Source: Pegea sp. RAD2-039
Taxonomy: Eukaryota; Chordata; Thaliacea; Salpida; Salpidae
Assembly: GCA_034620365.1 (NCBI GenBank)
Contig: JAQGEQ010000322.1
Coordinates: 124,001-188,000, forward strand
Direction: 5' to 3'
DNA length: 64,000 nt
Part shown: in pieces, positions 1 to 64,000 of the stretch
Numbering within the stretch: the stretch's first letter is position 1
How the letters are laid out: the number at the start of each line of letters is the position of its first letter
The notes under the pieces: model-generated
Database searches by the model: none
Seen by the model: only the letters and a program-made list of their open reading frames with translations
What the model was told of the DNA's origin: nothing
Translations under genes and position numbers: made by a program

Positions 1-3000
1 TTTTGGAATATTGATTAAGAATATATGAATTTGATATCAGTTGGTTTATATGGTTTCCTCTGGCAAAAATTTGAATAAAATTTCATAAAAAAGTTCCAAG
101 AAAATAATCCGTGCGTGAAGCTTAAATTCTTTAAAATTATAACTTAATTAAACATTTTTAAAGTTAAAAAAATTTTGATTTCAAATTAAAAAATAGGATC
201 TCCCAACTTTAATCTTTTGATCTTTCAAATAATGAAAAAAGTAGAAGAATTTAGAAACTATCGAATATTGTTGTTACTGATTGGGTGCTGAATGATAAAA
301 GCATAAAAGATGACGATTGTATACTTTGTAAAAAATAAAATTTAAAAACTAAATTAATTTTTTATTGACTAAGTTTAATTGTTTTATGAGTAAATAATTA
401 TTAATTTAAATTCATAATAAAAATTAAATCATTTAAAAAAAAATATTAATTTACCTGATAACTGCTTTATGATTTATTGTCGAAATAGATAATTTTTTTA
501 TTTATTAAAGGTCGGCTTTGTACAAAACTGTTTGTTCTCACAAAACTAACTTTTTAATACAGTTCAAATTACTGTATTTAGTGTCTGATGCTTTTAGATT
601 TAATTATTGGTTTAAAATTTAAGGAGCGCTTTTCAAGAAAGGCTTTTAGTCTGATAGGAAACCATCTTTCATAACATATTTAGAAATAAATCTCTTGCTT
701 ACGTAAAATAAACTATTGTTTAAAATGGGAAAATTCATTAACTTCCCCCTTACACTTAAAACAACTAAATAATGATGACAATGAATAAAAGATTTCATTG
801 TCTAATTAGCTTTCAAAATCTCAGTTCATTTTTATACAAATGACAAAAAGCCATTTTGAAATTTAGGATGTTTGCAGCAAGCTTGTTAAACACAAATAAT
901 TTTGTATAAGAGTATTTATTTTATTATCCTTTGTGTTAGGTTTGACTAACAATTATATATAAAACCACAAACTTTTTATCTGATGACTGATAGCGGTTTA
1001 TTACAGTTTGATCATTTCTATTTTGAGCTTTTAACAAAACCTATTTCTATTTAAAAACCAAATTGATTTCTTAGAGTCTGAATGGAATCAATTGTTAGGC
1101 TCTAAATTCAGACATACTTTGTCACAAAAACTCTTTATACTATAATAAAAGACTTATCTGTCTTCTGAAACTAATTTGGAAATGAAATCTTATGAATTTT
1201 ATAATTTAGTTTTAATTTATACTTTGAAGTTATGATTTGCGTTAAACGATAACTTCAATAACTAAAAAAAAGTTAGCAATTTTATATTAATATATAAATT
1301 TGTATTTTATACAATTGGTAAAATCAGAGATTTTAATAAACTTCTTGGTAAATTTCATTCAACTATAAAAACATTTAATGTTGAAGCTTAGAAAAAAGTT
1401 TGAAAAAAGCCATAAACCATGACATAGGCCATAAATAAATTATAAAACTTATCTTTGAAAATTATCTTTTTATTAAACAATTCAAATAAATAAAATAATT
1501 TAAGATCAATGATAGAAAGTGAAGCAATAAAAGATAATTCTTCTTTTATGTATAAATCTATATAATGGTTGAAAGATTTTATACTACTTAAAAGCTAATT
1601 AAGTTTTAAAACTATTCTCTGTTGCAATTGTAACAAATTAAGTAAAAATACTTGACAAAGCTACATAGAAAACATACACAACTTATGTGTTAGAAAAAGA
1701 ATGTTTAAGAAATTGTAAATATTAATCAATGAAAATTTGATTAGTTAAAAATAGAAATATTTCTCAGATTTGATAAAAAAAAGAAATCAAAAGTAAACCT
1801 GTAAAAAATGTGGTTTATAGATGTTTATACAAATTATAATTTTTACATTGTAACTAATTTATATTTTATCTCAAATCTACCAGCTATTTTGGTTTCAAAA
1901 TTTATTTTCGTAAAAAATTTTATATCAGCAAAAACCTTTTAAAAATAATTTAATTCGTAGTGAAAAAAGAAATCAGAAAACTTTGTGATTTATCATACTT
2001 CAATATTTACTGATTTCAGATAAGGATTAATTTAACAGCATAATCTTAGTTTTAAAATGAACTAATTTTATCTTTATGATAATAATGATTATAACTTTGT
2101 TATTTTTTCAGTTAATTTTAATTTAACGATAACAAGTAACATTAGTGTTTTTAAGTTCATAAATTATCTATAATTATTTAAATTCAATGACAAAATTCAA
2201 CCTACAATTTGTGAAATTTTAATTACAGTTAGAATAAAGCTTTTCTTCATTTAAAATTTAATGGACGCATAACTTCAATTATCGAAAAATACCTTAATTT
2301 TTGCTTATCATAACATTTAAAATAACTTCAAAGTTATTCTAAATGTGCTTACTAAAGAACGTTTTAGTATTTTCACTGCTCTTATTATATCTATGAGTAG
2401 TTAAAATTAAGTCTACTTTATTTTATAATCTAATTCATTCACTTTAATTAAGGGTTTAAGAATTTAGTTTATTTCTTGACTACTGTTTAAAAAAATGATA
2501 TGTAAAAAACTTTTTGATTTACAAAGTACAACATCTACAGCGAATAATAATATTTTAAACAAATTTTCTGATAAGACTTATGAAAATATGATTACCTATA
2601 TTTTTATAAATAATAAAACACAGAAACAAACTCCAAGAAGCTTATCAAAATCATTTAAGTTTTCAAAAAATATTACTAGCTTGAATATTTTCTTTTGATG
2701 AGCAACCTAACAAAGAAATAAATAAACCAGTTGTTTAAAGAATCAAACCATAAACAATATTTTTTTCTTACATTTAATGATTATTTGATTTTATGATTTT
2801 CTTTTATAGCCTAAGTTTTACAGACTCTTTATCTACATGTCGAGTTTTTATACTTGTTAGTAGATTAATGTACGCATCAGTAAATCTGCTTGTTGAAACT
2901 ACAAATTAAATGTTTGAATTTACTAGTTGTAGTACAAGCCTACTAAGTTCTCTAATCACTCATACAAAGCTTTTCCAAAAATAGCATACTTGTAAAGGAC

Positions 3001-3155
3001 GCCATTAATTAGACTTCGATAATTATGACTTTATAAGTTATTAGTTAGTTCCATTTCTTATCTACGCACTAACTTCTGCGTTCAAATTAGTTCAAATAAT
3101 AAAGGGTTTGAATAATAAAGAACTTGAACACGAGATAGAGGTGTGCGCAAAGCAG
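1..3155. other. AT-rich non-coding stretch, no gene seen
   Basis: I see no credible coding region, RNA gene or mobile element here. The only open frames are short, have AT-driven composition (Lys, Asn, Ile, Phe) and lack splice signals or recognisable motifs. The right end meets the probable polyadenylation signal of the collagen-type gene. This is probably intergenic, but non-conserved regulatory DNA cannot be excluded. Confidence 0.5.
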
Positions 3156-3161
3156 TTTATT
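3156..3161 (-). terminator. Candidate polyadenylation signal AATAAA of the collagen gene
   Basis: On the minus strand an AATAAA lies about 510 nt past the stop codon. I found no closer canonical signal. The assignment is by position only. Confidence 0.35.
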
Positions 3162-3668
3162 GATAGACAATAGACTCAAATACACGTCTGTGTGAAGTCT
3201 TCTTTTATGTATAGAAGAAACAAACGGGAAACAAAACACTTTATATAAATCATGCCAAAATTTGATGATGGGCAAAAAAGCTCAGATGTAATAGTTCATG
3301 CGATCGGTAAAAGTATCATTTGAAACTAATTTTTGAACAATATTGAGACACCTTACGTAGAGTTTTTAAATGAAGATAGTGAAAGGACGGACACATTGAC
3401 GTTGTAGTTATCTCTCTTGTTATTGTTAGTTTTCCCGCGTGTGAAAGCAAAAAAAAAATGAGATAAAAATTGCTTAATTTCATGAGTATGAAAAAAAAAA
3501 ATTCTAAAAGGGAAAAATTGAGCATATTCAAACCTAACAAAATGGATACAAAGGGGGGAAGAATACGTTATTATGCTGCGTACTTGGATGTACGATTTCG
3601 TTATATGCTGCTTGGTCAGATCTCAAAGCCACCATTAAAGGTTGCTGCGTAATCTGCAGGTGCATACA

Positions 3669-4134
3669 TTATTCCGTTTCTATCATATCTCCAGAGTATT
3701 CCGCAAAGCCTTCATCATCTGTTGGTGGAGATGGTTCTTCATTGGTAGTGTAAGTTACTGGATGAAAAACTGGTATTAGTGATTTACTTTATTAGCATCA
3801 CACGATTTTTATCATTTTTCAGATTGATGTTTTTTGACTGGTTAAACCAGTTACTTTGCAGTATTTGAAAATTGAGTTGGTAAATATGAAATATAAGATT
3901 TTTATTGGCAAAATTTGAGATTTATAAAAAACAGTTTAAGAGGTTTTAGATTAACATGCTTCGATAAAGCCGATAATATAGCAACAATTTTTACAGTTTT
4001 TTGTTATTAAGACAGTTAACATTTTGTAAGAAAAGAAGAGAAGATATAACTATGTTGAAATCATTTTGAAAGTGATAAGAATAAGCACAAACCTTCAAAG
4101 GCACTGTCTGCGCTTGACTCTCCTTCAGAGGCAG
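3669..4134 (-). other. Collagen gene exons 34-35: acidic C-terminal tail and stop
   Basis: Exon 34 (4093-4134) encodes [14 protein letters not shown]. Exon 35 (3669-3757) encodes [18 protein letters not shown]... and ends METE-like (MIETE, TAA). Both are phase 1 and join exactly. The tail is acidic and rich in Ser and Pro, resembling the earlier hinge exons in size and composition. No similarity to a known domain is apparent. Confidence 0.7.
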
Positions 4135-7100
4135 CTAAATCAAGTTTATATTAAATAAAATTAGTTCATGTTACTTGCTTGACATTTTACAATAAGCAGG
4201 AAATATAAACACAAATGAAAAGAATAACACAAAAAATCAATCAACAGAAAAAAATGCTTTAAAACCAAATCAAAACACAAATTAAACACACAAATTTCAA
4301 GCATGATTGTATGCTAAACAGAGATGGTAAACCTATCTGCACATGCAAAACTGAATCAACATCTTTAACATAATCTACTTGCTCTGTGTATTTCTGATAT
4401 ATTTAATATTATTCAACTTCTTGTAAACTCAAAAGCTGCAATAATTTTGCTTTAGGCTGATACAGGAAAACTTCAAACCTTTAGAGAAGAAGTTTCCTAA
4501 AGCAGAGCCACAAATTCGTCCTAATATTTCATCAACATCATCTAATAAATCATCATAATCCAATTCACTAAAGATAAATCTTTCAATAGGCTCAGAAGCT
4601 AACTTCAAAAGAAGCTCCTCTTTTACTAAATTTCCCAATCCAACGACAAAAACGTCAACACCTTAATTCATTATCTGTTATCTATTCATAATTTTCAGTT
4701 TGATAAAGTCGATTTATATTCAAATCTTGTCGTTAACGTGTCTTTCAACTAATAACAACGTACACACCTCCTAAGCGTAGAAACATAGCCTCAATACCAA
4801 CATCATCATATCTTGTTGTATCCACTATCACCAAAGCCACCTTTTATAGCAATAAAATCAATTTGGAGCTATACTTTCAAGTCAGTCTTTACCTTATGTA
4901 CATTAAATCGTTTTCTATGAATATTTTTAAAACTGTTTCTTAAATAACGAAGTGCAAATGGAAAATGAGTCTTTCCTGAAATCAATTTAGTCTCGCTTAT
5001 AGCATTCAACACGTTTTTATGATTTTGATTTTCATTGAAGTCGACGAAGCTTCTATAGAAAACTGTTTGATGATGTGAACATTGTAGGAAGGCTTCTACC
5101 TTGCTTTTTCAGTGTATTGCGTAATCGAAAGTTGAACACCAAGCTTTCCAAGAGTGTGAAATCCCATAACCAATTGGCTCAAAAAGATTTTAAGCTTATC
5201 TTGATTATTTGAAGAAATATCTCCGCCAATCAAAATCGCCAAATCCATATTAGCATTGTGACATTGATACTTTGGGTAATTTATTAGCTCATCCAGCAAA
5301 ATGATTTGTGTATCACTTGAATTTTTGTCCACTAAATTTCATTCATATAGAAAATTGTTTCTTTAATTTTGTTTATTGCAGTTTAAAGCAGCAAGTAGTG
5401 CTTAGCAATTTGGTTCTTACTTTGAAAAGTTTTATATTATCCATAATAATCAGGTTTGTTACAGCATTATTCTTTTCTAACAGCAGATTAAAGCTTAATT
5501 TTCTTCAGCGCCTTATCAAATGTTAGCTGTCAAGCTAGAAGAAATATATCAAGTCCTATGAAGCCTAACCTTGCATATCAAATAATCCTTTACTTCACAA
5601 AAGAATAAAAATCATACTAGCATGCGATGTAACTGAACCTAATGTTTTGTGACAAAGGATAAATCAGAAATATTATGATAAGTCACACCTCAAACACATT
5701 CTACTTACTAATAATCGTTGGTTTTAGACAAGTTGATATGCAGTCCGTTATAGTATCAAATACATTGCTTCCAGGACATTTTTTATAATTGAACATCATA
5801 CAGAGACCCTGTCGATTGTCCCAAAAGTATTTTGTGACCGGCATATCATTGTTTTCAAGGCAGTTACTAAGTGGTGGCTCATCATCACATATGTCCCCAC
5901 TTCCAATATATCTGTCTTTAAGTGGATACTTCCTGTGTAGTGCTTGTCTTTCAGGCATTATAGTTGTGTCTGCCTTCTTCACATTTAGTGATTTAAGCTT
6001 GGCTGGTACAAGGAAGAAAAAAATCTGTTGTTCAGAGTTGAAAGAAACAAAACACTCAGAAAATGGTGTAAAATGTGAAGTTTTGTTTCATGCTGACAAT
6101 AAAACTGATTGAATGTCGAGTGTGTGAGATGTAACAACTCAGAAACTAATAAATGTATGTTTTATTATAACGCCCTAAAAGAATAATTCATTCTTTGGCT
6201 TTCCTCGAACTATAAACACGATAAGAACACAAACAATGACGGTTAATGACGTCATTCATCATGTCTTACAACTGTGATTAGATGACGTCAGTGATTATGA
6301 CAAACATCATCAAGCAATAAGTAAGGAGAGGCTAATTAAATGGAATATGAAGCATATATGAGTTTATGAGCTGAAAAAGCAACGAACTAAGTTCATGAGG
6401 TTGAAATTAATTTCAAGATGTTGATATTAAATCATTTATCAAAATTTGTTTACATCTGATTAATTTGTACAAAAGGAAAAGATCCTAACAAAAGACTTGG
6501 TTGGAAGATAAAGGCTTCGTTAAGGTGCTGTTTCGTCGCCTCGAGCCATGTATCGTCCTGTAAAGTGGATTTTTCAACTTTTGTTGATCGCGATTTTGCT
6601 GTTTTGTCAATTTGAAAAGTTTTTATTTAGGTATTTGAAAAGCATGAGGGAATTGTTTGGTTAATGAGGGTTTGGTTAATTGGTAATAATTTGCGTTCTA
6701 ATAGTTTTGAATAGAAAATTAATTTTCGTTAAGACGGATATTATTGCAAACAAAAAAATGGATTTGAAAAATTTGAGGTAGTTTAAATCTAGAGCCCGAT
6801 GAAGTTGCTGACTACTAGTAGATGAAGGCGATCGAGTTAGTGATAAACTTTCTAACGTTCTATTCGCTACAATATAATTGATGGTGATTATTTATATTGA
6901 AGCTTATTCTGAATATATCAATTATTCGTATTCGGTGTATAAAAACAATTAACTAAATTCTAAGAAGCTCTTTACGTTTGACAAGAAAGTAATAAAAGAA
7001 AGATGCTTAAATTGAAGATTTAAGGTTAAAACTAATTCTCTTCTATACAGAATGTCTCTACTTTGTTGAGTATTAGCAACTGCTTATAAATCATTGATTC

Positions 7101-10100
7101 GATCTTTTATACAAATTGTCATCTAGGCATATTCTAAATCTCAACAAAGTTAGTACTACATTTTCAAGCTCTTCATTATTTCAAAAATAAACTTTCTAAG
7201 TCTTAAATCACTAAGTCACTTATCAGTCTTTCGTCTAAACAATTATGAAAATAAATAAAATTTAGCTTGAAGCTAAAATGATTTGAGTTAGTTAATGAAA
7301 TGACTAAAACACAAAACATGTTAGAAATGATGCAGTTAATAATTCAGTGATAAACGGCAAGACAAACGTATGAGCTTAAATTAAAGCAGCAAGTAAATTA
7401 ATTAAGATGAGATGACAACAAAGAAATTGAAAAAGCTCAAGACCTACCTTTCATTTCTTCAGTGTCTGGTGTTGACTCTGTGAAAAAATTAAACTTAAAA
7501 TCAAATCTAACAGCTATATTTTAGCAGAAAAACATTTAATAAATTTCTAAAGAATTAAGTAATTAAAAACATAAAAATATTTGAGTGTCATAGCTGCAGT
7601 ATTACTCAACAAATGGTTAGGTTAAAATATTTACACTTAGAATTTAAGTTATATATATATTTAGGAATGCTATATATAAATCAAAATTTAAACCAACGTA
7701 GCAAAAATCATCTCATATGAAGTTAAGGTTAATTATGAAGCAATTCGTTTGTTTTGTATCTATATTTTCAACTTCTACAATCGTATTATTAATTTTAGGG
7801 CGAAATGTGTTTGCTATAGCATTAAACTTTTGATAAAATTTATTTATCTACTGTGTTAAATGTAACTTTGTTAAATTTTTGCAGTTGATATGTACAACAG
7901 CGCTCAAGTGATAACAGACAAATTGAACTATTTAGAATCTGGAGAAAATAGTGTTTGACTTTAGACGATAACCATTTAAACTGATAGCAAAGATTAAAGT
8001 CTGTACTCAGTATTCAATCACTAAATACAAAAGTATTAAATTAAAAGTAAAATTGCTTTACAAAAGTGCTTTTATATCACGATTCAAAGAGATTAGAATT
8101 CGAATTACTCATTTACTGTAGGTTTGGACTATTTTAGTGAAAAAAATTGTTAATTTAAATCATATTTGATTCTTACTTGCAATAATAACTTGTTCTTCAG
8201 TTTCTTCTGCAAAATAAAAACTGAATTTAGTAAATAGCATAAATAGGTTTAATTATTACTTGTTTTAAACAATGTACTAGATCAAAAAGCTTTCATGCTT
8301 TCTTAATTTTAGTATTCTATATTGTTAATTATTCATACATATAAAACCCATCAATTACGAATATCATAATCAGATCATGCCAGCTTCCAAACACTTTTCC
8401 CCAAGTAGTTATACAAATCACGTTTTTGCACTTTTTGTATGATTTAAAATAAATTAAAGCCACCTCATGATAGCTACTTAAACCATAAATATAATTCTAG
8501 TTATATGTTAAAGGAAACTACATACTAAAGAAATAAAGTTCTTCTACTGAAAAGAAATTAGTTTGTAATCAATTCATTCCAAAGTTTGCAAATTATCACT
8601 TGACTCGCACTTTTCAATGCAAGGCATAAATTTGCATTTATAATAAAAGCTAAGCAATTATAAGTTTGGATGTTAGAATTTCTGTTTGAGGAAATGGTTA
8701 TCATTCACCATCTTTTTCAATGGTAGATGATATATCAGCCAGCAATACGTTTCTTAACCTTTCAAAGTAATTGCAACATTTGACTGAATTTTTCATTGAG
8801 TAAAAGTTTGCAGAAAATCTTATAGCTGAGCTTCAGCAAGTTATCTGTAAACTTGTTTACCTGAACGCTTTTTCACAAAACTGCAAATTGTTTCATGGAC
8901 AGTTGTTGGAAGAGTTGATAGTTTTTTAAAGTCATTAACCAAGTAGTATGAGCTACTCTTTGTAAAATCTTCAAGAGTTTCAGCATTAAAGCTTCCTACG
9001 CCAACGGCAACCATCATATCAAACATTTCTCTAGCTTTTTGTAAAACAACTTCGTTCTTGTAGTCATTAGCAACTCCATCAGTAAGAGTTAACAAAATTC
9101 TATATGAGTTTGATCTGATAAAAGATGGGAAGGTATCTGTTACTGATTCAAGTCCAGCATAGGTTCTTGTGCCAGACTTCATTTGATTAACTTGATCTAA
9201 AGTATCTCTAAAACTATCCATTGTAAAGCAGTCCACATTACTAGATGGGCTACAAATCATTGCAGAAAATTCCATTTGAGTGACTTCAGAGAATTGGTAA
9301 AGTAAAACATTGATTGGTTGCTCACAACTGATTGGCATAATTGATTCTACCATTTCTACAATCCATTCTTTTACATCAGAAAAGCCTTCATTAGAAATAC
9401 TTTCACTGCCATCAATAAGGAAAGCCAAATCAATTGGGTCGCTAACACAGCTACAAACTTCTGTCTGCTGACAGTCTCCATCGCAAGCTAAATAAAGAAA
9501 CGACCATTTTAGGACAAACCCAGTTAAATCACTTTCAGACTAGAAACTCAAGTTGAGTTTCCTGTGTTGCATCCAAGAAGGATTTATATTCAAATAAGAA
9601 TGCGTTTAGCAAACGTTTACAAGTATGGCTTGAAACAGCTCAGGATGTTTTTGTTATTGTAGCAAACAATATGTAGCGTTACAAGATGATCAAACGGTAT
9701 GATTGTTTAAATGAATAGGCTAAGTAGTAACAATGAATGATTAAAATATTTGCTTTTTTCATATTTTATAATTCTTTATCATCAAACTGATGAAAAGCTA
9801 AGCATCTTCTATTACTATGTTTTGACTAGTTAAAAAAGTGGCAAAAACAAAAAGCTATTTATACTGATTTTCAACATATCAGCCAACAAATTAACTATTT
9901 ATTTAATCAATCCCTATTCTCTGTAATCTTTAAGCGGGGCCTATAAATTCATGCTCCTTTCAAAATCTTCAGCTTTTAGAAACTTGTAAAGTTTTTTCAC
10001 TTACCACATCCTGAAAAACAAACAGTCGTCAGTTAGTAATTCAGAGATTTAAATGAAATGCGAAAACTTACTATCAGAGACTAACTCGATAACAACTTGT

Positions 10101-13100
10101 CTGATGTAGGATCTGATTTCATCTGATAGAGCTCCAGGAGGTCCTGGAGGTCCAGGAGGACCCTAAAAATGAGACACAACTACTAAGTAATCCGTTTAAA
10201 GTTGTTGAAGCTGCTTATAGACACCTGACGCCCGCTTTTTCCTTGTGGACCTTGTAGACCATCGACACCATCTTGACCGTCAGAACAAGAATCTCCCTTA
10301 GAAATAAAGTGAAGAAGTTATTAAATATTGCAATACTGAAAAATCAAAATGCTCACCTTAGGTCCTCGAGGACCGGGAAGACCAATTGGACCTAATTCCA
10401 CAGATGGTTCTCCCTTCTCACCTTTTGGCCCAGCTTCTCCCTAACGAACAAATTGGTTTACTGCCAATTTTCCTAGTTTAATCAAAAAAAAATAATAGTA
10501 ACCTCCTGACCACGTGGACCGCGTGCCCCTGTGGCTCCTCTTGGCCCTGCTGGTCCATTTACACCATTGAGACCATCTTTACCCTGTTGTCCTTGAATTC
10601 CAGGGTAACCACGGGGACCTTGAATTCCCATTTCACCCTAGCAACAAACATTTGTTGCAAACATCAAATTAATGAATCCAAACCTCACCTTCTGACCATC
10701 GTAACCATCAAGACCAGAAAATCCAATCGGACCCTGCAGTTAATTAGTTTATTTATTTCTATTTCTGCTCATAAATACATGGAACTTACAGGTTTGCCAT
10801 TTTCTCCAGGTATTCCACAGCCACCTCGACTTCCTTTAGATCCCTGATGAACAAACATTCATTTAGAAGCTTTTTGGTGGCAATTTTTAATAATGACTCA
10901 CTTGAGGTCCTTCTAGACCTTCGGGACCTCGTTCGCCTTTTTCTCCACGTCTTCCATCTCTACCAGGTTCTCCCTGTCAACCGCATTTTTTCATCAATCT
11001 TTCAGAAGTTCTTTAAATCAACAAGTTTACCTTGATACCGATTCCATCCTCACCAGCTGGACCACGGTCTCCTTTTTCACCCTATGAAAAGCAAATTATA
11101 AGCTGAATCAACTCATACATACTATTTCCAACTTACTTGTTCACCAGTCTTTCCCTGCTCACCAGGTTTACCCTTTTGAAACAATATCAATTAAAAAGAG
11201 TCAAGTGATGCTCCTTGAAATACTTACAGTTAAACCCATCTCTCCTTCTTCACCTTTTGGTCCTCTTTCACCTTGCACTCCCTAGAATCACAAAATATCA
11301 TAATAATGATTCTAAACAAGTCTATACTGACCTGTTCTCCTTGATCTCCTGTTTCTCCTTTAGCTCCATCAATTCCTTGTTCACCAACAAGTCCCCTAGG
11401 ACCAACTTCACCCTAAATACCAAGTGTTGAACTTTGATCGACCTCAAAAACCTTGTTTTTTACCTTCTCGCCAGGTTCACCTTTGCTGCCATCTATTCCC
11501 TGTAAAATTATTTGAAATTTATTTTCTATTCCGAGGATTCATCAATTAAAAACTTGTTTCTTATAAACATTTAAACAGAAGGTAAAAATATTTGTAAACA
11601 ATAGGACTTACATCAGTTCCATCACGACCTGCAGGTCCTTGTTCTCCCTTTTTTTAAAAAGACTTTATTTAAAAATCGCAGAAAATAGTGAAACAAATTA
11701 ACGCTTATAAAAATAAAGTTCATTTTCGATAAATTCTTAAATTTTTGTACCAAAGTCAAACTAGATATAGATAAGTAACTTACCGTTTCACCCTGAAGTC
11801 CCTGAAAATAGAAAAAATAATTTGTTAAAGTTGGTTTTTGTGAAAAATTGTTGCTTTCAAAACAAATAAAATTTTTTGAAGTGCCTGCAAAAAACCAGAC
11901 CAAAAAAATTTCAAGTAAAACATTTTTGTGGTTTTTTAACTTTCATTCAAATATTTTCTTCATATTTATTATTTCTAAGTTAATATTTTTGTATCATCAA
12001 TTTTCTGCTGAGGAAACCCTAAACTTATACATATGATTTCTTATCTAACTTTATCAAGGTTTTTTTCAAGATCAAAACTAATTACTTCTACAATGTTTCT
12101 CTATAACATTTCAGATAATTAAAAGAACTTATTCATCAAAAATATTTTCGACAGTTCTTATAAAAAACAATTTAAGATAATGTAGAAAAAAGCTATTCTA
12201 GCTTTACAAATGCTTGATGACTAATTTGATAAATTAATAGTTTAAAATCATAACAACAAAAACGTTTACGTACTACTTCGCCTGTTTTGCCTACAGGACC
12301 TTGAGCTCCAGTAGTGCCCATTTCTCCCTTTTCGCCCTAAGATATAAATTTTTAAAAATTTTATTCTAAACGTTTATCACAACTTATTTACTTTAATAGA
12401 TTCTCCTGGTTCACCTTTTTGTCCAGGTGGGCCAGAAGGTAGCTGTGAAAGTTTTGTTTTAGAAAATAGATTAAATTTAGTAAGTTTTAAACGAAATAGT
12501 ATTTACATCACAAGTACAGTTGCAAGTGTTACATGGTGATGCATTCAACTCTGCTACTTTCTGAATACTTTTCTGAAAAATAATATTTAGATATTTGAAG
12601 CCTTTAAAAATGTCATTAATTTTCATAAAAGATTGAAACGTTACGAATATAAACCGTTCTGATATCAGCATTTGAACTTACTCCCTGCAAAAGAAAACAA
12701 AATATTAGCAAAGCATACAAAGAAGATAATAGAAGTATGTTGATGTAGATACACTTACTCTCAATTCATCCAAAACGTCAGTAATAGATTCACTATCCTT
12801 CATCGTGTAAAATGGTGTGTTGCTATTTCTGCCGATTTTTCCAAGTTTCGTCATCACGTTAACATCAGGGCACATATTATCGACCCACATATCTTGAGTT
12901 TGTACACTGAAAAAAGGTTTTCGCTTTTATACAAAGGCTGAAACTACTTTCACGACGCTAATGTGTCATAATTGCTTACTGGCATCGACGTGTTACTGAA
13001 ATGGGAATAACAGTAACCCCAGCTTGATCTAATCCATCGACTGATTGTTGTACAGCTCTTTGCGAAACAGTAGGGTGACTGTTACCATTGGTCAGTACTA

Positions 13101-14391
13101 TAATCACTTTTGACTAGAAATAGTTTAACGTTAAACATTAAAAAAATAAGCATAAAACTTAAAGCACTTACAGCGTTTGCACGGGGGCTATTTTGAAATT
13201 GAATTAGTGATTGGTTTAGAGCTGAAATATTCTGAAGTTATTTAAATTGTTTAAAAGCGAACAACTTTACTAATCACCTTTGTTGAGGTAAGCTCCTTGT
13301 CCAATAAAACCTAATCCATTGACAGCTTTTGTTAGTTCACTTGTAACTTCCTTGTTAGTTGCACCATTTGTAGAATCTTTGAATGGAACTGGGTTCTTGA
13401 TAATATCACTAAACTGTAATTCAATAAAGTAAACAGGATCAATAAGGAAGTAGGATTAAACATTTTTATGTAGTTGTAAATTAGTTGATACTTGACGAGA
13501 CTCTGCTTCTATTGAAACATCTCAAAGTTATTTTTGTTTTGATGTAAAAGTATCAATACAGAAATTTATGCTCATATTAGACGAGCTAATAAAAATTAAC
13601 CAGGTAGAACGTACCATCATTAAACAAGTTTTGAAGGACACTTTTGCAAGCTTAGAAAATTACTTCAATTGTTTTATGAAGCATTTTAATTAAATCAATA
13701 GTAAGTATAAATTTGAACACCTTGTTGATTGAGTAAATATAAACAATCACCAAAAAGTTAAATCAAATAGAATACTGACTCATAAATTTCATTAAACTTT
13801 GCTACTTGAATAGAACTACCAGCAGCTATAATCATCTTTCAACTGACTCATCGATATATGTAATTAAGGGCGTGTGCTCGAAGTGAGATTGTTTAAACTT
13901 TCATTTTTTTAATTTAGACTAAATCAATCTCTGTTGATTTGCATATAGTCCGCTGATACAAGGGGAATTTACCTGAAGAACAGAAACTCTCAAATTTCCA
14001 CTTCCAACCAAACTTAGATCTTGGTCACGACCAATTCTTTTAATCAATTTTGTCATATATCGAGTCATTCTGCTGTGGTGGTCACGAAAACAAGCACTGC
14101 TATCAACAGCTAGAACTACGTCAACTGGATCAGGAGCTCCTAAAAACAAATTCTGTAAATTTTTAGGTCACTTTTATGAGAAATCAAAATCTTACTTAAT
14201 TCCGCTGCCGGTGAGCAACAAACACAACTACATTCTCCTTGTGTCTGTGGATGTATTGGTCGAACATTTAAAAGAGCATCATCTGCCTGCATTCCGTACA
14301 AGCTGGCAAAACGGTGAGTCTTCATCTTTCGACCATGTACATTGACCCATATGGCAAACACCACAACGATTGATAAAAGCACACGATTCAT
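3669..14391 (-). CDS. Collagen VI/XXVIII-like VWA-collagen-VWA-Kunitz-VWA protein, 35-exon gene
   Basis: This is a secreted extracellular-matrix collagen. The model runs from an ATG at 14389-14391 to a TAA at 3669-3671, with 35 coding exons totalling 3,645 nt (about 1,214 residues). Every intron begins GT and ends AG, and the phase carries across every junction without a stop. Domain order by residue: signal peptide 1-20, Cys knot 54-59, VWA1 about 71-275, triple helix about 304-606, VWA2 about 648-832, acidic hinge 838-870, Kunitz 896-949, VWA3 about 985-1166, acidic tail to 1214. Collagen VI and XXVIII chains bind matrix partners through VWA domains and trimerise through Gly-X-Y repeats, so that role is inferred here. 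Vertebrate collagen XXVIII normally ends with the Kunitz domain; the extra VWA3 and tail are unusual. Many introns are only 55-70 nt. The least certain points are exon 7 (a 3-nt microexon) and the non-consensus GTTTG donors of exons 33 and 34. Confidence 0.9.
4479..5331 (-). other. Collagen gene exons 30-33: third VWA domain
   Basis: The exons are 5100-5331, 4893-5052, 4768-4840 and 4479-4661. The fold is readable: [13 protein letters not shown] (strand A and MIDAS loop), [24 protein letters not shown] (MIDAS Thr), [13 protein letters not shown], and [11 protein letters not shown] with [18 protein letters not shown] at the end. The MIDAS is degenerate, since the first Asp of DxSxS is Gly. Phases 1, 2, 0 and 1 join without stops. 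The exon 33 donor is AAAG|GTTTGA, weaker than consensus. If unused, the frame would run on to a TGA at 4429. Confidence 0.85.
5709..6002 (-). other. Collagen gene exon 29: Kunitz/BPTI domain
   Basis: The exon starts after a strong polypyrimidine acceptor and encodes a basic linker, then six cysteines in Kunitz order at about residues 896, 905, 925, 933, 945 and 949. The spacings are C-x8-C-x19-C-x7-C-x11-C-x3-C. The second-to-third spacing is about four residues longer than usual. The residue after the second Cys, the P1 position of trypsin inhibitors, is Leu rather than Lys or Arg, so strong trypsin inhibition is not expected. An in-frame TAG at 5701 is intronic, because a good donor (A|GTAAGT) precedes it and the phase matches the next exon. 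Confidence 0.88.
6247..6290. promoter_or_regulatory. Two palindromic CRE sites
   Basis: Two perfect TGACGTCA palindromes occur at 6247-6254 and 6283-6290, 36 bp apart centre to centre. They lie in intron 28 of the collagen gene and about 260-300 bp upstream of an exon-like plus-strand ORF. CREB/ATF-family factors bind this motif. They may serve an enhancer of the collagen gene or a promoter on the plus strand. Confidence 0.55.
6548..6630 (+). CDS. Possible first coding exon: short N-terminus plus transmembrane anchor
   Basis: The ATG begins [10 protein letters not shown] followed by a hydrophobic run [10 protein letters not shown], and the exon would end TTTAG|GTATTT. A short basic N-terminus plus a signal anchor is the typical start of a type II membrane protein. 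The local sequence is GC-richer than its surroundings and two CREs lie upstream. Read through, the ORF stops after 38 residues. I found no following exon, and the position is antisense inside the collagen gene, so this may be chance. Confidence 0.25.
7448..8206 (-). other. Collagen gene exons 27-28: acidic hinge
   Basis: Two 30-nt phase-1 exons, 8177-8206 and 7448-7477, encode [10 protein letters not shown] and [10 protein letters not shown]. Both have clean acceptors (TTTTGCAG, TTCACAG) and donors (GTAAGA, GTAGGT). They form an acidic spacer between VWA2 and the Kunitz exon. Being identical in length and phase, either could be skipped without breaking the frame. Confidence 0.75.
8861..9487 (-). 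other. Collagen gene exon 26: intronless VWA2 domain
   Basis: A single 627-nt exon holds the whole second von Willebrand factor A domain. It starts with a Cys-rich linker (CDGDC, CSC). The MIDAS is intact: IDGSESI (DxSxS), Thr in SGTRTYAG, and Asp in LLTLTDG. The domain continues with [10 protein letters not shown] and ends near VHETICSF. The exon ends TTCAG|GTAAAC, so the reading frame beyond 8861 is intronic. Of the three VWA domains, this is the one most likely to bind a divalent cation and ligand. Confidence 0.93.
10005..10010 (-). other. 6-nt microexon (exon 25) of the collagen gene
   Basis: The minus strand reads a pyrimidine-rich acceptor ending TTTTTCAG, then GATGTG, then a perfect donor GTAAGTG. 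Inserting these six bases is what makes the frame work. Exon 24 leaves one base, A; the microexon gives A|GA TGT G; exon 26 begins CT. The result is Arg-Cys-Ala joined to CDGDCQQ. Without the microexon the VWA2 exon would be out of frame. The added Cys joins the Cys-rich stretch before VWA2. Confidence 0.8.
10072..12442 (-). other. Collagen gene exons 9-24: interrupted Gly-X-Y triple helix
   Basis: Sixteen exons encode an uninterrupted reading frame of Gly-X-Y: 12392-12442, 12274-12336, 11784-11801, 11612-11647, 11464-11499, 11332-11412, 11228-11281, 11137-11172, 11031-11081, 10902-10973, 10790-10843, 10689-10733, 10503-10637, 10357-10440, 10225-10296 and 10072-10162. Nearly all start with a Gly codon in phase 0, the collagen exon rule. 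Sizes are mostly multiples of 9, including 18, 36, 45, 54, 63, 72, 81 and 135 nt. The helix is about 303 residues, closer to the roughly 335 of collagen VI than to the longer collagen XXVIII helix. Visible imperfections are GIGIK at the end of exon 17 and GEPSVELG in exon 22. Two cysteines lie in the repeat (GGCG in exon 19, GDSC in exon 23) and could form interchain bonds. The helix ends [10 protein letters not shown]. Confidence 0.92.
12507..14391 (-). other. Collagen gene exons 1-8: signal peptide, Cys cluster and VWA1
   Basis: The exons are 14196-14391, 13973-14139, 13278-13413, 13172-13221, 12980-13113, 12759-12906, a possible 12682-12684, and 12507-12572. The start is favoured by a classic signal peptide ([20 protein letters not shown]). 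A C-x-C-x-C-C cluster follows at residues 54-59. VWA1 begins at [14 protein letters not shown]: the MIDAS loop is DSSAC instead of DxSxS, so its last Ser is Cys. The MIDAS Thr is probably in GATNKE and the central strand is [10 protein letters not shown]. Exon 8 encodes the junction CNTCNCTCD, the Cys-rich linker expected just before the triple helix of collagen VI/XXVIII chains. Confidence 0.88.
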
Positions 14392-14395
14392 TTTT

Positions 14396-17300
14396 CAGTG
14401 TTAAACTTTTAATATATCTATGGCCCCTATGAGGCTTTTCCCTGCTGAAGTAGATAATTAAATAATCAAATAAAAGTTCAGTATTAAAATCAAAGTCTCT
14501 CTATAAAAACATTAAGATGTTTGATAAAAGTTTCTTTCAAACTATTCAAACAGTCTGACATATTTTAAATTTATTCTCAACTCTTATTCAGAAAATTATA
14601 CTAACTATTAAAACAAAAATTTCATCAAAACCAAACTTGTCTTCTCTTTAAAGTTTATTTTTTTAAGCAAACTCTAATTTGATTGTCAACGCCCAACGAA
14701 TGTATCATCAAAGATACGATCGGATTTCTACAAAAAATCGAAGTCACATAAGCGCACAAAAACCTTTGCTAAGTATCTGACAGATTGAATAGCAGACGTA
14801 CATTGATATAGGAGGGAAATCTCTTTTTTTCTTTCGTTTCTTACTAGTTGAAACGCTCAATAGTCTGAGATAGAAAAGAAAAAAGATTTTCTTTTAAAAA
14901 TAAGATTGATTCATGCCGAAAGTCGAACCGATCTATAACTCAAACGAAAAATTAGTCAGCTAATAAAATATTTAAACCAATAAATCTGTTTTACTTGTGG
15001 TCGATTTACATTAAAGAAGGCTACTTCTGTTCTATTATACTTCTTCTCATAACATTTTCTCTCTAGAAAAATTGAAAGAAGCACAAAGCTTAAAATACCC
15101 CCAAAAACTTGACTACATAATACTATGATCATCTTCATCATCACTAAGAGAGTTCGTTCACTCAGTATAATTTTTTTTTGATATTCTGAGCATAATAAAA
15201 GGGACAAAGCATGCTCTTAACCAGACGCTCATGTCTACAGACAGGAAACCAAAACTATTGTTGAAGTTGTTACTGCCGAAGCTACCATAGCTGCTCAATG
15301 CCACCACTTGAGTGTAGTAAAGAGTATGAAAGTAAATTTAACGTAAAAACTCCTCGTTTGTTTGTTTATAAAAGATTCTTTAATGTAACTCCTTCGTGAG
15401 GTTTTTGATAAAAATGATTCTAAAATAAGATTTTTAGTAAACTATTTTTAAGTTGATAAATTTTAGCAATTCATTTAATGCGATAAACTAGCTGAATTAG
15501 TAAAGAGCATGTCTTTCAGCACTGACTACACATCTCAAGAAAATTTATAAAGCTTTTTAGCTACAATATAAGCTTAATACGAAAAACATTTCCTTTGATT
15601 GATTGGTTTGGTAAGAAAAACATGATTAAAGAAAATTTCAAAAAATGCTGAATTACATGTAAATATCGTTTACTAAAAAGTAATCTAAGTTTTAATTTCA
15701 ACAAAAGTATGTACAATGGGCTACTAAACATTTTCTACACTTTGTTCGATGTGATAAAGTTAGAGATTTATAGTTTAGATTTTATATTTCTGAGTTGATT
15801 AAAAATCTTATGATTTATCTTAAAGATAAATTTTTTATAAAATATTTGTGATTTAAAAATAATTGATAAATAATATATTTAATTTTGACAAACTGAATTT
15901 AAATTAATGATCTAAAATAACTGATAAAAATTAAACAAAGTCCAAATTACTTATTACTAGCTTGTTAAACTATTAATAATAAAATACTTTGGATACTTTT
16001 TCTTTTTTCGTTTATAAATTTCAAACAATTGATATTAGAAAATAATAATTATTTCAAAAAAACATTTTTAGAAACACAAGTGATATGAAAATCTTTGCTT
16101 ACTTTTTAGAATTTACTGTTGGATGCAGCGTTAAAAGTTTGTCATAATATTTTCAATATTATTTATATAAGCTTTTTTATCATTGAAAGTATTATTTTCT
16201 TTTATTAAATATTTTTAGTTTATACTTTTATAGATTCAATTTTCAAAAGTTTTAAGTTTTTTAACGAAAAGATAAAAAAACAAAGTTTTAAAAATACTTT
16301 CAATTCTGATAGTTACAAAAAATTTGATTTTTTATAAGAACATTTGTTAATAAAGTACAGAAACTATTTAAAAATATGTTTTCTGCAAACAAGTTTGTGT
16401 CATTAAAGTTTTATCTCATTAACATAAGTTTTTTATAAATTAAATATAAACTTACTAAACTATTTATTTAAACATGTTTATTTAGCTAACAACAATGTTG
16501 AAAAAACAAACCTTGTCAATTATTTGAATTTTAGTTCAGCTACGAATAATTGTTGAATGAAATCGTTTATATTTTGCTAATATTAAAAACTTATTTCATA
16601 TTTTTGAAAAAGCTTTTCCAGTTAAATTAAATTATCTAAGTTTTATTTATTATTAGTCTTTAAATATTAAATAAATTCCCTAATAAAATACATATTTTCA
16701 TTTATTAACAAATAATTTTAGTAAACAGCAATAACAATTTTTAATGAATATTTGATTAAAAAAATAATGTTAATAAAATTAGTTTGTAAACAATTTATAT
16801 GTTTTGTCTGATTGAATATAACTGAAATTTATTGAAAATAAAAATAAAAAAATAAATTTTGAAATTTTGTAAATCAAGCAAATCCCTTTAGCATTTATTC
16901 TAATAAAATAAGAAGTATATGGCATTCCACAATTTTCTAAAACACTTTTGTTTTATGTAAACATTGAAGAATAGAAATTTAGAAATTTGCTGTACTTTTC
17001 ACAAGAAAACGTTTAGAAAAGAATTTAGTTAAAAAGTTATTCTACTTCTAAGTAAGTAAATATAACAAATGAAAGATTGGACAAAAATAGATTTTTGAGT
17101 AAATGTCGGTGGTATAAAGCAACTTTCTCTGACTAATTGCAATATGAACAAGGGTTGAGCATGAAAAGATCAAATACAATTAAATTTGAAAGCATTGCAG
17201 CTTCACTATGGAAACAGTTGGTATTGTTTGCTGTAATTACGATTTGATGATTTGATATTTGACATTTTCAGAATCAAAACATTTTAAAAGACATTAAAGA

Positions 17301-20300
17301 GCATATTTAAACGGTTTACAAGAAATCAAATATTGAATCAAAGCTTTTGAAAGTTCAACTTTTCTATAGTTTAACGATTTATTAATAATTGATGATTTAA
17401 TTATTATTAATTGAAAATTTAAAAAAAAACTTCATATTTTCATTTGAAAATTTGAGAAATAATCTTTGGAAATAAATATTACTTAAATATACCAACAGCA
17501 AGTTAAAATCTCAAACTTACTTCACAAATGTGTGTGTAATTTACAATTAATCACCAAATCTAATACACATCACTATCTTTAAGTAATAATAAGATTGCCA
17601 ACAAGAAATTTAAGTTTTAGGTATTCAACTTCCTTAATAAGACAACTAAAAATACTCTAGAAAAGATGATTTGTTGTTATTGGGTAAAAAAATGTCAAAT
17701 AACCTAGGTTTTACTTTAAATTGTATTTAATAATAGAATTATAGCTCCAATTTTCTAATTATAAAGTTTTACATGAAGACCTTTCCTAAATAGCTCTATT
17801 TAGATACTTTAGAATCAAAATACAAATGAAAAACAAATAATTTTATAATGGACAGCTTACCTAGTAAAATCGCTTAGTAAAATGCTTGAAATTTTTACTG
17901 CAAGTAATATTGGATACTAGAATTATTTGCACAGCTTATTAGCTTCGTTGTTCAAAATACGTAGATTGTAAAAGCATCAAGCCTAATTGAAATTTGATTT
18001 GTTAAAATATAAAAATTCTTTTCGTAATTTGAGGATTTTTTCATTATTAACAAACTTGTTAGAAATTAAACTGCTTCTTGCAAGAAAAATATTTTTTGAT
18101 CAAAAAAGCCAAGTTTAAATAGAAATTAAATAATTAAATCATTTCTGGTTATCTCTTAAATTTAAGTAAATTTTTTTAAAACTATTATTTTTAAAGTTTT
18201 GAATAAATGGGTTAGAATAACCAGGATGTCATAATCATAACTTACGTACTTGTTCAAATATTAGTTAAAGATTTCAAATTTAATTAAAAGAGTTGATGTT
18301 AGAAGCGATGTAATTTAAGACATCTAAAACACAAAGAATTAAATAGAAGCTAGCTGAAATCTACATTTTTTTATTATTCTTAAATCTCAGAATTCTATAG
18401 ATTGACAATGAAAGGTTAGCAGCTTTATATATCTAATTTAACGAAAAAATGTTTTCAAAAGGTGAGTAAGTTCTTGGAAAAAACTAAACTGCAAATCGAA
18501 GTACATTTTCAGACAAATTATCTGGTCTACCTACAAGATTAAACATCGAAAGAAAACGTAATGTGGTGCATGCGTCTATCATATATGTCTGGAAATTTGG
18601 TTTAGACTTAGGCTAGGGTATACATAATCAAAATAAATCTTTTCCTATTTTGGTCTGAGATAATAAGTGGCTAGAGAAAGTTTACAAAAAATGGCCCAAC
18701 AGTTGAATTTCTGAAACTCAATATATTGAATGCAGTGTCTAGACATAGACGTGTTTAACTCGATGTGAAACGTTAGCACTTTATAGGGAACTTCGATTGA
18801 CAAGCCGATATTACTGCATATTAGAATGTTCAAAAAGAAAAATAGTTTTAGTCAAGTTTATGATCATGACAAAAGTAAATCGTTTCATACAAAATAGTTG
18901 AATATTAAAAATCGCTTTATTACAAAAGCATGGATTACAAAGGTGCTTACTTTACAAACTATGCAAACATAACATTTAATGTGTAATAAATTGTGATTTC
19001 ATTATTAAACTTTTTTCAACCAAAACAAACACTATTTAAAGTACATAAAAGATATTTGCACTGTTTAATTTGGTTATTCAAAGTTTGCTGTAGAAAAAAG
19101 TTGATTAATTTCCTAGATGTGATGCTATGTGATTTGATTTAAGTATATTGTGTAAGCATCTTGTCAAGAAAATATTCTATTAACTTTGAGATGATCAAAA
19201 TATATCACTTGATTAAAAAACCTCTAGATATACTCATTTAAAACTTCACTTCTCAAAATTTTCCAAATATCATACATCTTATTTCAGATAAGAATATAAA
19301 ACTATTTATCTTATAGGTGAATAATTTTTAAAGAAATTTTTGTAATTCTTTAAGCAAAGCTAAATTCTTTAATAACTCGTTTTAATGAATTAAATTTTAT
19401 AAAAAAAATTGTTGTTAACAGCTGAAGTTAATTACGTATCTCAGTTAGCTTTGTTTTTTGTGAACATTTTTTTACAAGGATTACAGAGTTATTAAGACCT
19501 AATACCAATCATAAAGCTAACTAGCTGTTTCTTTCAATTATAATCTGACTTTAATTAACCACAACAATTCTAGCTTGGTTCACTGCTAACTTTTGATTCA
19601 TAATTTTAAAGAAATGTAAGTTCAAATTAATTTTAGTTAGACAGCCTGAACTTATTACAATTGTTTTTTGTTTGTCCTAAAATAATTAAATATTACTAAA
19701 TTTAAAGTAGAAATTGAATACTATTACTTTTTGAAATCATTTTCTATTTAAAAGTAGATTTAAATTGTAAAAATGTTGAAATTATTCGTAAGAACCATAT
19801 CAATATAACTTTAGGTTTTCTTAAATAGCACATTTATTTTTATCAAATCAAACATCAAACATATCTATGAGGCATCACACAATGGTTGTTTGCAAATTAA
19901 CTTTATGTTCTTAAGATTAGCTTTAAACTTTCCTCTGTAAGACTTAATGCAGAAATTTGGTGATGAAAAAATTGAAAAAGAAAGCAAATTTACTTGATGT
20001 TATTATTTTAGAGTAAGGTAAGTGTAGTAATTCAAGTAACCAAATATTCAAACACTTTTAAAAATTCAAGTAAAAGTTGATAAATAACCAACAATTTTAC
20101 ACCCCGATGAAAATGGTTAACTAAAATCAGTTTATTTTTGTAAAGTTGCTGCTACTTTGAGTGTTTAGTTTAGAATACAAGCAATGAAGTCAACTAAGAC
20201 AAGATCAAGTCATCGGAATCAATTTCTCTTGGGCTTGTTTTATCTTGAACAGTCTCAAAGCTACACTATTTAACTAACTGGAAAGAAGCCAACCAAACAA

Positions 20301-22200
20301 TATCAAAGAAATGAACGCTTTAAGCCCACAGAGAATAATGTTTATTTATAGTATTACTTTTTTACTAACGTTGAAGTTTATCTGACAAAAAACATATTTG
20401 TACTAGCCAATAGCTGTCTTTCATACTATTCTTTAGACTATTCGTGTTAAAAGTTCTTTGTTTTGCAACCGCAAACCTGGTTGAGATAGATTTCTATTCA
20501 AATAGCTGGGAAATAAGCTTGTAAAAGAAAGTTTACTTGAAACGGTCTAGCTATGCCACAAATCGTTAAAGCATAGAATATCACGTCATACTTAAAGTTG
20601 AAGTTAATTTCTCCATGGCAAGTATAATGTTAACTTTAGTGTATATATCTAAAAGAGATATTTATGTTGTAAGTAAACACATCATCATCATGTATTGATG
20701 TCAGAATTTCTGCAATTTCAACCTTTTTCAACCTTTTTTTTGCATTAAAAATTAAAGTCATAAATTTTTGAAGTTCAACAATAAATCTACAATAAGAACT
20801 TGAATAGTTTGAGCTGCAAAATTAATTATTCAATTAATTTTATAAATAAATAGACATTTTGCTATTTATACAGTAAACTGTAAACATGTGACTCAAGTTT
20901 CTAGTGCTTTGACAGTATTTAAAGAACAGAAAAATATTCCAAAACTTGTAAGTTGCGCTTAAACTTAACTTTGTACACAATAGATTTGTTACATTTTTTT
21001 GTAGCTTATACTACTTAAGAACACTTTGTAAACTTTATTCGGCATCTTTATATGTTAGTTATTTCCTGCTGAGCTTTTCTACTTTGTAGTCTTATATGTA
21101 AAGCAGTTTGTACACTTTCAACTGAAAACCTAATTTCATGATTAACCTTGAAACTTAAGTTGGAACTTCAAAGTTTTAAATATTTGATGACTACAAAATA
21201 CTATCAAGTCATTTGAATAAATTAGTAAAAAATTCAAATCATTTTAAACAAGTATAATTAAAATTCCTTTTGATATTATTTATACATTCTGAATAAAACA
21301 GTTCTCTACTAACTACTTAAGTAATAAATTATTCTTTAATTGACAAAATTTTTCTGCAGAACAAACTTGATTAGTCATAAATAGCTCTAAGATTTCTCTT
21401 TAAACTAAAACTGTATCAAAAAACATATAGCATTGAAGACACTTCTTTATATTAACTCATATTAAGATTAAAACCAAAAGAAACTGGTTTTGTAGATATT
21501 GCTTAACAAACATGTACATAAGAGTCATAACAGTCTATAAACGATGTATTTTGGTTAGTGTACATATCATTTGATGTTTTTATCTTCACCATGACTTTCA
21601 AATCAAACATAAATTCAACCTTAACATTGTGAGAATCTATTTACCAACTTTTGATAACATTGAATAAGTTTCAAGATATTTTGTGTCAAAAACATTAGAT
21701 GTATTAATAAAAAGTGAATAAATATAATTTAGTCAATGTGATAAAATAAAATCGGTTTAGATGTTTTACTAACCAACTGCTAAAGTATCCGTTAGCAAAT
21801 CAAAGTAACAAAAACCAAATTGAGATAAGAGTAAACCCTAACCCACCTTTAGTAAACAGTTTCCTAATTATTCACATTTAGAGTGAGATACTTTGTAAAA
21901 GAAAGTCAAATTTTCAATTACTTCGATTTAAATGAACTTAAGACTAATATTTTGGTATTTCACTCGCTAAATCATTTAATAGATGCTAAAGCTAGACAAT
22001 TTTAACATTTTTGTTGAGTTTTACTTATCGTACTGATAGTGTAATTATTGATAACCACACACAACATTTTGTTGCTTCACTTTATTTTATTCCATAGACC
22101 AAGTACTCAAACAAGAAACCTAAATCTTGAGCTTCAACCATAATTCGAAGCTGTTAGAAATCTCAGAGTGAAATGTCAAATACTTAGGACGCAAGATTTC
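14396..22200. other. AT-rich intergenic stretch
   Basis: Apart from the possible minus-strand exon at 14995-15141, I see no gene. An exon-like frame at about 15240-15330 on the plus strand (ETKTIVEVVTAE... before GTAAAT) is isolated and unrecognised. The rest is low-complexity A/T-rich sequence without long ORFs, recognisable repeats or RNA genes. Confidence 0.45.
14995..15141 (-). CDS. Possible first coding exon with signal/TM segment
   Basis: The minus-strand ATG opens MMKMIIVLCSQVFGGILSFV, a hydrophobic leader, followed by a basic, Tyr-containing stretch (ERKCYEKKYNRTE). The frame ends CCACAA|GTAAAA, a donor-like site in phase 0. It lies about 600 bp upstream of the collagen start on the same strand. 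Phase 0 does not fit splicing into collagen exon 2, which needs phase 1. It could be a separate or alternative 5' exon or a chance ORF. Confidence 0.2.
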
Positions 22201-22211
22201 TAATTGATTTT

Positions 22212-22477
22212 CTATCCATTCTTTTCTATTTCAAACCCTTTAAGTAACATGCCAGACAAGTTGCCGTACGCATTCAAGTGTAACCAACCGTTGCGCTGGT
22301 AGAAAAGGTTTTCGTGAAACAAAAATAAGTTGCTTCAGGAAACCATGTGATTTTGTGTGGCTTTCTGGCAAACATAAGTAAAACAGTTCGTATCGTGTTT
22401 GCATCAGGGCAGGCTACCCACAATCCATCTTCATGAGTTACGTGACAAAGCAAACATACTAAAAATCCGGACAACAA
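22212..22477 (-). pseudogene. Frame-shifted protein fragment, possibly six-bladed beta-propeller C-terminus
   Basis: Two overlapping minus-strand frames read as protein-like. The first contains HEDGLWVACPDANTIRTVL and ARKPHKITWFPEA. The second, after a frameshift around 22300-22330, reads NLFYQRNGWLHLNAYGNLSG and stops at 22212. The GLWVACP and NGWLHLNAYGN patterns loosely resemble the last blades of strictosidine-synthase/APMAP-type propellers, with the middle part missing. The local GC is above background. It may be a decayed gene copy or two exons with a short or mis-sequenced joint. The family assignment is weak. Confidence 0.3.
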
Positions 22478-23940
22478 GCTTTAAAAGAGCTGCTACTGTG
22501 TATAAACGTAGCAAGATTTCTGAAAAAATATTTTATCTTCTTTTAATCGACCTTTTAAAGGTATTAGATGAAAGATTAATAATTAGGGTTTTAAACCGTT
22601 TGAATAAAGAACTAATAAATATTTTTGTGTTAATAACGAAATTTAGAGTTTTTGGTAAGCTAGTTGATAACTAACTTAAATTTCAACTTATTTTAATTCT
22701 GATAAGGACTCTCACAATATTTGCTTAGAGTCTTTAGAGTTTGTAGTTTCTTTATTGATTACATTAAACTACTAAAAAAATGATTTATATTTCTCTCCAG
22801 TCATAATCGTCTAGAAACTGTTTACTTTGTAAAAATAATCATTCTTAAAACAATTTTTACTAACACTATAAAAGTGTATTATTATATTTTTCATTTATTT
22901 CTTAAAATACTTATAATTTTTAAATATATGAGAAGCTGGTGATATACTATCGATAAGATTTCAATTTTACAAAGCTCACAAAACCATATTTTAATGTAAA
23001 ATAAGTTCTTTTAGATGTGACTAAAACTAATTTTTAAATATCTCTTTATGTTATACTTTCCTAATATAATTTTTGGTCACCTAAATAGTTTATTTTTAAT
23101 CTATAGATTTAATGTTACTACAATAAAAAAACAATTTGAGTGATGTTTTGCTTAACAATGAAGAAAATAATAAAAGCTAGAAAAACTGCGCGAAGCCTTT
23201 GTTCAATTGTTACATAAATCGAGTCTTTTCAACAATTTTACCCAATGTAAAAATGTAAAAAGAAATTACTTAATCTAGCTCATGCAAAGAAAAGCTGGAC
23301 TTGTTGGCAGATATAATCTAAGAGAATAGAAAAGTAAGTCAAGGTCGATGTCTTATGAGAAATTAAATCGGAAATAATGCCTAGTAACTTTATATACCGG
23401 TAACATTTTGTCTCTTAGAATATGAGTCTGTCAGAGAATTCGAAAAGATATAACAAATTTTAATACTTTATATGTGAGCTAAGTCTTATTTTATTCAATT
23501 TTCATATTCAATTACCCTACTAATTATGTAAAGAAGATTTTCACAAGACTTTGTTCTTCTCTTGGATTAATTTAAATTTGAAAGACGGATTTCTATTTAT
23601 TAAACAAATGAATAAAATTTCAGTATTTAAATACTTGTCTTAAATGTATATCAAGATTTAACCGCTTAACAACAAAGAGCAAATTATTAATCAAACAGCT
23701 GAGAGTCGAAAGAGGTATCAATAATCATCATGAGAAAGTCTCATCTTGCCCTTTTGGGAACAACTTTTTCGTTTAGATATTTATATCTAGGAGCTAACTT
23801 GTTACAAAAAATAGCTGATGTGATTACAGAAGAGTAAAGAGAAGTGAATTTTGTTAAATAATGTCATGATATAAGTGATTGAAAGATGAAGTAAATCTAA
23901 TTTTGAAACTACCTAAGCAACTGTATGTTATGTGATTAGG

Positions 23941-24080
23941 TCATATACGACCTCAATACTAATACAAGTTTCTTATCTCAATTATCTAATAGAGAAAGTT
24001 ATCAATTCAGAAAGTCAATTCTTCCCATTGTTGATGATCTGTGTCCAAGGAAAACACTTGAAAAGATAAACAAAGTGGCG
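23941..24080 (+). CDS. Isolated exon-like open frame, unrecognised
   Basis: The frame follows an AG at 23939-23940 and reads VIYDLNTNTSFLSQLSN, later KSILPIVDDLCPRKTLEKIN, ending GTGGCG|GTGAGT, a good donor. Its amino-acid composition is less AT-driven than the surrounding noise. There is no match to a family I know and no partner exons were found. Confidence 0.2.
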
Positions 24081-25141
24081 GTGAGTGGAAGATTTGACGA
24101 GTAATTAGCCGTACAATCGCAAAGCTGTTAACTTCTTTCTAGTTTCAAGCTGCTGATAGTACCGCAGATTTTACTCTAAGTTAAGTCTATAAATTGTCTG
24201 ACGTCATATCAGCGAGATTTCAAACGTAAATAGAAAACTTCAATTTCTGTTTCTAGAAGAGTTTCACTGGATAGCCACTTTAATGGAGCTGACAAATTTA
24301 AACAATTGAGTCTATCGTTTCAGATTATACTTCACAAATTAAAGGACTTTTTTCAGGACTTATAATGGATTTCTAATAAAATAAACCTTTAATAATCGAT
24401 GTTTTATTGAAACTTTCAATGCTTCTATTGTATTATGAACATTTTAGTATAATGCTTTAAAAAATGATATTTGGATAGCTATGTAACTTTACCTAATCGA
24501 AAACTTAATAAAAGTAAGTTTGTTGACCGACAAGATTAGAGATTAAGAAATTTAATGGCTTATAAACCATCTAAAATCACCGTAACTGTGTTAATAATTA
24601 CCCATTTAACTGCAAAGAGAATTTCTTGCAAAATATTTTATGTCCTTTTTTGAGATTTACATAAAATATTTTTTAAACATAAAATATACTTTTTTTCTTT
24701 TTTAAATTATGTTTTTAAAGCTAAAAGGTCCTAATAGATCTTTTAACCTATTTTTTGAAGCTAACGAAATGTTTCTTTTAGAGGTAATTAAGTATATTTT
24801 GAGAAAGATTATAGAGCTTTGAAAACAAAAATGTAAATATCAGAGTTCATAATCTTAAGTATACAAAACTTTGACGTCGCTTTCATTATATCCTTCAACA
24901 AACACAAAGTTAAAACCATTTCAAGAAAGAGTTTCACAAAAATCACAAATTCTTATCATCAATGCAATGAGACAGCTACAACTATAATTAGTATTTACGT
25001 GATATTTTAATCTTTTTTATCATATGTCAACTTGTTGGACTTTATTGATAGCAAGCAAGCATATTATAATCATCTAATAATTGGATTAAAGCTTTTACTT
25101 TTAACTATATCCGACAAACTCAATCTTTCGTACTTATCTGC

Positions 25142-25150
25142 TATAAAAAG
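25142..25150 (+). promoter_or_regulatory. TATA box (TATAAAAAG)
   Basis: A TATA box with a nearby CCAAT (about 25169) lies roughly 240 bp before an ATG that opens an exon with a good donor. The expected start of transcription is near 25170-25180. Confidence 0.45.
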
Positions 25151-25388
25151 GCCATCTGTCTATCCTCACCAATCAATAGTTTTGTCTCCAAAGAAATTTA
25201 TCTAATTGACGACTGTTACGCTATCTGAACAAATGTGTTTTGCCTTATATAGGTATTAGTAAGATTTCTGTTTTGTATATAACGTCCGTCCACTACAAAT
25301 CTTTTAAAGAATATTCAGATTAACATTCCATTCAAGCACTTGAACCACTGGTTTAAATTGTCTACATCTATCTGAACGTAATTCCAAA

Positions 25389-25460
25389 ATGAAAAATATA
25401 ATGCACCAAGACTTCATTGGTGGTTTTAACGAGGGAATCAATGCCAAAATGAGAACAAAA
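25389..25460 (+). CDS. Possible first coding exon of an unidentified plus-strand gene
   Basis: The ATG context is AAAATG. The frame codes 24 residues starting MKNIMHQDFIGGFNEG and ending AKMRTK, followed directly by the donor GTATGT in phase 0. A TATA box and CCAAT lie upstream at a suitable distance for a 5' UTR of about 215 nt. The peptide is not one I recognise. Later exons are not evident, so they may be short or lie beyond long introns. Confidence 0.35.
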
Positions 25461-28436
25461 GTATGTTTTTACACATATTGGCTACGATACAATGAACTTT
25501 AAGTTACACAATTCTCTTTAAAGTACAAAGTATTTAAGGAATAAATTTCAGACAGGATGACAGGTTAGAAACTTGGTGGCTTTAGTTTTCTTCTCTTTTC
25601 TAATATTTACTTTTTAAAAGGTTACTAATAAAAAGTATGATTATGTACTAGCTCAAGCAGAAATCACTTTTACTTTTAATAAAAATTTGATTCGGTAATG
25701 ATATACAATTATAAATTTGAATTAAATTGTAAGGTTCAACCAATTTTTAACGGATAAGTAAGGAAATAGATAAGCTACAAGGTTGTAATAACCAACAATA
25801 ATGTAAAACTTACAGAATACTATTTCAACTAAGTCTGTAAAGGTTCCATAAAGTAAAGTAACATTTTAGAGCAAGTGCTAAAATAGATTAAAGTGATGAT
25901 ATTGTTGTCAAATTAATTTATTTGAATCATTGGATTTTTTATAAATCTTTAAAATATTTTTGTTATAATTCAAATATCAAATCTTTCTCCACCTGGAAGT
26001 TTGTTTCTCTTTCTTGTTTTACGAACTAAAATAGCATCTTATGCATGAGCAGTTCGATTAAACGTTTTTGTTATTGATGAAATCTGAAGTGTTTAGAAAG
26101 TGAAAATTTTGCTAAAGTGGTTTGGAGTAAAAGGTATTTCGGTGAAATTTAAAGTTTTATTTTAAATGCTGTTTTAAAAAAAGAGGGTTTAAAAAAAACT
26201 CCAATTGAATTTTTTCTTTAAAAGAATGTAATTTATATAAAAACATTTACTTTTTTATTCGAGTATTGATTCCTTAGTAAACGACTCTCAGAAAACCAAT
26301 TTTCTCAAAAAGGTCCTTGAAGTTATATGAAGATATTAAATATTTTTGTAATGATTGAAAACCAAACTATTGCTTATTTATCCAAAAAATATAAAAATGA
26401 TTTTTTTGAAATGTTGTTTAATATATTAAAGGAAATAACCATATAAGAAATCAAATGATTTGATGTTGCTTAAATAATAACTGTTCCTTATACTTTCAGT
26501 TGTTTTGCAAAATGTTAACCATCAAAATTTGGGTTTCACCACCAATTATATTGGCGTTATTCACGAAAATTAAAAGAACTATTTTCTTAGCAAATATCAA
26601 CTTTAACCGAAAACTGCTGATGAAATCAACCAGAACAGCTCCTTACAATTCATGAAAGTTACCCCAAAAGCTTTACAGTAATCTCCGCTAGAAGAGTAAT
26701 TCAATCTTCAGCAAAGACTTTTGTTCCCATTATTGAGATCTCCAATTTCAGAAGGCCATCAACAAAGAAAAGATCAAAGAGAGTTTCAGTCAGTAAGCTT
26801 GATTAGTGATTAATAGATTGTCTTAACTTTGTTGAGATATTCAAAACCATATTAGTTTTTTTAAGTCAGTATTAAAACTATTTGATCACGTGATCCGGTG
26901 AATGGCAGGCAATAACTGCGTAAGTAACGAGCAAACTTTGCAATCAAACTTGAGAGGTATCAGACTCATTTTGCATGGTTGGTGAGAAAGCTTGGCTGGA
27001 ACCTTGTGGTCAATAATCGCAGGTGTAAATGAATTGTATTGATGAAATGAACATCTTATGGATAAGTTGCTTTAAATAAAAACAATTTTTTATCATTTAT
27101 TTGAACACTTTGATAACGATAATCTAAATATAGAAAAAAATTATTTGAAGTTAAATTAAAGATGACAAAAATCTTGAAAGAAATAGTTAGAAAGCCACAA
27201 GCGTACACAAAGCTTCACAATAGGTATAAGAAGGAATATTGAAGGTACAAAAATTATTCACAGTGGTTTTCGATTAATTAAGCTTGTCATTTAAAGAAAA
27301 TTTTAAATTAAATAGAATAATCAGCTATTAAAAAGTGAAAGTCAAAATACTCTTAATCAATTAACAAACTTTACTAAAACAAAGAAATAAGTAAACAAAT
27401 TTTGCAAAGAAATAAATTTATAAATATTATTCTTATATTATTTCTTTGATTGAAAGTTGACTGAAGTACGAATTTAATTAAAATTCTTCTAAAATATCTC
27501 TTGAAGATCAGTAATAAGATATTGTAGCTCGTTAAGTTTATCTAAAATGTAGTTGTCAAGATCTTTTCAAAGCTAAAGTGTTATAAACTTAATCTCAAAT
27601 TCAAATACTTTATCAAACTAAGTGGATATTTATCCTATGAAACAAACGTTATTAAGAAATAAAGAAACCTTTCAAAGATTTTTAAAACAGAAAATTTTTC
27701 ATATAATTAATTTTTTTGTATCAAAGTTGAACTGAAATTCAGTAAATAAATTTTTACAGATTAGATGCTTTTTAAAATAGAACGGGATAGATTTAGTTTG
27801 TATGTAACCCTAACTTGGCGTCTATACAGTGTTTATGCATTGAGATAATCAGCGTTAGAACCTTACACAAGTGTTTCAAAATAAATATCCTAAAATATAC
27901 ATTCTGTAACAATCTAAAAGCTCAATCGATAAACAAACCTAAATAGCTTTAAAATAAGGTCTTGGTTTTGATTTTAAATTAACAATTTACTAAAACCTTT
28001 ATAAACATTTTTATAAGTATGTGGTAAAAGCCAAGAGTTTTCAATGACCTAATAATTTATGAAATTATTTTTCAAAAAATTAATGTTTGAAAGAATACAA
28101 ATATTGTAGAAATATTTTTAAAATTACATGAGATTCAAAACAAACATCTTCAACACTTTGATTTTATTGTAAACATCTTAATAACAAATAAACAATTTTT
28201 ACTGTGAAAAGTATTTCTAATTTCAATCAAAATTTTATTCGTTGAATAAATTTAAACCGTCGAGTGACTTGTTTGAGCTTTATGATATTCTCATAAACTT
28301 GATATGTCTGTTTACTTGCCGTTGTCAAAGAGTTCTATTTGTTTACTGAAACCAATTATCATTTGGAATAAATATTTGAAACTCTCAAATCCAAATAAAA
28401 TTTCAAAATACAAAGTTTGAACATTCGTGTAAGGGG

Positions 28437-28648
28437 CCAATCAAAAACTCTTACAAAGTCATTAAACGGAAGCTATGACGTAAGAATCGGAAGCAGTCAC
28501 ATGACTACTTGAGATGATAACTTAGGTTAATTAAACGTTGAAAACATCGGCTGATTGTTCTTATCACAGACAAAGTCTTCTAATCTTATCAGACACGTGA
28601 TACGTTTCAGGAACATGTCTGCACTTTGTCATTAGTTGTGTTACGTCA
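28437..28648. promoter_or_regulatory. Candidate cis-regulatory module (CCAAT, ETS, CRE, GATA, E-box)
   Basis: This GC-richer island contains CCAAT (28437), CGGAAG twice (28467, 28488), TGACGTAA (28476), CTTATCAG (28585), CACGTG (28594) and TTACGTCA (28641). Such motif density is unlike the flanking A/T-rich DNA and suggests an enhancer or promoter. No convincing coding exon follows. Confidence 0.4.
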
Positions 28649-31086
28649 TTTTTAAATGTCAGCAAACTTGTTTAGGTTCTAGATTAAAAGTGGAATAGTT
28701 AGATCTTAATTAGAGCCTTGAATCGTTAGTGTTGTGAGTAGGTGCTTCAATAAATTAACGACGAACTAAGTTAAACACTTGACTGCAAGCAAACGAGACC
28801 GGTTTCAACTTGAATTCTAATATTTGATTCTAGTATTCTAAATGAGTTTCTTTGTCACTAATTTCTTTATTTCTGTGTCTGTATCTTATTGCTGAAATCA
28901 AGTTCTTGTGTTATCATAGCAAATGACAAAAGCAACAAATTTGTTGATGTTGCTACCACCACAATGAATATTTGGTTTTTTTTGTGTTTTCAGTTTCTTC
29001 TTCACAATCTTATAGCTGGGTTAGTACTTATTGGTGAGTTTTTGGTTGATAGTACATTAAGTTACTTTAAAGTATACTCAAAATCTATCTGAAGAGCTCA
29101 CGGAATTGCTTTTTTAATAAACTTTTCTTTGTTTCATTTCCTCTTTTTGTGAAAGCCGACACTTATATCTTCATCATCAAGCTTGCCATAAGGTTTGAGA
29201 TCCAAATAACTTATAGAAGTATTATTATTTCACAATCTTGTGTTACAGCAACACTCTATTTCTAGTAATAAGTTGAAATATTTCCCTTGTATCGATTATA
29301 CACCTGAGTAAACACATTTTTTATGTTAGTTTCTCCACAGTAACCTAGACTTAAGCTTTTATCAGATAAATCTTAAATCAAATAAAAAGATTTAGAAAAT
29401 AGAGAGTTATGTTTCATGACCTATTGTGCGGAATTTTTATTATCAAGTTCAAAGCTATTTTCGTTCAATTGTATTTGTATTGAATTTTAATATCATTTCC
29501 CAGTTTAGAGTTTTTATTTATAGATTTCTAGTTTTCTCAACAAATTCCGATATGAAGGAACATCAATATGTTTGAAATTTTTGCAGAAGAATTGAAGCAT
29601 TCTAACTTTGTGGTTTTCATATATTTTTATTAATCAAAAAAATCATGTATAAAACTTTTGTAAATTCTTTTAAGTTTAAATGTTTGTTTGCCGTCGTTTA
29701 TCTTGAGTGAATGATGGATTGTGAAAAAAACCAGTCCCAAATAATTAATAATAAAATTTATAGCTTCTTGATTTCTAGATTTATAAATGTAGTAACTTAA
29801 GTTCTGCTTAGCATCTAAAACTTGACTTAATTCTTTTATCCGTTTCGTTAAATAACCGCAATTAAAGTTTTTAAAACAAAAAAATATTTTTCAATTTTAA
29901 AACGATTAGATTATAAAAACAAGTTAACTTTAAAGATATATGTTGTAATCATTTCTTTAAATATATAAATACAGTAAGTGGTAAAATATGTTATTTGTTG
30001 TAAGGTGAAAAAAAAACATAGAGTTGAGAAAACAAACACTGAAATTTACTTCAGCTATGTGATAGACTCAAATTTCTCGATAAGCTTTTTAATGATGAGA
30101 TCAAATTATAAATTACTTAAAATTATTTTCAAATTAATTGTAACAAACTATTCGTTTGTTTAAAACTTGACTTTTAAAATCAATTTAAAAAATTAAAAAT
30201 CAGGATATAATTATAAAATTAGGAATAGAACAATTTCTTTAAAATATTTTATTTAAAAATGATTTTAACTTCAATATAATTTTCATTTTATTTCGATTAA
30301 AATTTTTTAAATAACTTTTCAGCTCATAATTTGTTGTTGCTTGTGAGTTAAGAAATTATTTAAAATTAATTTGTTTCAAAAATTAATTATTTAATTTATT
30401 ATTAAATTGTTAGGAAATTGTTAATCAATACCTTTTAAGTAGTTTAAGATTATAAGCTTAATTAAGATTTGATTAAATAGGTTTAAGGTAGTTTGGAAAT
30501 CAAATTTTTTATGCAACATAGACTGAGAAAAAAATTTAAAAAGGTCTTGTACAAAAATTTGGTCAAAATAATGATTTTTTTTACTATTAGAATGTTTCTA
30601 GGAAACAATTAACGAAATAAGTTTCAAAAACGTTCAAATAAATTTACCTTAATCTCTAAAATTTCCCAATAAAATATTGTATATATGTTTGGTGTTTTTT
30701 AATTCGATTACATGTTATGAAACTCAAATCCTAAATTACAAGTTTTAAGGAATTTTTAATGTTTTAAGCTTTGTAACCACAATTAAATAAATAAAGGATG
30801 CAATTCTATAATTTTTGTTAGAAATATTATCAAAAAATTAAAATATTTTCGTTTAACTTAATCAGCCAATTAAATAAAATTTCACAAATTTACCAATAAT
30901 AATTTATTCTAATGTTCTCATTAAATAAGCCTTCTGCATTATGTAAAAAAAATTGAGAAAAATTTTAGTCGAATGGTATTTGTCGTCAAAGTATTTCGAA
31001 ATTACATTTTAGGAAAAAATCTGAACTTTAACTCAGATACGGTCATGTCTTTAGAAAAGGGGCAATTTTATAATTTACGTTCCACT

Positions 31087-32378
31087 GTTGTCATGGAAAC
31101 GATATTTTATCGGTGTTATTACTAAAATATTTACATCTTACATCAAGTAGATTAGAATCTTTATAACTCAACGATTTTGTAGATTTGTTAATCATCTCAA
31201 ATATTTCGAGTTTTCTTTTCATTGGTTTCGAGTTACAAATTCAACTTTTTTCAATATTTTTTTGTCGGCTTTTATATAATCTTAAATAAGATTAGATTTT
31301 AACCGAGTAGAAATTATTTAAGCACATCAATTTTTGGTAAAAACTAAATTTGCAACTGAACTTAGTAATAAAAAGTTAAGCCAGTAATGTTTAATATATT
31401 TGCTTCAAGTAAAATATCTTCGGTATTACAATGAAATCAGTGATTTCTAAAAACCATTAAGTCTTAGTTTTAACATCTATTGTTGTTTGTGATGTAGACA
31501 GAGATTCTTCATATTTAATATCAAACCTTCAGTTTGCAGCTAAAGTCTACTGCAATAAGACGAGACATCTTCTGATACACAGTTGATGTAACCAAATAAA
31601 AGGCTCGATGTTTGTTGAGCTGTTTTTGCTGTACACAAACGCAAAATATCTAGATGATTAAGTTTCTTTTTCACATCTTTATAAACTCGTCAATTTTTTT
31701 AATGTAGTCAGTTTCATTCACAAGTTTATGTATTTAAGATTTGACAGTAATTGTTAAATTTTGTAAACAGTTTATGAGTAAAAAATATTTGTATTGTTGG
31801 TTGCTGAACTGAAATAAACAAAACTTTGATAATTGTCCTTCACAATTTACTTGAGACTCTATTTCAACTGATTATATCAGACTTTTCTGCTTTTATCTTT
31901 TCACTGAAAAGAGCTTGAACGAAAATAAAGAAATTTCTTGCCATAATTTGATAGATATCATATAAAACAGAATCAAGCGTGGGATAGTTGTTATGGAAAC
32001 ACAAGAACTTTATTCAAATAATTTCCGGTGGTGTAAAATAAGATGGTTAGAAGTTCGATCAGTAAATTACTTTTTCAACTTTTAAATTAAACTTGGAATC
32101 AATATGAATCAAATTAACAATCTAAAAAAAGTTTTGCAGATTTTAAAATCGGTGTTTAGCAAGAAGATAAATAAAGATTTTTTAAATATGCAAATATAAT
32201 CACGACATCGCTTAAGCTCCATCCAGGCCACAGACGACTCAAACAAGAGCGCCCTTTAGTGGTAGCTGTCATTTCGGATATTTACAGTCTGAGTCAGCGT
32301 CTAGGGAGTTAGCGGTCGATGTAGAAGAAGATTTTATAATTCACCAAACAATTTGGCGACGTCAGTTTCTATGGTTAC
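31087..32378. promoter_or_regulatory. Cluster of three RFX X-box-like motifs
   Basis: GTTGTCATGGAAAC (31087-31100), GTTGTTATGGAAAC (31987-32000) and GTTTCTATGGTTAC (32365-32378) each fit the RFX X-box pattern of two half-sites around a short spacer. The third directly abuts GACGTCA at 32358. The segment 32210-32400 is GC-richer than its surroundings. No gene is seen beside it. Confidence 0.35.
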
Positions 32379-35300
32379 CTACCACCCAATGAGTCGAGAG
32401 CTGATTTAGATTTGGTGAATAAAGTTGTAGAGGATTTGAATCTGTTGAAAGTTGAACAGATTTTACGCAGCTCTTGATTTTCAATTTAAAAAAGAAACAT
32501 TTTAAACGACTTACCATCAAAACATTTGAGATTAATCTGATTTTGTGGTTAACCTAGTCAATAAAAACTGTTTTTACTTTTGTTAAATATTTATTAAACA
32601 TTTTTATCGATAAATACCTTTAATAACCTCCTCAAGTATCTATCATCAGAGGGAGTTTTTGTATCAAAATCGTTCGGCATTTATTCTTACTTTATAACTA
32701 AATAAACCTTCAAAGATTTTGTGAGCAAAAAGTCTTAGTAAGTAATCTGAAAGTCACCAAATGCTCAATTTTCAAAATTTGGTGAAAATTAACCAATTAT
32801 GATTTAACAGTTGTCTGTAAGTTAGTAAAATTCGTGTGAAAAGTTATTACTTGCTTGCAAACAAATATTTCATCCTCTTTACAATACAAATGTTATTAGA
32901 AAAATATAAAGATTTAAACAGGTGCTTTTTTATTATTTGTTCCTTGCATAAAACTGTCAGTTCAAATATTTAATGAAGTTACAAAGTTTTCTTTCTTGTT
33001 GCTTAATTAGCACAGAGGCCTCAACAAAAAGATTAAACATTTACCTTTCTTAAAATCTTACAAACCTATTTTTGATAATGATAGAATAGCTAAATTAAAA
33101 CATTGTTAAAGCTTTTAGAAATATTTTAAACACGAATAGAACTATTACTATTCAAGATCTGATAATTTAATGAATTTAAACAACAAATGTAATTACTATG
33201 TTTAAAAGAAAAAGAGGCTTACAAAGATAATTTTGACATAAAAATTTGAACCATATTTTTAAAACTAATTTAATTTTATTCAAGTTATTAACTTTATAAT
33301 TAAAATACTTTTAGAAAAATAGACAAAAATACAAACTTTTAATAAAAACTGGATTTTAATATAAATAACATTTTTAATATAAGTTTTTTTTCGAAATATA
33401 TAAGGAAGTTTTTTGCTACTGTATGACTGAATTCCTTGATATTAAACTTTAAATAAATCATTTTCTTATGGGATAGGTAAAAATATTTTTGTGAATATAT
33501 CAAATAGTTTTTAGCTTCGGTGTTAACTTAAGTTTTGTTACCATGCTATTCAATAATTATAATTCAATTTTTTTAAACGTTTAATTTGATTTGATTACCA
33601 AATGTAAAAAATTACTTAAAACAAATTCTCTTCAATTTTTATTACACAAAGAAAGTTCAAAACTAAAATATTAATAAATTGAATAAAATACAACAAAAAT
33701 GTAATTAGTGAGATTTGCGTTATAATTGAATAGTTTAATTTGAGTTTTGAGTTTATTTTATCGAATTATTCAAATATATTTCTAAATTTCGTATAAATTG
33801 ATCGGATTATAGCAGTTAAAGGTGTAGTTTGCATATTATTCTAAAGTAATTGAATAAAAACTAGTCTTACATAAAATTCTTTAGCTTGAGACCTGAATAA
33901 AATGTGAATTAACTTGAAAAATTGATACTGCCCAAAAAGTATTTGCATAAAATGTATTTGACACTTGCAAACATAAAGCTAAGAAAGAATTTGACATTTT
34001 TTCTATTCAAATCGCCAATTCATTCAATTACCTATCATTCTTTTATAACTTTTGTCTTATGACCATAAGGTAAATATCAACTGGATAAAAGTTCGCTTTT
34101 ATAAGTTCCATGCCATGTAATAACATGTACGCCTTATTAATTTTTCATGTTGCTAACCTGTGCAAACAGATGTTTGCCAGATTTAAAGCTAAAGAAAAAC
34201 TATTCATAAAACTTCAAAGTTTTGTTAAATGTCACAAACATTAGTTTTAATAACTTTCAGCCTTATGTTTGTGGATGAAAGTTTATTTCCTCGTTTTTAC
34301 TAACAAAACGTTTTTATGAAACAATTATGCTTGTAGTAAATAGGGGTGTTAAAGAAATTACTATCAATCAAAAGCTTTACTGCATTTTACGGGGTTGTGT
34401 TTAAATAAATTTTTGTTTTTTTGGCATAGTTAACAACTATTTAAATACTAAGATTTTAGATAATTTCAGTAAACTTATCCGATTAAAAACATTTAGATTT
34501 ATTTTCATGATCATTAATTGGTTTGATTTGAAATATCTAAAAGCAAATAAATTTGCCAAATCTAAAACCATAGTTTTGTGTGTTTTAGAATTACTTTTTA
34601 AACGAATGGTTGTCAAAATTTCAACCATCTATAAATTTATTTTAAGTTGATTCTAGAAACTTTAGATTAATTTAAATTGAACTATTTGTAAATTTTTTAC
34701 ATAATTTTTTGTTTGAACTTTAAAACTTTTAAATAAGCTTTCATGATATCCTCTCATAATTTAAAACATTTCTAAAAGTTTATTTAATTGTTGAAATCAA
34801 AAAAGAAAACAATTTGGAGTTTTTTGTTTCAACTTTATATCTTGAATCGATGTGTACATAAACAATTTTCTTATTTAATTCTTTTTATCAAGTTGTTTAA
34901 AAAACTTGAGTTTGATAACCTATTAGTAAATTAATTGATAAACTAATTATTATATTATTATTTAAGCCTTACCTTAAATCTCTTTTAATTTCTTAAGTTG
35001 AAAATAATTGTTCTAAGAAATACATTTATATCAGCAAAGAATTTTGTTTATTATTTTTGTAAAATGTTTTCAAATCAAAAAACCAAGTTTGATTTTAAAC
35101 TGAAAATCAAAAATTACATTACTGATAATACTCAAGTTGATAATATTAAAAGTTTTTAAACAAAAAATGGTCTTCAAGCTTAGAAACCAAAAACGCAAAG
35201 TTTATCTCTCTTAAAATCAAAGATTATTTTCTGAAGATCACATAGATAGTCTCAAATAGAAGAGTTCACATACAAATAGTCGTTTTGCAATAAAATTTTG

Positions 35301-35755
35301 ATATTGCTTTGGAAACAAGGTAGTGATAAGAAATAAAAACATTTCAAGATTTTTCTGAACTTCTTCTGAACTAAGTATCAAGTTGAAAATAACTTTTCAT
35401 CAAAACTGAATTTCATAAACTGATTTTTTTATCATTTCAAATAAATTATGCAAATTTGTTTTTGTCAAATTTTATATGTAATAAATTGAAATATTAAATA
35501 TAAATCCATGTAATAATTCTTTTGTGTTTTAGGTTACCTTATTCGAGTTTTTTTAAAAGTTAAATATTCATCATTAAAATAAAACAAACTTTTTTAGGCA
35601 ACATTTATTTTTGCTTAAATTTTAAACTTTTTCTAATTTCCTTGTTTAGATGTAATTACAAATTAAAGAAGAGACTCAGCTTATTAGCAAACTAGTTCCG
35701 AAAGATTAAATCCAAGTAAAATCTGTTACAACTGACTGTTTTGTCGTCACGATTC

Positions 35756-35855
35756 GGGGAATCCCTGGAAACGAAACATTAGAAGAGTACTAATGGACAA
35801 GTAAAAGTCATGTGATTAGATACAAGTTGATGATAACTCTTCAAATTTTCGTTTC
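35756..35855. promoter_or_regulatory. NF-kappaB site with two IRF/ISRE sites
   Basis: GGGGAATCCC at 35756-35765 is a full kappaB consensus. GAAACGAAAC follows two bases later at 35768-35777 and fits the IRF consensus. A second IRF-type site, TTTTCGTTTC on the plus strand, lies at 35846-35855. A GTCGTCA half-CRE precedes the kappaB site. This composite resembles innate-immune enhancers in layout, but activity is inferred only from motifs. Confidence 0.4.
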
Positions 35856-36123
35856 GTTCGTTTTTTTTTACAAAATATGGCCTGAAGGGTGTTTAGATGT
35901 TTGCCAATAGCTTTTCCTCGTTAAGGTTTTAGAATCAATTTTACATTTTCTAGGCCTAAAAATGAGCTTTTAGCTGTTTTTAATTGTTTTCAAGTTCAAA
36001 TCATCTGAAAGTTTTCTTTTTTTTAAGAAGATTCTGTTGTTTACTAAATAACAAATATAAATTGAAATGTCACTCTAACGGAAACAGGCAAGTATAATGA
36101 AAGTGAACTTTTTACAGCTGTTG

Positions 36124-36153
36124 AACCGGTTTCATAGATTACTAAGTCACGTG
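36124..36153. promoter_or_regulatory. Grainyhead-like palindrome and E-box
   Basis: AACCGGTT (36124-36131) is the full Grainyhead consensus and CACGTG (36148-36153) is a class-B E-box. They lie within 400 bp of the kappaB/IRF composite and may be part of the same regulatory block. Confidence 0.3.
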
Positions 36154-37706
36154 GTTTACGACAATGTGCTCGTTTGTTTTATTGGATTTCGGAATAAAAA
36201 ATTTCTTTCAATTCGCAAAATTTTATGTTGAAACAATTTTTTTTTCTTCACCTAAAGTTTTGAAAATGTTTTTAATATAAACTTCATAATTCTTTGAAAT
36301 ATATCAAAATATTTGATATTTTTTGGATTATGAAGACAGCATGCTGCTTTTGAAATTTTTGTGAATAGAAATTTAAAAAATAAATAATAAAATATTGAAG
36401 TTTACAATTTCTAATCACTGTTAAAGCTCATAAATTACAATTTTAAAAGTCTTTTAATTATATCTGCTTAAAGTAGTCTCTTTACTGCTACTAGTGGTTA
36501 AAAAGATAAAATATTTAAAAAATTAAGAAATAAATTGAAAAGTTTTTTTGCAAACTTACACTAAAGTATTTGGCCAAGTAAAAAATATTTTGTGGTTCTT
36601 TTTGTGTAAAGTTTATTAAATATTTTCAAACTCGCCATAGTTATAAATATTATTTAGAGTATTTCAATGATTAAGAACTTGTTTGTTGTAAAATAAATTA
36701 AAAATTGATTTAAAGATTTAATTAATTCTTTTTCTAAAGTCAAAAATTTAGATCTAATTTTGAATCTTAATAATAAATCAATTTTTAATTTACTTTTTAA
36801 GTTTCATTGAAGAAAATAATTAACCAAAATTATTCTTTAGCTCTGTTAAATATGACATTAGATAAAAGATCAATTCTTCAACCAAATTATCAATAACCAA
36901 AAATCTGGTTTTATTTAATAAGATTAAATATTTCATTCATTTCTTAGAAAAATATATTTTTAAGCGTCAATTATAGGAATGTGTATGTGTACATCATTGA
37001 CTTTGACGATATTAAACATTTTTTTATCAAAGTTATTCAAAAAATAGTTTTTTTCAGCTTTAAAAAGTTTCTATTATCAACAATCAACAGCAATACAAAC
37101 AGGTATCAATTGATAAATGAAAAAGTAATTGAATTAAAAGTGTCTGTGAATAAATTGATTTTTTCAAATCTAAATTATTTCCGATTTATTATCGTCACAG
37201 ATGTTTTAGTGTAGGCTAATTGAAAATTTGAAGATAGTATTAGCAGAAACTCAAAGCTTTTTGACGAGTATTTTAGTGTAAAAATCAATTTGATTTGCTT
37301 GTCTTCCACCTTATTGTATCATTACATCAAATCTTTTGAATTTGAATTCACATTTTTTGAAAACTTTTTCATTTGATTTATTTTGTTTCACTTTTTTTCA
37401 ACTAGCTGATTTTTTTGTAAAAGTTTTTTACTTACAATATATTTCCATATTTGATTTACTTCAATACTTGATTATTTTTTTCAAAATCAAAGTAAAAACT
37501 ATTTTAATTGAAATTAATTACATTTAGGTTAAAGGTTTTCAAATGTGAAAATTAAGAAAAACAACTCAAAAATTTATTTCATTTATTTTTCTGAATTTTC
37601 TGATTGATTGTTTTCAATGTATCTGTTTACAGCCAAGAGTTTCCATAAATAAACAACTAAGACTTACAACAATAACAATAATAACATTACTGCTCCATGT
37701 TCAGAC

Positions 37707-37931
37707 CACGTGACCTTTTTCCCACAACCCAACTATTTATTTTGGTAAATTTTCTCCACTGACATTCACGCGGCTAAAATCGTTTATCACCATAGCGACC
37801 AGTTCAAAGTTTTTCACATCAACGTTTCGCTGATTGGTTGTTGTATTATGGCGTCACTAAAGTGTTTATTGATTCGAAGAAGCAATATCACTTTTGATAA
37901 GAGTTTTCTATAGAGCAATTTGATTCAAAAG
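37707..37931 (+). promoter_or_regulatory. Promoter-like block with possible non-coding first exon
   Basis: The motifs are CACGTGACC (37707), an X-box-like ATCACCATAGCGACC (37786-37800), and an inverted CCAAT box (ATTGG, 37833). A plus-strand donor AAAAG|GTATGT then follows at 37931/37932. Together they look like a promoter and an untranslated first exon. The target gene is unknown; the nearest plus-strand ORF with a 5' UTR acceptor is at 52149, 14 kb away. Confidence 0.35.
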
Positions 37932-40900
37932 GTATGTTTGAATTTTGCTTGTTTGTTTTTTGCTTTAGTTTAAGATCTTTTTAGTGAATTCAAACTGGCA
38001 AACTCTTTTTGGGCGTTTTTGTTTTGATTTTTAATAAAAAAATTGTGTCATTAAAAGATATAACTAGAAGCTTAGTTAAGTTAGCCAAAAATTAATTTAT
38101 AAATTTTGTGATTTTGAAAACTTGTTCAAGCTTTTTAAACTTAATAACTTTTATTTAATCTTAAATTCACCAAATTAAAGAAAATGTTTTGTTTAAAATT
38201 CTTTTCAGCAATTAGTCCTTAAGTAAATATAAAATAGATCTCACTTCAATAAATGAAGCTTAAGTGTTCAGTTGAAACACGTTTTACTATTTTCAGGAAT
38301 TTTATGAAATTCAAACAAAAAACAGAGAAATTATTTGAAATGTAAAAAGTTAAACTATGAACTGAATTTTTTATGAATTTTACAATTAGTCTCACATAAA
38401 TAAAGGTATAAAAGTAAGCGAAGCACATCGTAAAAATTGTTCAAACATTAAAATAAAAGATTAAATACTTGTTAAGTTAAAGTAAGCGATAAAAAAGCAG
38501 TTAAAACCGTTTTAGTTGAAGTGACAATACTAAACATAAAAATTAAAAACCTCTTTATATAAAAATTGTTTAAGAGTAAATAAGAAAATTTTACAACTTT
38601 TACAGTTACAAGTTTTTCAGTTTACTTAAACAGTAATTACGATAAATCTTTTTTTAAAGATTGATATAGAATTAAAACTTATTCATAAAACTCTTTTTAT
38701 TAAATCAAGATAAATTCTAAAAAACCTCATATATAATTCGACTTTTATTTTGCTCAATAAAAATTCATTTTATTGCAACTGAAAACGTTATTAAATATTT
38801 GTAAGGCTTTAAATCTAGATGGTTTAGCTTTACAGAATGTTAAAGTTAAAGGTAGTTGATAACATTTGTTAAGAATACTATTTGCACTACTCAAAAAATG
38901 ATAAAAACTAATTTAAGGATAAGGCTAATCTGAAACTTATAGATGAAGCTTTAGAAGTTTAATAAACTGATAAAATGAACTTGATAAAATGAAAACAGAC
39001 TTCATCAGAAAAATATTTGGAAAAATATAATAAAAAATTTCATTTAAGTTTGGAACTTAATAAAAATGCTATAACGATTTGATAAATATTATAAATATTT
39101 GGTGAGAAAATATGTGAAAAAGAAGTTAAACAATTTGAAAATTAAAATAATTTAAAAGTTTTTTTACTCTAATGAAATTTCTTAGTTAACATTTTTGTCT
39201 GAACAAAATTAATTATAAAATTCTGTTATGCCTTTGGCATATAGTAAGCCCTAAATTAAATAAATTAGTACTAAGCTGATTTTTAAACTTAGGATTTACA
39301 CAGAGTGTTGACTAAAAACAAAATTACTTGACTAGAAAACAGTAATTCAAATAAATTAACACAAAGTTGCTTTTAAATTTAATATTATCTGATTGATTTA
39401 AAATTTAATTTTAATTTCATTTTTAATAAAAGAAACTTACTGTAAACAACTTATAAAAATTCAGTTTTATTTATTTGTATTATTTGGGAATTGTTACATC
39501 ATCTTTCTAAAAGTAGAAATAATACAAAAAACGTTTTTCTACAAAGCTCTTATAGCTTTTTAATGGCTTTATTGCAATTAAGTTAGTATAAGCAATGTAT
39601 TGAAAGCCTATTGAATATAGTTTAACCGTAAAATAACATTTTTGAGAATAATGAAAAAGCAATTTTTTAAATTTCAAATTTATAATGTTTATAAATAAAC
39701 AATGATATCACGTTTGAAATGTGGGAACCGTTTGTTTAATTTTAGGTCATTATGATCTATATGACAATTTATTTAAATGGTTATGGTTTTACCTGAAAAG
39801 AGATTCAGATTCCCAGCCAATATTAGAATCAAATACTTCCTGATTGTAGCTTCTTCTTAATTGTTTTTAAGAGACATTTATTTGCAATGGCATTAATGTA
39901 GAAGATTTTAAGTTTAATAACTGCAATAAAGATTACTTTTAGATTCAAAGCTTTCCATACTGTCTACGGTTTGCTCATAACATTTAAGTATTAGCTTTTG
40001 TGATTCAACTGATTTTCCAGTTTGCAAAAAAGAGTCAAAAAAATTCTTTTTTTTCATCTTTGATATTTTAATTTGTGGCAGACCAATTTTTTGTTAACTC
40101 TTTTAAGCCTTAAATATTATTTTTAACTTTTATTTTCATTTCTTATAAATATTTTTTGACTTTTCAATAAACTTCTTATATAGAGTTTATTTATATTTAA
40201 ATACTGTTTAATTGAAGAAACGTTTGCGTTCTATAGTATTACTAATGCATCTACAGTGTTTCTACTAATTCTATATTAATCTTAAGTTGTGATACCTAAC
40301 ACTATTATCTATTCATTCATATTATTTGGTTTTTATTCGCTACAAGAGCTTGAAAATTTGAAACTTTTACTGACGCGTAAAACTTTTGCTGTCTATAAGC
40401 TATTGTAAAATTAAAAAGAATTGATTAAAAATGTTTATACAAAATAATGGAGTCAAGTTGATACTTGAAATTACAAAGCTGTTTATTCAAAATAAAAAGA
40501 ACTTTTAAATAATCTAAAAAGTATATCTGAAACACATTTTGTTCCTTAAAAAACTTAAAACCTTATTAAACAGACAGCAGTATGTAAGGTAGGATAAATC
40601 AATTCACCAATTTGATATCATAAATTACCTAAAAGAGTAATTCCATCAGTTAAAACCTCCGTATAATCCAAGAATGCTGAAATCTTACACGAAAACAAAC
40701 GTCATAAAATATCTTTCTTGTAATGTCAAACTTGTCCAATTTCGGTATAAGTCAAAATACTGACATAAGAATCTATTAATCCTTGAAAGGTCTTCTCTTC
40801 AAAAACTTCGTCAATTTATTATATATTAGATTTATTGTGAATTTATTGAAATCTTAAACCGTATAGGTTCAAATTTGTCTCATAAAATCTACGATTGAAA

Positions 40901-43439
40901 CTTTCTAATTATTGTTAATTTAAAAGAGAGTAAGTTGCTAGAAAAATAAATTTCAAACTTTTTGAATAACTTGTCTTGTTAATAAACCATCTTCATTTAT
41001 TCTTTTGTTATTTGAATACTTAACAATGATTAATTATTGTAAAAACTTAATAATTCAATCATCATTATAATTTTCCCTTTTCGGTTGTATAATCAAATAT
41101 ATTTTTTCTGATATCTTCATTGATATGAGATTTAAATTACTTTTAGGACATATTCAGATCTGTAAGCTTAAAAATAAATATTTTTAAGAATTCTTTTCAT
41201 AAAGAGGCATTTATTTAGCTTCAATCAATTAGTTTAAGCAGATAAATGCGAAAAAACAGATTTTGGAACAATTGTTTAACTGTGGTTTTTTACAATCTAA
41301 TTTTTCAAAGCTTCGCATTTCAAACACCTGAGTAAAGGTTTGAAATTTAAAATATCAAGAAGTGCAAAACCTATCTTTTTAATCTTGAAATAGTTAGTTA
41401 ATAGAGTTTCAACTTTCGTATATAATCTTAGACAATCAAAAAGGATTTACTGAAACTCAGTACAAATAAAAACGTTCTACCTAATCATAAATTATTTAGA
41501 TTAACGAGATGAACATAATATTGATATAATGAGTGGCTGGTGTATACACTGCCAATATACAAGAATAAATGGAGTCACTTATATAATAGCAAAGTTCTAA
41601 ACCAATAATTTAATCTTAAATAAAGTTCAAATTTAAATTGTAAGCTTCAAATATGATTAATTGAATTTTGTATAAAAAAGTTCAAATAACTTGACTGAAA
41701 TAGTATTTTCCGATGTTAATAAAAGTTGAAGTTATTGATAAAACCAATTTTTGTGGAGCATTTTAAAGCAAACCATGAACTGATTTCACCTTAGAAAATT
41801 CATTTTCATTAGACGGTCTTACTAATCTAATTAATTTTTCAATTTGTGTGTTTTTCATCTTGAACAGACTTTAAATTAAAGGCACTTGTTGGATACATCA
41901 ATAATCTTTTGGCTATCATCTTGTAGCTTGGAACCAAGAAATAAACATTTGATAATATTTCAATGCTTGGTTTTAGTTGGTTTATTTAGAGCTTGATAAA
42001 ATTTGTAATAATGGTGTTAGAGTATTTTTAACTATGTGTAATATTTGTATTGTGTTAATTTATCAACGTTTTGGTTCTTGTAGGAAATTTGAAAATTTAG
42101 TTTTAAGGTTTTAAGAAGTTCTACAAGTATGAATTTTTATAAAACCACCTTTTTAAATCCTTTTAAGTTTTTTATTAAATACTTTAATTAAATAAAAATA
42201 GAGTAATCTTTAATTAATTTTACTAAGCAGATTTTCTAACTTTTCGATTGCAGTTGTAAGGAAATAATTTGTTGTTTTACTTTTTTTTAAACAAAACAAT
42301 TTAACCAATTACAATATTTAAAAACATATTTATTCTATTTTCAAAATATGTTGAACTTTTAAGAAGCTTATAAAACTAAGCTGGTTTATATCATAAAAAC
42401 TTAAATTTACAGAGATTTGGTACGCTTAGCAAAGCTTACACAAATTAGTAGAAAAATTATTATAAATATTATTCATTTTTTATCTGATTGATTCTTAGTT
42501 GATATATTATTCCAATCTTTAGTGTTTTTAAAGAAAAAGAACAAAAAAACAATCTGTGACATCAGTAAACTTGGTCAGATTTTTTCTCTAAAATAAACAT
42601 TCAAAAAACATTACAAGAATGTAATCGTCAGCGCTGTTAGGATTGTAGTCTTGAAGAAGTTGATCAAATCTTTGAATAGACCTTCTCGTAACGCTTTTTC
42701 ACTTACATAAGTCAACCTTAAGTAGATGGATCAAAGTTTTTGTATGTTCCTAACGGAAGTTTTTAACTATTTTACAATTATTATATTACTAAAGTTTTCA
42801 TCATTCTTTATTTATCTCATGGTTTTCGAAGTTACTGAATGAAAAATATTTTACAAGTTTATTTGTAAACTATATTTGTAAATATAACTTGAAACGTTTC
42901 TATTTAGGGACAAAACAGTTGATTTAAATTATAGATGATACAAGCAACTGTTTATTAAGCTTTAAACATACTTTAATGACGAAGTCTCAATTAAATCACA
43001 AATACCAATTTGTTCAATTCTATAATTCAGTAATCAAAAAAATTGTTTAAAAGTTTTTTCTTAACATTAAAAACTTAATTATTATTAGCTTAATTTAATA
43101 ATTCACCGTGACAAGCTTTATAATTTATAGATACCAACTTAAGTTGAATTTTAATTTGTTAACTTTTAGTTAAAGATTCCTACAAACAATATTTAATTTC
43201 ATAAATATTATACAAATTTTGTATACGCTGATACAATACCCAGACAAATAAGTTAGAAAAGTTACAGAAATGCACAAAATACCTACCACTCTCTAAAATT
43301 AATGACGGTGTTACTGTTAACACTTTACTATCAGTTTTAAAGAGTGTTGTGTGTCCTGAGTTATATATTTTTGGGGATTTTATTTTAGTAAAATTGATTA
43401 GAATAACCCGAATGTGAAAAAATAATTTAATTTGGATAG

Positions 43440-44210
43440 CAACAAAACTAATTCAGTCATTTTAAGTCATGCCTTTGTAAGCTTCCTCGATGCCAATGAC
43501 CTATCTTATAACTATCTTATAGGAAGAAAAATTACAGTCTTACCTTGACAATAGCCAGAAAATGTTTTTTGGCTTCATATATCACAAGCTTAAGGTGAGA
43601 TTTCAGTTACCTCCCTTGCTTGATAACAGCAACCAGCTTGTGATGAAACCAGAGAATAAAACTGAATTGCTTAACAAACAATTTAATAGGTCTTGACATA
43701 ACGGTCGATATGGTAACTAAGGCTATATCTTTTTCAAAATCATTTTTCCAAAACCTTTGATAAGATCCCAGCTTTAAAAAACTACTTTCTCCATACGAAT
43801 AAAAAATTGATAAAGAAGTATCGATCCTTAGAATTAAAGGTTCTTATTATAAGGTAGACAAGGTTGATTGATTTTGAAAAGATATTGGAAACATAATGCG
43901 TTGTTCAAGCAGAAGTTGAACTGTTATAATATTACCAACATTGCCATTTCTAAACTGTGAACTTTTTTTTTTTTTAACATTATAATAATTCTATGTAATT
44001 TTTCTATTTTATATGCTTTGGGGACCACCGAAATGCCACGTGTTAAATCATTTTCTTTCTACACTTGTATCTTAATTATTAATAATAGCTACTATTATAT
44101 ATATAATATATTATATAATAGTATTATATATGCTATTATTTGTGAGAATATGTGTTATCAAGAGGTGCTCTTTTCAGGCACCCTCCTTTGCGTTTAATGA
44201 AACAAATTCT
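43440..44210 (+). mobile_element. Degenerate LINE fragment, plus strand, with 3' terminus
   Basis: The region 43490-43700 is homologous to the pre-RT part of the minus-strand element (KMFFGFI-like and VMKPENKTELLN-like readings, with stops). The region 43900-44190 matches its ORF2 end and 3' UTR and finishes in the shared stem-loop. A middle segment near 43806-43895 matches the element in the opposite orientation (it pairs with 45462-45585 on the same strand), so the copy is rearranged. It cannot code. Confidence 0.7.
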
Positions 44211-44340
44211 GTTTGAATAAGTTTCAGGTTATAAGTTATATTCTAATTGAATAAGTGCTTATAAGTTGTGATATAGTTATTCATAGGAAATGATTTGTAT
44301 ATTATATATATACTGTGGTTGGTGACAGTAAAAATCTTTT

Positions 44341-44788
44341 ATGAAAACTATGGTGGATTCACATAAAAGTGGCAAGACCTTATGGTCTACTGTAAAGAAA
44401 ATTCCTGAAAAACCGACTTCATCAAAGCAAGATTGCAATAGCCAATCCTACAATAAAATTTGCTCTGGTGAAGATCCGGTAATTGAATGCTTTAAATACC
44501 TCTCCTGCTTTCATCTCACCTGTAGTGATGTGAGCAAGAAAATTTATGATATGTTTGAAAAAACCCAGATGAAGCAAATGGGGTTTAAATGATTTTGCAT
44601 TAAATGTAGAACCATGGACACAACAGCTCCCTCAACCAATTCTAATTCAAACTTATTATCCGACATCAGCAAATCTATAACCGCTGAATAAGCCAAATTT
44701 AGATCTGAAATTGGCAAAGATGTTGCCAAGATTGACGAGAAGGTATCTAGTTTGTTCAAATCAATGGACGAACTGAATGCCTCTAATA
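44341..44788 (+). mobile_element. LINE ORF1 5' fragment, plus strand, interrupted
   Basis: The frame starts near MVDSHKSGKTL and contains the Cys-rich PHD-like motif (CSGEDPVIEC, HLTC, later FCIKC). It has in-frame stops, for example after MKQMGFK, and ends abruptly after SMDELNAS, where the minus-strand element's 3' end begins. It is homologous to the ORF1 at 47.6-48.1 kb but lies in the opposite orientation. Confidence 0.75.
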
Positions 44789-44969
44789 AATACAAAGGAG
44801 GGTGCTTAAAGAGAGCACCTCCCGCTAACACACATTCTCACAAATAATATTAATATTAAGTTAGAAATATAGAAAGAAAAAGATGTAACACATGACATTT
44901 CGGTAGTCCTCAAAGCATATAACAGTGAACAATTACATGGAATGTTAATAATATAAAAAAGAGAAAAAT

Positions 44970-47178
44970 TCACAGTTTAGAAATGGCAGTTGTGGCAATA
45001 TTATAGCGGTTCAACTTCTGCTTGAACAATGCGAGTGATTCTGACATGACAATGTCTGATGGCAGCTGGTTCCATGTACTAATTGTGCGGTATGGGAAAA
45101 AATTCAATCTGACTAATGTACCAGGTGATATGGGCTTATTAAGATGTAATGTGTGTCGTCTGAGCTGATATAACTTAAGGGAAGGGCTAATGGAAAATAA
45201 ATCATTAAACTGAAAGTTAATAAAATTGTGGATAATTTTTAAAATAAGAATTAAGTCGTATTTAATTCGTCGAATTTCCAAAGTATCTAAATTGAAGAAG
45301 CTGAGACGATGTTTTTAACTATCGTATTTAATATTAAGTTTCTGCAAACCAATCTCGTAAATGTGGCCTGAACAGATTTGATATTTTGATATCACTAACT
45401 TGATATGGCATCGATGCACTGACATTGTATTCAAGAATTGGACGTACATACAATTTGAAAAGGTTGATAAAAAAGCATGGGTTCTTAGAATTAAAGGTCT
45501 TTATAATTATCTATAATAATATAATATAATGATCTTTATAATAAGACAAGGTTGATTGATTTCCCAAAGATTTTGGAAACATAATTGTGCCACTTAAAGT
45601 CAGATGATAGAGTAATGCTAAGGTCTAGGACCAATGATACTCGTTGAATAATAAATCTATTGATGGAGTATTGCTTCAAGGAATTTGCAGCTGGTTTACG
45701 TGGAAAAAAGTTATAAGTTCAGACTTTGTTGGCTGGTTTCTGAGCTGCCAATTCGTAGACCAGTTTTCTACAGTATGTAGTGTAGTTTGAAGTTTTGAAG
45801 GATTACAAGATAATAGCTTGATGTCATCTGCATACACAAACACACTGACATCATCTACTGCTACTAGTCTTCTGATGAGGTCTTTAATGAAAATTAAAAA
45901 GAGAAGGGGACCCAGAACGGAACCCTGAGGAATACCACTAGTGATTTGACTAGAAGTAGATAAAGATCTTTCTACACGAGTTTGTTGGGTTCTACCTGAT
46001 AGGTAATCTTCAATCCACTGTACGATAAAGCTGTTGATTGTTAAGTTTTCAATACCGTAATAAGCTTGTATTTGGGACAGAATCAAACACTTTAGCAAAA
46101 TCGAATTATATAATGTCACAAAGAGTATCACTTTCATAATGGGCTGTAAGCTCATTAAGAAAAGTGAGATGTTGAATCAGGGAAGAACTCCGTTTCACAA
46201 AGCCATGTTGGACATCAGATATTAGATGGTGCTCCATCAAATGACTGGTCGTATGATTGTGAATGATATGTTCTTGAGTTCTGCAGATAATTGAAGTCAG
46301 CGAAACTGGCCTGCAGTTAAGTGCGGTGTTTCTTGGACCCTTTTCATGAATTGAAATAATAATAGTTTTCTTCTAAATTTGTGGAACTCTTTCTCGCCTC
46401 AGAGTCATGTTAAAGAGAAGCGATAGAGGTAGTGATAAAGATGAAGTAGTTTTTCTTACTACAAAGCTGGGATCTGATCTTGGGTGTTGGAAACTGATGA
46501 TCTTAAAGAAGAAATAGCCTTAGATACCATATTAACCAATATCAAGATATTTCATCTCAGAGACATTTGTAAGAATGTCGTGGTAGGAAAGAGAAGTAGT
46601 ATTGCCATCATCGGTAATAAAAACGCTATTAAATTGATTGTTTAGCAACTCAGCTTTATTTTCTGGTTCCATCACAAGCTGGTCGCTGTTATCAATTAGG
46701 GGAGGTATTTGAGATCTCGCCTTAAGCTTGCGATTTATGAAACCAAAAAACATTTTCTTGCTAGGTGAAGATAAAACTGCACTTTCGCTTCCCAAATAGA
46801 AATTAGAAACAGATTTCTTGTAAACTATACAAAGATCTTTGTATAGAGATTTGATGGAAGGGTCTGTTTTAGTTTGTTTGTATAGGAGGTTTTTTAAATG
46901 TTGCAAATTCTTTAAATTTTTGGGAAAATGTGGTTTTTTGTTGATTCTATAGAAAGGTATGAATTTTTCGATTGACTCTTTAACGATGTTAGTAAACCTT
47001 GAGTAAATAGTATTGATGTCTTCGGAAGAGTTGAAAACAGAAATCCAGTCAACATCTGATAGAAAATTGTTAATACTATTATAATTTCCACAGTAAAAAT
47101 TTTGCTTGAAGTTTTAACGTTCATAAAAAAAGTTTGGTGGAGCTTGATAAGAAAAGTTTGATGTTTAAATTCAATCAT
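44970..47178 (-). pseudogene. LINE ORF2 remnant: reverse transcriptase
   Basis: The pieces read in order: IEFKHQTF (endonuclease end), a linker ending NVSEMKYLDIG, RT motifs SGIPQGSVLGPLLFLIF and VFVYADDIKLL (the catalytic Asp pair of RT), and the C-terminal domain with RRIKYDLILILKIIHN, SPGTLVRLNFFPYRT and STWNQLPSDIV. These motifs place it in the CR1/L2/Jockey group. Several frameshifts and stops separate the pieces. Confidence 0.85.
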
Positions 47179-47419
47179 GTTGTGATCGCATGTCGGAGCA
47201 AAAGGTTATTTTTGATCAACGTAGATAATATTCTCAGGTTTTGATGTGCTCTTTTAGAAGACGCTTATTTTCTAAGCGATCATCTTCACACATATCATAT
47301 GCTACTCTAATGCGCTCGAATTTTTTCTCAAGTTTTAGCTTATACAGCTTGGCAAGAAACTTGCGTTTGTCCCAACTTTCCTAAATAACACTTTCAACGG
47401 TCTTTGATGATCTGATCTT

Positions 47420-48122
47420 TTTGCTTCAAGTTAGGCCATTTATTTGGAACGTCCACAAAATCAAGGCTTTGAGAGCACATTTGATTAAAAAACTTACAGT
47501 CATCATCTTTATCAGTCTCAGAGACATTAATGATGATGACATTGTTTTCTCTGTCCTCACGGTCTACAGTGAGTTTTTGTGCGCGTCGGTGACCTTCTTG
47601 GCAAGAAGCTGCACCATGCTAGCATTTTTGTCGGAACCGGAATCACCGACCATCGAGGCCCATGTGACTTGTTTCTTTGTAGAGGCATCCAGTTCGTCCA
47701 TTGATTTAGACAAGCTAGATACCTTCTCGTTAATCTTGACAACATCTTTGCCAATTTCCGATTTAAGCTTTACTAATTCAGCGGTTATAGATTTGCTGAT
47801 GTCGGATAATAGGTTTTCATCAGAATTGGTTGAGGGAGCTGTTGTTTCCATTTTTCTACATTTAATGCAAAACCATTTAAATCCCATTTGCTTCATCTGG
47901 TTGTTTTCAAACATATCATAAATTTTCCTGATACGCATCACTACAGTTGAGATGAAACCAGGAGAGACATTTAATGCATTCTATTGCCGGATCTTCACCA
48001 GAGCAAATTTTATTGCAGGATTGGCTATTGCCATTGCAAGCTTGTTTTGATGAGGTCGGCTTACCAGAATTTTTCTTTACATTTGAACGTAAGCTCTTGC
48101 CAGTTTTATTTGGGTCCACCAT
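47420..48122 (-). pseudogene. LINE ORF1 with PHD-like zinc finger, frameshifted
   Basis: The N-terminus MVDPNKTGKSL leads to CNKICSGEDPAIEC, then KCLSWFHLNC, and after a frameshift FCIKC, a PHD-type Cys4-His-Cys3-like arrangement found in ORF1 of CR1/Jockey clades. A coiled-coil-like acidic/basic segment (LLSDISKSITAELVKLKSEI) follows, then VDREDRENNVIIINVSE in another frame, a conserved ORF1 motif. Such proteins bind RNA and form the LINE ribonucleoprotein. Confidence 0.7.
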
Positions 48123-49204
48123 GGTTTTTTACAATATTGTCAATACAATCAAATGTTTACAATATTGTGTTTAATGAAATTTTTGAATTTAAGGTTGGAA
48201 TTAGAAATCAAACTTATAAGTAAAATTTTAAAATATTGAGTTACCTATTTTATTTTACAGAATTAAATAGATTCTTTTCTAATAATAAGATTTCTATAAA
48301 GTATAGATCATGTAATTTTTTTTAAGAGTTGCATACGTTGTTATTTTAAGACTAATCTCAATTTTAAATTAAAAAAATATTTATATATGTTTTGACTCCG
48401 ACCAGATTTACTTTAATTGATTCTAAATTTTTAAGATAAAAATTTGAATCAATTGTACTTTTCTCTTTTTCTTACATTTAAATTATATGTTAGAAGTGAA
48501 GTATTTATTTAGTTCTAAAATGGTCACATTGTTTGATTTTATTTTTACCGCTCAGGGTAAAGCTGAGAGTAACTTTCAGTTGAGTGCTTGTGAATTTAGA
48601 ACTTAATCTAGAAAGTGAAAAGAATTTCAGTTATTATTTTTTTTAGTTTACATAAAATTTTTAAGTTACTTATCAGGATAAACTTAAAATATTTATTATT
48701 ATTATTTTATATAAATTGCAATTTTTTTTTTATGAAAAAATTAAATTGTAGATTTTGGTTAAAATGTTTGGCTTATTGCAAAGACCTTATAAGCTGAAAC
48801 ATACATTTTATTTTTATAATATAATACTCTTGTTAATTTTCATCTTTCTTTTTACATTTTTTTTATTATGATGCGTTTACTTCATGAATGAATTACTTGA
48901 TAAAATATATTTAAATTCATTGATAATCTGTTTATTATTTATAATATATACTTCTAAAAATATTATAATTTTTAGAAGATATTATATCTTACTTTATATG
49001 GATTAGATTATATGCAGTACCCTTTTTTAAGTAGAGTATTTGTAACTGCATAATTATATGACTTAAAAGATACAACATTGCGAAATTCAGATTTAATTCT
49101 GGCCACTTAACCGGCACAATATAATATTATATAGATATTTTGCAACAATTTATTTCATTTAAATCGTTTACTAAGATCAGAAGATCTACATCAAAAGATC
49201 AACG

Positions 49205-49395
49205 TCAGATTGAAGCCTTGAAGGTTTCATGTTGATGCTATCAACATTCTATGTAATTGTTCACTGTTATATGCTTTGAGAACTACTGAAATGCCATGTG
49301 TTACATCTTTTGCTTTCTATATTTTTGACTAAATAGATGTTATTCGTGTGTTAGCGAGAGGTGCTCTCTTCAGGTACCCTCCTTCGCATTTATTG
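49205..49395 (+). mobile_element. LINE 3' end fragment, plus strand
   Basis: This is a 3' UTR fragment matching the reverse complement of 44791-44960, including TGTAATTGTTCACTGTTATA and the terminal stem-loop. It ends TTTATTGTAATAAATAAA. It is probably a 5'-truncated insertion or the far remnant of the plus-strand copy cut at 44788. Confidence 0.75.
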
Positions 49396-49399
49396 TAAT

Positions 49400-52100
49400 A
49401 AATAAAAAAATAATAGTTAAAAAACATTTTTATTCATTACAGGTTTATCATAGTTATTAATATTAATTTTTCAAGTAGGATAACGTTAAAAGTTTTGTGA
49501 AAAAATCTAAGGGAAACATTTAAAAATTTAAGATTCAGTTTTATAACATTTTAGAACAAATCATTTGAAGAGTGAAAATTAAAAATGTTTATCTTGAAGA
49601 TTTTAGTTTACACTCGAAAAGTGAATTGCTTTCCTATAGAAGCAAATGTTGATATTAATTTACTAAAATAAATTTATTAATATTTAAGAAGTTTAGTTTT
49701 TATGAATATCATACACAATAACAAACCATTTTACTTTTAATACAATTATGCAAAAATATATAACTTAATAAAATTTCTTTGTATTTAAATAATAATTGAA
49801 AATATTGCCTTTTTCTGGTTTTGTTTTAAGTCCTGTATAACACATTATGATTAATAATTAATGTATTCAGAATAAATTGTATTTCATTTGACTTGTTATA
49901 TTTTATAGTTTGTTAAAATAGAAAAATACTTTACTGACATAAACAGGTAACAACCAAGTAATGATGTTTTTTGTTCCCAGGTACACAAGATTTATGATTT
50001 TATGTTTATTAAAGTCTAATTCAATTAGTTGCTTAAATTATGTTTAGATCCAAGTTAGCTTCTTGATGCCCTCAAGTGGTAAGACACACTTAATATTGAC
50101 CATTTTCACTACTTGATTTGATTTTGCTATATTATAGTATCTAGGCAGCTGATATTTACAGCCATTGCCAGCCAATGTAACATCATAGTGTAATAAAAAG
50201 TAATGAGCGTGTACCTTAAAGTATTTATCTAAAACCTAGTTAGAATATTAAACATATAAACAAAATCTAATCGCTTTTTACAAATAGTTTTTATCTTGTT
50301 ATAAGTGTTCATCTGAATCATAAACGACAAAAGAAGCACAAAACTTAATTTATTTAGCTTTTCCTAAGATTTGAAACTTGTAATACGGTCTCTATCAATT
50401 AAGTAAATCCAATAAATGCTTTTTGATAAAATGAATCAATAAAAACTTACAAAAACTATTAAGTAATCAAGCGTAAAGTAATGACGTCATAAGATAAGTG
50501 GGTTACTGTTAATTAAGTTGGATTTGTTAATTATCTTTTATTTTTAATTACTTTAGTTAATACAAAAGGTCCCATTTTATATTTAGTAGATTTATGTTAG
50601 ATCTCTTGAACTAGTTGGTTTATACATCTTATAATTATTTCAACAACAAAATTTACTTTTAATCAAAAATCAACACTGAAGTCTATAGTTAGATCACAAT
50701 AAAAATAATCTTGTCAATTATTAATGTCTAAAAACTCTGTTTGCCAGACCACTAAGTTTTGTCAACTGCGGCTTTTTTTATAATATATATATAAACATTG
50801 TTTACACTCAAAATACAAGTAGATTTTTCTTAATATTTGTGTTATATTTATATTTTCTTGAATTTAACTCTGTTTCAATGAAAATTAATTATTCTATTTA
50901 ATTTATACAATTAATAAAGTTTGGTTAGAGATACAGCAAATAAAAATTAATAAATTCTTTGATTAAGATATCTTACTTTATAAATAGAATTTATGAAAAG
51001 TTTGAACAAGAGCAAAATTTTGTTTTTACGTCGAAAAATTATGATTATATTTAGAAAAGTTTTTTTTGATTTTTCTGTTTTCAATCTAAATTTTAAGTTC
51101 ATAATAGAAAGTAGTAGGGCGTAGAGTGAATATACTTACTAAATCGAAATATATTGGTTATTATATGATTTAGTGTATTCTTTTTAAAATGATTTTTAAT
51201 TTTGTAGATACATATGTTCTACTAAAAATTATTAATTTCATTCATCAGAATTAAAAAGAGTTTTCTTTGGGTTTATTTTTTGCAATTTTGATAAAGCTTT
51301 TTAGACTTACAACACTTGCTAATGTTTAGTGCAAATGATAAAATTTGTTGAATTAATTTTCATCTTTTGTTATAAAAAAGTAATAAAGTAAAATTCGGTG
51401 ATGTTTGTTCTTAATATAGCGGTAGCTCGTAATCAAGAAAACAAAACGTTTACTAAAAAAGTGTTTTTAAACTTTTATTTTTATTTTCTAAACTTTTAAA
51501 AGTTGAAACCTGAATGCCATTTCAATATTTATTATTTATTTATTCATATTTAAATCTGTTTTTCATAAGTTTAATGCAAACAATAAAACTGCAAAAAATA
51601 AAAGATTTATCTTCTGCTAATGTAGATTAAACCTCTGACTTCTTCTATTTTAATCATATAATTTACGAATTTTTACAGTAGACAAATACATAATTGATAT
51701 TTATTAATATTCTTTTAACTTTCAATAAACACGAACTAATTTTTAAATAAACTGACTAAAATAACCTCAAAAGAAAAATTAATGATTTTTTTCTATTCAT
51801 TTTTACTTTTAGTATTTTTTAGGCTCTTTAACTACTAGAGTAGAACTATTTAATATAATTAACATTATCTTCATAAAAGACTTTTTCTTCTTAAGCAACT
51901 CACAAAAATTAGAGATTTCTATCATTTTTTATTTTCATTTACTATGTAAATCTATACTGCAAATATTCACAATGATTCTATTATCAAAAGAATCCATTTT
52001 ACCTTCTTTTTGTTTAGATTATCAATTCCTTAGATTTTTGATGAAAATCTTAGAGATGTCTTATACAAGTTAATCTTTATAATAAGCCATATGAAAGTTC
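49400..52100. other. AT-rich stretch upstream of the first receptor gene
   Basis: I see no ORF or repeat of note. The region probably holds the promoter and 5' UTR exon of the receptor at 52149, because that ORF is preceded by a splice acceptor, but I could not define the exon. Confidence 0.4.
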
Positions 52101-52148
52101 ACAATTTTAAAGAAATTTCTTTTTTTTCAGATTTGTAAAGGTAAGAAA

Positions 52149-53141
52149 ATGGAAAAATGTGTTACTTTTCAAAACTTATCCAGTAACTCAAGTTTTACTG
52201 ATAATCAACACCAACTGTTTAAATATTTATGGATTCTTCCCCAAGTTATCCTTTTAATACTTTTTGTTTCCACTATTTGCTTCTTGGTCTCATTTAACAA
52301 TTATAAGAAGATGAAAATACGACAAATGGGAAATAAAAATGATAAGAAACTTAACATTTTGTGGAAAATTCTTCAACTTTTACTTTATTTGATTCTAATC
52401 AAATTTCTTGTATCAAATGGTTTATTATTTGTTGGAATATTTTATCATAAAGATGGAAGTTTATGTGAGATATATGTTGACACTTTGTATACTTTACGTG
52501 GTATTTGCTGTTCTTTTGGTTTCAATTTTTTATGGTTACGAAATTATATCGTTTATAAAAGTCCCATGTTAAAGCATCTCTACACACGAATAGTGAAATT
52601 GATTAGTTGGTTGATAGCTATTTCATTTAATACAATGATTTTTGTTTCATTTGTTTTATCTTTTATGGCAGATAATTACTCTATGACTGAATATGGTTGT
52701 GTTGCACGAGGAAAACAGCATGTTACAACAAATTTAGGTTACCTTTTTATCTTAATATGTCTGATATCACTTTTTGCTTTATTCTTATACCCTTTAAAGG
52801 TACAACTTAAGCAGAAAAGAGCCTCAATTAAAAATGAAAAGAAAAACAAAAGCTTTAGAATCTCTGATAAGCTAAAAAATACTATTCGTATTTCTACAAT
52901 TAGCTCATTTATAATGATTGCTTCTTTTATGGTTTGTTGGATTTTTGCTGAGTTTTGTCTTCCAATAATGACTCCCAAAATTTATACAGTAATTTTGTAT
53001 GATATTACTCTTTTTGTAAACCTTTATTCAGTTTTTTATACGTTTGTTGATTACAAGTTCAAATTAACTAGAGGTTCTGAAGTAACGTCAAACTGTCACA
53101 ACAATCAACCTACAACTGATTTTCAAACCAGCCGAACATAA
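52149..53141 (+). CDS. Atypical seven-transmembrane receptor, copy 1
   Basis: This 330-residue protein sits in one coding exon. A strong acceptor (TTTTTTTTCAG) ends at 52131 just before the ATG, so a 5' UTR intron is likely. The N-terminus carries N-glycosylation sequons (NLSS, NSS). Approximate helices are TM1 28-50, TM2 70-100, TM3 110-140, TM4 157-180, TM5 196-217, TM6 247-272 and TM7 279-305. Cys before TM3 (LCEIYVD) and in loop 2 (YGCVARG) fit the conserved GPCR disulfide. DRY is replaced by LRNYIVY, and NPxxY by a weak NLYSV. It is most like divergent rhodopsin-type receptors; the ligand is unknown. A possible AATAAA lies at 53305-53310. Confidence 0.85.
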   Translation: MEKCVTFQNLSSNSSFTDNQHQLFKYLWILPQVILLILFVSTICFLVSFNNYKKMKIRQMGNKNDKKLNILWKILQLLLYLILIKFLVSNGLLFVGIFYHKDGSLCEIYVDTLYTLRGICCSFGFNFLWLRNYIVYKSPMLKHLYTRIVKLISWLIAISFNTMIFVSFVLSFMADNYSMTEYGCVARGKQHVTTNLGYLFILICLISLFALFLYPLKVQLKQKRASIKNEKKNKSFRISDKLKNTIRISTISSFIMIASFMVCWIFAEFCLPIMTPKIYTVILYDITLFVNLYSVFYTFVDYKFKLTRGSEVTSNCHNNQPTTDFQTSRT

Positions 53142-53402
53142 AAAGCAAAGTTTTGATGAAGTTTTTTAATTTATATTAAAGTTCAAACTTCAATTATTTA
53201 TTCTTTTTTACCAGATTTATTTTAGTTTAAACTGTTATTTTAAATATTTCATTTTATAAATACTTTTTCTAATTTTAATTTGATTTTCACAACAAACAAA
53301 TAATAATAAATTTGTTGATGGTTTTCAAAGCTACTAAATGGCACATTCAAGAATAACTTCGTTATTTTTTCGTTCAAGCCGAACATAAAAAGCAAAGTTT
53401 TT
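53129..53402 (+). repeat. Short direct repeat of the receptor stop-codon region
   Basis: GCCGAACATAAAAAGCAAAG occurs at 53131-53150 (spanning the stop codon of copy 1) and again at 53378-53397, followed in both by TTTT and an ATGAAGTTTT segment. This local tandem duplication lies in the 3' flank. Confidence 0.7.
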
Positions 53403-53409
53403 TGAGTTA

Positions 53410-55345
53410 TTTTTATGAAGTTTTCTATCGTATAATAATATTTAAATTCAAATATTAAGCTTTAATAATACTTTTAAATTTTCAACTGTCTGTTTTAAAT
53501 ATTATTATTTCTTGTACCAGTCGAACGTCAACTCTTATTTCTATGAAAATTTTTAATAAGTTTAAATTAACACTTACAATATTTTAAAATTTTTGCAGAA
53601 AATTCTTTTTAATTGTCAAATAAATAAATATTTTCGTTGATGCTTTCACAATTTCGTTTTTTTTGGGTTTTTGAACACTTATGTAATAGTATTAGGTATT
53701 TTTGATTGACGATTAGATTTTGGTAAATAAATTTCTCAAATTCAAATAAACTTTTTTATTATTTCTAAAGATTTGATATAGTTTTTCGAACAATTTTTTG
53801 AAAGGTTTAGAGCTCTTAAGCGAATATTTCACATTTGCATAGTCACTAAACTATGATGCTATTTTGGGCTAGTTTATAATTTCAGTTTTAGCTTTAAAAG
53901 CTTGCAAAAGAAATGAACTATTAGGAAAATAAATGAATTATTATTATTTTATAACACTGTTTTAAAAGTTTTGCTTTTTCTCTTTAAATAGTTTGTGATC
54001 GATAAGCTAGAAAAGTTATATAAATTTACCTTACAGAGAAAGTGATTGTGATGAAATTTTTAAATGAAAGTTTGACTTTAATAAATACAATTTAATTTAC
54101 TAGAAGTGTCTTAAATAGAAAACATTATATTTAATAAAAGCTACTTTAAAGCTACTAATCGTATAAACTTAAAACATAATCGTAAAGTACAAAGTGGCCT
54201 GTTAGCGGTAGCAATAAATGTCAAAATATTATAGAACAACTTTATTTGCTTCATTTGTAGGGTTTCAAAAAATATATACTTTTATTCTAATGTACTCATA
54301 ATAAATTTTGCTCAATGTAGCATAAATTCTAGGAAAAAAATTCTTTGCAGTTTTATTTTCATTTATTATTTCACTGACTGTATTTAATTAGCTTGGTAGA
54401 AAAATCTATTGGAGAATTTGGTTTATATTTAAAATTTAAATCTGAGATAATCAAATTGTTGATGCAAAAACACAAAAATGAAAAATGAAAATATATTCCA
54501 TTTATTCGTTTTCAGTGTCTAAGGTGATGTTGGTTATGTTGTATCAACCTTCCCTGAGCTAACTTAGTTGAAGTAGGCGGCATATTTCAATAAAACAAGT
54601 TTATATACAAGTAATCTTGCAAACTAAATTTGTTCATATGACACCATTCTTGTAACAGAAATTGTCTTTTATTTAATGCGCTAGTGATTGGTTTTGCTAC
54701 AAGGCTTTGAGAACAACCTAACAAGTTGTCATTTTCGTAAAAGAAACAATAAAGTTGCAATCAAATTTGTATTTTGTAAAAAATGGAGTTATATTTTTCA
54801 ATATATTTTTGAACATAGATTTAAGGAAAAATGAGTTTTTTTGTTTATTGAAGAGGTTTAGATCAGACTTTAAAAGTTTAACAAAATATTATAAGAAGTT
54901 GTTCATTGTCTGCTTCTAGTTCATAAACAAAAACTTAAAAAAATAGAAAAAAGAACTACAAATATAGAATTTATTATTACAGGATATCGTTAAAAATTTT
55001 GTTAAACAAATTCATAAACTTAAATAAAAAGTAAAGTAACTAGTTAAAACTTATCAACAAATTTAAACAGTCTTATTGAAAGCCTACCAAAATAGATACT
55101 GAAATAATTTTTACCCGAAATTTTATAAATATTTATAAAACAAAAATATAGAATAAAAAACTTAACTATAAATAAAATTTTAACTCATTAAAAATATCTG
55201 ATTTTATTGGTTAAGTCCTAAAAAATGAATCTTTTGAAAACTAGAAATTACAAATTATAAAATTAAAATATTAAAAATTTAAACTTCAAAAGATTAAGCA
55301 AATAATTATGATTAACTAAAAGTTCAAAAAAATTCAAATTTAAGG
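53410..55345. other. AT-rich spacer inside the inverted repeat
   Basis: No gene or recognisable element is seen between the 3' flank of receptor copy 1 and the SINE. Confidence 0.45.
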
Positions 55346-55349
55346 AATT

Positions 55350-55712
55350 ATAATTATATTTTTTGGCCTGCTTGGGACAAGAACGACCAGACATATATGG
55401 ACCAGGACAGAGGTTACAGAGATCCAGTTGTTCCCCACGTAGTACGATTCCACTATCCACGCTAACCAGGTTATGCAAGGGAATAGTCATAGTGATGCAA
55501 CTACACCCAGTTGGCAAGAACTGCCAGAAATACACTGAGTACCAACTTCTTAGGAGGCTTCAACTCCGGTTTTAAATTTGAGGTTTCGCGTCTTGACCAG
55601 ACTCACACGGCCCCCTACCCCGGTTTCTTATAAACTTTTTCTTGTCGCTAATATCTGTCCACCTGGGCGCGAACCTAAAACCTTCCGATTTGGTAGGCTA
55701 ACCGCTACGCTA
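55350..55712 (-). mobile_element. tRNA-derived SINE
   Basis: On the minus strand, box A TAGCGTAGCGG (55702-55712) and box B GGTTCGCGCCC (55665-55675) are spaced as in a tRNA-type RNA polymerase III promoter. A GC-rich body of about 300 bp follows, down to an A/T-rich tail near 55350. The tRNA-like part lacks a clear full cloverleaf, so it is not a functional tRNA gene. The body contains no ORF of interest. Confidence 0.7.
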
Positions 55713-56250
55713 AACAATATTATATTTATGTAGTAATTTTAACATAAAAAATCACACTTACTAATAATTTACAAAAGCTCTATAGATAACAGTTTTAGTT
55801 TGTTCTAATTATAATTCAATTATATCTTCATAGAAGTTATCCTTCAAGTTGAAATAATAAAATTAATAAAATCTTAAATTTAGTGTTTACCATCTTACTC
55901 AGTAAAAGTTTGAGTTGCTCTCTTAAATGTCACCCAAATGATTGTTTGTTTTATTCAATTAAACATTTATTTACCGAAAGAAACAAAAATATAAAAGACA
56001 TCATGTATAACACAATTCTGCATAAATTTAGAGAATACAAAAACAAGTTATTCTTGAATGGGTCAATTAGTAGTTTTGAAAACCATTATTATTTGTTTGT
56101 TGTGAAAATCAAATTAAAATTAGAAAAAGTATTTATAAAATGAAATATTTAAAATAACAGTTTAAACTAAAATAAATCTGGTAAAAATGAATAAATAATT
56201 GAAGTTTGAACTTTAATATAAATTAAAAAACTTCACCAGAACTTTGCTTT

Positions 56251-57213
56251 TTATGTTCGGCTTGTTTGAAAATCAGTTGTAGGTTGATTCTTGTGAAAGT
56301 TCGACGTTACTTCAGAATCTCTAGTTAATTTGAACTTGTAATCCAAAAAGGTATAAAAAACTGAATAAACGTTTACAAAAAGAGTAATATCATACAACAT
56401 TACTGTATAAATTTTGGGAGTCATTATAGGAAGACAAAACTCAGTAAAAATCCAACAAATTACACAAGAAGCAATCATTATAAATGAGCTAATTGTAGAA
56501 ATACGAATATTTATTTTTAGCCTACTAGAGATTGCACAGTTTTTATTTTGCTTTAAATGTACCTTTAAAGGGTATAAGAATAAAGCAAAAAGTAAAGTAA
56601 CACATATGAAGATAAGAATGTAACCTATATATGCAGCAACATGCTGTTTTTTTCGTGCAACACAACCATAATCAGCCATATAATAATTATCTGCTAGGTA
56701 AGTTAACACAAATGAAAACACAATCACTGTATTAAACAAAATAGCTATCAACCAACTAACCAATTTCACTATTGGTGTGTAAAGATGCTTTAATATTGGA
56801 CTTTTATAAACGATATAATTTCGTAACCACAAAAAATTGAAACAACAAGAACAGCAAATACCACGTAAAGTATACAAAGTGTCAACATATATCTCACATA
56901 AACTTCCATCTTTATGATAAAATATTCCAACAAATAATAAACCATTTGATACAAGAAAATTGATTAGATTCAAATAAAGTAAAATTTGAAGAATTTTCCA
57001 CAAAATGTTAAGTTTCTTATCATTTTTATTTCCCATTTGTCGTATTTTCATCTTCTTATAATTGTTAAATGAGACCAAGAAGCAAATAGTGGAAACAAAA
57101 AGGATTAAAAAGATAACTTGGGGAAGAATCCATAAATATTTAAACAGTTGGTGTTGATTATCAGTAAAACTGGAGTTACTGGATAAGTTTTGAAAAGTAA
57201 AGTTGTTTTCCAT
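56251..57213 (-). CDS. Atypical seven-transmembrane receptor, copy 2
   Basis: This 320-residue paralogue has the start placed at the ATG of MENNFTFQNLSS (57211-57213), because the upstream in-frame extension begins at a non-ATG codon downstream of a likely 5' UTR acceptor (GTTTTTCAG). It is the most divergent copy: loop 3 is about ten residues shorter (KQNKNCAISSRL), and TM4-TM5 differ (VIVFSFVLTYLADNYYM, YIGYILIFICVTLLF). The paired Cys and the LRNYIVY motif are kept. The frame is intact, suggesting function. Confidence 0.85.
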   Translation of the reverse strand: MENNFTFQNLSSNSSFTDNQHQLFKYLWILPQVIFLILFVSTICFLVSFNNYKKMKIRQMGNKNDKKLNILWKILQILLYLNLINFLVSNGLLFVGIFYHKDGSLCEIYVDTLYTLRGICCSCCFNFLWLRNYIVYKSPILKHLYTPIVKLVSWLIAILFNTVIVFSFVLTYLADNYYMADYGCVARKKQHVAAYIGYILIFICVTLLFALFLYPLKVHLKQNKNCAISSRLKINIRISTISSFIMIASCVICWIFTEFCLPIMTPKIYTVMLYDITLFVNVYSVFYTFLDYKFKLTRDSEVTSNFHKNQPTTDFQTSRT

Positions 57214-58619
57214 TTTTAGCAAAAAGTGTAAAACTGAAAAACGGTTTTATTTGAAAATACAAACTTTTATATAACTGACAGTTTTTACTAACTTTTTTCA
57301 ACCAGTTTATATTTTCGTCAAAAAAATATTATTTGTTTATATACGAAAACGAAATATTTATCCAAATTTATCTAATTTTAGTAGAAACTTTATTATTATA
57401 GAGTTATAATAAATATTATTACAAAAGTTGACTTTTTTAAGTTATTACACCAGAAAAAAAATTTCATTAAGATAATCTTAATAATGATCAAAATTTTCTC
57501 GTTATATTTTTAGAGTGTAATAAAATGCAATAAATATTTATTTGAAAGGTAAACACTTAAATCTAAATAATATAATAATAATTGATAATAATAATTAACC
57601 AATATTTGTCAAGTTGACAAAGCAAAATTAAGCTCCTAATAATGAATGTTACATTTTTTAAGTAATAAACAAACTTAATTTTATATCAAGTTTAGAAAAT
57701 ATTACGTTTAAAAATATACACGTTTTTTAAGTATTCATTGTCGGAAAAAATTAAAAATATATTATAATTATATATATATTTATATCATATAAAATTATTA
57801 TGTATATATTAAAAGTATTAGTTCTTTAGTTTTATAGTAATTCCTTAATCAAATTTTCCCACTGATAAGTAGATGAAAAATTAGTTAAATAGAAGTTAGT
57901 TTTTATTTGATTTTTTTTACTTAATATTTGATTTTTAAGCAAATACTTTTACAAATTGACTTTAAATAATCATAAAAAAACCTTTTTAAGATAATTGAAT
58001 CTTTGGTTCGTGTAAAAACTTAATTTTGATTTATTGGTCACAAATTTTAAAAACACTCAATAATTTTCATAATTTTACATTTTTCTCAATAAACTTTCTT
58101 AGTTATAAAAAAAGTAATTTAGAAAATAATTTCGAAATTTAAAACACAAATAAAACGAAAAATCTAACAAATTAACAAAACTTTAAAAAGCAGAAGACAA
58201 AAACATGTTTTAAAAACCTTGAAGTTTATTATTTTCAAAATTAATAAAACGGTTTTTAAATAAGAGCTTCAAACCTTTTGCTGAATAATTATAACTTTTA
58301 AAAAATATAAATATTAAAAAATTTATAAAACAATAAAAACAAATTAATAAAAACTAATATAAATGTTATCAAATATTTATCCGTATTAATTATAGATGAT
58401 TGTAATGTTTTTATACAATACATTTGTCCTTTTAAAGTTGTTCAAATAAGTTTAAAACTTTTTTATAATTTTTTTTACAGCTGATTGAAGCTCTGATAAT
58501 TAAGAGACAAATTTAACTTTCAAGATAAATCGCTTTTCGTCTTCAAGATCAACTTAAAAGATTCACTTTTGCTTTATTCTGTCTTTAAAATACATTTTAG
58601 TAGTGAATATTTATCATTA

Positions 58620-61600
58620 GTAGTTTATTTCAAGCAGTTTAAATATGTTAAGTTTATTAGTTTAAAGGTTAATATCAAATTTAATAACTTGGAAAATGAT
58701 TTTATTTTGAAAAATCAAGCTACAAACCTCCAAGGATAATCTAAAGAGGAAAACTAAAGTTTGTTTATCAAAAACGTGAGTTTTACATTTTCAGCTAACT
58801 TTTAACAATCAAAAAACGTTTCTTCTTTGTAAAATAGAAATCTATTTTCTATGAAGTTTGATAATTAGCTAACCATCAAAATTTTCTTTTAACAATAAAT
58901 TCGATTGGTTTAAAAAGCGAAGAAGCATTAACACTTCATTTTCTATTATTTAATTCTAATACTATATCTTTGCTGATTTTTCTGAATACTAAAATTACAG
59001 CTTACTTTGTTAACTAATATATAAAACAAATAAGAAATAGTTTGTAAAATCAACTTTAGTCACTATTTAGAAAACTCAAAAGTCATGTCAAGCTGTAAAG
59101 CTTCACTTATCCACATGCAAAGGTGTGCAGATTTAGAATTGAGCAAAAAACACAAACATTACTCTACAAAGATGAAAGAAAAGAATATTAAGCAGCGACA
59201 GATGGAAATTTTATAATGATGGTATAAAGATAAAGCTATAATTTATTTCTCTTTGGGCAAGCACGTTTTTGAGTAAATAAGCGAAAGACACACCCGGTTG
59301 CGTTTGTTAAAAAGGTGAGACTCACTTATTGTGAAACCACTATCTTTGTCAGACTTTTCTTCTTGTCGAAAGCTTCGTCTCCGGTTTTATTTTTATTTTA
59401 TTAAGTTTTTGTTTCTCTAATTTAAAGTTTCTAATTTGGAATCTATTTTTTCTCGTACATTTATTTGATGTCCGATACGTGATCTATTTGATCTATCACT
59501 TGGAATATTTAATTAGACAGAAATATTCTTTGTTTATTTTTATATCGTAAAACATAACCACTACGCTTACATAAATATTTTCAGATGCTGAAATACAAAC
59601 GATAGAAATTAAACTAGAATTTTCTTATAAGCATAATATTGATTTTTCTGAAGTTCAGTTAAGTTTTCATTTAACAAGTAACAAGCTACTCGGACCGTAG
59701 ATCAAGCAACAAACTTGATAAGGTTTCTGTAACAGTAAATTATTAAAAGTTAAATCAAAAATTGAAACATTTCTATTTAGAGGTATTGCTGCTGCAAGAA
59801 ATTTAATGTTAAATCTTTAGAATGAAATAATCAATTCATTTTCAAATTTTTATAAAGTTTCTTTGAAAATATCAAATATTATACGTAATTGAAATATATA
59901 TTGCACCAAAAATACATTTTAATGACTATAAAAATACAGAACAATTTTCAAAGTCAGTGTTGTGTGCATAGTACTGACAACTTGTCAAAGCTCCTTTTGA
60001 AACAGAAATTGTTTTAATTTAAAATAGGAATGTTAACTTAAACCTTAGCTGCTAAAAAATTGTTTAAAAACTGTCTGTGGTTTGAAGCTTAATCAAAAAT
60101 AGTTTTATTTTATTAAATGTTAATTTATCAATTTAACTAGAAACGTAATGTGTACAATAACACTATACACAAATGTTTACCCTATACAAAAACATTAATT
60201 GATAATTTATCAGTTTAAACAATAAATTTATGCATTTGTTTTTACTTGCTACAAAAACATAATCAAATTAAAGCATCTTCAACACTTTGGGCTTAAATTT
60301 GTATTTAAATTTATAAAATCCAAAAGTTTTCATGAAATTGTAATTTTCAATTCCAAAGTTGAATTGCAAAGTTCAATATTTTGTTTGATAAAAGTCATTG
60401 AAAAAACCTTATTCTGTTTTCCATCAGGAACATTATCCGCTAGATGTTACATGAAAGCTTAGAAGAGAGTTGTACAACATGAAAAGCCTTTGCCGAGTAG
60501 CTACAGGTCCAGCGAAAGTTAACAAAAAATCATTGTGTTGCCTAAATTGACGGAAATTTTAGTAAAATACAAAAGACTCACTTTTGAGGTCGGAGTATTG
60601 ATAGCACAAATTTCACCAGAATTTTTGTGTGTTGTTTGTTTGTAGATGATAAAGCCATTTTTTCAAACTATTTTATTTTCAGATTTTTATATAATTGACA
60701 ATGTTATGAGCAAGGAATAACTTCTTATTGTTAATCAATTAAAAGCAAAATATAAACTTTTGTTTTATGTTAATGTTTGCAGAATATCTGTCAAAATTTT
60801 TTTGTAGTTTGAAGAATAGACTTATAATGTCTTTAGGATTATCAGACAAAGTTTTTTGCAAGCTACAATACTAAAAACTTAATTTACCAGAGATTATGAT
60901 TGAAAGGTGAAAACTAATTTAAACTATAAATTATTTAAATAAATTGTCGCTTCAGACCTTGTTAGCATGGAAAGTGAAATCCTGCTGCGTTGGCAACAAC
61001 CGTTGCCCTAATATCTGCCCTGGCCTTGTGGTCTGGAGAGGTCACTCTAGTTTAACTGTAACATATGAAACAAACTAAATTTGTACGTAAGACGCCAACT
61101 CACGATCAGTCTTTAATCTGTTGTAAATTATATTTTTCTAGTAAAAAATATACAAATTAAAAAATGCATGTAAGCTACGATTTGCGCGTACCGAAAAAGC
61201 CGTGAGATTCTCAGTATTATTGGATACATCAGAAACATTGACAGACAATTCTTTTTGACTTGGATTGAAGAAGAAGTTAGGATAATGGAAGATTTGAAAG
61301 AAGACTCATTGTAAGGACTTATTTGAAGGACTTTTTCTTGTCACTTTCAGTCGCGTTTATTGCAGTAAATAGATGAAAATAAAAGCAATGATTGAAGTTT
61401 AACTCATAGAAGTAATAAAACTTGAAATTGAGTGTTTAAAAATAAACTATTTAGAAAAAGTTCGAATTTTTCTCCTTGAAGTCACCTTAATGATCGATTA
61501 TTTTATTCAGTTAAACATTTATTTTGAAAAAATAGCCAAAGGTAAAAATATTTTATATATTAACCATACAACAAAATTTCTGTATAGATTCTGAAAATAC

Positions 61601-61740
61601 ACCAATCAACATACTTTAGAAAATTATTTGTAAAATCGAGAAATAGAAGTTACAGTTTAAACCAGATTTTGGTTTGTAGATTTAGAATACATAATTAAAG
61701 CTTGAAGTTTAACATAAGAGAAAAAACTTCACCAAAACTT
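58620..61740. other. Spacer between receptor copies 2 and 3, with a small GC-richer island
   Basis: The spacer is mostly A/T-rich without ORFs. At about 60960-61050 there is a GC-richer island (CTGCTGCGTTGGCAACAACC..., then CTAATATCTGCCCTGGCC). It shares a short CTAATATCTG-CC stretch with the SINE at 55.66 kb and could be a SINE relic or a conserved non-coding element. No gene was recognised. Confidence 0.35.
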
Positions 61741-61746
61741 TACTTT

Positions 61747-62739
61747 TTATGTTCGACTTGTTTGAAAATCAGTTGTAGGTTGATTGTTGTGACAGTTTGA
61801 CGTTACTTCAGAATCTCTAGTTAATTTGAACTTGTAATCAACAAACGTATAAAAAACTGAATAAAGGTTTACAAAAAGAGTGATATCATACAACATTGCG
61901 GCATAAATTTTGGGAGTCATTATTGGAAGACAAAACTCAGCAAAAATCCAACAAATTACACAAGAAGCAATCATTATAAATGAGCTAATTGTAGAAATAT
62001 GAATAGTATTTTTCAGTTTATCAGAGATTGCACAGTTTTTGTTTTCCTTTTCATTTTTAATTGAGGCCCTTTTCTGCTTAAGTTGTACCTTTAAAGGGTA
62101 TAAGAATAAAGCAAAAAGTGATATCAGACATATTAAGATAAAAAGGTAACCTAAACTTGTTGTAACATGCTGTTTTCCTCGTGCAACACAACCATATTCA
62201 GTCATGGAGTAATGATCTGCCATAAAAGATAAAACAAATGAAACAAAAATCATTGTATTAAACAAAATAGCTATCAACCAACTAATCAATTTCACTATTC
62301 GTGTGTAGAGATGCTTTAACATTGGACTTTTATAAACGATATAATTTCGTAACCATAAAAAATTGAAACCAAAAGAACAGCAAATACCACGTAAAGTATA
62401 CAAAGTGTCAACATATATCTCACATAAATCTCCATCTTTATGATAAAATATTCCAACAAATAATAAACCATTTGATACAAGAAATTTGATTAGAATCAAA
62501 TAAAGTAAAAGTTGAAGAATTTTCCACAAAATGTTAAGTTTCTTATCATTTTTATTTCCCATTTGTCGTATTTTCATCTTCTTATAATTGTTAAATGAGA
62601 CCAAGAAGCAAATAGTAGAAACAAAAAGGATTAAAAGGACAACTTGGGGAAGAATCCATAAATATTTAAACAGTTGGTGTTGATTATCATTGAAAGTTGA
62701 GTTACTGGATAAGTTTTGAAAAGTAAAGTTGTTTTCCAT
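61747..62739 (-). CDS. Atypical seven-transmembrane receptor, copy 3
   Basis: This 330-residue protein starts at MENNFTFQNLSS (62737-62739). A 20-residue upstream extension crosses a GTTTTTCAG acceptor and is rejected. TM1-TM5 are almost identical to copy 1 (MIFVSFVLSFMAD, GKQHVTT). From loop 3 on it shares residues with copy 2 (NKNCAIS, IASCVICWIF, MLYDITLF, TRDSEV), so it is a mosaic. Topology and cysteines are as in copy 1. Confidence 0.85.
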   Translation of the reverse strand: MENNFTFQNLSSNSTFNDNQHQLFKYLWILPQVVLLILFVSTICFLVSFNNYKKMKIRQMGNKNDKKLNILWKILQLLLYLILIKFLVSNGLLFVGIFYHKDGDLCEIYVDTLYTLRGICCSFGFNFLWLRNYIVYKSPMLKHLYTRIVKLISWLIAILFNTMIFVSFVLSFMADHYSMTEYGCVARGKQHVTTSLGYLFILICLISLFALFLYPLKVQLKQKRASIKNEKENKNCAISDKLKNTIHISTISSFIMIASCVICWIFAEFCLPIMTPKIYAAMLYDITLFVNLYSVFYTFVDYKFKLTRDSEVTSNCHNNQPTTDFQTSRT

Positions 62740-64000
62740 TTTTACTAACAGTATAAAACTGAAAAACTGTTTTATTTTTATTAATTTAATAATGTTCAAT
62801 AACTTTTGAAAAACAAAAACATATTTTTATATAAAAAAATACTTGTTAACATAAGAAAAAGAAAAGTATACAAAATTTACTCAAATTTGTTTAACTCTTG
62901 AAAAGATGTAAATAGCAATTTAGTAAAACTATCTATAATGTTATATAATCTGTGTAACTTGATAATTTGGACAGAAATAAAATAAAAAAGCTTTCAGTAA
63001 TTTTATTTAACTTTTAAAAAAGTGTAAATAATAATTTCCTTTTCATATTAAAACATTTTAATATCTTTAATTAAGATTAATAAAAAATATATTTTGAAGG
63101 TTTTAAAAAATAATAGTTTAAAAGTTTTTCAAAATTGACGATCAAGATTAAACAAAGCTAAAAAATTAGAATAAATAAATTATAATTGTTATTAAAATTA
63201 ATAATAAAAATGTAAATGTTTTAATCTGTTTGATTTGAATTATATTTATTTTAAGAAACAATTTTAATAAATTCGATTATTTAACAAATTAAATAGTTTT
63301 CTCGAATCATTTGTAAAAAAAGCATCATATAACCACATTCAATACTTTACGAGATATGTGACAATTGCAATAAACTTTGTAAATCATTTTAACTTGATTG
63401 AAAACAATTAAATATCTAAAAATAAAAACTAGAACTATTGGCTTCTACAAAATTGAACTTAACTTTAGATAAGAAAATAGAACGATACACAAAAAGAAAA
63501 TATTATTTGTTGAGCTGACCCAGTAAATAAAACTCAGCTAACTGAAAAAAGTCAGAACTTTTATGTTAAAGTATGTTTAAAAACATCAAAGTTTATTATT
63601 TTGAAAATTTAGAAATTGTTTATAGAATAAGAGCTTCAAGCCTTTTACTGAATAATTATTACTTCCTAAAAATATAAATATTAAAAAATTTATAAAACAA
63701 TAAACACAAATGAATAAAAACTGACATAAATGTTATCAAATATTAATCCGTATTAACTATAGATGATTGTAATATTTGTATACAAGATATTTATTCATTG
63801 AAAGTTGTTCAAATAAGCTTAAAACTTTTTTTTATTATTTTTTAACTCTGATAATTAGGAGACGAATTTAACTTTCAAGATAAATCGCTTTTCGTTTTGA
63901 AGATCAACTTAAAAGGTTCACTTTTGCTTTATTCTGTCTTTAAAGTACATTTTAGTAGTGAATATTTACAAATAAAGTATATTTTTATCCGTTTAAATAT

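Follow-up and report, generated by a model that had tools for sequence, protein, structure and literature searches.

A single gene on the minus strand of a 64,000-nucleotide stretch of the Pegea sp. genome (the window; C113:124001-188000) probably encodes a secreted matrix collagen chain of the VWA type, 1223 residues long, in which a third VWA domain (VWA3) and an acidic tail follow the Kunitz domain. The arrangement appears to be new although its parts are familiar.

Gene structure and domain order

The gene was built by hand from the minus strand between positions 22000 and 1, with exon borders chosen by eye for open frames. It has 35 exons running from 14391 to 3669 in a single open frame with consistent phases. 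All 34 introns are GT-AG, a result of the choice of borders, and their median length is 62 bases. The end of exon 10 was set at 12274 in place of 12277, which leaves the G-X-Y triplets unbroken and lengthens the protein from 1222 to 1223 residues. The domain order is signal peptide (by eye), VWA1, collagen helix, VWA2, an acidic linker, Kunitz, VWA3 and acidic tail, with the features placed as follows.

14196..14391, minus strand: exon 1, start codon, signal peptide (by eye) and Cys-rich N-terminus (gene model)
12655..14139, minus strand: exons 2-7, VWA1 with degenerate MIDAS, at 14139-13973, 13413-13278, 13221-13172, 13113-12980, 12906-12759 and 12684-12655 (gene model; Pfam VWA 1e-17 alone)
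10005..12572, minus strand: exons 8-25, Cys-rich linker and collagen helix (gene model; Pfam Collagen, five stretches)
8861..9487, minus strand: exon 26, VWA2 within one exon, complete MIDAS residues (Pfam VWA 9e-18 alone)
7448..8206, minus strand: exons 27 (8206-8177) and 28 (7477-7448), two acidic micro-exons of 30 bases each, phase 1-1
5709..6002, minus strand: exon 29, linker and Kunitz domain with six Cys (gene model; Pfam)
5701..5708, minus strand: splice donor GTAAGT, which shares bases with an in-frame TAG stop (sequence)
5100..5331, minus strand: exon 30, first part of VWA3 with MIDAS loop LIGGDISS (gene model; Pfam)
4893..5052, minus strand: exon 31, second part of VWA3; the similarity of a second gene copy ends inside it, at 5022
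4768..4840, minus strand: exon 32, third part of VWA3 (gene model; Pfam)
4479..4661, minus strand: exon 33, last part of VWA3 (gene model; Pfam)
4093..4134, minus strand: exon 34, acidic, phase 1-1 (gene model; codon scores)
3669..3757, minus strand: exon 35, acidic end of the protein with its TAA stop (gene model; codon scores)

An earlier note on this DNA had proposed a domain search on the assembled protein. In Pfam the VWA (9.3e-55, three stretches), Collagen (5.2e-43, five stretches) and Kunitz (1.5e-5) families were all matched by the 1222-residue version of the protein, in which the numbering is one lower after residue 346. The collagen helix covers residues 313 to 617, a length of 305 residues with four short interruptions.

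The third VWA domain and the acidic tail

The claim that four further exons in matching phase encode a third VWA domain was borne out by their open frames and by the profile match. These exons (5331-5100, 5052-4893, 4840-4768 and 4661-4479) are entered in phases 1, 2, 0 and 1. Together with the tail piece they match Pfam VWA at 5.2e-21, the alignment spanning positions 11-168 of the 174 in the profile, and VWA3 scores 76.1 bits against PF00092, for which the gathering score is 23.8. VWA3 has no match in NCBIfam, which is built for prokaryotes. On a codon scale derived from the gene's own exons 1-29, the VWA3 exons score 0.11 per codon versus -0.30 and -0.09 in the other two frames, and 500 intergenic stretches gave a mean of -0.36 (sd 0.12, highest -0.06). 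The domain is flanked by C988 and C1170, just as VWA2 lies between two Cys, and the Cys in exon 33 may pair with the Cys before VWA3.

By eye, VWA2 has all five MIDAS residues while VWA1 and VWA3 are degenerate. The VWA3 motif reads GGDIS, T, D against DxSxS, T, D, keeping only the Thr, the second Ser and the second Asp. A complete MIDAS is not needed for the VWA fold. The residue list was taken from a description of integrin I domains in which the five residues are fully conserved, tunicates included (PMC4237329).

Exons 34 and 35 (4134-4093 and 3757-3669) contain 13 Asp or Glu and no Lys or Arg in 43 residues. Among the phase-1 exons that can be read in the 850 bases beyond VWA3, they have the top score in the internal and the terminal class, respectively. 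In random 850-base stretches the internal score was reached in 9/600, the terminal score in 0/600 and both in 0/600, although the score of the acidic exons is favoured by the gene's own amino-acid bias because the scale comes from exons 1-29 of the same gene. With codon scores beyond a chance search and a TAA stop in exon 35, the earlier suggestion that two acidic exons end the protein stands.

The degenerate MIDAS of VWA3, and the loss of most of the domain from a sister copy of the gene (see below), would both suit a relic of a dead or fused neighbour that is no longer made into protein. This is highly improbable: the VWA match is complete across four open exons in phase, their codon use is of the coding kind, the acidic exons exceed chance, and the MIDAS of VWA1, in this same gene, is degenerate too. 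The observed arrangement is probably that of a real protein.

The Kunitz exon and its junction with VWA3

The Kunitz exon (6002-5709) has six Cys in Kunitz spacing (C905, C914, C934, C942, C954 and C958), and this piece alone matches Pfam Kunitz_BPTI at 1.3e-7 (32.1 bits against a gathering score of 21). Following BPTI numbering, we take its P1 residue to be Leu. The exon ends in ATTA, and the intron begins with GTAAGTAG. Unspliced read-through would add Ser-Lys and then stop at the TAG at 5701, while splicing to exon 30 gives Ile-Met-Asp. The donor that had been noticed before the apparent stop is present, an A followed by GTAAGT, and the stop itself is formed by donor bases. A stop of this sort easily arises by chance wherever a donor reads GTAAGTA in phase 1. 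With a perfect intron side but a poor exon side, the donor at 5708 reaches 3.4 bits, and the exon-30 acceptor at 1.2 bits is the weakest of the gene's 34 acceptors. The intron after the Kunitz exon carries AATAAA at 5377 and ATTAAA at 5367, which could end a short transcript.

It is possible, though less likely than not, that both ends are used, with alternative splicing or intronic polyadenylation giving short Kunitz-ended and long VWA3-ended chains; this would add to the main explanation. If splicing at 5708 did not occur, a short form ending at the Kunitz domain would result. The overlap of donor and stop, the AATAAA at 5377 and the shared 1-1 phase of the Kunitz exon and the VWA3 block all fit two ends, as does the second copy, which keeps the donor-stop but is without most of VWA3. 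However, the stop is of the kind that chance readily supplies, and AATAAA is frequent here, occurring once per 335 bases on the window's minus strand.

A different reading ends the collagen at the TAG at 5701, as in vertebrates, and assigns VWA3 and the tail to a second gene downstream, possibly its partner in an operon, with a spliced leader joined at 5331. It was tested because spliced leaders serve to resolve operons in tunicates, among them Ciona, which is described as having a single one (PMC7986045). The in-frame TAG ends eight bases past the exon, the AATAAA at 5377 follows it, the cis acceptor is weak, and the genome contains the 16-mer of the Ciona leader, although its neighbour is a LINE and it is no part of a leader RNA gene. 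Neither exon 30 nor intron 29 offers a start codon with a signal peptide ahead of VWA3, which makes a separate transcript start before 5331, named in the earlier note as a refuting outcome, unlikely. The first three ATGs of exon 30 are out of frame and open short frames; only with the M of NMDLAIL, in the first strand of VWA3, does an in-frame ATG appear, and no signal peptide goes with it. Intron 29, the only intron searched, has eight ATGs; two of them meet phase-1 GTs, after only 1, 2 or 4 residues, and none gives a signal-sequence exon. The Cys pair and the acidic tail, by contrast, fit a secreted protein. Judged from exon 30 and intron 29, a separate VWA3 gene is thus very unlikely, and a single gene reading through to the acidic exons is preferred.

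A second copy of the gene

Searches of the assembly (105.7 Mb in 387 contigs) with the Kunitz and VWA2 domains found one further good copy, about 86 kb away on the same contig and strand (C113:215500-227600; L003 and L004). The VWA2 search also gave a partial match on C215 (6.4e-4). The second copy aligns to window positions 5022-19959 in pieces at 93-99 percent and breaks off inside exon 31, within VWA3, beside LINE-like sequence. No match to exons 28 and 32-35 was found in the 30 kb examined at this copy, and a search of the genome with VWA3 found the second half of the domain nowhere else. Skipping exon 28 would keep the frame because the exon has 30 bases and is phase 1-1. The donor-stop after the Kunitz domain is kept, and the other exons keep their flanking AG and GT with the exception of exons 10 and 11 in the first mapping. 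By reading, exon 10 has a GTAAGT donor and exon 11 is lost. Over window positions 12336-11784 (exons 10-11) the second copy, again by reading, has six additional residues, no exon 11 and an unbroken G-X-Y repeat; the alignment of the copies is unreliable in exons 10-12.

Outside exons 10-12, the copies differ by one indel in exons (33 bases, in frame) and by 18 in 5350 bases of intron, none a multiple of three. No nonsense change is listed between them, where 3.25 would be expected among 86 changes (P 0.037). Judged from these sequence differences, the reading frame is kept in the exons common to both copies. The comparison supports the frame of the gene body and not that of VWA3, because only 263 VWA3 exon bases, with one difference, are held in common.

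Exons have diverged as much as introns (2.76 and 2.32 percent, respectively), and omega is about 1.6, not significantly different from 1. A first count gave 75 replacement and 10 silent changes. The intron-calibrated count gave 72 and 13, against 73.1 and 20.9 expected (P 0.075), or 60 and 11 without exons 10-12 (P 0.11). Positive selection between the copies was considered and set aside as not significant at these values. The substitutions between the copies likewise show no sign of purifying selection at the amino-acid level. The second copy is missing one Kunitz Cys (R at 914) and one Cys before VWA2 (Y at 643).

Sister genes might differ in precisely this module, one ending Kunitz-VWA3-acidic and the other at the Kunitz domain, with frames kept while amino acids change neutrally, much like matrix proteins of the recognition or immune type. 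On that view the C-terminal module would serve as a binding head, either released or exposed. This idea is an unlikely one.

Leader-bearing elements and other loci

The exact Ciona leader, ATTCTATTTGAATAAG, occurs once in L003 (4493-4508, minus strand), beside a second near copy and ahead of a LINE-like element; 0.0007 exact 16-mer matches are expected by chance in the 94 kb of the window and L003-L005. A related LINE-like element in the window has two one-mismatch versions of the leader. At up to two mismatches such counts are not rare by chance, as equal numbers were reached in 10/100 shuffles of the window and 10/200 of L003. A 14-base part of the leader is matched three times in L005 at one or two mismatches, a number reached by 1/200 shuffles. 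Taken with the small genome and short introns, the leader matches would by themselves point, with moderate strength, to an ascidian tunicate; no leader RNA gene was found. At both L003:4470-4508 (minus strand) and window 44206-44255, the leader exon stands ahead of the LINE coding part as a tandem pair of exact or near copies, a pattern that repeated reinsertion of leader-bearing LINE transcripts might leave.

Window positions 43280-48128, mostly on the minus strand, hold a degenerate non-LTR retrotransposon, with Pfam RVT_1 at 5.7e-18 in one of four pieces and no match in the other three. Its relatives adjoin the break of the second gene copy. Elsewhere in the window are three very similar single-exon frames for multi-pass membrane proteins, receptor-like by eye (52095-53141 on the plus strand; 56251-57246 and 61747-62826 on the minus strand). 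The two that were scanned matched no Pfam family above the cut-off.

The source of VWA3

The earlier note ascribed the architecture to domain shuffling or duplication. A recent internal duplication of VWA1 or VWA2 is not supported by the comparisons within the gene. By blastp, VWA3 has no significant match to either domain (best E 0.47), identity being 18.5 percent over 178 aligned residues and 20.5 percent over 161. VWA3 also has no intron position exactly in common with them. The nearest pair of introns lies before the KVIIVL/VALVIV strand, both in phase 0 and about two residues apart, and these are possibly one common intron that slid.

VWA modules have been shuffled in many matrix proteins. 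Among single domains in the PDB, VWA3 is matched best by the I domain of integrin alpha-M (40.6 bits, E 1.9e-9); the higher total of collagen VI alpha-3 is a sum of many weak domains, the best at 19.7 bits. However, an integrin alpha subunit carries its I domain in a beta-propeller within a transmembrane chain, and no such Pfam match was found here at E 0.01. Integrin I domains also have a complete MIDAS, whereas VWA3 keeps only three of the residues and has no integrin context. Second in the PDB list by total score is byssal proximal thread matrix protein 1, which has two VWA domains. It is likewise a VWA-built matrix protein, but its best single domain reaches only 28.6 bits against VWA3, and it is not known to have a collagen or Kunitz domain. 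Within the rest of the genome, VWA3 matches one gene on C262 at 2.2e-5, among eight candidates scored. This weakly similar locus (C262:2003959-2004399; L011) has two VWA units, with TSP1-like and sushi-like exons by eye.

Relation to known collagens

Vertebrate collagens VI and XXVIII end with their Kunitz domain. The Pegea chain shares the VWA-collagen-VWA-Kunitz order of COL28A1, but VWA3 and the tail follow its Kunitz domain unless the TAG at 5701 is used. The collagen XXVIII helix is said, in the title of one work, to contain many imperfections. Collagen XXVIII is described as having a pair of VWA domains and a helix of 528 residues (PMC9719427), whereas the helix here has 305 residues and four interruptions. 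The label "collagen XXVIII-like" given by the earlier note therefore holds for the domain order, seen in Pfam and the gene model, and fails for helix length and for the position of the Kunitz domain. Membership in collagen XXVIII is doubtful and the name is best used only as "like". No COL28 chain is among the PDB matches listed for VWA1, VWA2 or VWA3.

The collagen VI helix, about 335 residues between VWA domains, is nearer in length and is also flanked by VWA domains. The top PDB matches of VWA2 and VWA1 are the collagen VI alpha-3 and alpha-1 chains, respectively. Collagen VI alpha-3 has a Kunitz domain in its C-terminal region, as here, but it has many N-terminal VWA domains where the Pegea chain has one. 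The C-terminal VWA domains C1 and C2 of collagen VI are adjacent, whereas here the Kunitz domain lies between VWA2 and VWA3. Unlike collagen VI alpha-3, the whole protein has no FN3 match in Pfam at E 0.01.

No VWA-collagen-Kunitz-VWA chain is described among the titles and abstract openings listed in the open literature, the coverage of which is incomplete. Ciona is reported to have 14 collagen genes, set out in a supplementary table (PMC5612238), and an orthologue may already be known among them.

Proposed function and significance

The frame, domains and phases are read directly from the sequence, and from them we infer trimerisation, matrix assembly and binding roles. The helix would bring the chains together as trimers, and these would build into the matrix as collagens VI and XXVIII do. 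VWA2, as the sole domain with an intact MIDAS, could bind metal-dependent ligands, while VWA1 and VWA3 would bind partners without the standard MIDAS metal. The Kunitz domain, with Leu at P1 and Glu at P1', is probably structural and not an inhibitor.

The linker before the Kunitz domain is basic, with KKR after VWA2. In collagens VI and VII the Kunitz domain is described as being cut off outside the cell (PMC8172798). Because the Kunitz domain is internal in the Pegea chain, cleavage at the basic linker would release a Kunitz-VWA3-acidic fragment and not a lone Kunitz domain. The result is a modest one unless the arrangement is conserved across tunicates or expressed with two alternative ends. 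If true, a chain whose internal Kunitz domain is followed by an adhesion-type domain would mean that the C-terminus of VI/XXVIII-type collagens has been remodelled in another chordate lineage, and that a binding domain can be part of what is released.
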